NCBI GenBank assembly: GCA_036768485.1
Contig: JAVLUZ010000511.1
Span: forward strand, 1,564,411 to 1,628,410
Length of the DNA: 64,000 bases
DNA from: Mermis nigrescens
Taxonomy: Eukaryota > Nematoda > Enoplea > Mermithida > Mermithidae
Reading direction: 5' to 3'
This document shows, piece by piece, positions 1-64,000 of this stretch (the first letter of the stretch is position 1; each line of letters begins with the position of its first letter). Made by a program: the position numbers and the translations under genes. The notes under the pieces are model-generated. The model did not search any database and had not been told where the DNA came from. It was given only the letters and a program-made list of their open reading frames with translations.

Positions 1-1430
1 TACAGTTTAGAACCCTGGTACTAACTGAGTATTGATTGTAGAAAAGTTTGCTGGTAAGCACAAGATAGCCCTTGATCCGAAGTACATTTCTGTCAGAAAA
101 AATTTCCTAAAACTATAACTGGAGTTGTTGGCAGACATAAACATGTCGAAAACTCGGCCAAAATGAATCTTTTCGCCCCAAGATTTTCGCACTCTCTACA
201 CTCCCATTCGAGAACTGAGGCGAAATTCAAAAAACAAAAAAGTGTTATCTGCAGAACCTAAATAGATATATGAGTCAAATGAAGTACATGGTTTTGCAAA
301 GGAATTTAAAAAAATGAAAAAGTCAGCATTCAAAAGATTCGAACCTATCATTCTTTGTTTAATACCGCATCCGAGAACGCAGTTGTCAACCACTGCGCCA
401 ACTCGACATATCAGCAGATTTCAGCTTGATTATCCTATCTTGAAAGATATTCATCGTTCTACTGAAGTTTAAGAATAGTGCATTTATGATGATAAAAATA
501 ATTATTTATTAAAGAGGAGTCGAAAACCTCTGAAATACGAAAAATCTGATCAAAAATATGCAATACGGAGTTATCTATCGGCATTAGAAAATAGATGTAG
601 GTATAATTCAAAGTTCACCTCTTTATACCTCAACAAACACTGGCTGTAGAAAAGTTTAAAGGTCAGATTCGTTATTCTGACCTTACGGAGAACATTTTTA
701 AAAAAATTCATCATCCACGACGCTCTGGGCGCAAAAATGCTTCTCGGTGTAAACTTCACACTTGTGCTAATACCGCAATATTAGGTGTATAAAACAAAAT
801 AAACTGGGATCTGTAACGCTAAGGTCAGGGCACCTTTTAAGCATAATTAGTATGTTCCGCCTACTTAGCGGAGTAGTTGAAGAGATATCGTTTTTCGTCT
901 CGAACCCTTTACACTAAAACGATCACAGATCAAGAAATATTGCGTTATAAGAAAGAAAAAAATCGATTTGAGATTTTGCAACCCTCTGCATTATAGAACC
1001 GATTGGACTGCGCAGAAACCAAAACTGAGTTAGATAAGCTGAAGGACAAGCAAAGAGTAAAAAACACGTATACTTTACACTTTTGTGCAACAACCATTGA
1101 GTGTAAAGCAATTTTAAGGTCAGATTCGTAATCTAGAGCTGGGAGGCAACATTTTTAAAAAAACATTGACCCTCCGCAAATTATTTGATTTTTGCTTTAC
1201 ACTTCACACGCTCATTGCTAACTCAGGATTGAGTGTAAACAAAAGAAAAAGACACGGGCATCGAATTTTTTAATTATCCATCGATTAAAAAAACCGCACC
1301 TCCCAAGTGTGTGCCGTTGTTGCTGTGAGGGGGGGGGACACAAATTTCGCACTCGCTGTGATAAACATATAAGAAAAAGGATGGCCAAGTATATTATAGG
1401 TAGCGCTATTGCGCTACCTATGATAATAAG
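1..1430 (+). repeat. R1 repeat family, copy 1 (right-hand part)
   Basis: This stretch matches 17500-18060 and the reverse complement of 44090-44640 along its length, with many substitutions and small gaps. Shared landmarks are the segment containing GCCCTTGATCCG, the segment with TTTCGCACTCT, the block ACACGGGCA followed by an AT-rich run and AAAAACCGCACCT, and a final hairpin at 1396-1421 (arms ATAGGTAGCGC / GCGCTACCTAT, loop TATT). Isolated GTGTAAA boxes recur. No protein-coding capacity is credible: the open frames are short and not conserved between copies. The tandem-unit portion seen in the other copies is missing or lies left of the window. A non-autonomous Helitron-like element is one reading, because of the hairpin near one end. 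Confidence 0.75.
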
Positions 1431-1718
1431 TTTAACATATGTATTCATTAACTGCAGTCTTCTTTATTCCAAATGGTGTATTTCCGATTTACGGCTTATT
1501 GATGTACATGATTACAATAAAGCTGCATATCTTTGTCGACTTCTGTGCACAGTAGTGTGATTGCTGGTTCATTTTAAACCACTTTTGTAGGCGATTTACA
1601 TCAATTAAACGATTGCTCTCCATGTGCAAGATTTTGTGAAACATATTGTAAACACGGCTAAGAAGGATTTAACTTTAATGCAACCCATTTAAGACAAAAT
1701 TACATCTCTTCAATGATC
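1431..1718. other. Unassigned AT-rich sequence
   Basis: Nothing recognisable lies between the R1 hairpin and the LTR retrotransposon. It is the genomic sequence into which the retrotransposon inserted. Confidence 0.5.
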
Positions 1719-1722
1719 TAAG
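1719..1722 (+). repeat. 4-bp target-site duplication of the LTR element
   Basis: TAAG directly precedes the 5' LTR and is repeated at 15999-16002 directly after the 3' LTR. A 4-bp duplication is usual for Ty3/gypsy integrases. Matching flanks show that this is one intact insertion rather than a recombinant of two elements. Confidence 0.85.
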
Positions 1723-2711
1723 TGTAACTGCGAGAGTTACACGTTTAGGCGAACCTGCTTTAGCAGTTCGCAATAGCCATAACATAGCCAATACTAGTAG
1801 CTATCTATGATAGTGTACTGTGGGCTATGCCTTCGGTCTTCCCATTATTTTCCCAAATTTTCAATAATAAAAAACATTTAGATACTTGTCCGGTATCGTA
1901 GAGCTAAGTGTATGATAATAGTAATTGTTTCATACATACCGCTTGTGTAATCGATCTGAGATAAAAGTCATTTCAGTATTATGTTAAATTGATCGTTGTT
2001 TTAATTTACTGTAATGGTCCTTGAGGCCAGGGTATAGGAAGTCGAGTTGGTTTTTACGGCTTGTTTGGTTTTTCATTGGCCGGTTATTCTCGACTGTATA
2101 TTGTCATTTTTCTTTTGCGTATTTGTTTTCCCGGCTATAGGCCGTGTGTTCTTCGTTAAATAAAATCCTAGAAAACCAACCCAGTGGTTTCGGATATACC
2201 GAGGGTTTGGTCGGCCATCATCCCTTCGTCGAGGACTTCCACCCATCTAGTGGACTGATAGGTAAATTCCGTATGATAGTCTTTTCCATCCGAAAATCAT
2301 AATTTATGTCTCAAGCCTAAAAATTGATCAAAACTATTATTTAATCTTTAGAGATGGTTGATCAACATAGAGCTCGTTGTTGTTGTTTTCAGTGTTCAGC
2401 GTACTACACAAATTAGGAACCAAAACATTTCGAATCAGGCACTGATTGAAAATAAGTTAAATAAACAACTTGAGCTTGAGATAGGTCAACTGACCTCCGC
2501 GGCAATTACCGAGACTAGGTAGGTAGCCTTAGGTCTTAGGGCGTAGCTGCTGAGATCACCCGACCAGAAGCAGCCAGCAATATTAGGGCTGAGGGGATCG
2601 AAGCCGTAAGGTCTGTAAGGGTCCAAAGACCTACGTACCTAGGTAAATCTCGAAGGTAATGTATCAGTCCCTACGTCGATTCTGTAGACGTTAGGGGCTC
2701 CTACATTTACA
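1723..2711 (+). repeat. 5' LTR
   Basis: It starts TGTAAC and ends TTTACA, so the termini form the usual short inverted repeat TGTAA/TTACA. It aligns with 14956-15998 over its whole length apart from scattered substitutions, densest around 2030-2110, and a gap of about 56 bp near 2630 where the 3' LTR has extra sequence (15861-15917). The first 110 bp fold into consecutive hairpins: GTGTAACT/AGTTACAC around 1722-1742, a GCGAAC..GTTCGC arm pair around 1750-1772, and CATAGCC..GGGCTATG around 1780-1831. A candidate polyadenylation signal AATAAA lies at 2159-2164. No TATA box was assigned. Confidence 0.95.
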
Positions 2712-2712
2712 T

Positions 2713-2730
2713 TGGATGTTCCCTCCTTTA
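2713..2730 (+). other. Primer-binding site (candidate)
   Basis: TGGATGTTCCCTCC begins one base after the 5' LTR. A PBS starting with TGG pairs with the CCA end of a tRNA, and the position is exactly where it should be. The matching tRNA was not identified. Confidence 0.65.
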
Positions 2731-3301
2731 GGCTGCTAGCTACAGCCGAGCTGATCAATCATCGTAAAATTATTTTTCGATCCAAAAAATTATCATTTTG
2801 GCCATCTAAAAATGTGTAACGTTTCGTTCACCTTTGTTGTTGTATCGACCGCGATCGTGGCAGTGCGCAATTTAAGTAAGCGTCCGTGGTAAAGATTTTG
2901 TGTATCGTGGTAAAGCCATCGTTATTTTTCTATTTCCGTCGGACCTCTACCGACGAAGGCAGCTCTCATGCTCGCATATTCATTTTTCTATAAACGTCAG
3001 CCCTCAGGCGACGAATTATCATTTTTCTCAACTGACGACGAATTTCCGTCATTTAGGTTCTTACCTACCTGTTTTTCTAACCATGTACACAGTCTTGCGC
3101 TTTAGGCTTAGTTCTATCTGTTTTCGATCATTTCACGTCAGGTATATCCTACTTCACGTAAGGAAATACTATTTACGTGGAAAAACCTGTTTTTCGGATC
3201 GACAAAGGTCTAATTCGAAACATTTATTTTGGGAAAAATTTCGACGTACTGAAATTTATTTTACCCAAAGGCACATTTTTCGACATTTTTGACACCTAAA
3301 A
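2731..3301 (+). other. Untranslated leader of the retrotransposon with candidate splice donors
   Basis: This region lies between the PBS and the Gag ATG and has no convincing coding sequence. Two candidate 5' splice sites are AA|GTAAGC at 2876 and GTG|GTAAAG near 2888. Either could pair with the acceptor at 10016-10017 to make a short mRNA for the exonuclease ORF. This is inference; donors of this quality occur by chance. Confidence 0.4.
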
Positions 3302-6300
3302 ATGGCAGGAAAAAGGTTTTGCGGACACCGCCCGCTAAATTGAAAAAACCTCCTACGCCACCTGTTTCAGCTCGCCAATTACCTACTGCGCCTGTTGACT
3401 CTAATAGCGCGTGTAATTCTGCGAGTAATTACGAGAGACGTAACGACTAAGGCGAATAATGATAAATTACCCGCGTCACTACATGCCGCGAGTAATACAC
3501 AGTCCGAAGACGAATTATCATTGAGTACCATGCAATCTCGCATTAATCAATCTTCGCTAACTAGGTCGGATCCTAATATTGACAATTCATCAAGTCACAC
3601 AATGATCGATAATACGACTACCATTAACACGGCAAATAATCCTGAAACCAGTTCGGAGCGCGAAAATCACGATTCTGACGTAGAGAGTAATCATAGTCGC
3701 TGCATGAATGCCGACAGAGAACGTGCTAATGCTAATGTGACTAATGATCTTATTTTGAAAGCGCTACAAGCCATTCATTTGCAATTTTCGGATCTTTCTA
3801 CGCGCGTTGATCAAGATAAAAAGGAAAATGTGGATGAAATGCGTAAACTGCGTTTGGAGCTAAGCACTATGCTTAAACCCCAACCAGTTCTGAATCGCAT
3901 AGAAACTAATGTATCTGAGCGCGATAACCACTCAATCGATAGCGCAAATTTTTCTGAATTCAATGCGCAAAGTGCAAATCGTGCGCAAAGTACGCATAGG
4001 GCATCTTCACTGTTGTCTACTAGCAACAGAGCATCGAATTCACGTTCACCTTCAGAAACTGTTCCAGAAAACATCTCTCAAAGTTGTACGAACCGCGCGC
4101 CGGAAATCTGTAATTTGTCACAGAATCCTGTAAACACGGGTTTGCAATCAGTGCAAAACTCGGGTTTTTCGGAGAATATACCTACGATTTCGCAGCCGTC
4201 GGTATCGATTTCGCAGACGTCGCGATCTCGGCCTTCGCTGCCATTAAATCGTAATGCGCCTTCCTTTGTACCTACTCCTTCTATTGCAAATTCGCAGCAG
4301 CAACTAAATCCACCACCGCTGCAGTATTTTCCACCTCAAGGAGAAATCTTACCCAATAATTATGTACCTAACCCTATAAACGTGGAAATACCGCCTAATA
4401 ACCCTATTTTGCATTCTTCCAATATTGAAATGCAACCGGTTGAGATAAATTTATCTGGTATTAATAACGAATCTGCAAATTTGCAAAATGAATCTGCTCC
4501 TCAAGCTGAATCGTCCAATAGGAAAAAGCATGTCAAATTTTCTGACGACAGCTCATCTAATAGTTATGATCGCCCGCGCAGTCGTCGCTCGCGTCGCAAA
4601 TCTCGATCGCGCAGACGACGTCATAGGCATAGTTCATGTTCTTCATCTGAAAGCTCGCGTGGTGATTCACATCTCGCTGATTCCTTGAATCGCGGACCAT
4701 TTTTGCAGCAGATGCAATTTGCAATTACAAATAAAAAATTTTTTGATGGCGATAAATCGGATATAAAGGCTTATTTTGCAGAATTTGAATCGCTTGCCAA
4801 TACCTATGATATTGACAAAGCTGATCGTTTAAAATTCGCTACTGGATTTCTTGACCCTTATGTTTTGCATTTATACCATTCGTTACCTGCTGATATACAA
4901 CAATCTTATTCGAAAATGAAGCATGCGCTAATAACCGAATTTTGTCCTATGGACACCGGTGCACTATTTAATCGTTTTCTGTCACACAAACAGCAGCCTA
5001 ATGAATCGGTTAAAGCTTATTATCTCTCGCTTCGCAAAGAGTTAATTAAATCGGATCCCTATCTTGAAGTTGATTCGCCACATTTCAATAATCTAATGCG
5101 ACATCAACTAAAACAAGGTTTATTACCACACATTTCGAAAGAGGCATATCATAAAAAACCTAGGGCATCATTAGCTGAATTTTTAGACAATGCGCTTAGC
5201 GCTGAATTTGCTAATAAAGAATTTGAGGATAAAAAGGCAGTAACGCCTTACGTATTGGTAACAGCTGCTCCAGTAGGCAGCGTAGTACCTAAAGATACTC
5301 CTCGCGCATCTAATCAAAATGATCCAAATCGTTCACGTCATAGAACGTTTCATCGCTCATCGCGTGCTGAGAAACCAGAAAATTCTTCTCGTAAATATTG
5401 TACTTTTTGCAAGCGCATAGGTCATATTTATGAGGAATGCTTCACGCGTCAAAGGCAAGACACGTCTAATAATGCTAATTTTAATAATCAAGCTGATCGG
5501 AATACTAATTCTATGGTGCGCAACCGCAGCCAATCGCGTTCTTTTTCGCGACGAAATCGTTCGCCATCGCATTCGAATTCACAGAATAGGCATCGATCTC
5601 AATCACGATATCGTAATTCTAGTCAACATCGTTCATCTGACTATGTGAATAATGATAATTGCTTTGAAGCAAAGCAATCACGATCGAATTTTTGGCAAAA
5701 TCGTAATGATCCTTACCAAAATTTGCGTGCTAATTATCAAAATTCGCGTTACGATAATTGTTATAATAACCAATCGCGCCAAAATACACCTTTTGTGCAA
5801 TTTCCTAATGAACAACGTGGCACATACTATAATTCTAGTTACCGCAGCGATAATAATTTCAATTGCCCGTATGTCACATACACTGCAGATAACCAACCCG
5901 CCATAAATGTGCCCCCACCGCAGCCAACCCTAACATCTCCTTGTGATGTGAACACAGTTACTGCGAAAGACCAAGAATCTAGCGTGCGTCCAAATTTATT
6001 CGTGTTGCAAGAATTTCTTGAAGAGTACGAACGTCTACAACGTCGTCTTGCAACTTACGAAAAAATTAATCTACCTCCATCTAAGATTTTCGATCCTAAT
6101 ATTCCTATCGTAAGTCATGCTGCGACAAATTTACCCACTATTCTCGTTAAAGTTCATGGCGTTGACGTACCTGCTCTGATAGATACAGGTTCACAGGTCA
6201 CCATGATGACCACGTCTGCATTTTTACGTCTTGGTTTTAATTTACCACGTAAGCAAGTTTCACAAGTCGTGCATGGTGTAGGCGAAATCACCGCAGTCGT

Positions 6301-6868
6301 TCGCTATAAAGTAAATATGACCTTAACAATCGCGGAACAATCTATTTCTACCTCAGTAGCTATAATTGATCAATTGCCGGAAGACATGCTCTTAGGATAT
6401 GATTTTTGCGAATCCGCACTCATGTGGGTAAATCCTATTGAGCGTTGTGCTTTTATAAATGGCATAAAGATTAATTTACTTTCATCTCACGAAAAATTGC
6501 AATTTCGCGTGAAACCCAACGCAACTACCTCTGGTGTTGTGTGTGTGCATGTTTCGTTACCTGAGCCTGTTATCATACAACCTAGGCATGAATTAATTAC
6601 ACCTGGCTACATAAGTCACGGTTCTTGCAATTTTGATTTCGCATTATTCGAACCAAATCACGATTTTATGGAAAAAACTTCACTTTTTGTTGCTCCGTCT
6701 ATAGTCGATGCGTCACAACCTCTAATACCTGTTCGCGTCTGTAACATCTCTAAAGCACCAATTCGCATTGACTCTGGTGAAATAGTAGGTTCTTTAACTC
6801 TGATGCCGAAGTTGTGTCACATGTTTCATCCTTTGATGATAGGACACCAGAACTTTTTGCATCAATAA
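3302..6868 (+). pseudogene. gag-pro: Gag-protease polyprotein (N-terminus frameshifted)
   Basis: The likely start is the ATG at 3302 in a strong context (AAAATGG). From there the frame closes after 13 codons. A natural-looking Pro/Lys-rich N-terminus continues in frame 1 to about 3445, and the long frame 2 then runs to TAA at 6866-6868, so two small indels disturb the start; the run of A at 3309-3313 is the likely first one. Counting from 3395, residues ~390-425 and ~700-760 are Arg-Ser rich. Residues ~449-610 resemble the Ty3 Gag capsid (retrotransposon gag domain). A CCHC zinc knuckle (C-x2-C-x4-H-x4-C) lies at residues 669-682. The aspartic protease has its LIDTGS catalytic motif at residues 928-933 (bases 6176-6193) and a GYDF-type second motif near 6400. 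The protein would assemble particles and process the polyprotein. Confidence 0.93.
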
Positions 6869-8505
6869 ACAAAGCTTTAAACGGCTCCGCCGTTAATTCT
6901 AGACAGCAGCAACAAATTCGTGAACTTTGCCTAAAATACGACTCAATTTTTGCATTAAAAAACGAACCTCTCGGTCGTACCCCCTTGATGAAACATCATA
7001 TTGACACAGGGGATAATCCACCCGTTGTTGGAAAAACTTACCGTGTTGAACATTCTAGAAGAGAATCTATGCAGAAAATTATAAATGAAATGCTTGCGGA
7101 TAAAATTATTCGACCTACAACTAGCCCATGGGCAAGTCCATTATTTCTCATTGGAAAAAAGGACGGTTCCCTTAGGCCAGTCGTCGATTATCGACGGTTA
7201 AATGACGTTACTAAAACGCAAGTATACCCTCTTCCGCAACTAGACGATTATTTTGATACTTTAGGAAGTGCTGCATATTTTAGCACACTAGATTTGAAAT
7301 CTGGATATTGGCAAATTCCACTCGATAATAAATCTCGCTAAAAAACAGCATTTATATGTCCTGTTGGTCATTACGAATTTGAAGTTTTACCTTTTGGTTT
7401 AAAGAATGCACCCGCAGATTTTCAAAGACTAATGGAGCTTGTGCTCGCAGGTCTAAATTGGAAATCTTGTCTCGTCTACATCGATGACATAATTATTTTT
7501 TCACGAACTTTCGAAGAACATTTAAAAGATCTCGAAAATGTTTTCATCGCTCTTAAAAAGGCAAACTTACGTGTCAAGCCTGATAAATGCCATCTCGCGC
7601 ATGCTGAGGTAAAATTTCTTGGCCACAGCATCAGTGCAATGGGCATTGCTCCCGATATGTCTAAAGTCGCAGATTTAATCTCGTTTCCCGTACCAAAAAC
7701 CGTTAAATCCGTGCAGAAATTTCTTGGCTTAGTCCAATGGTTTAAGAAATTCGTTAAGGATCTCGCTAAAATCGCTAAACCGCTATTCCATCTTCTACGT
7801 AAAGATGTCGAATTTTGCTGGAAGGCTGAACACCAAACCGCTTTTGAGCTTCTGAAGAAAGCATTTACATCTCCACCTATTTTGCAATTACCAAAATTCG
7901 ATCATGAGCACCAATTTATTTTAACAACTGACGCAAGTAACTATGCGTTAGGTGCTATTTTGATGCAAAAGCATTTACCATCTAAAAGTCGTTTTATTCT
8001 TAGCTACGCTAGTCGCGTGCTAAATTCTGCAGAATGTAATTATGCTACTTCAGAAAAAGAAGCGCTAGCGGTAGTGTGGGCTATCAAGCATTATCGACAT
8101 TATCTTTATGGTAAAAAATTCATCGTAGAAACTGATCATCAAGCGTTAACCTGGCTAGTAAATGTTAAAGACCCATCGAGTCGATTACGCCGTTGGGGTC
8201 TCAAATTACAGGAATACGAATATGATATCGTCTATGTTCCTGGTGCATATAACTGCGCAGCTGATCTTCTTTCACGTCATCCTAAATATGATCACGCAGA
8301 ATGCAAATATAAAGTAGAGCGCAAAAATATCGTTAACATCGCAAATTTAGAATCCGAAGATTCTGAGTCAGATGACGAATCGGCTCCACCTGACCGATCG
8401 TGCGATAATACCCCTACTGCGCCAATTAATCATCCAAACGCACAAAATAATAATCCTAGTGCGCAAACCGATCCTACTAATTCTAAACCACCTACATTTC
8501 TGTGA
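6781..8505 (+). pseudogene. pol: Reverse transcriptase-RNase H (internal stop codon)
   Basis: The frame is open from 6781, overlaps the Gag-protease frame by 88 bases in the -1 register, and runs to TGA at 8503-8505. A TAA at 7339-7341 interrupts the RT palm just before the segment with GHYEF; one C-to-T change of a CAA codon explains it. RT motifs follow the Ty3 pattern: the KKDGSLRPVVDYR block, LDLKSGYWQ, PFGLKNAP, and the catalytic YIDD at 7477-7488. RNase H follows with catalytic D at 7930 (TTDASN), E at 8059 (EKEAL), D at 8134 (TDHQAL) and the AADLLSR block. No obvious X-XXY-YYZ slippery heptamer is seen in the 6781-6868 overlap, so the -1 change may be a 1-bp deletion rather than programmed. 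An acidic, Asn/Pro-rich tail follows RNase H. Confidence 0.95.
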
Positions 8506-9496
8506 ACGTTTGTTACTCACCGATGCAGAAAAAGCTGAAATGCTAACACCTGCGCGCTTACTCACTGAGCAACGTGCAGATGACGAATTGCATAAAATTC
8601 GTATCGCATTGAATGACTTAACAACGAAAAAATATCGTGACGAATTTTTTCTTGTAAATGATGTACTTTTTTGTCGTTTTCAACCTAAGCGTTCACCAAC
8701 TGTCGTTCATCAAATCATCATACCCAAATCTTTGCGTCGCTTCATATTAACGGAATTTCATGACTCTATTTTCGGAGCTCATTTTTCATCGCGCAAAATC
8801 TTGCCCGCCATACAAATATGTTATTGGTGGCCGCGTATGGAAAATGATGTAATCGCGTGGTGTAGGAATTGTGATGTGTGCTTACAACGTAAGGTCTCAT
8901 TAAATTCCACATCCGTTCCGTTGCAACCAATCGAAGTATCCGCACCTTTTGAACTCATTGCGTGCGATTGCTTGCATATGCCGCGATCTCCCTCCGGAAA
9001 TGACCAAATTGTAGTTTTTATGGATTATTTTACAAAATACGTGGAAGCTTTTGCTGTTTCTGATATAAAAGCAACAACTATTGCAAATTTATTACTAAGA
9101 GAAATTATACCACGTTATGGAGTCCCCAAGAAATTTTTGACAGATCAGGGGTCAAATTTTACATCTACCCTAATTTCGGAAGTTTGTAAACTATTAAACG
9201 TTCAAAAAATATTTACAACCCCATATCACCCCCAGTGTGATGGGTTGGTGGAACATTATAATCGTACATTGATTGCTGGTTTGTCTAAGCTGAGTGCGCG
9301 ATCACAGTATGATTGGGAACAATTTCTACCCTTCGCATTATTTGCATACCGCGCGACTCCACAATCATCAACTAATATATCTCCTTTTGAAATGCTTTAT
9401 GGTCGTGAACCAGCATTTCCTCTTGACACCTTACTCATAAATGACTTCTGTAATAAATCCGAACTTACCATCTGTTGCGGAAAAATATGTCATTGA
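8372..9496 (+). pseudogene. int: Integrase: zinc-binding and catalytic core
   Basis: This frame (+1 relative to RT-RNase H) carries the integrase. True homology starts near 8500; the first ~40 codons after the ATG at 8372 are a shadow of the RNase H tail. The HHCC zinc finger uses H at 8759 and 8780 and C at 8870 and 8879. The DD35E catalytic triad is D at 8966 (IACDC), D at 9143 (LTDQGSN) and E at 9251 (LVEHYNRT), with exactly 35 residues between the second D and E. The enzyme would join the cDNA to host DNA. Homology leaves this frame near 9444 and continues in the next (+1) frame, so this copy is broken there unless a +1 shift is used. Confidence 0.93.
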
Positions 9497-10112
9497 TTTA
9501 AAGCTGACTTTGCAGGATCTGCATGAAATCGCGTCTCAAAATTTATCTCAAGCGCGTAAGCAGCAAAAATCGCAATATGACAAAGCCGTAGCACACACAA
9601 ATTTTAATCTCTCGGATATAGTCTACCTCAATAATACCTCAGTCATTCAACCGGAAATCGGTAAACTATCACCTAAGCGTGTTGGTCCCTACCGGATTAT
9701 TGACTCACCTACGCCTGAAACTGCGAAAATTGCATATGTCTATAACCCTCTTATTATTCATCACGTTCACAGGAATAGACTTTTGCCTGAACCTAAATTA
9801 CCTTATTCTGACTTAATTGTGGAAAAACACGCGTATGTCCCTGGCGATTTTGTGTTGGTAAAGTTACCACATCGCCCTCTTGCCCCGGCAGTAGTCATAA
9901 GTTTTGAGGATTTACCGGGCAGGGAACAAAAAGCTAAGGACTGCGCGCCTGTACGTTTATTAAATGGTTCTAAAACAGCACATGCCGTACCATTATCTAA
10001 TCTTTTTCCTTTTGCAGACCCATGGCTGCTCAAGGTACCCCCAGCAAGGAGGCACTGTTGGAGGCAGCTGGTTGCCGATGCAAATTGGAGGGACGTGTGC
10101 CCGCGTCCCTAG
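9441..10112 (+). CDS. int: Integrase C-terminal domain with GPY motif and a PWWP/Tudor-like module
   Basis: This frame continues integrase after the +1 change. Residues 1-60 (from 9441) are the helical linker. VGPY at 81-84 is the GPY/F motif of Ty3-type integrases, followed by the HHVHRNRLLP segment. Residues 133-191 form a second beta-rich module: VPGDFVLVK, then PLAPAVV, then APVRLLNG and VPLSNLFPF. This order matches a PWWP domain (GDLVWAK, PWWPA.V, VRFFG, .W.P...L.PF), with PLAP in the position of the PWWP tetrapeptide. PWWP domains read H3K36 methylation or DNA in host chromatin factors such as LEDGF. By analogy with the chromodomain of chromovirus integrases, it may direct integration. 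A duplicated SH3-like integrase tail is the alternative. The last ~30 codons overlap the next ORF. Confidence 0.75.
   Translation: MTSVINPNLPSVAEKYVIDLKLTLQDLHEIASQNLSQARKQQKSQYDKAVAHTNFNLSDIVYLNNTSVIQPEIGKLSPKRVGPYRIIDSPTPETAKIAYVYNPLIIHHVHRNRLLPEPKLPYSDLIVEKHAYVPGDFVLVKLPHRPLAPAVVISFEDLPGREQKAKDCAPVRLLNGSKTAHAVPLSNLFPFADPWLLKVPPARRHCWRQLVADANWRDVCPRP
9995..10017 (+). promoter_or_regulatory. Candidate 3' splice site before the exonuclease ORF
   Basis: A branch-point-like TCTAATC, the pyrimidine tract CTTTTTCCTTTTG and CAG ending at 10017 lie 4 bases before the ATG at 10022. Spacing and tract quality are those of a good metazoan acceptor. Splicing from the leader would place the exonuclease ATG first on the mRNA. 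Not verifiable without transcript data. Confidence 0.5.
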
Positions 10113-11791
10113 ATGAGTTTCGTTTGGCGTTGACCAGTATGGCTTTAGAGCAGGGATTGGTCGTACCCAACCCGCTGCCGCAACATGATACTCGCCGTGT
10201 TGGCGGTCCTGAATCACTTAGTGCAAAATGGATAAAGTATAAGACAACACATAAAATCGCAAATCACAGAAAGCGCATAAATGATCAACATCTCTGGTGG
10301 GAGAATCGGCTTGGTAGAAGTCCTTTGGTAACCCCTCGCGTACCAAAGAATAGGCTTTTACCCACCGTCATAGTCTCCGACGACCAGAAGTCATTTGGCG
10401 CCATTTTGGCATTAATTCAGCCATCGAATATGACGAATGGCACTTTATTCCTAGGCTATGACTCCGAATTTGTGAATGATAGGAAAGGCAGGCATTATAA
10501 GACGTGGGACCTGCGTTTTCAGCAACTTTGTCCCACTTACCAGGACCTCCATGGCCCATTTGTACGCTACATCCAAGTGGCGAGCGCGACTGGCCATGTG
10601 TTCTGTTGGGATCTAGCGAAGTTTCCGCAACCTCCGTTCGGGCTTCATCAGTTGCTAGAAACACGTTTACCTAACGTGTATATGGTGTGTTATGACCCGA
10701 CGCAAGATCGACTTGCGTATTTCCATGTCTACGGGCCAACATTCGAAGAAATTGTTGCAATTCCGGATGTAGAAATTCGCAATAAACTGCACTGGAAAGA
10801 CCCATTTATTGCAAATTTCATCGATATTCAGCCGCTGGCGAGAACATTTACTTGTCGTTTACGCATTAAAGCGCAATCGCATTTGTTAAAGCGTTTGGCA
10901 GAGTTCTTTTTCGACATGTATATTGATCCGAACGCGCCTGAAAACTTCGGACAGGCGTGGAGCTTACCCTTAACTCGGGACATGCAGCATTATCTCGCGA
11001 TGGACGCCCTCATAACTATTGATGTTTTTATCTTGATAGAAGGGTGCTCGCAGGATAATCGCATTACTGACGATAGAAAGCCCATTTCGGTTTCTATCAT
11101 AGGCGATGAGCTGTACATTAAGGCTAGTGGTCCGAAAGCCAGAGTACGTGTACCATTGTTGTCTAGCAAACCACCACCAGGGCAGTCAACCAGCACAGCT
11201 GTTGAACCTGAAGTTGACTCAAATGGCGAGGAGTTAATTCTAGCTGAGGAATTTTATTGCCCGGCTCCGCAACCACAAGTAGCTATAGCGGCAGCCACCA
11301 CCATTGCCTCAGTAACGGAAGTGCTGGCTCACGCTAACGTGTTTGACAACCCCGACTTACAAGTGCAGGCTTCACAAACCGTTGCCGACTCAGTTTCGGG
11401 CCCGGTAAATGCGCCTGACACGGAACCTAAGTCGAAACCAACCAGTACAAGCACACCAGTTTCGGTATTTTCTTCGCAAACCGATATTCCATACGATTCG
11501 CCTATGCTGGGTGTAGAACCATCGATCTACACTGAAGACGACGATCTATCTCCCAAACGTTTAGTTATGGCGTTATCCGACGCCGAGGCGGAAACACAGG
11601 CTAACGTGACGCCACCGCGCGTAACACGCGGAGCAATGGCTCGAAAGGGATTGTTACCGTTGCGCAACCGATTGTTTCACAATCGCTTGCGGCAGTTCAA
11701 CAAGCTCCCTTGGGTATCAGTGCACTCGGACCTTTGCCGACTCTTCAGCCGGTTGGGGCATAGCAGCAGACTGACCCAGATGTCATTATGA
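10022..11791 (+). CDS. RNase D-like DEDDy 3'-5' exonuclease ORF of the retrotransposon
   Basis: The frame has 589 codons and starts at ATG 10022 (CCCATGG, strong context) inside the end of integrase. The exonuclease domain lies at residues ~135-345. Motif I is FLGYDSEF with D147 and E149, followed by the strand VRYIQVAS and the FCWDL segment. Motif II holds D229 in an NVYMVCYD..QDRLAYF helix. The RNase D/WRN-type F-x-D turn is FIDIQPLAR (D268). Motif III is W313-SLPLT-x4-HYLAMDA with Y324 and D328, the Y-x3-D signature of the DEDDy class. All five active-site residues are therefore present. Relatives trim 3' ends of RNA or DNA (RNase D, WRN, Nibbler, EXD1/EXD2). Residues ~370-530 are Pro/Ser/Thr/Val-rich linker. 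The end is odd: after ~11650 the -1 frame looks more protein-like. Substrate and role are unknown; proofreading, cDNA end processing or attack on host small RNAs are possible. Confidence 0.85.
   Translation: MAAQGTPSKEALLEAAGCRCKLEGRVPASLDEFRLALTSMALEQGLVVPNPLPQHDTRRVGGPESLSAKWIKYKTTHKIANHRKRINDQHLWWENRLGRSPLVTPRVPKNRLLPTVIVSDDQKSFGAILALIQPSNMTNGTLFLGYDSEFVNDRKGRHYKTWDLRFQQLCPTYQDLHGPFVRYIQVASATGHVFCWDLAKFPQPPFGLHQLLETRLPNVYMVCYDPTQDRLAYFHVYGPTFEEIVAIPDVEIRNKLHWKDPFIANFIDIQPLARTFTCRLRIKAQSHLLKRLAEFFFDMYIDPNAPENFGQAWSLPLTRDMQHYLAMDALITIDVFILIEGCSQDNRITDDRKPISVSIIGDELYIKASGPKARVRVPLLSSKPPPGQSTSTAVEPEVDSNGEELILAEEFYCPAPQPQVAIAAATTIASVTEVLAHANVFDNPDLQVQASQTVADSVSGPVNAPDTEPKSKPTSTSTPVSVFSSQTDIPYDSPMLGVEPSIYTEDDDLSPKRLVMALSDAEAETQANVTPPRVTRGAMARKGLLPLRNRLFHNRLRQFNKLPWVSVHSDLCRLFSRLGHSSRLTQMSL
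11644..11650 (+). promoter_or_regulatory. Candidate -1 ribosomal frameshift heptamer
   Basis: AAAGGGA sits in the correct zero-frame phase (CGA AAG GGA) for an X-XXY-YYZ slippery site. A -1 slip here leads into a frame whose next ~37 codons look like Q/A/P-rich coding sequence and end at TAG 11761-11763; beyond that TAG the same frame contains the ATG of the 792-codon ORF. A small indel plus a CAG-to-TAG change in an originally fused exonuclease-basic ORF would give the same picture. Confidence 0.35.
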
Positions 11792-14166
11792 CGGAAATTA
11801 TTGGTTTTCCACCACAACCGCAACGTACATTAGCTGCACACGAAGTACCACATGTAGCAATATACACGCAAGTAGCGACTCAGCCCGTGTCACAAGGTAC
11901 GACGGCACCGGAGACTCGTTTCACGGCTCCTATGGCCATGACGGGTGTGTCTAGTACCGTGGCAAATTTACATTCACAGGCTATGCAAAGCCAACCATCG
12001 AATTTGGAAGTCGCAATACCTGCGCACGTGCAAGCTATTCGCGATCAAATGGCCGCAAATGATAATGCGAGAATTCAAAATTGCTCGCGTTACGTGCAGC
12101 ATTTTTTCACAATGATGGAAAATATGACGCGCGAACCACCGTGCATTATTGCGCCAGTCGTTCTGCACAACTTACGCTCCTATTTGGGTGAAGTCAATGG
12201 ATCGCGTTTGTACGATCAATTGATCGAAGCTGCTCAAGTGTACTTCGATCGAGTGTACGCAATTCATTTGCAATACGCGAATTCAACTGATTCGCCCTCG
12301 CGTCCTTTAGTGTGGTCTACGCTCGCACAGCCTTTAGCTGATGCCGATCGTGAGCCCGCATTTCGTTTCATCAGCGATATGAGCGTCTTTAATCGATTAT
12401 TTTATCCCGACCAATACTTCGTGCGCATTCGGTTTTTCATCACAACCGGAATGATGTTGTACGAGGTTCCGCTCGAGTATTTGGTCGTACACCCACACCT
12501 TGACGCACCAACCAAAGTGATCGACGGCGTGACACATCAAATTTCTCCGGATTTATATCCGCATCGAATGTCACCAGCGCCGGATCATCTTGCGCCAATT
12601 CTAATACCGACACGCCAAATGGTCGATATTTTCGATACTTTCCGAGAATTTCAGTCCTTATATGAATCGGAGTATCGACGTATGACGGTCTTTTCTTCGA
12701 TAGACGTCATGCGCGCTACAGCGCTTTTGGAATTTTTGGATAGAAAATTCCACTATTTCGCATACGCCTATGGCAATGCCGGAATAGGTTGGCGTATGAC
12801 GGAACAGCTGCGTCGCATGTTACGCGTAGCGTTCCTTGGCGAATCTTACAAGCCATCTCCACATGAGGCTTTTCCGGAATTTCCGGACCTAACAGCACGA
12901 ATTGAAAGTCCTCACGTTTTGCATAACATGATTAGGCAAATTCGGTTAGCTACCGACCCGGCACTCAAAGTTCCGGCTCAGTTCGATCGTTTTCGAGGTC
13001 GTCAAAAATCCGTATTTTACCTCAAACATCGAATTCAAGACAAATTGGAAAAAATTCGTAAAGAAAGACGACAGGCATCCTCGCAGGACCCAAGCGGATC
13101 CGTGGCGAGCCTTGATATGCCCGAAGTTGATCTTTCCTTGGAAGCACAGATTGCAATGCGTCGAACACGCATGACTATCGAGCAGCGTGATCGTGAGAAT
13201 TTAGCTACGGAAATGCCACGGCGTGCGACGAAGTTACGCGCCGCCGGTTCTCTTGCTGAGACATCAGAAGTTTGTCATATGCCAGAAGACAAACACAAGG
13301 CAAAATTGAATCGTTTTTACGATACAAAATCCGAGCACACGTTGCGACGGTTGAAAAATTTGGAAAAACAACGAGTGAGACGACTCGTTCAAGCTGAAGT
13401 TGCAGCTAAATTAAAAGCGCGTTTAGGCCAAAGGGGATCGAGGCGACAAGACCCGCAGTCATCCCGGCAGCGCTATGCGCAAACGCACCACCGTTTGCAA
13501 TCACAAGCACAGCAACAGACACACGTAAAACCGCATGTACAGCAATACACAAGACCGCAGACCCAACCGCGGCAACAGCAGCAATTCACGGAATCGCGTG
13601 AGCGTTCCGAGGCATATTCTCAGGCCGATGCTGGTCATCTGTCGCGCTCGCAACAGCAGCAGCCTTATGAATACCGCCGTCCGCCACAGTCGAACCGCGG
13701 AACTCATCGGGGCCGGTCGCAATCCCGCCAACGTCAATGGGACCAGTATCAATCACCGTTGGAGCAAAGTCAACCAGCCACCGGGGGTTATCAGCCACAA
13801 CCTCGACCGGGTCCACTTTTGCCAAAACCGTGGCCTGTTACGCAACAACAACAGCGTCCACGCGAACCTTCTCGACAACGCACTTACGGTTTTACGCCGG
13901 AGCAATTATTTACTCCGACGCCACCCATACCGCGTCGTTACGCGGACGATTACGAGGACGATGACGATTTTGAGGACGACGATCGACCCGTCGATCCACA
14001 TCGCCGCTTACGCCAACATATGTACGGGCGTAGGCAATCGCCATATCAGTATCGCGAGCGTTCGAATACGCGTCGCGAACCGGAATCGGATCAAGAATAT
14101 TTTCAACGACACCGACGTCGCGGAAAATCTTATGGCTCGAAGGCCAAATACCGCGACGATTATTAA
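11788..14166 (+). CDS. Large basic Q/R-rich ORF of the retrotransposon, family unknown
   Basis: The frame has 792 codons. Its ATG overlaps the stop of the exonuclease ORF (ATGA at 11788-11791), which suits termination-reinitiation, unless the two were once fused. Residues 1-60 are Gln/Thr/Ala-rich. Residues ~65-440 look globular and mostly helical, with aromatic-rich stretches such as LFYPDQYFVRIRFFI and FLDRKFHYFAYAYG. Residues ~435-565 are highly charged and may be coiled coil. Residues ~565-715 are disordered and rich in Q, R, P and G with RR/RG pairs. An acidic run lies at 720-732, then a basic tail. No signal peptide, membrane segment, zinc knuckle or catalytic motif is seen, so it is not an envelope protein. 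The composition suggests RNA binding or condensate formation, such as a second nucleocapsid. I do not recognise it. Confidence 0.8.
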   Translation: MTEIIGFPPQPQRTLAAHEVPHVAIYTQVATQPVSQGTTAPETRFTAPMAMTGVSSTVANLHSQAMQSQPSNLEVAIPAHVQAIRDQMAANDNARIQNCSRYVQHFFTMMENMTREPPCIIAPVVLHNLRSYLGEVNGSRLYDQLIEAAQVYFDRVYAIHLQYANSTDSPSRPLVWSTLAQPLADADREPAFRFISDMSVFNRLFYPDQYFVRIRFFITTGMMLYEVPLEYLVVHPHLDAPTKVIDGVTHQISPDLYPHRMSPAPDHLAPILIPTRQMVDIFDTFREFQSLYESEYRRMTVFSSIDVMRATALLEFLDRKFHYFAYAYGNAGIGWRMTEQLRRMLRVAFLGESYKPSPHEAFPEFPDLTARIESPHVLHNMIRQIRLATDPALKVPAQFDRFRGRQKSVFYLKHRIQDKLEKIRKERRQASSQDPSGSVASLDMPEVDLSLEAQIAMRRTRMTIEQRDRENLATEMPRRATKLRAAGSLAETSEVCHMPEDKHKAKLNRFYDTKSEHTLRRLKNLEKQRVRRLVQAEVAAKLKARLGQRGSRRQDPQSSRQRYAQTHHRLQSQAQQQTHVKPHVQQYTRPQTQPRQQQQFTESRERSEAYSQADAGHLSRSQQQQPYEYRRPPQSNRGTHRGRSQSRQRQWDQYQSPLEQSQPATGGYQPQPRPGPLLPKPWPVTQQQQRPREPSRQRTYGFTPEQLFTPTPPIPRRYADDYEDDDDFEDDDRPVDPHRRLRQHMYGRRQSPYQYRERSNTRREPESDQEYFQRHRRRGKSYGSKAKYRDDY

Positions 14167-14947
<781 letters not shown>

Positions 14948-14955
14948 GTGGGGAG
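14948..14955 (+). other. Polypurine tract
   Basis: GTGGGGAG abuts the 3' LTR, where a purine-rich primer for plus-strand DNA synthesis is expected. It is short. Confidence 0.65.
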
Positions 14956-15998
14956 TGTAACTGCGAGAGTTACACGTTTAGGCGAACCTGCCTTAGCAGT
15001 TCGCAATAGCCATAACATAGCCAATACTAGTAGCTATCTATGATAGTGTACTGTGGGCTATGCCTTCGGTCTTCCCATTATTTTCCCAAATTTTCAATAA
15101 TAAAAAACATTTAGATACTTGTCCGGTATCGTAGAGCTAAGTGTATGATAATAGTAATTGTTTCATGCATACCGCTTGTGTAATCGATCTGAGATAAAAG
15201 TCATTTCAGTATTATGTTAAATTGATCGTTGTTTTAATTTACTGTAATGGTCCTTGAGGCCAGTGTATTGAAGGTCGTGTTAGTTTTTTGGCTTGTTTGG
15301 TTTTTCGTTGGCTGGTTATTCTCGACTGTACATTGTCATTTTTCTTTTGCGTATTTGTTTTCCCGGCTATAGGCCGTGTGTTCTTCGTTGAATAAAATCC
15401 TAGAAAACCAACCCAGTGGTTTCGGATATACCGAGGGTTTGGTCGGCCATCATCCCTTCGTCGAGGACTTCCACCCATCTAGTGGACTGATAGGTAAATT
15501 CCGTATGATAGTCTTTTTCCATTCGAAAATCATAATTTATGTCTCAAGCCTAAAAATTGATCAAAACTATTATTTAATCTTTAGAGATGATTGATCAGCA
15601 TAGAGCTCGTTGTTGTTGTTTTCATAGTTCAGCGTGCTACACAAATTAGGAACCAAAACATTTCGAATCAGGCACTGATTGAAAATAAGTTAAATAACAA
15701 CTTGAGCTTGAGATAGGTCAACTGACCTCCGCGGCAATTACCGAGACTAGGTAGGTAGCCTTAGGTCTTAGGGCGTAGCTGCTGAGATCACCCGACCAGA
15801 AGCAGCCAGCAATATTAGGGCTGAGGGGATCAAAGCCGTAAGGTCTGTAAGGGTCCAAAGATCGAAAGCCTTAGAGCCGCGCGATCGGGGCCAGCACTAA
15901 GCGTAGACTTAAGTACCTACGTACCTAGGTAAATCTCGAAGGTAATGTATCAGTCCCTAACGTCGATTCTGTAGACGTTAGGGGCTCCTACATTTACA
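14956..15998 (+). repeat. 3' LTR
   Basis: The sequence runs from TGTAAC to TTTACA and is 1043 bp. It matches the 5' LTR with scattered substitutions and carries about 56 bp (15861-15917) absent from the 5' LTR. It holds the same tip hairpins and the polyadenylation signal. Divergence between the LTRs could date the insertion. Confidence 0.95.
15391..15396 (+). terminator. Polyadenylation signal in the 3' LTR
   Basis: AATAAA, conserved at 2159-2164 in the 5' LTR, is the best candidate for ending the retrotransposon transcript. Confidence 0.5.
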
Positions 15999-16002
15999 TA
16001 AG

Positions 16003-18060
16003 GACACTTGAACATAATTTTTAAATCACTTTAGATTACTTTTGAGGGTAAACAAACTCGCTTAATTGATGTCTGACATATGAATCCTTGAAAATTTCTT
16101 GACTTCAGTTACAAAGTCTCTGCAAGTCTATCGAATTAAGGTTAACACGTAATATAAACTTTACACAAACACATAGCGTAAAGAATATTTTAGTCGGATT
16201 CGTAATTTTGATATGGCTCCGATATTACTTTCAATATTTATGGAAAAATGAGTCTCCATAATGTTTTAAAGACAAATAAACATTAGGTTTAAACCACTTT
16301 GCAATACTGCTGAGTGTAAGCAAGCGCGCTCAACTGACGTATATATTTCATTCCCTGTAAATTTTTAAATCTCAGGAAAAAATTTCGGTTTTGGCAATGC
16401 TCTAGAATAAAGGCTAACATGCAGTGTAAACAATTACTCGGATATTATGATCAACATTCATGAAAAAATTATGTCTCAACAATGGTCTGAAGACAAATAA
16501 ACAATGAGTGTAAACTACTTTACATCACTGTTGGATGTAAACAAACGCGCCTACGTGACGTCTCACATTTGATCCTTTGAAAATTTTTAGACTCCAGGAA
16601 AAAATTAGGTTTCTGGAATGCTCAAAAACGAAGATAAATACATATGTAGTGTAAACTTCATGTAAACACCTAGTGTAAAGAAAATTTTGGTCAGATTCGT
16701 AATTTTGATATTGTTCCGATATTACGATTAATATTTATGAAAAAAATTAAGTCTCCATCATGTTCTATGGGCAAACTAACAACTGGTGTAAACCACTTTA
16801 CAACACTGTAGAGTGTAAACATATGCGCCAGACTGGCATATCAAATTTGGTTCCTGGTCCATTTCTAGACTTGATAATCGTGTCTCTGACTCATAAGCGG
16901 AGAAGCAGGCAGAAAAAAACAAGACAGAAACGCATTTTAAACACCAAATTTTTGACTTTACACTCGCTAAATATTAATGTATAGACAATTTGCTTTGACA
17001 TGCACCCGATATAAAGCACTTTATTTTTATTCTATTAGACTTATCCCGACTTCTGGACGGAGAAAGTGGCGAACAAAAAAACGGCAACAAACACGTATTT
17101 TCCATCATTTAGAACACTATAAACTTTAAAATTCCGTACCGAACTCCCCATTGAGTTTAAAGAAATTCGGTTTGGTACAATTTGTAGCTTTTAAATCGTA
17201 GTACATTCCTGTGTGCCAAAATTCTCTTGCAAAAATTATTTGGTATGATTTATTTATCAAAATTCGGAAAAAACGTGTTTTTTCGCCCATTTTTCACCTC
17301 TGATTTCGAAATTTACACCCCCATAAATAACTCAATATTGCGTTTTTTTAAATGCGGTTTGCTGCGATGTGTAGCCCCTGAGAGGCACTTTATTACTGCT
17401 GTATTCAATTCACCCTGACTCATAAGCGGGAAAATTTGGCAGAGAAATCTTGGTTAAAATCCGTTTTTTTACACCATCCACTAGAGTGTAAACTTCAAAC
17501 CCCAGGATCTAACTCACCATAGAGCATGGAAGACTTTGCTTATATGCAGAATGTAGCCCTTGATCCGCTCTACATTTCTGTCAGAAAACATTTTAAAAAA
17601 CTCATAACCGGAGTTAGTATCGGACATAAGCAGGTTGAAAACTCGACCAAAAAGTGCTTTTTCACCCCCAGATTTTCGCACTCTTTACACTGCCATTCGA
17701 TAACTAATGCGAATTTCAAAAAACAAAAAAAGTGTCCATCTGTAGAATTCATCACTCTATTATCCTAAGCTGTTCAATTCTTCGAGTCATCAATACTCAG
17801 TTGTCCACATGCCGCAGTAAAAAGGTCCCAAAATTTGTCCCATGTTGTAACGTTACACAAAAACTTTACACCTTCTTTACACAGTCAGTTTTGAGTTTCA
17901 AGAAAAACAAAAAACACGGGCAGCGAATTTTTTTATTATCTTTCTTTTAAAAAAAACCGCACCTTCCAGAAGTGTCCCGTTATAGCTGTAGGGGTGCACA
18001 GGTGTTAGGGGTACCCAAGTATATTATAGGTACGCGCTAACGCGCTACCTAAGATTAACG
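16003..18060 (+). repeat. R1 repeat family, copy 2
   Basis: The left part consists of diverged tandem units of about 230-275 bp (landmark GTGTAAACTACTTTACA-like boxes near 16290, 16513 and 16783). Each unit also has a TTCATGAAAAAATTATGTCTC-like core and an AAACAAACGCGCC segment. The right part is single-copy and matches 44088-45100 in reverse. It ends in an imperfect hairpin at 18027-18051 (TAGGTACGCG-CTAA-CGCGCTACCTA). Many GTGTAAA/TTTACAC boxes occur in both orientations. No transposase, Rep or helicase sequence is present. A Helitron-like non-autonomous element (internal minisatellite plus end hairpin, as in DINE-1/Helentrons) is the best guess, though a CTRR-type end is not certain. Confidence 0.7.
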
Positions 18061-18089
18061 GTTTATCTTGTATTGATGCTGATGAATTT

Positions 18090-18300
18090 TTTATTTTTAG
18101 TTCCAACATCACTCGAGCTGAAAATCATTATAAACTTACGTTACCAGTTGTCCGTTTCAATGCTCACCAACGACTTTTCCCAAAGATAATTAAAAATTTG
18201 GAACAAATTACCTGATCCCGTCGTCGCTTCTCCTAACGTTGGTTCGTTCAAAAAAAGCTGCTAATTATTGATTTTACAATTTTATTGTCGGGGCATACCT
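18090..18300 (+). pseudogene. LINE reverse-transcriptase C-terminal fragment
   Basis: Conceptual translation, with stops and frame changes, shows the end pattern of CR1/Jockey-type ORF2: a LP.VR..AHQRLFPKIIKN segment, then LPDPVV, then a FKK.L block. It is a dead 3' fragment directly beside R1 copy 2. Confidence 0.6.
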
Positions 18301-18309
18301 ACAGTTAGT

Positions 18310-18465
18310 GATTTAGAAGATCATCTGGATCTGACCTTTTTATCCAGATTCAGATCATCTGGATCTGGATCTGGTTATTTCTGATCTGGTTATCTGATCT
18401 GGATCTGGATCTGCCAGAAAATCTGAACCCGATCTTTATCTGGATCTGGATCTAGGTGAAAATCT
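18310..18465 (+). repeat. GATCTG-type simple repeat
   Basis: Irregular tandem copies of ATCTGG/GATCTG make up this stretch. Confidence 0.85.
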
Positions 18466-19576
18466 GGAACTTTTACAGCACTGCCTACAGTCTGTTTCAC
18501 ACAACTTCGGTCATAAATTTTAAAACTTGTACGGCAATAAGTTGACAGATTGCGATTAAAGCATTGATCTGATATATAAAATCGTAACCCTCGGCCTACT
18601 GTCGACAAAATTCTTAGAATTTATGCACGAAGTTATGTGAAACAGACTTATAGTTGTACCACACTCCGTGATGTCCTTTTGTTCAGTCGCTGTTTTATCA
18701 TGTGTTTGTGTTTTACCAGATTTCGTGTATTTTTCTGGACAATAAATATTTTCTTGTCATGTCAGAAGGCAGACAGGTATATTTCACGGACCGTTCTGCA
18801 GAAAAATCAATCTCGAGCCTCAAGATAATAGTATAAAGGTACCTATATCTTTTCCAAGCAGCCTACAGTAATGCAAACGTTGCGCAGCATACATCATATG
18901 CTTATAAACAGTGCTTATTACGTACCTACAAGAAGCATAGGTACATCAACATAGGTATGTAAGTACCAGACAGGTACTTACATACCTATGTTTAACCTAC
19001 ATAATACCTTAGTTAAATGTTCATGACTGCTTTCATAAAAAATTTTGTGGAGCAGATTAGAGATTCCATTGGTGTATTACGACACATAGGGCTCTGCGCA
19101 AATCATCATATTCAGATAGTTGGTACTTACCTTAGTTAGTCGCCATTTAATTTTACAAGCTTAATTCAACCGTTTTCGTCTATTTCAATTGTTAATATTT
19201 TAGTCTTGTTTAGCTATTTTTACAACACGCTATTACTGATTCTGCAAGTAAATTTCATTGAAAGAATAATTACTGTATTATTCCTCAAACATTGGTACTC
19301 ATTGACAGGGTTAGGTTGCTACGTTGGTGGCTTTCCCCCATTTCGGATGTTTTTTGAGGCCGTTAGAGGCATTTTTTAGCGATTGAGTTTTTTTGCCCCT
19401 ATGCTTAACCGTGGTCGGGTTTTTAAGGCAGTTTGAGGCTAAAATTGGATGTTTTTGATGAGATTACTTGGTAACCCTGCTTTCACCGTTTTTTCCACTT
19501 TTTGGTCTATTTGTCAACCAAAATTTTGGGAAATGGAAAAAATTTTTGGGCTTGGTTGGCATTTGTGGAAAATTTT
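18466..19576. other. Unassigned sequence
   Basis: No gene or known element is recognised apart from the inverted repeat at 18948-18992. The segment 19310-19560 is G/T-rich and shares short similarity with 21230-21330 (AGTGGAAAAAATTTTTGGG-like). Confidence 0.4.
18948..18992. repeat. Perfect 20-bp inverted repeat with 5-bp loop
   Basis: Arm AACATAGGTATGTAAGTACC, loop AGACA, then the exact reverse complement of the arm. The surrounding 18840-19010 is rich in GTACCTA-type motifs. Confidence 0.95.
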
Positions 19577-19935
19577 TGTAATGGTAAAAATGCGTTTTAG
19601 AGAAGTTAAAACTTCAAAAATTGATATAATTCTTACTTATTACTAATCTCTAAGCCGCGCCGCGCCAATTGCAGCATTTTTATCAACAATATGGTCTAGA
19701 ACTTCACTACGATTGAAAATCCTTATCTTCTGCACGGATTCAGTTAGTTTTTGTAATGCAAAATGCGTTTTAGAGAGGTGAGACTACAAGAATTTTTCGG
19801 CGCTTCGCGCCGAATTGATTTAATTCTTACTTGTTATTAATGTTTAAGCCGCACGGCGCCAATTGCAGCATTTTTATTGATAATCTGGTCCTAGAACTCC
19901 ACTACGATTGAAAATCCTTACCTTCTGCACAGTTT
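19577..19935 (+). repeat. Two tandem units of about 180 bp
   Basis: Each unit has GTAATGCAAAA.TGCGTTTTAGAGAG, an AATTCTTACTT.TTA segment, CCAATTGCAGCATTTTTAT and CACTACGATTGAAAATCCTTA. The CGGCGC-TTC-GCGCCG hairpin is at 19798-19812. A diverged relative lies at 58650-58740. Confidence 0.75.
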
Positions 19936-19995
19936 TTGTAATGCAAAAATGATTTAGAGAGCTAAAATTTTAAAATTTTCGTGGCTGCGCGCCCG

Positions 19996-20987
19996 GGCTG
20001 GCAACAGTGGGTTTTGGGGCTTTTGGTGGGTTTTTGGGGTTCTAAAAAATCTTGGGTTTTTTGGGGTTTTTGGTATTCTGAGACGCAGGTACTTATGTAA
20101 GGCTCTAAATCATGTTTTATGTAGTTATTGTAAATGACTGAAGGTTGTTTTTTGGCTTCTGGCGCCGTAGGCAGACGGCGCACAGCACACAGTTATACAG
20201 CATTAGCACTCAGCCTCTCAGCAGCAAGCATCTGTGATGCCGACTCATACCCCCGCCCTGGGCTGGGCGTCGGGGTTTATGCATCCCCAGAAGGCAAAAT
20301 ACCCAACAAGAAATGGCAAAATACCCAACAAACAATACCCTTGAAATTTCATTTTTAAATTTTTCGTTTTCTTGGTTCTATATTCTATGTCTAATTCTAT
20401 ATCCTTAAAAGAGGTATGTGGTTAAATTGCACCTTTTTATTAACAATTTATACCTTTTGTACGCTGAACAAAATAACTAGGCACACATCTATTATTGTAA
20501 GCTTCATGCATAGTGTAACTTTCCATAGTTTGCTGTCTGACTTTTATACTTTATTACATAGGTATTTACGTTGGCGGTTTCAACACGGCTGTCGGAACGA
20601 AATTTTTCTACCTTTGGTTTCGTCCATTCAAAATTGAGAAACTCATTGAGCACTGAAACAGTCCGAAAGCTAGTGTTTATCAAAACCAACGCCAATCAGC
20701 TTTGTGATTCAATGTGATGACAGGGATATTTAATTTTATTACCTACTGGTCAGCGCAGCGACATTCGAATAAAGCTTTGTTTTACACGTGTCCTATTTTT
20801 TTATGTTGGGTCCTTTATGTGACTCAAAGTCAGCCGAATTAATGTTTACAGGTGTATGAAGTCAACTCTGGTGTGTATCAGAAAAAACCCAGGAAAAACC
20901 CACCAAAAACCCCAAAAACCCACCTAAAACCCCAAAAACCCCAAAACACCCAGAACGCAATATTTTCAAATCTGGTTTTTGCCAGCC
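19996..20987. mobile_element. Putative MITE with G-rich/C-rich ends
   Basis: The ends GGCTGGCAA and TTGCCAGCC are inverted. Inside them lie a G-rich tract (GGGTTTTGGGG-like, 20007-20075) and its C-rich counterpart (AACCCCAAAAACCCC-like, 20882-20958), which are inverted relative to each other. No TSD is obvious and there is no coding sequence. Both tracts have G-quadruplex potential. Confidence 0.55.
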
Positions 20988-21463
20988 TATGCGCACCATT
21001 TGATAAATTATAGTTTTAATTGTCAAAAACGACTTCAGAATTCGCTAAAATGCTTTATTGAAGGAAATTCAAGTTTTAACATAAATAACGTATACCAATC
21101 GTGATATTTTTTGTAGAGCGCAGAAATTTTTATACAAAAGTGGCATCAAACACCGCTATTGCATGTTTACATAAAATTTTCTACTTAAAAAAGCTGATTA
21201 CACAGGCGCTCTATTTTTAACGTCTTTAGACCTCCCCAAAAAACGTGGAAAAAGGTCGGAAAAAGTGGAAAAAATTTTTGGGTTCGGTCTATAATGTCAA
21301 CCAAATCGCTGGGGAAAAAAACGTTGTTCAGTATTGCCATTTCCAGCCGTGACTTTTTATCTGAAAACGTGAGTTTTTATTGTAGCTTTGAGATTTTTTC
21401 TAAGTTGCGTTTTTTCGAGAGTTTTTTGAGATTTTGAATTTGAATAAAATTTTGAGTCTGGTT
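20988..21463. other. Unassigned sequence
   Basis: AT-rich; nothing recognised before the hAT-A terminus. Confidence 0.4.
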
Positions 21464-22408
21464 CAGTGATCGACCGGGCCCCAGCCCGGCTATCCCCGGC
21501 TATTTTTCAGCATCCTCGCCCGTGGCCGGAGCCAGGTCGAAAAATGGCCGGGGCCGGGAAAAAATTTAACGTTATTCGTATTTTGTACAGAATGTGATAC
21601 TGCCAGTTATTTATCAATGGGCAAGTATTAATTTTGAGAACTGCACTGATTCGACCATATGTATACAAAGTCCTTGTTATATCTTTGCTACTGTGTATAA
21701 ATGAGCTTTTACTGAATAAATGTTGAGGAATATCTGCATGTTTTCGATTCCTTCACTTAACTTATTAAACCAAATGTTACTTTTATCTCATTTATTTGTA
21801 GCTAGTGGCTAAAAGATTTAGAGTTGACAAATACGTTCTATTTCTAGTTGGAAATTGTACGTTTTCAAAAAGACAATTTTTACAAAAAAACACTTACATT
21901 TAATTGAATGGGAACCGCCTGCTTTAAAACGCGTTTCTTGTGTAATAGTTATTAGGACGGAAGTTAATTGTAATCAAATGTAAACTACGCTGCATAATTG
22001 CATTCGATCCAATAAACTATGTATGTCTCATTACATCCAATACCTATTCCGCCAAATCGCGCTACATCTCTGTGATTCTACTATAACACGTTTCTTGCGT
22101 AATAGTTATTGCAGCAGAAGTGAATAATAGGCGGAAGTAAACTACACTGCAGTATCGCGACCAATACGATAAGCTATATTTTTCTAATTTATTACGTCCA
22201 ATACCTATTCCGTCCAATCGCTACATCTTTGTGATTCCACTACTTCTGTTTCTGCTTTTGTTAGTAACGATTATTACTTATATTTTTCATATTTTTTATC
22301 AGAGCTTTCTCTTTTATATTCAGAGTCTTTGTTTCTTATTTTAATTTGCTTCGGAAAATTTATGCTCTGTTAGGGCGTTGACTGTGTGCCATCATTTCTA
22401 CTCGCTTC

Positions 22409-22814
22409 CAGATATGCATAGTGAAAAATTTCTGGGGAGGGAGAGGGTGGGTGCAATCCAAATAAATTTTTTATAGTGCCTTTTTTACCGTAAAAACGCT
22501 TTAAATGCGTTGAAAACGCGATTTTAAAGCATTTCATGTTAATGCTCTTTCTTTTTAGAACATAAAACACGAAAAAATTTTGAAAAATTGCATTAAATTG
22601 ACCAAAATATAGTCAGTAAGAGACTACTTATTGACAATTCGCCAAAAATTGACAATTTTGAGCCATTTAAACGCTAAAAACTCATAAATCTAGACACTTT
22701 CTATGATTTTTCTAAAAAGTGTGAATTCTGGGAGGGGTGAAAAATTTTTTGCGTCAGGTGAAAATTTTTCTGGGGGAGGGGGTGAAAACCCCCAAGCCCC
22801 CATGATCATGTATG
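22409..22814 (+). mobile_element. M4 MITE, copy 1
   Basis: This 406-bp element starts CAGATATGCATAG and ends ATGATCATGTATG, flanked by the exact 8-bp TSD CTCGCTTC (22401-22408 and 22815-22822). Subterminal G-runs (TTCTGGGGAGG and its inverse) are typical of the family. No coding capacity. Confidence 0.85.
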
Positions 22815-22931
22815 CTCGCTTCTATAAGTTAGCTCTCACTAAAATTTTCCATTTAGATTACATCAAATCGCAATTACGATCAGTTACTGTTTTTAGGATT
22901 TATAACAAATTTATTTTTGTTTGCTATATGA

Positions 22932-23053
22932 ATGACTAGCAGCCATGAGTCCGTAGTGTGGCAGTTTTTTGAAATTGACCCTGCAGATCAAAGTGTGCTA
23001 ATAGCAGCGACATAGAATTTGTTGATGATTCAGACAATGAAGCACTGGACTAA
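22932..23053 (+). pseudogene. hAT transposase remnant (N-terminus joined to C-terminus)
   Basis: An ATG at 22932 begins a peptide with HESVVWQFFEIDPADQS, the usual start of a BED zinc-finger domain in hAT transposases, which stops at a TAG at 23009-23011. Right after it, in another frame, comes the acidic C-terminal tail NSSDIEFVDDSDNEALD ending in TAA at 23051-23053. The same tail ends the fragment at 26614-26898. The catalytic middle is deleted, as in MITEs derived from an autonomous parent. Confidence 0.65.
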
Positions 23054-23311
23054 ATCTGTTTCTTTTGACATAAATAATAATAAAACTTGATTCGAAAAGG
23101 CGCACCTTTGCACTTGCCATTTACCACTGAATGGAGCAGTCGCTCATTATTTCTCTTCCTATGCCCACCCCAAGTATGTGTCATGCAATAATATTTTCCT
23201 TGTCTGACCCCAGCCGGCCCTGGCCCTGGCCACAAAAGTCGCCCCGGTCAATCACTTTTGACCACCAATGCGAAACATTACAAATACCTTGCAATCTTTA
23301 TCAAAATTAAT

Positions 23312-23480
23312 CAGCGTTAGTCGATTGGCTATAGTTCTGGACTTTAGAGCAAGAGGTCCACGTTTCGAATCTGACTGCCAGCAACTTTCTCTTGTTTCCT
23401 CAGATGCTACCGACAGCACACATGCGCTCTTATAATATGACTATGTTAATACATATGTGAACCAGCTACACGAATGCCGG
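23312..23480 (+). repeat. SINE-like repeat with tRNA-like promoter boxes, copy 1
   Basis: TTGGCTATAGTTCTGG resembles an A box and GTTTCGAATCTGACT a B box (consensus GGTTCGAATCC), about 35 bp apart. The sequence from the boxes through ACACGAATGCC recurs at 30487-30640. It does not fold as a functional tRNA. A tRNA-derived SINE or tRNA pseudogene is inferred. Confidence 0.45.
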
Positions 23481-23814
23481 CGAATGTAAACTGTGCTGCA
23501 GAATTGCGTTCAATCCGATAAACTATATATGTCTCATTTATTACGTCCAATACCTATTCCGCCCAATCGCTACATCTCTGTGATTCCACTACTTCTGTTT
23601 CTGGTTTTGTTAACGATTATTACTTCTGTTTTTCATCGGAGCTTTCTCATTTATATTCGAGTCTTTGTTTCTTATTTTAACTTGCTTGGAAAATTTATGC
23701 TCTGTTTGGGCATTGACTGTGTGCCATCATTTCTATTCGTTTCCAGGGGTGGTGAGATCAAAAAAATTTTAAAGTGCCTTTTTTACCGTAAAAACGCTTG
23801 ATATGCGTTGAGAA

Positions 23815-26293
23815 CAGTGATCGGACCGAGGCCTCGGCCTTGGCCCCGGCCTCGGCAAGCCTCGGCGTTTTTTGGAGCCTCGGCCTCGGCGCCGAGGGCG
23901 AAGCTGAAAAGTGCCGAGGCGCCGAGGGTTAAAATCAAATTTGAATAAGTTTAATATATCCGTTGAATATTAACTATTCAGAATGCATCTGCAGTACACA
24001 GGCTATTTGTTACCTATAGACTTTTCTTATGGTTTTAGTCGCGTACCCAGTTACACCAAGTTACATACAGCAAAGTGCCAATTTATTATTCATGTGATGA
24101 CTAAGTTTTAATTCTCATGCTCGCTACATGGATCGGAAACACACATTCCCAAAGTTGGGGTGAGGGAGGGTTATTACCACCCTCTCAGGGTACAAGACTC
24201 AAGTCATTGTCAGACGATTTTTGGTGAAAACCTTTTGAATATTTTTTGACCTTAATATTTACTATGGCAAAAGTGCAGCTAATTATTAGAATTTCACGAA
24301 GTGATACAGTATTTTTGAATGTAAGCAAGAGTGAATAGACAAACTAGCACTATAAAACATGCATGCAACAGCTCAAAATTTTCGGGAGGGACTGTTCGGC
24401 ATAGGAGGGTGGGTCAAAATTTTCTGACGTTGGAGGGAAGGGTGTGGGGAGGACATCCAAACCTGGGTGGATGGGGAATTCCCCAAACCCCCTGTTACAC
24501 GTATGGTTTTCGGCTATTTTCATGGGAGAGGAAGTAAATGATCACGAATTTTCGGCCGAAAATCGCAAAAACGCACCTAAAAATGGCCAATAAATGTAAG
24601 TTTTACCAAGAATCAATTTCGGCTAGTGCATTTTTCGGAGCCATTTTTATACAATGGTAAAATACTTTCTTGAACGAAGTTATATTAATTATATCGTTTT
24701 TCAGTATATTTTAGGAAATTTCAAAAAATTTTCGGCGCTTCGCGCAAAATATCGCTAATATACTGTATTTAGATTGAAGCAGGGGAAATAAATACTCCAA
24801 AATCAATTTTTGTGTAATCTAGCAATCTTTATGCAGATTTAAATATCTGTTGTATCTATTTATACTGTTTTTAAAAATTTTATGCAAAATAAGTACTATT
24901 TAATAACTTTGCACTTTCTTGCCGTTCAAAGATAAAATTGACTAATTTATCCTGATGTTGCATTGGATTTCTAAGCACAGTAGTGCTTCTTACTAGATTT
25001 AATTGGCATATTACAATATCTGTAATATTTCTGATTTTGTAGTACAAGTTGTTTTAGCTTTCTCAGTCGAGTTTTGTGTAGATTTCATCAAAAGCTCATA
25101 AAAATTTCGGCGCTTCGCGCCGAACTAAGAGTATCAACTAAATTCAAGCGGAATTATCACATTTAGGGCCACTGTTTTTTATATTCGGCAACAATTTTTC
25201 ATAATGTACAGAGACTTTTCAGGACCATCTTTGTACATGAACAAATATTTTTGGAGAGACAAAAACTGTGAAATTTCCGAAAATTTTGGGCGCATCAGTA
25301 ATTGTCTGTCCTATATATGTATCTTTAAAATAGTAGAATTTGCATTTAGAATGGGAAAATGTCAAATATTCAAAAACCCAGGAATTAGCTAAGATACACT
25401 ACCAAAGGTCGAAAAACCCAGTTTTACCACACTAAATCGCTACTGTACCATACTATAATAGTACACAAAAATTTGCATGCACAAAATGTTCTAAGACTTT
25501 TGGATACCATCTTTGTATATGTAAAAAGGTATCTTGCACAAAAAAACACTGTTTAGGACTACATGCTGCTTGCAGGTCACACACTGGCAGTATGTAAAAA
25601 TGTGTATCTTTAAAAATATATTTATTTAAAATATCTACAAAAATTTGTTCGCTCATACAAAGACACTACTTAATTTACTGGTCCCCCATTTTGGGATTTC
25701 ACCCTTCCCTCAACTCTGGACCTTGGGAAACTATGATCGGAAAGTACAGTGCAGTTTCCGTCATATTACCTGCCACACCAGAATTGGATGACCGAAAAAG
25801 CGTGTTTAAACATGCATTACTGCAAAAGCGAGCACAACAATGGCTACAGTTCTGTCTTTACTTAGCTTATTTCGTTTGTTCGTTTATTTCTTCGACACTG
25901 TTTTCTTATTTATAGTAATAAAAGTTTTTAAGTGCTTGTTCAGCCATATTTTTTATTAACTTTTCCAAGTCTTCATCAAGGGCAACTTGTTAAATTAAGT
26001 ATGCTTTCATGCTGCTGACTTTATTCAATAAATCCTTCACACATTTAATCTACTATTATTGAAAATAAAGATTAATTGTTTGACATTCGAAAAAGTGTTT
26101 AATATTACGATTATTCTCTAGCTCATGTGCATACAAAATATTCTAAGAGTACTATTTATGGGTATAGGTATATAAGCTTGACCCTCGGCATTACCCTCGG
26201 CCTCGGCCTCGGCCTCGGCCGAGGCAAGGGTTTTAAGTTGCCTCGGCCTCGGCCGAGGCCGAGGGTCCAAAAGTACCCTCGGTCCGATCACTG
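23815..26293 (+). mobile_element. hAT-B1: 2.5-kb non-autonomous hAT element
   Basis: The ends CAGTGATCGGACCGAGG and CCTCGGTCCGATCACTG are perfect inverted repeats. TSDs GTTGAGAA and GTGGAGAA match at 7 of 8 positions. Both ends are followed inward by dense CCTCGG/GGCCGAGG arrays, strongly GC- and CpG-rich against an AT-rich interior; these are probably subterminal transposase-binding repeats. The second copy is at 40747-43285. No transposase frame is present. An M1 element sits at the same internal position in both copies. Confidence 0.9.
25170..25551 (+). mobile_element. M1 MITE in hAT-B1
   Basis: It starts CACTGTTTTTTATATTCGG and ends CACAAAAAAACACTG. TSDs TTTAGGGC (25162-25169) and TTTAGGAC (25552-25559) match at 7 of 8. 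It inserted before hAT-B was copied, since hAT-B2 has it too. Confidence 0.85.
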
Positions 26294-26613
26294 GTGGAGA
26301 ACACAATTTTTAAGCATTTCTGATGATGCTCTTTCTTTCTAGAACATAAAAACACGAAAAAATTTCGAAAAATTGCATTAAATTGACCAAAATATAGGCA
26401 AAAAGTGACAACTTTGACAATTTTGAGCCATTTTAATGCTAAAAACGCTCAAATCCAGATACTTCCTATGATTTTTCTGAAAAAGTGTGAATTCTGGGGG
26501 GGTGAAAAGTTTTTTCGCGGAAGGTGAAAATTTTTGGAGGGCCTCCCCAAACCCCTTATGATCATGCATGCTCGCTTCTATAAGTTAGCTCTCAAAAATA
26601 CCTCAGCCCATCT

Positions 26614-26898
26614 ATTAAATCTGTGTCCAGCAAATGCGAATTCAAGTCAGCTCGTGGTTTGGCTAATGGTTCAAGAATTCAATTGAAGCCAGAAAATCTT
26701 CAGAGGCTCTTATTTCTAAAGCATAATTTGCGAGCAATTGGATTCAATACGTGGAAGCTTCCAAGCACTTAGGCTGATGAACATGTAGAATGCGGTGCAA
26801 GCAGCAGCAGTAGCAGTAGTGAAGATTCAAATAATATTAAGTGTGGTAATAGCAGCGACATAGAATTTATTGATGATGCAGACAATGAAACACTATAG
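26614..26898 (+). pseudogene. hAT transposase C-terminal fragment
   Basis: One frame, with one internal TAG at 26770-26772, reads as the end of a hAT transposase: a SARGLANGSRIQLKPENLQR stretch followed by LLFLKHNLRAIG. That is the SER-x-FS...R-LKPE...LLFL-x-NL block of the dimerisation domain. A serine-rich acidic tail follows, ending in TAG at 26896-26898, where hAT-C inserted. The N-terminal and catalytic parts are missing. It shows that hAT-A derives from a once-autonomous element. Confidence 0.75.
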
Positions 26899-27977
26899 GT
26901 ATTAGGGATGCAGCAGATACCCGCACCCGCACCCACTATTACCCGCTTCTTTTTTGGTACCCGCACTCCGCTATTCCAAAATTTTGCTAGCTCGCACCCG
27001 CACCCGCTAAAAATATGATAAAACAGCGGGTGGCGGATAATAATAATTAGAATTTACAAAAAGACAAAACGATTCTGAGGCAGTGGCACGTTAATGAAAA
27101 AACCAAAATGTATAACAGTGTGTTCTAACGTACCAGTACAAATTGGAAAAGCGAACATCTACTTGTAATGAGTCATATTTTTAGGTACCCTCTGGACTGC
27201 AGCTACATGTTCAAGCTCTCTTATGGTTTATTCCAATTATGCGAATTATGCTTTTTAAAAAAAGAAGGGTCTAGGTGCCAGTCTTTACATGCATCAGTTC
27301 AACCACTCTAGCGTGAGTAGAGATATTATGCAGCAATGTATTGTACATTGCTTTTTTAAGACGAAGTAGGACGTTTTGGCACTGCCGTTTTGGCGCCATA
27401 CTCGTTGTAATGTTATTAATTATTTACATTTAATTTATGATTAAAGTATAATACAGATTCTGAAAGCTCATTCAATTCTCTATGTGATGGTACAAATTAC
27501 ATCTAGAATATCTTTTAATTTAATGAGATAATTAAACGCATCTAAAAATACACTGGATTTTCTACAGTTTTTCAGTCGTACACAAATGAATACTCGTCGA
27601 TTCTGAATATATAATTTACTTAAAAATTGCTTCAAAATTAATGTAGTTAGAATATTTTTTAAGTTGCTGGCGCGAAAACGTCGTAGACCCTTTTTAAGAA
27701 GAGAATGACAACAACAAGTGTCTAAACATTGTATTCTGCAAAGTGCAAATATATTACTCATATTGGTCAATGGTTTAATCATTGACAATTTACTTATCTT
27801 TAGTTTGCAAATTTAATTCATGGAGAGAGTAGTCCGCAAAGAAAAAGACAATCAGCTTGACGATTAATATGAATTTTGCACACAGTAAATAACTGCATTA
27901 AGCGGACAGAAAAATGGAGCATTTTTAGCCCTGTTCATATTATGCTATATCTCACTGCTAAACCTGCCACCCGCCAC

Positions 27978-29003
27978 CATACGTGGGCAGCAAGAAAATT
28001 CTGGGGGGGTCCAAGATTTTTTGAAGGTCAAAAAATGGCCTTAAAAATGGTGGTATGGCGCACGGTTTTTTTTTTGTATTCGGCAAAGATTTTTCCCGAT
28101 GTACAAAGACTTTTCGGGACCGTCTTTGTACATGTACAAAGATTTTTGGGAAGACAAAAATTGCAAAAAAAGTCTATAATTCGAAAAAATTTCGGCGCTT
28201 CGCGCCGAAATGAGTAATTGTGTGTTCTATATATCTTTATAATGGCAGAAATTGCATTTCAAAAGTAAAAATGTCAAATTTTTCGGCGCTTCGCGCCGTT
28301 TTAAGACGATTCTTAGTGATTTTTGCCCTTAGAGACCCAGAAATTAGCTAAAACACACTACGAAAAGTCGAAGAACTCTGTTTTTACGATACTAAAATCG
28401 CTGCTGTACCATATTATAGTACCCAAAAATTTTGTGTGTACAAAATGTACAAAGATTTTTAGGGAGACAAAAACTGTAAAAAGGTGTAAAATTCCCAAAA
28501 TTTTCGGCGCTTCGCGCCGAACTGATAAATTATTTGTCCTATATATCTTTAAAATGGCAGAATTTGCATTTAGAATGGAAAAATGTCAATATTTTTCGGC
28601 GCTTCGCGCCGTTTTCAGATAATTTTTAGTAATTTTTAGCGTCATAAACCCAGAAATTAGCTAAAATACACTACCTAAGATCGAAAACCCTGTTTTACCA
28701 CACTAAAATCGCTACTGTACTATATTATAGTACACAAAAATTTGCATGTGCAAAATGTACAAAGACTTTTGGGGACCATCTTTGTACATGTACAAACGGA
28801 CCTTGTACAAAAAAAAAACACTGGTATGGCGATAAAAACACCATTTTTCGACGTTTCTCATCAAGAACTATCAATTGGCATCAAAAAATTGCAAAAAAAA
28901 AAACGAAAAAAATTTTCAAAAATTGAATTCTGGGGGGGTCTTTTGATTTCTGGGGGGGTCTTTTGGTTTCTGGGGGGGTCCAGACCCCCCACGCCCATGT
29001 GTG
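27978..29003 (+). mobile_element. M2 MITE, copy 1, split by M1
   Basis: It starts CATACGTGGGCAGCA and ends CACGCCCATGTGTG. TSDs CCCGCCAC and CCCGCTAC match at 7 of 8. The two halves (27978-28060 and 28824-29003) align with uninterrupted M2 at 38962-39203. Confidence 0.88.
28061..28823 (+). mobile_element. M1 MITE inside M2, with internal duplication
   Basis: It starts CACGGTTTTTTTTTTGTATT and ends CAAAAAAAAAACACTG. The exact TSD GTATGGCG lies at 28053-28060 and 28824-28831. It is longer than other M1 copies because a ~310-bp internal segment is tandemly repeated, giving four copies of the CGGCGC-TTC-GCGCCG hairpin (28193, 28284, 28505, 28597). Confidence 0.9.
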
Positions 29004-29385
29004 CCCGCTACCCGTACCCGCTATTTTTAAGGTGCAACACCCGCACCCGCTAAAGCAAAATTTTGGCACCCGCACCCGCACCCGCTATTCAAAAAAATGT
29101 GCACCCGCTGCATCCCTAATAGGTATTAATGTTTCGTGTGATATAAATATTAATAAAACTTGATTCGAAAAGGCACACCTAACTTTGCGCTTGCCATTTA
29201 CTACTGAATGGAGCAGTCGCTCATTATTTCTCTTCCTATGCCCACCCCAAGTACGTATAATGCAATAATTTCCTTGTCAACTTCGGTCCCTGGCGCAGTC
29301 AGGCGGGGCCAGGGATTTTTCTTCAGCCCCGGTACCGCCCCTCTTCCGGCCAAAAAAGTCACCCTGGTCAATCACTAGTCTGGTT

Positions 29386-30189
29386 CATGGTGCAAACCGA
29401 ATTTCTGGGGAAAATTCGTTAGGCGGCTTTGGGACCTGGTAATGCATATAACTCAACAACATTCAGCAGTGTTTATTCTTTTATAAAAACTTGCTGGCTT
29501 GCTTCTCAATAGGAAACGAATTTTTGAAAGAAAAAAACGCGGAGAGCAATGCCATGAGAAAGTACTGCAGTGGTTGCCGCAGCAGTTCCATGCTGAACTA
29601 ATTTAGACTTTCTGCTGCAGCATGACAGCCTGAAAATTGCGCTGCGCGGCCAATCAGTCTATACTTCACATGGTCGCCAGTTGCCACGCTGCAATCAAAT
29701 TTACTAAAGTAAAATTTTTCTTGCCGCTTTTCAATCTATATATACTTCAGCCGCATGGCGAGGACCGTAATTTGCTATTTTTAGCCTTTTTATGGATTGT
29801 TTTTTGCGCCGCAGAAGTTAAATAGCCGATTGCTCTTGTAAATGCAAATGAGATTTTGGAGTTGACCCGTTATTCAAGCTAATGCAATTGAGGTGTCAAA
29901 AAACGAGCAAGGTGGCAGTTAGCAGAAGTATGAACACATTGCGCAAAGCGATGGTGGAACGGCAGTGCGCACTAACTTGGAGCCACTTTTTTTGTCCATG
30001 TGGTGAGCTCGCCGCGTAAAGTGTAGATGCATGACGCGGTGTGGTGAGCGGATCTAGCCACCAAATATTTGTGGGGGGTAATTTGATTTGTAGGCATACT
30101 ATGGCTGCAAAAGCCCTTAGCAGCGCAGTTCGCATGAAGTATAGATTTGGCTTTAGTACCTTTTGGCAGGTTAACAGCAGGATAGCATC
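29386..30189. other. Unassigned sequence
   Basis: No gene or element recognised. Open frames here are short, with no recognisable motif. Confidence 0.4.
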
Positions 30190-30197
30190 ATATGTTC

Positions 30198-30878
30198 CAG
30201 GCCTGTATCCAAGGGGATAGGGGGACACGTGCACAGGCCCCTCCCTCCCCACAATCAAATATGAGAATAAGTTTTTGTTTACTTCCTTTTTGCTTTTTTA
30301 GCCAAAAATTGCAAAAACTTTGACGCTACGCGCCAATGGCATTGGTGTAGTTGGTTCACATGTATTAAGATAGCCACATTATACGTGCGTATACAGCAAG
30401 TAGTATTTGGTGGAAGCTGCCAGCCACCTAACTCGTTCGAAATGAGTCAAGTCGAAAACAAATAAGGCAGTGCCCGTATTGTTTCTGTAGATTTTCTGGG
30501 CTCTGAAGCGAGAGGTCCACGTTTCAAATCTGGTTGGCAGCGACTTTCTTCCGCTTCAACAGATGCTATGAAGTGCATACATACTCCTTTACAATATGAC
30601 TATCTTAATACATATGCGAACCTGCTACACGAATGCCAATAGAACTTATAGCGTATTTTGCATGTCTTCTGTTTTGCACAGGTTTTATGTAGAAAATGAG
30701 ATTCGTTCAAGAGGGTGTCCATTGGATTCTCACCTTATTTTAGGCATCTGGGTGCCAAATTTACAAAGTGTACAGCTCTAGTGGTCATAAAACGTCTTTT
30801 CTAATTCATCCTTTGGTCCTCATGTTTTTAAAAAATTTTGGTTGTGCCCCCCAAAACAAAATCCTGGATACGGGCCTG
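30198..30878 (+). mobile_element. hAT-E: short hAT element
   Basis: The ends CAGGCCTGTATCCA and TGGATACGGGCCTG are inverted (one mismatch). The exact TSD ATATGTTC lies at 30190-30197 and 30879-30886. Length 681 bp, non-coding. It contains the second SINE-like repeat. Confidence 0.9.
30487..30640 (+). repeat. SINE-like repeat, copy 2
   Basis: It matches 23340-23480 from GAGGTCCACGTTTC through CTACACGAATGCC with substitutions; the B box is degraded to GTTTCAAATCTG. Confidence 0.45.
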
Positions 30879-31124
30879 ATATGTTCTGTAGTTTTCTCCT
30901 TAAATCGGTACTTTACAATCCCCTTAAGTGCACAGAATTTGTAGCACATCTATGGTCTGTTTTTTAAGCTATTGCATGAAAATGCTCGGTAATCGTTTGC
31001 TTATCACTTAACTCAAATTTTTTCACTGCTCGGCAGATGGCCCAGTTACTCCCCACTTCTTCGCACAACAAGAAATCTGGTATTACTGTAATAAGACATT
31101 TGCTTACCGCACGATTTTTTTAAA

Positions 31125-32412
31125 GAAGAGTTTATTGCGACAGAGACGGAATTAAAACAATACAAATATCATCAAATTGAAAAAAAGAAAAAATCAAAGT
31201 AAATACAATAAAATGACGTCAATGGAATGCAATTTGAACTATAAATTACTGTGATAAAACAATATGTAATATCAATAACCTGCGCAAGGACTATAAAGGC
31301 GGTTTGCACTTACTTATAGTCTGAGGTAAAACTAATTTTTTCTAAACAACTGCTAAAGGACGGAAAGTTCTGGGCATTTACAACTTCTTCTGGCAAACTA
31401 TTCCAAAGAGGAGGAAGTCTATTTGCCGAACAGTACATTTTCAAATTTAAGCGAGATTTTGGTATTTTTGCTTTACCGACTTAATTGATCGAGTGATGCC
31501 ATTAAACACCATTAACAACTCGTTAAAATCGATGTTTATAGGCCACCAATAGTTCATGACAGACTCGACGCAACTGATGTGAGTCTAATTTAAGAAAATC
31601 TAAACGTTCCCTATAGCTCAAGTAATTCAAGACCCTTCTAGTAAAGTATCTTTGAACTCTCTCAATACTTTTCACATCTTGCTTTTTGGTGGTGACCAAA
31701 TAACCGTGCAATATTCTAGCAAAGGTCGGATATATGTTTTATAAGCTATAACTAGCAGTTCAGCATCTTTAGCCTTAAATGCGCGAAAAATCAATGACAT
31801 CCTAAAATATGCACTTTTAACTATATGTGCAATGTGCGGCGAAAAATCCATATATTCATTCAAAAGAATCCTAAATCTTTTAACGTTGTTTTCCAAAAGA
31901 TCCTCCATTCTAATGGGATATTTTTGCCTGGGATTTTTATGACCGAAATGCAAAACGGAGCACTTAGCCAATGGTAAAGGTAATTGCCATTTTCAGACCA
32001 CTCATGAACATTCAGTAGCAAATTGTTCAACAAACCTGCTTGTTCTGTTACGGAAAACATTTTTACATCGTCCGCAAATAGGTACATTTTCAACTTTTCA
32101 TTTTTCTTCAGAAAAGCGATATCATTTATGTAAAAAAGAAACAAAAGAGGACCAAGAACGCTACCATGTGGAACTCCGCTAGTAACATCAGTGAGCCTAG
32201 AAAGAAATCACCAATTTTTACCTGCTGAGTTCGACCATGTAAAAAATCTGTAATCCACAAAAATAATCGTCCTTTCAGTCCGTAAAAAGAAAGTTTGTGA
32301 AGGAGTTTATTTTGTGAAACAGAATCAAAAGCTTTGCAGAAGTCTAAATATATAGCATCAACCGGACTTTTAGAATCAACGTGGCATATAATTTCGTTTA
32401 TGTACATTAATT
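31125..32412 (-). pseudogene. CR1/Jockey-like LINE reverse transcriptase, decayed
   Basis: Several - strand frames join into the 3' half of a LINE ORF2. The VDAIYLDFCKAFDSVSQNKL block and the FYGLKGRLFLWI.DFL segment lie at 32407-32210. The YLFADDVKMF catalytic box is near 32080. The thumb and the IRPLLEYCTVIWSP region are near 31700, and an SLPEEVVNAQNF-like C-terminus ends near 31310. There are several stops and frame changes. The 5' half, including the endonuclease, is missing (5' truncation, typical of LINEs). The first ~180 bp on the + strand (31125-31310) correspond to the 3' UTR. Not functional. Confidence 0.88.
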
Positions 32413-34012
32413 GTTGGGCTTTTTTTGCACTAGATTAAAAACATCGACTATAAGTCAAATTTAATGCCTGCTTGTGAAACTAGCGTCGTTTTTAATAAAT
32501 CTTGGTTTATTTAGGTACCTATATATCTGCTTGAATTTTGTGTAATGTCATGATTTTCAGATATGATGCTTGGAATACGGATAAATAGTTTGATTAAATT
32601 TCTGCGATATTCGGCTTTGCGTTCAACGTTTAATACTTCGTAAGTTTTCAAATTTTCGGATTAATAGTTTTTCATGTAGCTTTAGCGATCTTGCTGCTAA
32701 TTTATTTTCGATTCCCGGACCGAAACGTTCTTGAAACGTATATCTATGCAATGTGCAGCACCTAAATTCTAGCATGTTCCAAAAAGCACCTAAGTTCTAG
32801 TATGTATGTTCCAAAAAACACCTAAGAATGGCCTTTATTCAAATTTCTGCTAAAAATCAAGAGTTAAAACTTTCTATTATTCCGGGAAGAGGTAGCCGCC
32901 TTCTTGAATACGAGGTAGAACACATTTACTTATGTAGAATAAAAAAAGCTTTCTTTGTTGTGCATGCTAATTAATCTGTATGACAAGTGACTAGCATGTA
33001 TATACATGCGTTGTCTTATATAAAAAACAGCAAATCTGTTGTTCAGAAATTGTTTTTTGAAAACTTGTTTAAATTCCAATCAAAACATGTTTAGAATGGA
33101 AATTCTGGAATGCAAACACCAAAAGTTTTCCATAAGTGCTTTTTTGAGGCTCAAAACTTTGAATAGATATATTGGTTAGAAGGAAATTTTCAGAAATAAA
33201 AAGATATTGTATAACGTATATTCAAAAAATATCTGTTTTTGGTATGGGGGTATTTTTTCTACCAAGACTTTTAAAAGGCATACCCCTCAGGCCGTTTTGG
33301 GACCAAACGTATTGCTTAAACCACAAAAAAGCGTCAAACGACGTCTAGCAGTATAATTTCAAGTAAATATACTTATTTTTCGAGCAGTGAACTGTTCGAT
33401 TCATTCATCCAGACAATTTTCTTCCATTAGTCATATTTTATGTTACAGATCATTCCGTCGCCCTTATCTTTATTTGTTTTCATGCAAATTTAACAAGAGA
33501 AATTCGTGAAGAATAAAATACTAAGAATTAAGTTATAATTTGACATTAAATAGCAAAATTAGTATCCATTTAATCCCCCTAAGAAAAGAGCTTTACCCTC
33601 TCCCAGAACTTTCCACCGTGTGCATGTATGATTCTCAAGGTCAAAGAAATCTTTAAACCCCTTAATTTAAAAATGATACATTTTTTAAACTTAATCAATA
33701 GCTCGAGGCTTTCATTCTGAAGCTTATTGTAACAAAGTGGATGAGAGATCCCCCACTTAAATTTGGCCGTCCTCCCATCTTCCAAAAGCCAGAAAATCTC
33801 TGACTCCCTCTCCCGACGTTTCAAAAACTTTCATTTTCTGGCCGTTTTCGGCCAAAAGTTGAAGGTAATTTATCTTCTCCCCGTAAGAAATGGCCGAAGA
33901 CACCCACCGAAAATTTTAAGCCGTTACATGTGTGTTGTGAAAGATACACAATTTCACGATTAGATCTGTCACGCTTGTGGAAAAACTTTTTTAAACTAGT
34001 CAGCTGATGATA
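32413..34012. other. Unassigned sequence
   Basis: No gene is recognised. The segment 33880-33940 resembles an M3-type end (AAGCCGTTACATG). The missing first exon of GrpE could lie here or further upstream, but none could be supported. Confidence 0.35.
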
Positions 34013-34020
34013 TGTAGCGA

Positions 34021-34479
34021 CACGGTTCTTTAGTATTCGTCCAAGATTTTTCCTGATGCACAAAGACTTTTCGGGACCTTCTTTGCACATGTATATACAA
34101 AGATTTTTGCTTGAACAGAAAGTGTGAAGAGGTATAAAATTTCAAAAACTTTTCGAAAAAAATGATTTTTTCCGAAATGAGTCATTGTCTGTCTTATATA
34201 TGTTTATTATGGCAGAATTAGCATTCAGAAAGGACAAATGTCAAATTTTTCGGTGCTTCGCGCCGTTTTGAGACAAATTTTAGTACTTTTTGCTGTTGAA
34301 AACCCAGATTTTGGCTAAAATTCAGTGCCAAAGGTTGAAAAACTCTGGTTTACCACACTGAAAGTGCTACTGTACCATATTATTGTACCCAAAAAATTTG
34401 CATATACAAAATGTACAAAGACTTTTGGGGACCATCTTTTTACTTGTATATACAAAGGGACCTTGTACAAAAAACATTG
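34021..34479 (+). mobile_element. M1 MITE, upstream of the first identified GrpE exon
   Basis: It starts CACGGTTCTTTAGTATTCG and ends GTACAAAAAACATTG. TSDs TGTAGCGA (34013-34020) and TATAGCGA (34480-34487) match at 7 of 8. Confidence 0.85.
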
Positions 34480-34606
34480 TATAGCGAATTTGTTGCTTAT
34501 GTGTTGTACTCAAGCAGCAAGCAGAAATTATTCATTTTCGCTCATTTTATTGCCTTCAATTTTTGTCATTGACATGCATTTTTCTGCATAACGTGCTAAT
34601 TTTAAG

Positions 34607-34853
34607 GTCTTCGCCGAGTACAGTTTCGTTACCCATAGCTTATCGTCATCAATTTTTCGCCACGTCTGCACAACGTTTTGCCTTTGAGCAAAAACAGCAG
34701 CCTAGTGGAGAGAAGTCAACGACAGAAACGCAAATCAATGCTGAGCAACAAAAAGAGCAGCAAGGCTCAGTAATGAACGAAGACGAGATAAAGCTGCTGG
34801 TTGAATTGCAACATGAACGAACGACATTGCTAAATAATCTTAAAGACCTTGAA
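34607..34853 (+). CDS. GRPEL: GrpE, mitochondrial nucleotide exchange factor: exon with presequence end and coiled coil
   Basis: The exon follows a 3' splice site (branch-like GTGCTAAT, then TTTTAAG ending at 34606) and ends before donor GTGAGT at 34854. The first base completes a codon from an upstream exon that I could not find, so the protein lacks its start here. Translation gives a Ser/Arg-containing segment with RHQFFATSAQRFAF, fitting the end of a mitochondrial presequence, then a Gln/Glu-rich linker and MNEDEIKLLVELQHERTTLL, the start of the long GrpE dimerisation helix. It ends in phase 0 after ...KDLE and joins the exon at 38651. GrpE releases ADP from mitochondrial Hsp70 in matrix protein import and folding. 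This is the only host gene recognised in the window. Confidence 0.85.
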
Positions 34854-34883
34854 GTGAGTAAAATATAAATAATCGATTATAAG

Positions 34884-35687
34884 TAGGGATGTCCCGGGGC
34901 TACGGTTTTTTTGCATTCGACAAAGATTTTTCCCGATGTACAAAGAGTTTTTGGGACCGTCTTTGTACATGTACAAAGATTTTTGGGAAGACAAAATTGC
35001 AAAAAGGTCTAAAATTCGCAAAACTTTTCGGTGCTTGTGTGTGCTATATATCTTTGTAATGAGAGAAATTGCATTTCAAAAGGAAAAATGTCAATTTTTT
35101 CGACGCCTCGCGCCGTTTTAAGACGATTCTTAGTGATTTTTGCCCCTAGAGACCCAGAAATTAGCCAAAATACACTACCAAAAGTCGAACAACTTTGTTT
35201 TTACCACACTAAAATCGCTACTGTATTTTATTATAATACCCAAAAATTTGTGTGTACAAAATGAACTAAGACTTTTGGGGACCATCTTTGTACATGTATA
35301 AACGGACCTTGTACAAAAAAACACTGTCCGGGGTGGACTTTTTAGCCGGGTCCGGGACCGGGGCAAGATGTTGTGTACACAATGTATACCGACCCTATAT
35401 ATGTGTTCACTACTTAAGATCATTAATAGTATTTTATGCAATAGCACTTATCAGTATAAGTGCGAAAGGGATTAATTATGTCTACATTTTTGCTACAGAA
35501 ACAACTCAAATATCAATTTTTGCTGTTCGAATTCATCAGTATTCTTAAACAGACCCTTGAATGCTTCCTTACTACTATTACCTAGATTGATCTTAGAAGA
35601 GCATTATACCTTTTTACTCATAAATTATTAGTGTTTTCCCCGGCCCGGGGCAAGCCTTGCCCCGGCCCGACGCTTGGTACATCCCTA
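34884..35687 (+). mobile_element. hAT-F in a GrpE intron
   Basis: The ends TAGGGATGTCCCGG and GGTACATCCCTA are inverted repeats of the hAT-C type. TSDs ATTATAAG and ATCATCAG match at 6 of 8. GC-rich subterminal CCCGGCCCGG-like tracts are present. It hosts an M1 element. Confidence 0.75.
34900..35326 (+). mobile_element. M1 MITE inside hAT-F
   Basis: It starts CTACGGTTTTTTTGCATTCG and ends CAAAAAAACACTG. The flanks TCCCGGGG and TCCGGGGT match at 6 of 8. Confidence 0.8.
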
Positions 35688-35919
35688 ATCATCAGGGAAT
35701 AGCTCAAAAACTGAGTTTGACAAATGCATAACTTGCAGCAGTTGAAAATATTGAAGATTTTTCTGACATTGCTTGAGGAACCAAATCTCGACCAAAAATT
35801 GAAAAGCAGTCATTTTATTCAGAATAATGATAAAAACCTTGACCAATTCAGGAAAGCATGCATTGTTGTCGATGTCTTTCTCATTCTATCTACACAAACA
35901 TACATAGGTACTTACATAC

Positions 35920-36507
35920 AGGCCCGTATGCAGGAATGTATTTCGGGAGGAAGACCGAAAATTTTTGAGACCAGATATCTCAAAAAGCATCAGATGATAG
36001 GCTAAAATAAAGGCAGTTTTGAGTGTATCTCGGCAAGCTCTTAACATATTCTGCATGTCAAACTCAAATTTGAGCGGTTTTGAGCGGGCTAGAAGACAAA
36101 AAACATATATAATCAATAAAGACGGCGCCTAGCGCCGGAAAATATCATGTTTCCCGTGTCATAACTCAAATTTGAGCTGTTTTGAGTGAGATGTAGAAGG
36201 CAAAAACTGTAGCTGATCAATGAATCCGGCGCACAGCACCGGCAAAAAATGACATGCGCTCTATGTCTAACTCAAATTTGAGCGATTTTTTTAACGGTTT
36301 AGAAGACAAAACTATACATAAACAATAAATCCGGCGTGAAGTGCCGGAAAATTTTGAGTTTACTAGCTCAAAAGTATATACGCTAAAAATCTGTTCTGGC
36401 GATGTTTTAGACTCACTTTGCCAATTTTCCATTTTTCCCTCTGGGGGACCGTTTCCTATTTTTGGGAGGGGGTTGCCGGCCTTCTCGCCCTCTAAATACG
36501 GGCCTTG
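35920..36507 (+). mobile_element. hAT-G with three internal tandem units
   Basis: The ends AGGCCCGTATGCAGG and ATACGGGCCTTG are inverted. The flanks TTACATAC and GTACATAC match at 7 of 8. From ~36040 to 36350 there are three units of ~100 bp. Each has the palindrome CTCAAATTTGAG and, ~55 bp later, a CGGCGC...GCCGG-type hairpin. Non-coding. Confidence 0.75.
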
Positions 36508-36704
36508 GTACATACATATAATGTATTGAGTGAGGCTGTAAGCATAGTTCTTTATCAGTCTGCAATAATTTATTTCTGCATATAACCTTCTTTCTTTTTC
36601 AGAGTTGCTAGAAAAGGATAATCAACGGCTGATCATAAATAAAATCTTCGATTTTTCGTACACTTTATTAAGATGCAGTCGAATTCGGCTATAAAACATC
36701 GTGG

Positions 36705-37502
36705 CAGGGCCGGTCGCAGGATTTTTTGGGGGGGGCTAACCGGTGCATAGTTTATTCACAATTTATCGACCATGTTTGTGTGTATAAACCAGCTAGGGGC
36801 ATAAAATAACGTCGTTTTTGTGCATTTCTGATCATAGCGCATCCTTTTCATCTAAAACATTTTTTTCAAATTTTTTTGAAAAAATCATTTGTAGTTTTTT
36901 AATGTAAAATAACGTTTTAAATTTATAAATCAACTTTTTAAAAACAAACCATCGTTATAGACTCAAAACTTACACAGCATGCAAATTTACTAACAAACGT
37001 ATAAACAAATACAATTTACCGCCAAAAGCATTGTCACATTAAACAGAATCAAATATCGATAAGATCTATGCGTCGTGATGACATACGAGCAAAAGATCTA
37101 TTTAACGTTAGGTAGAGTAGAGTAGAGTAGAAAAAGTTGTTTCTTAAGAGTAAAATTAATGGAAAAAACGATCAGTTTTAGATATTGTTCTTTAAGTGCC
37201 AAATGCCTAAAAGTCGTAAATTGCTAATAAAAGTGCCAAAGCCATGCCAAGGACCCTCCTCTAAAAATGCCAAATTGGCATTAAAAATTCTAGGTTTGCA
37301 AAACTGTCAATGACATTCGTGTTACAGTATATGATGCTTAATCGGCATATACAATGAGTAAAAACGTCAACTTTCCAATATGATGGGTTGGGAGTTGGGA
37401 CCGATCCTCTCTTTTTCCTTTGGTCCTCCTTTGGTATTTAGAAATATTTTTTCCAGTTTTAGGGGGCTTTAGCCCCTAGCTCCCCCTCTGGGACCGGCCA
37501 TG
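36705..37502 (+). mobile_element. hAT-D inside the pogo-like element
   Basis: The ends CAGGGCCGGTC and GACCGGCCATG are inverted. CGTGG flanks both sides (36700-36704 and 37503-37507); a clean 8-bp TSD is not visible. G-run and C-run subterminal tracts are present. A short TAGAG microsatellite lies near 37112-37131. Confidence 0.65.
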
Positions 37503-37770
37503 CGTGGATATAAGACTTTTCGGCTTATAAGACGCAAAAACCTCTGGTCCCAGTCATTCATAATGCATTAAAATATATTAGAAACTCGCCTATCAGATAC
37601 TCAGCTATTAGACTATAAGACGCAGCTGACCTGCTCCTATTGCACATACTTAATACATATAAAGCAAGGTCTATAAAACGCGTGGCTATAAAACTCGACC
37701 ACTTCAAGTAATCGAAGAATGTCTGTGGACACAACAGGTGAACTTCTGTACATTTTTTTCTGCATATACA

Positions 37771-38217
37771 CACGGTTTTTTTGTATTCGGCAAAGATTTG
37801 TCCCGATGTACAAAGACTTTTGGGGACTGTCTTTGTACATGTACAAAGATATTTTGTAAGACAAAAACTGGAAAAAAGGTTCGAAATTCGCAAAAATTCT
37901 CGGCGCTCCGCGCCGAAATGAGCAATTGTGTGTTCTATATATCTTTATAATTTCAGAAATTGCATTTTGAAAGGAAAAATGCCAAATTTTTTGGCGCTTC
38001 GCGCCGTTTTGAGGCAATTATTAATGATTTTTGCCCTCAGAAACCTAGAAATTGCCAAAATACGTAACCAAAGGTCGAACAACTCTGTTTTTGCCACACT
38101 AAAATCGCTACTGCACCATATTATAGTACCCAAAAATTTGTGTGTACGAAATGTACAAAGACTTTTAGGGACCATCTTTGTACATGTACAAACGGACCTT
38201 GTACAAAAAAAACAATG
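37771..38217 (+). mobile_element. M1 MITE inside the pogo-like element
   Basis: It starts CACGGTTTTTTTGTATTCGG and ends GTACAAAAAAAACAATG. TSDs CATATACA (37763-37770) and CTTATACA (38218-38225) match at 7 of 8. Confidence 0.88.
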
Positions 38218-38650
38218 CTTATACATATGGTTACTTTTAAAAGAAGTGTAGAAGAGTTGTGTGATGCATATGTATATCATGAAAAAATCATTGACACAAG
38301 CTTCTATATTTCCACTGAAGTCCTTACTTATTAGGTTTTTTCAAGTAAACCATAATCTTGCTTACAAGATACACTAGGCTATAAAACGCATTTAAGCCTG
38401 GTCCCAAGGGGTATCTTATAACCGAGTTCGACTGTACGTTACGTAATATCATCTTGTGCAAAAGATATGTCGAGTTTTTCGGTTCGGGTTCAATTTTCCC
38501 TGCTAGATTAATTGAAAAAATTGAGGGATTCCCCTCTCCCCTAATACGCGGCCTTTATTTATAAGCAGTGAATTATTCTCATCCCTCTTGAAAGTGGTTG
38601 AATTTAACATTTTTGATTTTATGTGTTTATACGTATTTTAATATTAACAG

Positions 38651-38764
38651 GATCGGTATAAGCGTTCATTAGCAGAAACGGAAAATGTTAGGGCGAGGCT
38701 ATTGCGCCAAGTAGACGACGCGAAAGTTTTTGCGATACAAGGCTTTTGTAAAGACCTTCTCGAA
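38651..38764 (+). CDS. GRPEL: GrpE: exon for the second half of the long helix
   Basis: The exon has 38 codons in phase 0 at both ends, between an acceptor (TTTTAATATTAACAG) and donor GTATGA at 38765. It begins DRYKRSLAETENVRARL and ends with the strongly conserved block IQGFCKDLLE. These are the coiled-coil residues of eukaryotic GrpE that contact the DnaK/mtHsp70 side. It joins ...KDLE of the previous exon and IADILDLA of the next without frame change. The preceding intron is 3.8 kb and filled with transposons; the next is 1.2 kb. Confidence 0.95.
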
Positions 38765-38961
38765 GTATGACAATTGGTTATCTTCAATTTCAATAAGCTT
38801 GCCTGTTTTCTCTATTCTTTGTTATAAAGTCTATTTAATTAAAGAGGAAGCAATATAGAATCAGTATATAGAGGCGCGTCTTTTGCATTAACGAAAATAC
38901 GCAGCGTACGATTAGTGAATGTTTTCGCCTGCTACGTTTTACAATTTTTCGTACCCTCTTC

Positions 38962-39203
38962 CATACGTGGGCAGCAAAAAATTCTGGGGGGGGGGGTGCA
39001 AGATTTTCTGAAAGTCAAAAAATGGCCTCAAAAATGGTGGTAGGGCAATAAAAACACCATTTTTCGACGTTTCTCATCAAGCACTATCCATTGGCATCAA
39101 GAAATTGCGAAAAAAACGAAAAAAATTTTTCAAAAATTGAATTCTGGGGGGGGGTATTTTGATTTCTGGGGGTGCATACCCCCAAACCCCACGCCCAGGT
39201 GTG
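38962..39203 (+). mobile_element. M2 MITE in a GrpE intron (intact reference copy)
   Basis: This 242-bp element runs from CATACGTGGGCAGCA to CACGCCCAGGTGTG with the exact TSD CCCTCTTC at 38954-38961 and 39204-39211. A-rich body, G-run near each end. Non-coding. Confidence 0.92.
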
Positions 39204-39344
39204 CCCTCTTCTATGCTCCTTTGAGCCGTAAGCTATTTAATTCCGAATTTTCAAGTTTTTTATATTTTTGTCGCGTTGCGAAAAACTTTACCATGAAAAA
39301 ATGCTAAAAGCTTTTCAGTTTTAATTAGTTTAATATTTTCTGGC

Positions 39345-39900
39345 AAAGATTGCGCTGTTTGTCACCAAATATGGGCAGCAACTGAATTTAGGGGGGGTCC
39401 GAAAGGGGTAAAAATCGCAAGAAAAAATATGCCAAAACTTTAATTCTGGGGGTCTACCGTAATTTCCTGGAGATATTTTGGATTCAGGTAGTACGAATAC
39501 ATATGTTGCAGGCTCCGTATCCATGACTTGGCCCAGGGAGGCCCAACATAAATTGGTCTATATCTCGGAAATTTCGTCGGGAAGGCTCGCAAAAACCGCA
39601 TTTTTCGACGTTTTTCAACAAGCTCTATCCAGTTATATAAAATTCGAAGTTTTCAAGAAAAAAATTTTTTCACGCAAAAAAAGCGTCGTTATTTTGGTTG
39701 CGCCTGAGTCAAAATTACAGAGAGTACTTCACATCTGGCGCGAAATGTCGAAAATTTGAAGATTTCCTGTCAAAACATGCAATTTTCCCATCTTTTCGTG
39801 CATTATCTTACCTTTCAAATTTTTTTTCGGCTATGGGGGCGGCCGCCTTCCCCCCGCATCACCCCAAGTACGGTGCTGATCTTTTCTACATATTTCAACA
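39345..39900 (+). repeat. Diverged M2-like repeat sequence in the last GrpE intron
   Basis: CAAATATGGGCAGCAACTG near 39364 and TTTTTCGACGTTTTTCA near 39600 are M2 landmarks, but the ends and a TSD could not be set. A GC-rich stretch GGGGGCGGCCGCC lies near 39836. Confidence 0.5.
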
Positions 39901-39942
39901 TGGTAGGAAAAGTTTTTCTTATTTATCTTGCGTGCGCTTAAG

Positions 39943-40281
39943 ATAGCCGACATTTTGGACCTCGCCAAAGCATCCGTTCCACCAGACACGTTTGAACATT
40001 CGAAAACCGATAAAAGCGACTCTGTAAAACTATTCAAACAATTCTACGATGGCGTTCTAATGATGCAGACGAATCTGCATAAAATTTTCAACAAAAATGG
40101 ACTGCAACAAATTAGCCCATTGGACGAGAAATTCGATCCGAACGTTCACGAGGCAGTTTTTGAATTAGCCGATGAGACGAAATCGCCCGGAACGGTGGGC
40201 GTAGTCGTCAAACCGGGATATTTATTGCAAGGACGACCGATCAGGGCGGCTAAAGTTGGAATTGTGAAAGCAAAAAGTTGA
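39943..40281 (+). CDS. GRPEL: GrpE: last exon with helical bundle and beta domain
   Basis: The acceptor is a T-rich tract ending CTTAAG at 39942. The exon has 112 codons and ends at TGA 40279-40281. It starts IADILDLAKASVP, continues through KLFKQFYDGVLMMQTNLHKI and the four-helix region, and ends with the beta domain. The GrpE signature is complete: FDPNVHEAVF, then PGTVG, then KPGYLLQGRPIRAAKVGIV. The beta domain inserts into the Hsp70 nucleotide cleft and expels ADP. The frame is uninterrupted, so the gene looks functional. No convincing poly(A) signal follows closely; AATAAA at 40400-40405 lies in a repeat. Confidence 0.97.
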   Translation: MADILDLAKASVPPDTFEHSKTDKSDSVKLFKQFYDGVLMMQTNLHKIFNKNGLQQISPLDEKFDPNVHEAVFELADETKSPGTVGVVVKPGYLLQGRPIRAAKVGIVKAKS

Positions 40282-40687
40282 TTTTTATTTTTTCATCGAT
40301 CGTCTCGTCATTCGTTGTTCGTGGCCCGGTTCGCGCAAGATTTTATTAGTGGCGGCATATTTCCCATTTTATAATCCTGACGTACAGCCGAACCTCGTTA
40401 ATAAACACTCGGATAGTAGACACTACCGCTTAATAAACACCCTTCTATTCGGTCCCTGCCAAACTGCTACGCTTTATCATAGTTAAAAACGCGCTTAATA
40501 AGCGCTCTTGCCTGTAAAAAATCACTAAACTGCACTGTAGAGTCATTTTTTGTCAAGTAAACCTGGTTATTAAACATATCTTGTTGGATATTAAACACAT
40601 TGTGTGCACGGTGAAGGTTAAAATCAATTTTGAATAAAATTTTGTTTGACATTCGAAAAGTTTTGCAGTAAGCTTACAGTAATTGGG
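40282..40687 (+). other. GrpE 3' flank with a pogo-like end
   Basis: It probably contains the 3' UTR. From about 40384, CAGCCGAACCTCGTTAATAAAC resembles a Tigger/pogo end, followed by TAATAAACACTC-type repeats and a GCGCTTAATAAGCGC palindrome at 40491-40505. A matching right end was not found. AATAAA at 40400-40405 may serve as the poly(A) signal. Confidence 0.4.
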
Positions 40688-40746
40688 ATTGGGACCATAG
40701 GTGGGCAGCACCTATTCAAAATTTGAATTCTGGGTGGTATTTCAAC

Positions 40747-43285
40747 CAGTGATCGGACCGGAGCCTCGGCGCCGAGGGCGAAGCTGAAAAGTGCCGAGGC
40801 GCCGAGGGTTAAAATCAAATTTGAAGAAGTTTAATATGTCCGTTGAATATTAACTATTTAGAACGCATCTGCAGTACAAAGGCTATTTTTTACCTATAGA
40901 CTTTTCTTGTGGTTTTAGTCGCGTACCCAGTTACACAAAGTTACATACAGCAAAGTGCCAATTTATTATTCATGTGATGACTAAGTTTTAATTATCATGC
41001 TTGCTACATGGATCGGAAACACACATTCCCAAAGGGGAGGGGGTGAGGGAGGTTTATTACCCCCTCTCAGGGTACAAGACTCAAGTCACTGTCAGACGAT
41101 TTTTGGTGAAAAACTTTTGAATATTTTTGAACCTAATTTTTACTATGGCAAAAGTGCAGCTATTTATTAGAATTTCCCGAAGTGATACAGTATTTTTGAA
41201 TGTAAGCAAGAGTAAATAGACAAATTGTCACTTTAAAACATGCATGTAACAGCTCAAAATTTTCAGGAGGGGCTCCTCGGCATACATGTAACGGCTAGAA
41301 ATTTCGGGTGGGGGATTAGCGACTCTAATTCTGTCAAGAATGGCAAAAGCACCTAAAATAGCCAGCAAAGCGCAAATTTTCGCCGAAAATGGGGAGGGTG
41401 GGTCAAAATTTTCTGATGTTGGAGGGAAGGGTTAGGGTAGGACGTCCAACCCTGGTTGGGTGGGGAAATCCCCAAAGCCCTTCCTATTACACGTATGGTT
41501 TCGGCCATTTTTATGGGAGAGGGCGTAAATGATTACGAATTTTCGGCCGAAAATCGCAAAAACGCACCTAAAAATGGCCAATAAATGCAGGTTTTTGCCA
41601 AAAATCAATTTCGGTTCGTGCATTCTTTGGAGCCATTTTTATACAATCTTAAAATACTTTCTTGGACAAAGTGATATTAATTATATCGTTTTTCAGTATT
41701 TTTTTTAGGAAATTTCAAAAAATTTCCGGCGCTTCGCGCAAAATATCGCTGATATACTGTATTTATATTAAAGCAGAGGCATTAAACACTCAAAAATCAA
41801 TTTTTGTGTAATCTAGGCATCTTTATGCAGATTTAAATATCTTTTTTGTATCCATTTATACTGTTTTTAAAAATTTTATGCAAAACAAGTACTATTTAAT
41901 AACTCAGCACATTTAGCCTTTCAAAGATAAAATTGACTAATTTATCCTGATGTTGCATTGGATTTCTAAGCACAGTAATGCCAATTACAAGATTTAATTT
42001 GCATATTACAATATCTGTAATATTTCTGATTTTGTAGTACAAGTTGTTTTAGCTTTCTCAGTCAAGTTTTATGTGTAAATTTCATCAAAAGCTCATAAAA
42101 ATTTCGGCGCTTCGCGCCAAATAATCTTATGAACTATATCCAGGCCGAATTATCAGATTTAAGACCACGGTTTTTTGTATTCGTCAAAGATTTTTCATAA
42201 TGTACCGAGACTTTTTCAGGACTGTCTTTGTACATGCACAAAGATTTTTGGAGAGACAAAAACTGTAAAAAGGTGTAAAATTCCCGAAAATTTTTGGGGC
42301 ATCAGTAATTGTCTGTCCTATATATCTTTAAAATAGTAGAATTTGCATTAAGAATGGAAAAAATGTGAAATATTCAGAGACCCAGGAATTAGCTAAGATA
42401 CGCTACCGAAGGTCGAAAACCCCTGTTTTACCACAATAAATCGCTACTGTACCATACTATAATAATACACAAAAATTTGCATGTACAAAATGTTCAAAGA
42501 CTTTTTGGATACCATTTTTGTACATGTAAAAAAGGTATTTTTGCACAAAAAAAAAACACTGTTTAGGACTGCATGCCGGTTGCAGGTCACACACTGGCAG
42601 TATGTAAAAATGTGTATGTTTAAAAATATATTTATATAAAATATCTACAAAAATTTGTTCGCTCATACAAAGACACTACTTAATTTACTGGTCCCTCATT
42701 TTTGGATTTCACCCTTCCCTCAACTCTGGACCTTGGGAAACTATGATCGGAAAGTACAGTGCAGTTTCTGTCAAATCACCTACCACACCAGAATTGGTTG
42801 ACTGAAAAAGCGTGTTTAAACATGCATTACTGCAAAAGCGAGCACAACAATGGCTACAGTTCTGTCTTTACTGAGCTTATTTCGTTTGTTCGTTTATTTC
42901 TTTGACACTGTTTTCTTATTTATGTATAGTAATCGAAGTTTTTAAGTGCTTGCTCAGCCATATTTTTTATTAACTTTTCCAAGTCTTCAACGGCAACTTG
43001 TTAAATTAAGTAAGCTTTCATTCTGCTGACTTTATTGAATAAATCCTTCACACATTTAATCTACTATTATTGAAAATGACATTCGATAAAGTGTTCAATA
43101 TTACGATTTTTCTCTAGCTCATGTGTATACAAAATTTTCTAAGAGCACTCTTTATGGGTATAGGTATATAAGCTTGACCCTCGGCATTACCCTCGGCCTC
43201 GGCCTCGGCCGAGGCAAGGATTTCAAGGCGCCTCGGCCTCGGCCGAGGCCGAGGAGTCCAAAAAGTACCCTCGGTCCGATCACTG
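40747..43285 (+). mobile_element. hAT-B2: second copy of the 2.5-kb hAT element
   Basis: The ends CAGTGATCGGACCG and CGGTCCGATCACTG are inverted. The exact TSD ATTTCAAC lies at 40739-40746 and 43286-43293. The body matches hAT-B1 throughout, including the internal M1, so both come from one recent source. CCTCGG arrays flank the interior. Confidence 0.95.
42166..42561 (+). mobile_element. M1 MITE in hAT-B2
   Basis: It starts CACGGTTTTTTGTATTCG and ends CAAAAAAAAAACACTG. TSDs TTTAAGAC and TTTAGGAC match at 7 of 8, at the position equivalent to 25170-25551 in hAT-B1. Confidence 0.88.
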
Positions 43286-43496
43286 ATTTCAACTTCTGGG
43301 GGTGCACCCATGTGTGATTGGGACTCATAATTGCCTCCGTCATCTTCGACGATCAGTTTTAAATAATGAAATTGATCGATTTTCTTTTACTTATTGCTAG
43401 ATTTCACCAAACAGACAATCGAACATCAGACTGTCTACATCCTTTTAAGTTTCAACTGCAAATTTTAAATACCTACGTGTTATTCTCAGTGCGGTA

Positions 43497-43760
43497 AACA
43501 CATGGACGTGCAGGGGTATGCACCCCGAAAGGCCGAATACCCTTCCCCAAAAACCGAAATCCCCCTCAGAATTTAATTTTTGAATTTGTTCGGTCCTTTT
43601 GTGATTTTTTGATGCCAATGGATTTTTTGATGCCAATGGAGATCGTTGAAAAACGTTGAAAAATGGTTTTTTTCGCCATACGACCATTTTTAAGACAATT
43701 TTTTGACCTTTGAAAAATCTTCCGCCCCTTCACTCAAAATTTAGGTGCTGCTTACCTATG
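43497..43760 (-). mobile_element. M2 MITE, copy 4, reverse orientation
   Basis: On the - strand it starts CATAGGTAAGCAGCACC and ends near CACGTCCATGTGTT. The exact TSD GTGCGGTA lies at 43489-43496 and 43761-43768. Confidence 0.88.
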
Positions 43761-43768
43761 GTGCGGTA

Positions 43769-44087
43769 CCGCTTTTTTAATCACCCTGCATAACTGAAAG
43801 TTAGATTGTAACAAGAGCTCCATTTCAAACGGTGAACTCGTCCTGTCGTAATTTTTATACTCAAATAGTGGATTCATCTTTCTACTTTGCGCTTCACCAT
43901 CGTTATTGATTTTCTCGTTGATGCTACGTTGTTATTGTTCATTCAAATTTTTCCAAATAAATTACGATTACAGCACTTACCTACATATACTTTATGGTCT
44001 ATTGCGCAAATGTCTTCGCACGGTATGAGATCAGTTTGCAAAGCCGTGTGAGTATGTAGGTGTGGTATGTAGGGTTGTTTAATCATA
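43769..44087. other. Unassigned sequence
   Basis: Nothing recognised between M2 copy 4 and the R1 hairpin. Confidence 0.4.
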
Positions 44088-45795
44088 GGTAGCGCGTTAG
44101 CGCGTACCTATAATATACTTGGGTACCCCTAACACCTGTGCACCCCCTACAGCTATAACGGGACACTTCTGGAAGGTGCGGTTTTTTTAAAAGAAAGATA
44201 ATAAAAAAATTCGCTGCCCGTGTTTTTTGTTTTTCTTGAAACTGAAAACTGACTGTGTAAAGAAGGTGTAAAGTTTTTGTGTAACGTTATAACATGAGGA
44301 CAAATTTTGGGACCTTTTCATCACGGCATGTAGACAACTGAGTATTGATGACTCGAATAATTGAACAGCATAGGATTATAGAGAGATGAATTCTACAGAT
44401 GAACAATTTTCGTTTTTTGAAATTCGCATTAGTTCTCGAATGGCAGTGTAAAGAGTGCCAAAATCTGGTGGTGAAAAAGCACTTTTTGGTCGAGTTTTCA
44501 ACCTGCTTATGTCTGACACTAACTCCGGTTATGAGTTTTTCAAAATGTTTTCTGACAGAAATGTAGAGCGGATCAAGGGCTACATTCTGCATATAAGCAA
44601 AGTCTTCTACGCTCTATGGTGAGTTAGATCCTGGGGTTTAAAGTTTACACTCTAGTGGATGGTGTAAAAAACGGATTTTAACTAAGATTTCTCTGCCAAA
44701 TCTTTCCGCTTATGAGTCAGGGTAAATTGAATACAGCAGTAATAAAGTGCCTCTCAGGGGCTACACATCGCAGCAAACCGCATTTAAAAAAACGCAATAT
44801 TGAGTTATTTATGGGGGTGTAAAGTTCGAAATCAGAGGTAAAAAATGGGCGAAAAAACACGTTTTTTTCCGAATTTTGATTAATAAATCATACCAAATAA
44901 TTTTTGCAAGAGAATTTTGGCACACAGGAATGTACTACGATTTAAAAGCTACAAATTGTACCAAACCGAATTTCTTTAAACTCAATGGGGAGTTCGGTAC
45001 GGAATTTTAAAGTTTACAGTGTTCTAAATGATGGAAAATACGTTTTTGTTGCGTTTTTTGTTCGCCACTTTCTCCGTCCAGAAGTCGGGATAAGTCCAAT
45101 AGAATAAAAATAAAGTGCTTTATATCGGGTGCATGTCAAAGCAAATTGTCTATACATTAATATTTAGCGAGTGTAAAGTCAAAAATTTGGTGTTTAAAAT
45201 GCGCTTCTGTCTTGTTTTTTCTGCCTGCTTCTCCGGTTATGAGTCAGGGACATGATTATCAAGTCTAGAAATGGACCAGGAACCAAATTTGATATGCCAG
45301 TCTGGCGCATATGTTTACACTCTACAGTGTTGTAAAGTGGTTTACACCTATTGTTAGTTTGCCCATAGAACATTATGGAGACTTAATTTTTTTCATAAAT
45401 ATTAATCGTAATATCAGAACAATATCAAAATTACGAATCTGACCAAAATCTTCTTTACACTAGGTGTTTACATGAAGTTTACACTACATATGTATTTATC
45501 TTCGTTTTTGAGCATTCCAGAAACCTAATTTTTTCCTGGAGTCTAGAAATTTTCAAAGAATCAAATGTGAGACGTCACGTAGGCGCGTTTGTTTACATCC
45601 AACAGTGATGTAAAGTAGTTTACACTCATTGTTTATTTGTCCTCAGACCATTGTAGACATGCAATTTTTTCATAAATGTTGGTAATAATATCCGAGTAAT
45701 ATCAGATTTACAAATCGGAATAAAATCCTCTTTACACTAGGCGGTTGTGTAAAGTTTACACTGCATGTTAGCCTTTGTTCTAGAGCATTGTGTTA
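44088..45795 (-). repeat. R1 repeat family, copy 3 (first part, inverted)
   Basis: The reverse complement matches 16400-18057 closely. The hairpin ATAGGTAGCGCG-TTAG-CGCGTACCTAT lies at 44095-44121. The similarity breaks off at about 45795 and resumes at 46906, because 45796-46905 is foreign. Copy 3 is clearly closer to copy 2 than to copy 1. Confidence 0.85.
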
Positions 45796-46127
45796 ATGAT
45801 GACGCATTTAATGGTCTTCAAAGTCTATTGTATGTCTGTTTAAATTATCGTATTGCGTTTGCTTACCATAAAGAAACCTAAAAACATTGGGGTCTGTCTC
45901 CAATGTAATGCCTTGAAGGCACTATGTTTTCAGCATTTAATTTCGACTTCATAGTGTTAAATCACGAAAAATTGCGGTAATTCGTTGTAACTTTCCTCGT
46001 TTCTAGATAAATTCATGTAAATCATGAATTTTTATGGATAAAAGAATGAAAGCATTGTACATACATATGCCCTAGTCGGGAAAGAAGCGGCGGAAAAATT
46101 TTTAGATTTACGTTATATACCCTTGTG

Positions 46128-46535
46128 TACGTACATGGGCAGCAACGAAATCCTGGAGAGCATAGGTGGGTGGCTCCAAAGTTTTGCGGGGGTGCGAAAT
46201 TTTTTAAAATTCAAATCCTTGGCCTTAAAAATGGTGCTATGGCGAAAAAAACCATTTTTGAATGTTTCTCGTCGAGCTCTATCGATTTGTATCATTGAAA
46301 CCCGGAAAAGCAAAAATTTCTTAAACATTAAATTCTGGAGGTAATGTTGGGTATTTTGCCTTCTGGGTGTGGTTACCACACATGGGCGGGGGGGTCTAGC
46401 TGGACCCCCCCCAAGAATGCTATTTTTAGGCATTTTTAGAGCTATTTTTAGCGAATTTGCCCCGTCGGACCTCCCCCAGAATTTTGTCGCTGCCCATGTA
46501 TATGGTGGTAACCCTTCAAAACCCCACGCCCAGGT
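46128..46535 (+). repeat. M2-like element, diverged
   Basis: TACATGGGCAGCAACGAAATC and GTCGCTGCCCATGTATA-type ends face each other near 46133 and 46490, followed by CCCCACGCCCAGGT near 46525. No TSD was found. Confidence 0.5.
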
Positions 46536-46618
46536 CATCCTTTTTAGATACATTCAAGTAGGTACATTATAAATTTTTATGGATATAAGAATGAAAGCAT
46601 TATACGTATGTAGGTACA

Positions 46619-46753
46619 TGCCCTAGTCGGGAAGGAAGCGGTGGAAAAATTTTGAGATTTACGTGCCCTAGTCGGGAAGGAAGCGGTGGAAAAATTTTGA
46701 GATTTACGTGCCCTAGTCGGGAAGGAAGCGGTGGAAAAATTTTCAAATTTACG
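46619..46753 (+). repeat. Three 45-bp tandem units
   Basis: The units start TGCCCTAGTCGGGAAGGAAG at 46619, 46664 and 46709. They are almost identical. A fourth diverged copy lies near 46069. Confidence 0.95.
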
Positions 46754-46905
46754 TTATAAACTCTTGAGTACGAATGTACGTGGGGAGCAACGAAATCCTG
46801 GGGAGCATAGATGGATAGCTCCAGTTCTGCGGGGCGAAGCTCTGGTCATTGCCCAGGAATAGGGGGTAACCCTTTTTATATAGGTACATGTATAAAAATC
46901 AAGTG

Positions 46906-47780
46906 TGAGACGTCAATTAGGTGCGTTTGTTTACGCTCAACAGTGGTGTAAAGTAGTTTACACCTAATGTTTATTTGTCCTCAGACCATTGTAGAGACAT
47001 AATTTTTTCATAAATGTTGATCATAATATCCGAGTAATATCAGATTTACAAATCCGACTAGAATCCTCTTTACACTCGGTGGTTGTGTAAAGTTTACACT
47101 GCTAATTAATCTTCGTTCTAGAGCTTTGCGAAAACCTGAATTTTTTGCCGAAATCTGAAAATTTACATGGAATCAAATAAGGGACGTCAGCTGGGCGCGT
47201 TCGTTTACACTCAACAGTGATGTAAAGTGGTTTACATCTGTGTCTATTTGTCCTTAAACCGTTATGGAGACGTAATTTTTTCATGAATGTTGATCGTAAT
47301 ATCCGAGTAATATCGAATTTACAAATCCGACTAAAATCTTCTTTACACCTGTTGCTAGTGTAAAGTTTACACTATATAATAAGCTCCATTCTAGAGCCTC
47401 ACGGTAACTTATTTTTTCCCTAAAGTCGTAAAATATATATGGAAACAGATGTGATACGTCTGCTAGGGGCGCATGAAGAGTAGTGTAAAGTGATTAACAC
47501 CTAATGTTAATTTGTTCTTAGAACATTATAGAGGTTTCATTTCTTAATAAATGCTGATCGTTATATCAGAGCAATATCGAAATTATTAATCCCACTAAAA
47601 TTCTTTACACTCTTGTGTAAAGTTTAAAATGTAAATTAAGTTTAGCTCTAGAAAGTTTTGGAAGCATATTTCTTTACAGGATGTTCTACGTAACATAAGA
47701 ATTACTAATCAGAATGTTTGTTTCTTCTACAACTAGTAGCTTTGTAAAGTTTAAACCATTCAATTATTAGAAGAACCGCA
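46906..47780 (-). repeat. R1 copy 3, tandem-unit part (inverted)
   Basis: Three diverged units of ~275-290 bp in reverse orientation, with boxes near 46945, 47220 and 47495. They contain the same GTTTACAC/GTGTAAAG pairs and the TAATTTTTTCATAAATGTTGA-like core as 16003-16800. Confidence 0.8.
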
Positions 47781-47834
47781 CAGTAAATGAAATCTAGTAT
47801 TGTATTTCCAAATCTTGCTAATTAAAAGTAGGGT

Positions 47835-48438
47835 ACTAGCAAAGAAAAATGCTCCGATGGAACAAAAAAGGGAATATACTTGGGATTGTGAATTATCGAG
47901 GATGTAAAAGGAGGGGACTAGGAAAAATCTCCCTATGTTATATGCCAAAAATCGCAAAATATGTTAAAAACCAGACTTTCTCTAAACAATGCAAAAAATC
48001 GAAGTATATTCTGCGGCCTTTGAAATATGTAAAAGTTTAGTAAACAATTGTTGTAGACATGTGTAAAAGAGTATCTACATAAGGTCTGTTGCACGTCAGC
48101 TTCCGTGTTTCCTACTGCTTTGAACCAACAATATCATCGATTGTCTTGAATGCATCGATATGTACTATTTCATTCAATTCGCTTAGCTACTGCATTGCTA
48201 ATTCGCTGCTTTTTTCAATCAATTTTTTGGTAAATAGTTTATTTCTATTGGGAGGCCGCAGAATATACTTCGATTTTTTGCATTGTTTAGAGAAAGTCTG
48301 GTTTTTAACATATTTTGCGATTTTTGGCATATAACATAGGGAGATTTTTCCTAGTCCCCTCCTTTTACATCCTCGATAATTCACAATCCCAAGTATATTC
48401 CCCTTTTTTGTTCCATCGGAGCATTTTTCTTTGCTAGT
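47835..48438. mobile_element. Long inverted-repeat (foldback) element
   Basis: The left arm 47835-48019 starts ACTAGCAAAGAAAAATGCTC and ends TTCTGCGGCCT. The right arm 48252-48438 is its reverse complement with very few differences, mainly run-length. The arms are ~185 bp and the centre 232 bp. A foldback or long-TIR MITE is likely; no TSD was recognised. Near-identity of the arms suggests youth or gene conversion. A transcript would form long dsRNA. Confidence 0.85.
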
Positions 48439-49750
48439 GTGAAATGCTGGGCTTCGTTACAAAAGCTTAAAAAGTGTTGTTTTAATTGAGGGAAGCACGA
48501 GGAGAGGTTGAGCATAACTATGTATAGTCTTCTAAAATAGCGCATAAATTCGTCGGAAAACTAATTTCCTTATTATTTTGAACTCGGGTCTTCCCTGACT
48601 CGACGAAGTAGGCATATTCTGTTACATTCCAAATGGCCCATTTTCGCTGAAGTCTTATTACTGTATTAGCTTTTCACTGCACAAATGGCTTCTTCACTTA
48701 CGTTCTCGTTAGTGGCTGGTTGCTTTAAACTCTTCTTATTGATGTTTAATCTATTGCTTAACATGGTGCATCTAACAAAGTGCCTCAACAGTCTAACCCG
48801 TAAAATATTCTGCTACAGTAATAAGCCGTGAAGCGAAAATAGGCTGCTTGGAATGGAAAAGGCTATAGCGAATTTTTTGGGGTCGCCTCGCCTATCGAGT
48901 GATTAAGACGTCGGGTATACAATTAAATTGAATATAAAAATTATCGACAGCGGATAATTTTTTTAATTGACATAAGTTGACTATATAAGTGGTTTACAGT
49001 GCGGCAACGACCGTGATTTACGCGCAAAAAGGGTGCATACTTAACAGAAAGTTTTTTTATGTAAAAGTTGTATTACTAAAACTAACTTCCGTGCCACCTT
49101 GGACTAAGACTGACTCTCGCGCGCAAGGTTTTGTGAAATAAACAGTGCAAAATTTTTTGTCGATTTTTTTGTTTGATTTAGGTATGGTTGTGTTGTGATC
49201 AATTCGATTAGCATAAAAATGTGCAAGTTTAGCTTGTGCGCTCTTTAAGACAGTAAGAAAACTAAGAAATCGATTATCCAATAGTCATCGGATCGTTCTG
49301 GTATGGTTGGCCGGCTTTGTCCTTCAGTTTGCTATTGGACTGCTCTGGCTAATCATAAGCGAGAGGTGCTCAACCTTAAGTTATCGAATAGGCAACCGGA
49401 TTTCAGTTAGCCCTCAGCTAATTGCTCAGTAAGTCCTCAGCGAATTGCTAAGTTGTGCATTTTATGCATTATTTATCATTTAATCGCGGTTTTAAATGTA
49501 TTCAAGTTTTGAATATTTTCCACATCGAGTAGATAAGATAGGTATTAAAATGTCTCATGAACTATTCTGTTTTCCAGCTGCAGCTTCAATTAACACTAAT
49601 GAAGGATGGATGGCCGCGATGATGTGCAGAATTCTAATCAGGTGGGTGGTTGGTGGTAGGTACATTTTATATTTATTTTTATTTTTTTATAAGAATAGTT
49701 AATTACCTACATTCGGAAGTAAGTTAAGAATATGGTACTTTCAGGATACT
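48439..49750. other. Unassigned sequence
   Basis: No gene, RNA or known element recognised. Confidence 0.35.
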
Positions 49751-50265
49751 ATGAAATAAACTTCAGAAGAGCGGATTTTTTGCTCAGTACTTAGAGCATG
49801 TTGAAAGAAAGCGCGGAAAAAAATGGAGTAAAGGTAAAATCCGGAAATGGAAATGGAAATGGAAAATGGAAAATGGGTAAAAGGCGGAAATAGGAAAATG
49901 GAAAATGGAAAAATGGGTAAAAGCCGGAAAATGGAAAATGGAAATGGAAAATTTTCCATTTCCGCCATTTTCAGCGGAAAATGGTTCATTTTCAAAATTT
50001 TCGATCGTTAGTGTCTAACTCATATCGTTTCTCACCAAATTCCTATATTTTTGAAGAAATTTCGAAAGTGTAACTAAAAATGGGAAAGTCTGCAAAAACG
50101 GAAAAAAAACGAAAAATTGTTCATTTCTTCATCTTTTCACTCAAAATTCTCCTCTTTTGAAAAAATTGACCTTCCAAATCCGAAAAATCGTTATCCACTT
50201 CGACTACAACGATTTCGTCGCAGATGGAAAATCGCCGGAAAATGGAAAAATAGGGTAAAACCCGG

Positions 50266-50297
<32 letters not shown>

Positions 50298-52335
50298 TTT
50301 CCATTTCCTTCGATTTTCAGTGGAAAATGGATTAATTTTCAAAATTTTCGGTCGTAAATATCGAAATCATGTCGTTTCTCACCAAATTTCTCTATTTTTG
50401 AAGAAATTTCGAACGCGTAACTAAATGGAAAAGTCTACAAAAAACGGGAAAAAACGAAAAATTGTTCATTTCTTCGTCTTTTCCTCAAAATTCTCTTCTT
50501 TTGAAATAATTGACCTTCCAAATCCGAAAAAATCGTTATCCACTTCGACTACAACGATTTCGTCGCAGATGGAAAGTCGCCGGAAAATGGAAAAATAGGG
50601 TAAAACCCGGAAATGGAAAATGGAAAATTTTCGATTTCCTCTATTTTCAACGGAAAATGGTTAATTTTCAAAATTTTCGGTCGTTAATATCGAAATCATG
50701 TCGTTTCTCACCAAATTTCTCTATTTTTGAAGAAATTTCGAACACGTAACTAAATATGGAAAAGTCTACAAAAAACGGGAAAAAAACGAAAAATTGTTCA
50801 TTTCTTCGTCTTTTTCACTCGAAATTCTCCTCTTTTGAAATAAATTGACCCTCCAAATCCGGAAAAATCGTTATCCCACTTCGACTACAACGATTTCGTC
50901 GCAGATGGAAAATCGCCGGAAAATGGAAAAATAGGGTAAAACCCGGAAATGGAAAATGGAAAATGGAAAATTTTTCCATTTCCTCCATTTTAAACGGAAA
51001 ATGGTTGATTTTCAAAATTTTCGGTCGTAAGTATCGAAATCATGTCGTTTTCTCATCAAATTTCTCTATTTTTGAAGAAATTTCGAAAGCGTAACTAAAT
51101 ATGGAAAAGTCTACAAAAAACGGAAAAAAAAGCGAAAAATTGTTCATTTCTTCGTCTTTTCACACAAAATTCTCCTCTTTTGAAAAATTGACCTTCCAGA
51201 TCCGAAAAAATCGTTATCCAATTCGACTACAACGATTTCGTTGCAGATGGAAAAATCGCCGGAAAATGGAAAAATAGGGTAAAACCCGAAATGGAAAAAT
51301 GGAAAATGGAAAATTTTTCCATTTCCTTCATTTTCAATAGAAAATGGTTAATTTTCGAAATTTTCGGTCGTGAATGTCGAAATCATGACGTTTCTCACCA
51401 AATTTCTTTATTTTTGAAGAAATTTCAAAAGATCAGCTAAAAAAATGAATCATTTTCTGTTGAAAATAAAGGAAATGGAAAATTTTCCATTTTCCATTTT
51501 TCATTATCCATTTCCGGGTTTTACCTATTTTTCCATTTTCCGGCGATTTTCCATCTGCGACAAAATCGTTGTAGTCGAAATGGATAACGATTTTTTGGAT
51601 CTGGAAGGTCAATTCTTTCAAAAGGAGAATTTTGAGTGAAAAGACAAAGAAGTGAACAATTTTCAGTTTTATCCATTTTTTTGTAGACTTTTCCATTTTT
51701 GAGTTACGCCTTCAAAAATTTCTTGAAAAATTGAGAAACTTGGTGAAAAAACGACATGAGTTTGACATTTACGTCCTAAAATTTTGAAAATAAACCATTT
51801 TCCGTTGAAAATAAAGGAAACGGAAAATTTTCATTTCCATTTTCCATTTTCCATTTCCGGGTTTTACCCTATTTTTTCCATTTTGCGGCGATTTTCCATC
51901 TGCGACAAAATCGTTGTAGTCGAAGTGGATAACGATTTCGAGATCTGACAAGGTCAATTTTTTTTCAAAAAGAGGAGAAATTTTGAATGAGAGGCGAAGA
52001 AATGAACAATTTTTCAGTTTTTCCCATTTTTTGTACTTTTTTTCCATTTTTTGAGTCGCGCTTTTTCGAAATTTCATTCAAAAATGAGAAATTTGGTGAA
52101 AAAACTGATATGAGTTAGACATTAACGATCGAAAATTTTGAAAATTGTATCCATTTTCCGTTGAAAATAAAGGAAATGGAAAATTTTCCATTTTCCGATT
52201 TCAGCTTGGCTACCCACTTTTCCATTTTCCATTTTCCGGCTTTTACCCATTTTCCATTTTCCATTTCCATGTTTCATTTCCGGCTTTTACCCATTTTCCA
52301 TTTTCCATTTCCATTTCCATTTCCGGATTTTACCC
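49751..52335. repeat. ~340-bp satellite array with an orientation switch
   Basis: Units share CGTTATCCACTTCGACTACA at about 50189, 50534, 50869 and 51213 on the + strand, so the period is ~335-345 bp. From ~51440 the same unit runs on the - strand (marker near 51580 and 51920). Each unit contains a GGAAATGGAAAATGGAAAA minisatellite, its complement TTTTCCATTTTCC, and a TGTCGTTTCTCACCAAATTT segment. The left (49840-49970) and right (52150-52330) edges are pure GGAAATGG-type runs. Open frames here are repeat artefacts. Confidence 0.93.
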
Positions 52336-52579
52336 ACGCCCAAAAAAAATATTCATCCGTCTATGATCAATATTACAAAAGCTATGGGTTTCGTTAATTA
52401 GCCTCTTCTCGACCTACACAAGCATCTACTCGACCTAAGTGTTTGAATGAATGAATGAATGAAATAATTTATTACTGAAACGCGACAATTACGAAAGATG
52501 TAAAAGAGTAATAAAACGTACGGTCAAAAGAATAAAAGCGTACAGCAAAAGGCGATGAGCGAGTCATGAAAATGACGAT

Positions 52580-55369
52580 TTAAGCCCGCCCTATAATAAA
52601 TTTGGATAAGTCGACATCAATTAATCTAGATTTGAATACATTTAAGTTAGGGGAAGAGACTACAAAATCAGGTAGGTGATTCCAAACAGAGATATACTTA
52701 TAGAAAAAGTCAAATTTTTGTAAATTAGAACGGACAAGAGGAACAACTAGCTTGAAACGATTTGTGCAGCGAGTAGTATTTTGATTAAGCACAAAAAAAT
52801 CTGTCATGGAAAGACAAGATTTTTGACTAATAATTTGATACATCATACATAAGCAAATATGAAGGCGACGTAATTCTAATCGACACAAGTTAAGTTGGTT
52901 AAGGCGTTCGTCGTAAGAAAGAGGGCTATGATATCCAACTATGTATTTAGTAAATTTACGCTGAAGAGCCTCCAGCCTGTTGATATCACTAATATAAGAG
53001 GGGTTCCATAAAGCACAGGAATATTCAAGGATCGGTCTGACGTAAACAATGAAGGCCTTTACGAGATTATTTTTATCACGCGAAAAGAAGGATTTTCTAA
53101 TTAAGATAGATCTCAAGAAAGCTTTCTTGATAATACTGTTGTAATGTTCCTTAAATTTCAGGTTGTGCGAAATTAGCACTCCTAAATCGCGAACATAGAC
53201 AGAATCGTTCGTAATAACTTGTGTATTGAGTGTATATGACAATTTAGGATTATTTTTGCCCAAATATAGGACTGTGCATTTAGAATATGATATTGGTAAA
53301 CAATTTCTGGTGGCCCAAATGGAAATTCTATCTAAATCGGTCTGAAGTGTTTGATAATTGCAGGAAAGATTGAATATTTTTAGGTCATCCGCGAACATAA
53401 AAGTCGAACTTGACAAGTTATCAAAGATATCATTTATAAAAATCAAAAACAACGTAGGTCCAAGAATGGACCCTTGAATAACTCCACTTGTAACAGCGGC
53501 ATAATCTGAAAAACACTGATTAACGCGAACACACTGAATACGATTAGATAGAAAAGCTTTTAACCAATTAAACAGGTGTTGTTGAATACCGTAACTAGTT
53601 AATTTAACAAGAAGTTTAGATATGTCGACTTTGTCAAAAGCTTTAGCAAAGTCTATATAAATAATATCAACGGTTTCTTTACATTCCAGTGATTTAACCC
53701 AAGAATGTTTACAATTTAATAGTTGCAATTCGCAAGATTTATGTTTTTGGAAACCATATTGAAAAGGTGATATTAACTCATTAGTAGATAAATAAATTGA
53801 TAGTTGAGTATTAATAATACTTTCCATTATCTTACAAGTTGAGCAACATAAAGAAACAGGACGATAATTTTCAGTTAATGAGGGGTCACCCTTTTTAATT
53901 ATAGGTACAACGTAAGCCTCCCTCCAAATGTCTGGGATATCACCTGATAAAAAAGAAACAGTAAAAATACTGATAAGGGGTTTAAGAAGATAATAAGCTA
54001 ATTTTTTAACAAAAAAGTTACTTAAACCATCAGGCGCTATCGAAGTCGAGTTTTTCATCTTAGCAATCGCCCGTGAGACATTATTTTCGTCAAAGACGAT
54101 GTTTGAAATAGAAAAATCGCCCCGCTTCTGAAAAACAAAAGAATCGTTAATATCATCATTGGTAAATACGGAAGAGAAGTAATGATTGAACATATTAGTT
54201 TTACAATGAAGATCAGTTACTACATTATTGTCGGTGGAAGTAATAGGTGGAATGCTTCGAGAATTATTTAAACGATTATTTACAAATCTAAAAAAGGATT
54301 TCAGATCGTTATGTTGCAATAAATTACTTTCCTGTAAACAAAAATGATTATGAATTTCTTTGCGTAACATTTTACAGTGATTACGATACCTTTGTTTGCA
54401 TATAATTGTACGATATTTTTTGTATTTTTTCCATAAAAGCCGTTTTTTGGCAAATAATTTTCGTAAAACTTTAGGGTATGAAAATTTGGAAGGCTTTGCT
54501 TTGACTTTAGGAACAAAAGTAAAAATTAGAGGCCTTAAGACATTTAAAAATACATTATACATGTCGTTAACATTTAAACAAGTAGAAAAAAGATCAGGCC
54601 AAGAAATAGTAGAAAGAAAGCTACCAATACTAAAGTAGTCTGCTTTTTGAAAATTAAAGTGAGATTCTACATAAGTAGTAGGTGGAGTTATCAGAGTTTC
54701 AAAAGATATAGAATTGTGGTCACTTGTAGAAAAGGAGGGTAGTACTTTAACATTAAAAACATTATTTGCTGCAAAAATAACATCAATAATATTTGTATCA
54801 TGCGTTTGATCTAAAACTAATTGTGTTAATCCTGTAGACGAGAAACAGTCGTAAAACAATTCGTTAAGAGAATCGGATGTAAAGGTACCTAAGGTCCAAT
54901 CAATTTTAGGTAAATTGAAATCCCCTAGGATAATTACGGGATAAGAGCAATTATTTACCCATTCTATCAAGTTACAGATTCTTAAAGCATGATTTAAATC
55001 GTAGTGAGGAGGTCTGTAAATAAGAAGAAATCTAATTCTATCCTGACCATGGAAAAAATCAATAATTAAAGAGTCAGATATACTCAGTTCGTTAGGAACT
55101 TTAACAAAACGAGCACTAAAATGTGATTTTACAAAGACAATGACCCCGCCGCCTTGTTTATTCACTCGATCAGAGCGAAAAATTTGATAATTGTTTTGAG
55201 GACATAAAATGCTATCATGAATTACTTCGTTTAACCATGTTTCACAACAGAAAATTAAGTCGAAATTGTCACTATCTAACAAATAATATAACTCCCCTAA
55301 CTTGTTTACTAAACTTTGTGCATTGAATAAAAAACACCTAGCGCTAATAAATTCGGAGGGCGACTTATC
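52580..55369 (-). CDS. LINE ORF2: AP endonuclease-reverse transcriptase
   Basis: The frame is open for 930 codons on the - strand, from just after TAG (55370-55372) to the stop at 52580. No ATG lies near its start, so initiation may depend on ORF1 or the ATG has been lost. The endonuclease begins FNAQSLVNKLGELYYLL and includes the ETWL, GGGV, ILGDFNLP and TSDHNSI motifs with the catalytic Asp, Asn and His. RT follows with the RPVSLCCSTCKIME block, QYGFQ, IYIDFAKAFDKVD, GVIQGSILGP and the catalytic FMFADDLKIF. The C-terminus has the RPILEYSCALWNP and FKSRLIDVDL segments. The enzyme would nick DNA and copy its RNA by target-primed reverse transcription. The uninterrupted frame suggests recent activity. 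Confidence 0.92.
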   Translation of the reverse strand, partial: DKSPSEFISARCFLFNAQSLVNKLGELYYLLDSDNFDLIFCCETWLNEVIHDSILCPQNNYQIFRSDRVNKQGGGVIVFVKSHFSARFVKVPNELSISDSLIIDFFHGQDRIRFLLIYRPPHYDLNHALRICNLIEWVNNCSYPVIILGDFNLPKIDWTLGTFTSDSLNELFYDCFSSTGLTQLVLDQTHDTNIIDVIFAANNVFNVKVLPSFSTSDHNSISFETLITPPTTYVESHFNFQKADYFSIGSFLSTISWPDLFSTCLNVNDMYNVFLNVLRPLIFTFVPKVKAKPSKFSYPKVLRKLFAKKRLLWKKYKKYRTIICKQRYRNHCKMLRKEIHNHFCLQESNLLQHNDLKSFFRFVNNRLNNSRSIPPITSTDNNVVTDLHCKTNMFNHYFSSVFTNDDINDSFVFQKRGDFSISNIVFDENNVSRAIAKMKNSTSIAPDGLSNFFVKKLAYYLLKPLISIFTVSFLSGDIPDIWREAYVVPIIKKGDPSLTENYRPVSLCCSTCKIMESIINTQLSIYLSTNELISPFQYGFQKHKSCELQLLNCKHSWVKSLECKETVDIIYIDFAKAFDKVDISKLLVKLTSYGIQQHLFNWLKAFLSNRIQCVRVNQCFSDYAAVTSGVIQGSILGPTLFLIFINDIFDNLSSSTFMFADDLKIFNLSCNYQTLQTDLDRISIWATRNCLPISYSKCTVLYLGKNNPKLSYTLNTQVITNDSVYVRDLGVLISHNLKFKEHYNSIIKKAFLRSILIRKSFFSRDKNNLVKAFIVYVRPILEYSCALWNPSYISDINRLEALQRKFTKYIVGYHSPLSYDERLNQLNLCRLELRRLHICLCMMYQIISQKSCLSMTDFFVLNQNTTRCTNRFKLVVPLVRSNLQKFDFFYKYISVWNHLPDFVVSSPNLNVFKSRLIDVDLSKFIIGRA

Positions 55370-55399
55370 CTATACAGTACCGGAATCAACGCGAGCAAA

Positions 55400-55890
55400 A
55401 GATTGAGGAAAGGACGGTTTAGGAAAATTGGAACGAGCGCGTGACGCGTAAGTCGGCTTCTTTTTGACACAATCGGCAGCAAAGTCTATGAAAAGAATCC
55501 GTTTCGCCCGAGTTTCGTTGGTCGTTCAATTCAGCAAACAGCTCGCGCTGTCGCTTGCGCTGCTTGTACGAAAGGTCTGGTCGAGCGCGCAATTTGGACC
55601 GACCATTAGATGGATTTGACGGGCGAATCACTTTGTTAACTAGTCCGATAAAACGACGTTGAGCACGTGGTGACGTGAGGCAAACCTTCAGGAATTGAGG
55701 TTTGCCCTGATGTTTCGGGACCATCACAGAACACTTGCGTAATATCAACAGATGACAAGTCGGGTTCGTTGCTGAATTCGTCAACCAAAGACTTTACAGA
55801 GTTCAAATAGTCATCTGAATTGGGTAAACCGAATAATACTGCATTTGACTTTTTGGATTCTCGCTCCAAACAGTCCTTGATTAACAAGCC
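55400..55890 (-). pseudogene. LINE ORF1 remnant
   Basis: Two overlapping - strand frames carry the C-terminal part of ORF1p. The first has an SNAVLFGLPNSDDYLNSVKS segment, like the RRM-type domain of LINE ORF1 proteins, then VDITQVFCDGP. After a frame change, KPQFLKVCLTSPRAQRRFI and a basic RPSNPSNGRSKLRARPDLS segment follow. The N-terminus is cut off by the 5' truncation. It would bind LINE RNA if intact. Confidence 0.7.
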
Positions 55891-56639
55891 GATGTTGGAT
55901 GTATGGGATGCATTTGCCTTCGATTCATAGCGTTATTCCAATAAATTTATTTGAGATTCTAATATTGAAAAAAATTTTGAAGATTCAAACAACTGAATGC
56001 AGAATCACATGTAGATATCCAATTTACGCCGATATAAGCATCTATACATCGACCGAAGCATCTCTACATCGACCTAAGCATCTATACATTGACCTGAGCG
56101 GGAGCGACCTCAACCTAAGCAGCTTAAAACACCTTTTCAGATATTCTAAGCCTAAGCCTAAGTATATTAGAAGCAAAAACTTAGATTATCCTATATCTTA
56201 TCTAGTAAAACCGAAAAAAACAAGCAAAAAATGAAAATTTTTTGAAAGTTTTTTAAAATTTCAAACAGCTTTCTGCGCTTTTTTTCTTGTTTATCCTTCA
56301 TTGCTATGCTTCCTTCCATAATTTCAGCCCATATTATTTATTTCTGACAAATGTGTAAGTCCTTGGATCGAGCCATTTAATCGTCACACCCAACACTCAA
56401 ATACAGAAGCCTGCAACTTTGCAAGTATGGCTCAGATTTTCACCAAATTTTTTTCCGCGCTTCAATTTATCATGTTCTACCAGTTTGGCACAAAAATTTT
56501 GGCATTCCGTATTCGTTTTGCTCCTTTTCTAAAAGTACCACCATATTCTTAACTTTAGCCCCTACATTTTTTGTTTTTCCATATTTTTAACGTTATTGTG
56601 ACTGTTATAGTTTTCATTTTTCATAAGCCAAGACTGTAA
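55891..56639. other. Unassigned sequence with a short tandem repeat
   Basis: Apart from the repeat at 56033-56100, nothing is recognised. Confidence 0.4.
56033..56100 (+). repeat. Three ~20-bp tandem units
   Basis: The units are AAGCATCTATACATCGACC-like, three in a row. A related piece lies at 52410-52440 on the other side of the LINE. Confidence 0.8.
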
Positions 56640-56689
56640 ATAAGTTCAGACACAGTGTAATATTATTTGTAGTCGATACCAGCGGCTTA

Positions 56690-57045
56690 GTATAATGATA
56701 ATAATAATAGTTTATTGGCTGAATTACATGGACGAGACATGTTACAACAAATACCAATACAATAAAGCAAAGAATCATTAAATGAGCAATTTTAGGAAAG
56801 GAATTGTCAATAAATGCAAAAAATAATGCGAAATAATTGAGTTGGTATGTAAGTAAAGCCAAGGCGTACAGGCGGTGCACTTACATACGCCCTTAAGAAA
56901 TTCTAATAAATTAAGCTTTGAAACCAAAACCCTAAACTGTTTAAAATTTCTGCAGTCAACAATAAATCGTGGCAATGTATTCCAAATTCTAGCCACCCTG
57001 TTTGCAAAATCGTTCTTTCTACAATCCAAATTGTACACAGTGTAA
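56690..57045 (-). pseudogene. LINE 3'-end fragment
   Basis: On the - strand a CRKNDFANRVARIWNTLPRF stretch followed by FKQFRVLVSKLNLLEFLKG is the C-terminus of a CR1/Jockey-type ORF2. An ATT-rich microsatellite tail lies at 56692-56712. Strongly 5'-truncated. Confidence 0.75.
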
Positions 57046-57128
57046 TATTATTTGCAGTCAAAAAGCAGCGGCCTAGACTGTAAATAATATTGTGCACAGT
57101 GTAATATTATTTTTAGTCAAGTGGCCTT
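57046..57128. repeat. ACTGTAAATAATATT box repeats, left cluster
   Basis: ACAGTGTAATATTATTTGCAG, then AGCGGCCTAGACTGTAAATAA, then another GTGTAATATTATT lie here. Related boxes occur at 56635-56690 and, inverted, at 58455-58625. Confidence 0.65.
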
Positions 57129-58440
57129 TTGACTGCAAAAACAGCTTTAATTGCTTCTTTAAAGTCGAAAACTAATTTCTTTTCACTGCAGTTTGGTTTT
57201 CAAAAGGGAAAGTCATGTGAAACTCAGCTTTTAAAGTGTACAAACATGTGGGTTAAATCACTTGACGCATCTATTCCTTTTGATGTTGTTTATGTCGATT
57301 GTAGTAAAGCCTTCGACTTTGTCATTTATTCTAAATTGATAGAGAAGTTGAAGCATTATGGGATAAATGGAATGTTATTAAAATGTTTAATTTCTTTTTT
57401 GACAAATAGTACACAAAAGGTCAAAATTTTTGACGCTTTTTCTGATCGGAAGCCAGTTATTAGTGGTGTACCTCGAGGTAGCGTTTTAGGACCCTCTTTG
57501 TTTCTGTTGTTTGTAAACGATTTTGTTCAAGCTGTTGAGCATAGTGAAGTCTTTTTCTTTGCTGATGATTTAAAGCTCTTTAATTTTTCTCAAAATCATA
57601 CATTGTTGCAAAAAGATTTAGATAAGCTGGTTTCCTGGTCTGAAGAAAATCAGTTAAGTATATCTCTCCCTAAATGTTCTGTGTAATATCTAGGGTACGC
57701 TAATCCTAAAGTTACATATCACATAAACCATTTTTTGTTATCTGACGCAGGTTCCTCAATTCGAGATTTAGGTGTTTCCTTAACAACAAACTTATCATTT
57801 AGTTGTCATTGTACTAATATATCAGCAAAAGCTTTGAAAATGAGTGCTTTGATTTTCAAATGTTTTGAATCACGTGATCTTAAAATATTGTTTCTTGCTT
57901 TTAAGAATTATATTCGGCCTGTAGTAGAGTATGCTCCAACTGTATGGAGCCCCTATTTGCTTTCTGATATCAACAGGGTTGAACTGGTACAGCAAAAATT
58001 TACTAAAAGGTTAATTGGATATATGGGACTTTCTTATGATGAATGGTTAAAAGCCTTAAATTAATAGAGGCTTGTTACGTATAATATTATTCACAATAAT
58101 CTCTTGCCTTCTGAAGATTTTTATAAGTTTTATGGTCATTCGCGTACTAGAAATGCATTTGCAAATCAGATCTATTTAGAAAAATTTCGACTTGATTGTA
58201 AAAAGCATTGTTCTGCTACTAGATTAGCTAGAATTTGGAACGATTTTCCACAATATATTTGAAGTTCTCCAAATGTTGAGACATTTGAGAGAAATTTGAA
58301 AAAGGTTGATTTCGGGAATTTTTTGATGGGGCACACGTGAGCGCAATCTATTTTGCCTGTGTGTCCAGGACATTTCGCATTTTACACTATGCTATTTTAT
58401 TTTCCTTGCGACTTTGTTTTACCCTTGTGTTTTTTTCCGA
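57129..58440 (+). pseudogene. CR1/Jockey-like LINE reverse transcriptase, 5'-truncated and broken
   Basis: An open segment to 57684 has QFGFQKGKSCETQLLKC, VVYVDCSKAFD, GVPRGSVLGPSLFLLF and the catalytic FFADDLKLF box, then a TAA at 57684-57686. The same frame continues with IRDLGVSLTTNLSF, YIRPVVEYAPTVWSP and LLSDINRVELVQQKF to a second stop at 58062-58064. Further decayed sequence ends in a NVETFERNLKKVDF-like C-terminus. AATAAA at 58440-58445 follows. The endonuclease is missing. Not functional. Confidence 0.9.
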
Positions 58441-58454
58441 ATAAAGTATTAGTA

Positions 58455-58625
58455 TAACACAGTGTACTGAAATTTTTTCAGTCTAGGTCGCTGGTTTTTA
58501 ATTGCAAATAATATTTAACTGTGTCAGAACTTATTTGCAGTCTAGGCCGCTGGTTTTTGACTGCAAATAAGATTTCACTGTAAGCTAAATTATTTGCAGT
58601 TGACTGTAAATAATCACTGTCACTG
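58455..58625. repeat. ACTGTAAATAATATT box repeats, right cluster
   Basis: CAGTCTAGG(T/C)CGCTGGTTTTT occurs twice, each followed by a TGCAAATAA.ATTT.ACTGT block. They are inverted relative to the boxes at 57046-57128. Together the clusters bracket the LINE remnant. Confidence 0.65.
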
Positions 58626-60000
58626 TTTGCTACTGATGCTCGGGCTGCGCTGAGTCAATCGCAGCACTCTAATCCCCAACTTGCTCTAGAACTTCACTCT
58701 GACTGAGAAACCGACATTTTCTGTACGGATTCAGAATAATTGAGTAAAGCGACTTCGAAAATTGGCTAAAGTTTTCTAGTCAAACCTCTATCCAGAAGAA
58801 AGGGGGCATGTGTTCCCCCCCAAAATGAAAAATGAGAATAATTTTTCCTTAATTCTCCCTTTGCTTTTTAGCCGAAAAACGCGAAACAATTTTGGCGTTT
58901 TGTGCCAAATTACTTAATTATAATTAAAGTCAGGCCCATACATGCACAGCATGAAAATTCTGGAGGAGGTGGGTGAAATTACAAAGTACCTGGGTAGCAA
59001 TGTGAAAAAATTTTATATTTGGCTTGAATAATATATTTCAGTAAATTTTTTCTGCAGGATTTTTTTTCTTCGTGAAAACGCTCTAGAAAGATTTGCTTTC
59101 GTGTCTTTATTTTTCTTGGACTTAGGCTAAGTTTTAGACGAGAGACAATTTTACGCTGCTCTAAGATCGAAACATTCTAGGCAAACTTATGACGAACTTA
59201 CCTGTGCTTGCCTTTTAGCGTTTAAATCAATTTGAGGTACTTTAAACGCAAATTCGCATACATACCTAACCTAAATTTGGCTTAAACCATATTAGTGAAG
59301 TTAGTGCGTGCATGCTATTCGGGCTTGAAAGAGTTCAAGAACAGGAGCCTAGCCTTCCACTAATTCAGATCAGGGTTAGACGAAGTAATAAGCATTCATC
59401 CTTGTGGTAACATGTAAAGTAATTAGGAACAACAATGCATGCTTAATGTCACCTACATCCCTGTAGTCTGTTGCACGTACCTAAACTACGCAAGTTTAGC
59501 ATAAATTTCGAGAATCAAAATTTATTTATTCGAAAGTTAGCGTTACGATGCGATATATTGAGGACTTGTAGCCTCAAAACGGATTTCTCACGCTTGCATG
59601 TCGAAATTGCTTTAGCTTTACGCCACTTGCCTATAGTTAAGTAAATGTAGCCTTTATTCACTAGATACAATTTATACAACTGCCCAATAGTCAAGTCTTG
59701 AATCAGAATGGCGGAAGGCCTACGATACTACAATTATCCAATGGTCAAACCTTACAGCTTCATGGATCGGCGCAACCAACCTCTAATGTATGACATCAAA
59801 TTGTAATGCAATTTCACTACTTAGTGTATTCATAAGTTTGTTAGAAATAATCTAGAGTTGCAAGAACCTGTCCTACTGGACTGAAAATTCTAATATTGTT
59901 CTTATGTGCAAACTTTGCTTTATTGATTTAAATAAATAAGTAAAAGCGTCGAGTTATTGGTGGAAGCTCTACACGCATGATGTAGATCCATTAGTCAGGA
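58626..60000. other. Unassigned sequence with repeat scraps
   Basis: 58650-58740 resembles 19660-19740. 58790-58900 resembles the hAT-E left half (30190-30340). 58932-59010 has an M4-like left end (CATACATGCACAGCATG). No gene is recognised. Confidence 0.45.
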
Positions 60001-60232
60001 TGGTGCAAGATTTTTCAAAGGTCAAAAAATGGCCTTAAAAATGGTGGTATGGCGAAAAAACATCATTTTTTGACGTTTCTCATTGAGCACTACCCATTGG
60101 CATCAAAAAATTGCGAAAAAAACGAAAAAAATTTTTAAAAACTGAATCCTGGGGGGTATTTTGATTTCTGGGGGGTATTTTTGGTTTTTGGGGGGGTGCA
60201 TACCCCCAACCACCTCCCCACGTCCAGGTGTG
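60001..60232 (+). mobile_element. M2 MITE, left-truncated
   Basis: From GTGCAAGATTTTTCAAAGGTC through CACGTCCAGGTGTG it matches M2; the left ~40 bp with GGGCAGCA are missing, so no TSD can be tested. Confidence 0.75.
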
Positions 60233-61625
60233 GTCACAACATTTATTTTGTTGTATAGATGTCCAACTAGCTGAGCGCAGTTGTTAACGTTGAGACATTA
60301 AATATGAATGGAAACATATATGTACACTTATTGCAATCAATCGAGCTAAGATGTTTGCACCTCAGCGATCATTATTGGATGTTTTCGAGTTATAATATGG
60401 TGCACAGCATGGTCGTCTAGGGTTATCAGGCTGATTTGAAGTTCATAGAGCGTTTTCGAGCTAAAATAATTTTGAAGTTGGCTAGAACGGCTAAAAAGGT
60501 GTTATAACTGCATTACTTAATTATCAAGTCGTGATTGATTGCAATCCTGTTCGCGAAAATGCAACTTTAGACCGCTTATGGTCTTAAGCTTGCCGTATGT
60601 TCTCAAGATGCACGAGCAGTCTATATATCTTGCTTTATGAAACCCTAACTGAAAGATGAATTATTTTTATAACAATGCCTCACGCAATTCTTAGTACCTA
60701 TATCAGTTTAATTTTAGGGTCATCCAATTGCTAAGTCGAAATGCTAAAAACTAGGTAAAGAAAGTTATAATGCAACTACAAACAACGTACACGTGTTCAT
60801 CCTGCCTGAGAAAGATAATTTTAATTTTTCAGCAGAATACGGTCTTTCTTGAGGAAAGGTGCGATGTGTTTCAGATTTATTATTTTTTCATCAGTAGGTA
60901 TTAAGATATTTGTACGATGAAGACAAAGTGTACTTCTGGCATTTGCTATGTAATATTGTTAAAATATTTGCACGATTAAGGAAAACTATCTAAATATATT
61001 ATATAGCGAATGCCAGCATGGAAATTTCGTATTTACACATTATTGCTAAATTTTCAGGCCCCGGTTGAATAGGCAGTCCCAGTTCAGCTGTAATATAATA
61101 ATTTATTTTACTAAAGATTAGAAGTGATTCATGTGAAGAAAAGTATTACTCGGTTAAGCAGATTGCATCATTCGCTTTAATTCAGCAGATTAATTTAATA
61201 AAATTTTGATTTTATTGCATCTTAGAGTTTCACTCAGCGTCATTGTAGCATTCACATTATCAGATTCGCTTCTGTTGTTTCGCTCAAAAAGCCCCTATTT
61301 CCGCTAACATATTTTAGGAAATTATCAGCGAACATATCTTACTGTCTTAAAAAATTTTCATGCTTGCTTGCACATACGTTTTCTTTTTAAACTTGCTCTG
61401 AGATGCTCGTAGCATTTTTATTTACGTAAATTCCTTATTACGAGCTCGATTTGAATTTACTGGGAGCAGGTGGTACAAATCTTATTTATATTAGCCAAGT
61501 TCGATGGAAATTCAGACGTATCATTTACATTTGCTTTTTATCTCAAGTTTTTTATATGTACTTTTATTACTCGTTGAGATGGACTCTTTCATTCTTTCAA
61601 ATTATGAAGGGCATCGCGTTTAAGA
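60233..61625. other. Unassigned sequence
   Basis: AT-rich; no gene, RNA or repeat recognised. Confidence 0.35.
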
Positions 61626-61633
61626 GTAGGTAC

Positions 61634-61832
61634 CATACATGTAACAGGAGGGATGAGAGGGTATCCCTCACCCGAAGTCGGACATATCCCAAAGCCAAAA
61701 AATTTTTGACCCCCCATATTGGAAAACAATCTAATTTTTGACCTTTTTTTTGCAAAAAACTGGAGGCCATTTACCTATCCCCCTTCTAAAAATGGCTGGG
61801 ACCCCCCGAAATTTCGAGCCGTTACATGAATG
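61634..61832 (+). mobile_element. M3 MITE
   Basis: The ends CATACATGTAAC and GTTACATGAATG are inverted with one mismatch, and the exact TSD GTAGGTAC lies at 61626-61633 and 61833-61840. 199 bp. Related ends occur inside hAT-B1/B2 (near 24358 and 41285) and near 33930. Confidence 0.85.
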
Positions 61833-61840
61833 GTAGGTAC

Positions 61841-62346
61841 TTATCTCGTCGAAACACCTAAGATCAATAAAATAACTGTATTGCCATGACGCTGATATTT
61901 CATTAGTTTAAAATCCTACAAATTTGACGCTGGCATTAGCCTCCCATTGATTTCAACATACCATAACATCAAATCTTGCTGATTTTGCACACGAACATTG
62001 CTTGCACTGAAATGTGATGGTTTCTGAGTTTAATCAATTTACAATTACTTTAGACTTCGCCTGTTCAAATCTTACATGTGGATCAGAACAGTCTCTCTCT
62101 ACTAGGACAAATGCCAGCTTTACAAACCATGTCTATTAACGGTGATATGCAACCTTCCACTGTTGAACACGTTGTCTTCAATCAGAATTTGAATTTGAAT
62201 AGTGAGTGATTTCTTGATTAAATTCGAGTGAATCAAAAATCCTGATAAACGTACTGTTGTACTTGCTTAATTGCAATCGATAAATCTGCTTATTTAAAAT
62301 ATACGGATTGTGGCAAATTGTGTATGTATGTATATAAATAATTATC
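61841..62346. other. Unassigned sequence
   Basis: Nothing recognised. Confidence 0.35.
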
Positions 62347-63370
62347 GGGTTGCCGTAGAGTCGTAGGTGCACAAGGTTAGGGTCGGCAAGGGAGTGAAAT
62401 CTCCTGAAAAGAAATCAACGGTAAATTTATCGTTCACGGTTTTTTTGCTGTATTAACGATCAGAATGGTCAAAATAGCCTACAAAACGTTTTTTCGTGGT
62501 AATATCGCATTTTAAAAGCATTTTAGTCCATTTTGACTGCATTATATCACCTCTAGCAATTAAAATGCAAAAAAATTATCAATTTTGGGCGCTTTTTGAG
62601 TAATAAGTACTTAAAACTACTAATCTGGCTTGAAGCGCCGTAAAAATTTTGACGTCTTTACTGTAATGCAAAAAAAACGTTCCATCAGCTCAAAATCGTC
62701 GGACAGTCAGGCACTTATCTCGGGGGGAATGGGGGGTGTTCGAATTTCCCAAAATTCAGAAAAATCGAAGACTTTATCCGTTATTTTGTGCTATTTTTGG
62801 GCTCAATACCCCAAAATTGGTGTTGGTACCCCAAAATAGGACGGCTAGCTACGTGCTTGCGGACAGTATTTGTCCGGCTGACCCTTCGCGGGGAGTAATA
62901 CCCTCATATGTACATGTATGCATAGAGTAATTTATAAAAGTTTAATTTAATGACGGCGTTGTTAAAAAATTTACTATTAAAAATACAAAAGCTATATACA
63001 TGAATCATCGCCATAGATGCACAAGGTCAGGGTCGGCAGAGGGGGATAAAATCCTGGAAATTCGTCGTCACGATTTTTTGCTATTCAAATGATAGGAATG
63101 GTCAAAAAAGCCTATAAAACGCTTTCTAACGGTAATGCCGTGATTTTAAAGCTTTTTTAGTAAATTTTGACTGCATTGTGTGACTTTCAACACGAAAAGA
63201 TATACTAAGTGATCAAGTTGGCGAGGAATTTTGATCTTTTAGACTATTTCGACACAATTTTGGAATCTTTTTGTGTGAAATGATGCAAAAAATATTGTGT
63301 CAGCTCAAAATCGTCGGATATATACATAGTTTCTTTCTGCGTGATTTTTCAGGGGTAATACCCATATTTG
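62347..63370 (+). repeat. Two diverged direct repeats about 650 bp apart
   Basis: Both copies have TGCACAAGGT(T/C)AGGGTCGGCA (62368 and 63018), AATGGTCAAAA.AGCCTA.AAAACG, ATTTTGACTGCATT, and CAGCTCAAAATCGTCGGA (62687 and 63301). Each ends in a GGGAGTAATACCC or GGGGTAATACCC box. A non-coding dispersed element is likely. Confidence 0.7.
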
Positions 63371-63399
63371 GGCAGCACCAAAATTCTGGGGATCAGGAT

Positions 63400-63790
63400 C
63401 ATACATGCACAGCATGGGAATTCTGGGGGTGGAGTGAAATTGTTAAGTGCCCTTTTTGGGTCCAAAAATGGTAAGTACACGTAAAAAACATCGTTTTCAA
63501 GCGTTTCTGACGATGCTTTATCTTTCTAGAGCATAAAAACAAGAAAATTTCGAAGAAGTCGTAAGAAATTGAACAAAATATAGTCTAAAAATGCGGGTAT
63601 AATGGTTCTAAGCGCCGAAAATTTGGCACTTTTGAGCAAATAGCTCAGAACGCTTTAAAAAGCATCTTTTCTACAAATTTTTAGGAAATTTTTGGGAACT
63701 TTGAAAAAATCTCAAATTCTGGGGGTAGGGGATAAAAACATTTTTGCAGGCGGGGGTGAAAACTCCCCGAACCCTCCAAGATTATGTATG
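63400..63790 (+). mobile_element. M4 MITE, copy 3
   Basis: It starts CATACATGCACAGCATGGG and ends AGATTATGTATG. TSDs ATCAGGAT (63392-63399) and GTCAGGAT (63791-63798) match at 7 of 8. The body matches 22409-22814. It lies next to an M2-like scrap (GGGCAGCACCAAAATTCTGGG, 63371-63391). Confidence 0.82.
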
Positions 63791-63798
63791 GTCAGGAT

Positions 63799-64000
63799 GG
63801 GGCTAATCACCAAAAATGTTACTAATAAAATAGAATTCTGAAGTCTACAGTAATCTGCGGGGGTGGGTGTTTTAACTTCTGAGGGGTGTTTTAACTTCTG
63901 AGGGGGTTACAAACCCCCACGTCCACATGTGGTAATACCCATACAGAGCAGCAAGAAAATTCTGGAGGATCTGGTTGGGTGAAATCGCAAAAAATCGCCG
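63799..64000. repeat. M2/M4-like repeat scraps at the window edge
   Basis: Alternating TTCTG(G/A)GGGG motifs, CCCCCACGTCCACATGTGG and ACAGAGCAGCAAGAAAATTC show the end of one element and the start of another that leaves the window. Confidence 0.45.

Follow-up and report, generated by a model that had tools for sequence, protein, structure and literature searches.

An LTR retrotransposon family of Mermis nigrescens with a predicted DEDDy exonuclease in a third open reading frame

In this study, we describe an LTR retrotransposon of Mermis nigrescens carrying, after its integrase, an open reading frame (ORF3) in which homology and selection together support the presence of an RNase D/WRN-type DEDDy 3'-5' exonuclease domain. 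By sequence comparison, homology to the DEDDy superfamily, an invariant active site, purifying selection and a post-integrase position in divergent element groups are shown. A function of this exonuclease is likely, because the domain is constrained at least as strongly as the integrase core, has been kept in divergent groups and retains an intact active site in every distinct window-type copy analysed. A preliminary description of the element was unaware of any standard Ty3/gypsy lineage carrying a domain of this kind, a statement overtaken by the DEDDy ORF3 reported in 2017 from the LTR retrotransposons Juno and Vesta of bdelloid rotifers (Rodriguez et al., 2017; PMC5408684). The arrangement is rare, and bdelloids are the only hosts of such elements known so far from the literature considered.

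Architecture of the element and of ORF3

The element lies in a window of 64,000 nucleotides (assembly GCA_036768485.1, contig JAVLUZ010000511.1), which is the whole stretch of DNA analysed, and on the evidence of its LTRs and gene order it is a Ty3/gypsy-like LTR retrotransposon (Table 1). Indeed, the LTRs have TG...CA ends and are bounded by a target duplication, and the order gag, PR, RT, RH, IN is that of Ty3/gypsy elements. The Retrotrans_gag match in the window Gag reached 23.3 bits, slightly below the cut-off of 24.1. An in-frame stop separates the two open pieces of the RT/RNase H frame in the window copy, and elsewhere RH-IN is a single continuous frame, of 735 aa in three copies (L062, L064, L065) and 731 aa in another (L066). 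The placement of ORF3 between the LTRs and after the integrase, as originally described, was borne out.

Table 1. Features of the window copy (positions within the window)
Feature	Position	Strand	Remarks
Whole LTR retrotransposon, Ty3/gypsy-like	1723-15998	+	
Target-site duplication TAAG, 5' copy	1719-1722	.	flank reads ...ctaag ahead of TGTAAC
5' LTR, TGTAA...TTACA	1723-2711	+	967/987 aligned bases same as 3' LTR
Gag (Retrotrans_gag) and aspartic protease	3395-6868	+	Pfam profiles; ORF list
RT and RNase H	6814-8505	+	open pieces 6781-7338 and 7342-8502 on either side of an in-frame stop
Integrase: H2C2, rve, SH3/Tf2-1 region	8372-10112	+	two overlapping frames in window copy
PWWP-like domain, weak, integrase C-terminus	9843-10016	+	20.4 bits vs cut-off 25.6
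Splice-acceptor-like site: ATCTAAT, pyrimidine tract, CAG	9995-10017	+	ends 4 nt upstream of ORF3 ATG
ORF3a, 589 aa, with predicted exonuclease	10022-11791	+	window copy
Predicted DEDDy exonuclease domain, residues 110-345	10349-11056	+	D147, E149, D229, W313, Y324, D328
End of ORF3a in frame differing from fused-ORF3 copies	11651-11791	+	
ORF3b, 792 aa, Q/R-rich tail	11788-14166	+	
3' LTR	14956-15998	+	
Target-site duplication TAAG, 3' copy	15999-16002	.	

The family ORF3 protein measures about 1383 aa (1381-1383 aa in fused copies), and many copies carry the exonuclease and ORF3b fused as one protein; in the window copy it is split into ORF3a and ORF3b, with roughly the last 46 residues of ORF3a outside the family frame. 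A subfamily with a frame change in ORF3 also exists. Downstream of the exonuclease, the fused protein continues through a region of about 800 residues, the tail of which is basic and Q/R-rich. Pfam profiles found no known domain in ORF3b and neither Mut7-C (E<=10) nor helicase domains in the fused ORF3; moreover, PHROGs gave no match for ORF3, and NCBIfam merely two chance-level matches, both in ORF3b.

Identity, retention and constraint of the exonuclease domain

A profile search had been proposed as a check on the domain, and its outcome was divided: the window protein alone had no Pfam match at E<=1 (and no PDB match), while all eight siblings scanned exceeded the PF01612 cut-off, siblings which had been retrieved with PF01612 itself and therefore form no independent count. 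Sister-copy domains of the window type gave 16.7 and 15.2 bits against the cut-off of 23.6, and the domain of sister copy L021, searched by itself, had an E of 0.0066; L060, taken from a lower-scoring row, reached 22.9 bits, slightly below the same cut-off. A profile of window-type copies alone likewise had no PDB match. In the comparison between groups, window-type copies (alignment A2, nine copies) and sibling ORFs from other LTR groups (A3, ten ORFs) matched in hhalign at 98.2% and E 5.9e-14, and the joint profile A1 had 18 PDB matches at E<=0.1, including WRN (1.2e-11), NrnC (1.1e-6), Mut-7 (3.7e-6), EXD2 (4.1e-6) and Egalitarian (1.4e-5). Together with selection, these profiles support the RNase D/WRN-type identity originally suggested. 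AlphaFold models made without an alignment, for the ORF and for the domain alone, had a pLDDT of 36-37, too poor for a fold search; the RNase H-like DEDD fold is supported by the sequence profiles.

The residues D147, E149, D229, W313, Y324 and D328 are invariant in 25/25 distinct window-type copies, and the Exo I D-x-E (D147/E149), Exo II D (D229) and Exo III Y-x3-D (Y324/D328) motifs align with the siblings; the E149 column holds E in seven of the eight sequences of one cross-family alignment. The active site first listed stood for these positions and lost D268, which is N in 1/25 copies, is absent among the invariant columns of cross-family alignments and was dropped as an active-site residue. 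Among the siblings, an active-site residue has been lost in two copies (E to K in L036, D to Y in L040). A catalytically dead DEDD fold with a structural or RNA-binding role, like Maelstrom or EXD1, would have precedent in derivatives known from the piRNA pathway (PMC5408684, in the sections considered); it is nonetheless very unlikely in view of the catalytic D/E and Y conserved throughout the window-type copies.

The search of the M. nigrescens genome scored at least 74 copies of the ORF out of 2858 first-look candidates, contradicting its absence from other copies of the family; 71 of the 74 have no stop inside the match, a proportion biased to intact copies, since only the best candidates were scored. 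At least three further LTR-element groups of this genome have a related ORF after the integrase, and the exonuclease and pol trees split the same groups apart. Relatives from outside this genome were absent from the results of all sequence collections searched: the protein databases gave none, whether the query was the ORF of 589 aa, the fused ORF of 1381 aa or alignment A1, and neither did the viral contigs. Two PF01612 host genes of the same genome were judged by eye to be Rrp6/EXOSC10-like (L059) and EXD-like (L061). A COX1 stretch on contig C61 is free of stops when translated with the invertebrate mitochondrial code, in agreement with an invertebrate host. In several sibling families the integrase bears a clear PWWP domain, LEDGF/NSD2-like, which is weak in the window type. 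Sibling L053 has an LTR pair 99.4% identical over 634 bp, at which no target duplication was seen, and L052 has matching ends of merely 118 bp. Both match a viral fusion glycoprotein family (L053 slightly below cut-off) in addition to carrying ORF3, which makes ORF3 unlikely as an env substitute.

The dN/dS analysis across copies, also proposed at the outset, was carried out on 25 distinct window-type copies and gave medians of 0.040 for the exonuclease domain, 0.156 for the N-terminus and 0.245 for the linker, the copies compared being the best-scoring ones and hence biased to intact frames. When all regions were compared in one set of three copies, the exonuclease had a pN/pS of 0.041, against 0.068 in the integrase core, 0.094 over the entire RH-IN frame and 0.243 in the linker; in these copies the domain is constrained at least as strongly as the integrase core. 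The pol values are 0.091-0.094 without L063, which was left out because its frame begins out of register and inflates them (0.166-0.209 with L063), and a much stronger constraint on the exonuclease than on pol is accordingly not claimed. Retroelements capture genes, and the subfamily with a frame change would suit a captured host fragment carried without function; however, the difference in dN/dS between the domain (0.04) and the adjoining linker (0.25), and the occurrence of the domain in several divergent groups, make such a passenger extremely unlikely.

Expression and possible roles of ORF3

ORF3 starts at its own ATG in a frame different from pol, and the acceptor-like site upstream is identical in 25/26 copies, the window copy being one base off, which suggests that ORF3 is expressed separately. 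The conservation of this site is weak evidence, because the same stretch doubles as integrase coding sequence; moreover, when all 2194 ATGs in the window are rated by a simple score, one besides the ORF3 ATG does equally well. The heptamer AAATTTG stands in the -1 slippage register, from pol into ORF3, in the overlap of 6/26 copies, and GGGCCCG does so in L015; in 19/26, the window copy included, the overlap has no slippery heptamer in register. Thus, some Gag-Pol-ORF3 fusion may be produced by -1 slippage in the six copies, and frameshifting is unlikely as a general route because AAATTTG occurs in so few.

Separate expression would in turn make proofreading inside Gag-Pol less likely. DEDD exonucleases serve proofreading in DNA polymerases and nidoviruses, and the heptamer of the six copies could bring some nuclease into the polyprotein; yet ORF3 is distinct from pol and begins at an ATG in a different frame, and many overlaps lack a heptamer in register, which leaves proofreading of reverse transcription quite unlikely.

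In our reading, ORF3 is probably a catalytically competent DEDDy exonuclease that acts mainly as a separate protein, translated from spliced RNA, and trims 3' ends in trans. The acceptor-like site close upstream of the ATG points to a spliced subgenomic RNA as the main source of ORF3, and because of this source the nuclease would be mainly a separate protein; its R/Q-rich tail would bind nucleic acid, and the nuclease would then trim nucleic-acid 3' ends in trans. WRN, the top PDB profile match, acts on DNA ends, which we count against this reading. As to substrate, host small RNA is a tentative candidate, and RNA 3' ends, whether of the element or of its primer, are an equally tentative one; some other substrate or role is unlikely, and cDNA ends taken by themselves are decidedly so.

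Taken more broadly, a maturation role, in which the enzyme would trim the element RNA at its 3' end, the primer, or the ends of the cDNA prior to integration, is a serious candidate, if somewhat short of an even chance. The exonuclease has been kept alongside pol in divergent groups, and a constraint at least that of the integrase core is expected for a replication enzyme. On the other hand, most LTR elements, to our knowledge, replicate without a DEDDy exonuclease, and ORF3 has its own ATG in a frame other than pol. RNA 3'-end processing was also the role proposed first for the bdelloid enzymes in the sections of that report considered (PMC5408684). If the substrate is RNA or cDNA ends, ORF3 would represent an added step in the retrotransposition cycle.

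It is also possible, more tentatively, that the exonuclease frees the element from silencing by destroying or trimming piRNAs or siRNAs of the host, which would make it a transposon-encoded counter-defence enzyme if small RNA is the substrate. The profile search places Mut-7/Nibbler among the closest relatives of solved structure, separate expression would suit a protein acting away from the particle, and transposons are the preferred mapping sites of pi-like small RNAs in the bdelloid Adineta vaga (PMC5408684). Against this, a dN/dS of 0.04 has no arms-race signature, although the proposed substrate is RNA, as opposed to a fast-evolving protein, and the extra ORFs of bdelloids had no unambiguous link to copy number in the sections considered (PMC5408684). 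The PWWP on sibling integrases adds a second idea, that of built-in targeting. A wider proposal joins the two, namely a deep-rooted animal LTR clade with a DEDDy small-RNA trimmer made from spliced mRNA against silencing, in many members of which the integrase PWWP would steer insertion to chromatin that is methylated and transcribed, with no LEDGF-type factor of the host involved; we regard this combination as doubtful.

Comparison with known systems

Juno and Vesta resemble the window element in being PR-RT-RH-IN LTR elements with an RNase D-like DEDDy ORF3 after the integrase and several families per genome, and spliced messages are given as the typical route of ORF3 expression (PMC5408684). 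In contrast, Juno and Vesta carry a dUTPase between PR and RT (PMC5408684), which was not found in the window Gag-PR and RT ORFs (E<=1) or in the 1457-aa frame of L052 through RT (E<=0.1). Their motif is DEED, whereas that of the window element is DEDD; in the sections of the report considered, no chromodomain was found in them and PWWP is unmentioned (PMC5408684), unlike the PWWP of several sibling integrases here. The window-type ORF3 of about 1383 aa is a further difference; the comparison draws on the published description of the bdelloid elements. Moreover, the env- and GDSL-like ORFs of bdelloids showed no significant departure from neutrality (PMC5408684), whereas the exonuclease described here is under strong purifying selection.

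The Terminon/Athena elements also provide a retroelement-borne DEDDy 3'-exonuclease, but they are Penelope-like, endonuclease-deficient and telomere-attaching (PMC6431247), whereas the window element has LTRs and a DDE-type (rve) integrase. The WRN exonuclease domain, NrnC, Mut-7/Nibbler and EXD2, all of the PF01612 superfamily, present the same D-x-E, D, Y-x3-D order; these are, however, cellular enzymes, and ORF3 has no detected helicase or Mut7-C. Finally, chromoviruses are Ty3/gypsy elements with an integrase chromodomain, and they share with the sibling families an extra domain of chromatin-reader type behind the integrase SH3/GPY-F region, which is a chromodomain in the former and a LEDGF/NSD2-like PWWP, weak in the window type, in the latter.

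Element structure and identity of the exonuclease

The retrotransposon carrying the exonuclease ORF is bounded by two LTRs, 989 and 1043 bases long, that agree at 967 of 987 aligned positions; they have TGTAA...TTACA ends, and the element is flanked by a TAAG target duplication. Its pol is broken, with an in-frame stop in the reverse transcriptase (RT) region and an integrase split over two frames; among five other copies, RNase H-integrase (RH-IN) forms a single frame in four (735 aa in three and 731 aa in the fourth, within the extent of the fetched pieces) and two frames of 310 and 453 aa in the fifth. Elsewhere in the window, non-LTR retrotransposon ORFs were noted, their endonuclease-RT being judged by eye. 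The genome measures 524 Mb, with one contig of 48.8 Mb, and its COX1 stretch can be read with the invertebrate code.

Coordinates of features and membership of exonuclease ORF groups (L, loci of the same genome)
Feature	Location	Strand	Remark
LTR retrotransposon	window 1723-15998		LTR pair and target duplication
Weak PWWP trace	window 9843-10016
ORF3a	window 10022-11791		starts within last ~90 bases of pol, different frame
ORF3b	window 11764-14166		or C-terminal part of ORF3
ATGA overlap	window 11788-11791
Non-LTR ORF	window 52580-55282	-
Non-LTR ORF	window 57129-57686	+
PWWP-bearing integrase frame	L060:2588-4465	-
PWWP-bearing integrase frame	L049:2417-3439	-
PWWP-bearing integrase frame	L051:2409-3431	-
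PWWP-bearing integrase frame	L042:2-1135
PWWP-bearing integrase frame	L036:3-974
PWWP-bearing integrase frame	L040:3-860
PWWP-bearing integrase frame	L035:192-1046
PF24664 match	L052:2-4372		group ii sibling
PF24664 match	L053:786-2903		group ii sibling
Group ii	L029, L032, L037, L041, L047
Group iii	L035, L036, L039, L040, L042, L049, L051
Group iv	L060

The preliminary description had assigned ORF3a to the RNase D/WRN-type exonucleases, a reading supported by profiles built across groups, whereas the ORF alone had no match in Pfam, PHROGs, NCBIfam, PDB or a large protein set. A whole-genome search with PF01612 gave 90 matches, 46 of them above the cut-off; judged by eye, three of the latter, on contig C728, seem to belong to a single host gene with several exons, and a fourth, on contig C147, to a different host gene. 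In the 1.5-kb flanks of 25 fetched loci, which include one pair with identical exonuclease ORFs (L029/L030) and one nearly identical (L042/L044), tblastn found integrase or its C-terminal part at 11. Furthermore, longer stretches revealed protease, RT and integrase upstream of the ORF in L052 and L053, and RNase H-integrase lies 26 bases upstream of it in L060, a lower-scoring PF01612 row.

These ORFs fall into at least four groups, namely the window type, ii, iii and iv. With E values from 1.1e-5 to 3.6e-10, all eight group ii/iii proteins scanned passed the cut-off of PF01612, as expected of proteins fetched with that profile itself; L060 reached 22.9 bits, and the domain cut out of window-type sister copies 16.7 and 15.2 bits (cut-off 23.6). 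Profiles of the window type and of groups ii and iii matched each other over 229 columns (98.2%, E 5.9e-14), and the window domain as a single tblastn query also picked up L035, L039 and L045, with values of roughly 1e-6 to 1e-7. Against the PDB, the joint profile retrieved 18 sequences at E<=0.1, including NrnC, Mut-7 and EXD2, with WRN as the best (1.2e-11) and two being Rad50, outside the exonuclease domain; a profile of nine window-type copies had no match there. The best-supported statement on ORF3 function is a predicted active 3'-5' exonuclease, made mainly as a separate protein.

Catalytic residues and selective constraint

In an alignment of eight sequences, D147, D229, W313, Y324, D328 and D334 were among the invariant positions and the E149 column held E in seven; therefore, the active site comprises D147/E149, D229 and Y324/D328, and D268, formerly listed with them, is dropped. 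The 26 window-type loci compared include two identical ones and so give 25 distinct copies; in these, the six catalytic/signature residues were unvarying and D268 varied once. Two sibling copies, L036 (E to K) and L040 (D to Y), each lack one catalytic residue and offer natural contrasts.

The ORF is kept in other genomic copies, consistent with the earlier claim of an element-borne enzyme: 71 of 74 copies (87-100% identity), scored from 2858 first-look candidates in a way that favours intact copies, gave a stop-free match. Across the 25 distinct copies, median pairwise dN/dS, computed from non-independent pairs in a sample favouring intact copies, was 0.040 in the domain (residues 110-345), against 0.156 at residues 1-104 and 0.245 at 370-550, a contrast among parts of one ORF that does not rest on that bias. 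Moreover, pN/pS in three cleanly comparable copies was 0.041 for the exonuclease and 0.243 for the linker, while the integrase core gave 0.068 and the complete RH-IN frame 0.094 (0.091 with four copies); L063, whose chosen frame starts out of register, was left out of the pol comparison. The exonuclease is thus at least as constrained as integrase, the difference itself being not secure with three copies. Since the exonuclease (14 sequences) and pol (11 sequences) trees, both short, unrooted and weak at some nodes, part group ii from the window type, iii and iv, the exonuclease probably travelled together with pol.

Forms, expression and substrate of ORF3

An open frame of 1388-1390 codons was found in 17 of the 74 scored rows, joining the exonuclease to the window's ORF3b (792 aa); three copies read fully encode 1381, 1383 and 1383 aa. 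The window copy and L002-L004 have in common a change of frame around residue 543, so that their exonuclease ORF stops after 589 aa. It does so in an ATGA overlap, an arrangement familiar from coupled termination-reinitiation. L024 is split at almost the same point (590 aa), bringing this subfamily to five copies, and the split form seems to have been passed down to several copies. The ORF3 C-terminal part (ORF3b; L021, L023, L026) consists of a globular-looking stretch, under purifying selection in three copies (pN/pS 0.122), followed by a Q/R-rich tail (18% Q and 16% R over the last 232 residues); the libraries searched gave no meaningful match to it.

Towards the ORF3 start, ATCTAAT is followed by a pyrimidine tract, CAG and ACCC, after which comes ATGG with the start codon. 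By a simple pyrimidine-tract-plus-YAG score the ORF3 ATG ties for top with one other of the 2194 window ATGs on both strands. Of 26 copies, 25 share this acceptor-like stretch without any change and the window copy differs by one base in the tract, but its conservation by itself proves little, because the stretch also encodes integrase in the window type. Among siblings, L029 has CCTAG immediately before the ATG and L032 GTAG nine bases before it, and no comparably clear site was seen in the others of the 12 sibling ORFs listed. ORF3 may be expressed by splicing, in agreement with a general statement on ORF3s (Rodriguez, Kenefick and Arkhipova, 2017). Alternatively, -1 frameshifting could lead from pol into ORF3, as a heptamer in slippage register, AAATTTG, lies about 60 bases past the ATG in six of 26 copies (L007, L009, L012, L014, L023, L026) and L015 has GGGCCCG in this register; 19 of the 26, including the window copy, have no such heptamer in the overlap.

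With splicing, the exonuclease would mainly be made as a separate protein, whose tail is suggestive of RNA binding. The first-choice substrate would be RNA in trans, with host small RNAs and the 3' ends of element or primer RNA as the two candidates. With WRN as top profile match, DNA ends stay a candidate. The enzyme does not seem to be a regular part of the polyprotein, which makes proofreading less likely.

Sibling domains and known retroelement exonucleases

Behind the SH3/GPY-F region of integrase, PWWP exceeded the Pfam cut-off in six of seven group iii loci scanned (the integrase frame of the seventh, L054, ends early) and in L060, whose domain has NSD2 and LEDGF (PC4 and SFRS1-interacting protein) among 25 PDB matches. 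In the window type the PWWP signal is weak, at 20.4 and 17.7 bits against a cut-off of 25.6, and in the L029 piece there is none. Chromoviruses carry a chromodomain at the integrase C-terminus, whereas several related LTR elements here have PWWP in that place, possibly as built-in chromatin targeting; no PWWP-bearing LTR integrase was reported among the literature matches listed. In addition, the viral fusion glycoprotein family PF24664 matched upstream of RT in L052 (1.2e-17, in one frame with protease and RT) and just below cut-off in L053; envelope-like parts do not usually lie there.

Within the literature searched, which covers few subscription journals, no title reports DEDDy ORF3s of LTR elements from another animal group than bdelloids. 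Such ORF3s have been described in the bdelloid elements Juno and Vesta (PMC5408684; Rodriguez, Kenefick and Arkhipova, 2017) and are common to these and Athena/Terminon elements; the finding is repeated or cited in PMC6431247 and PMC6338049, the latter counting DnaQ-like exonucleases among the well-known accessory domains found in LTR elements. According to PMC5408684, the bdelloid enzymes have predicted activity and the motif DEED, with a dUTPase in the pol of Juno/Vesta, whereas the present elements retain DEDD and have no detected dUTPase.
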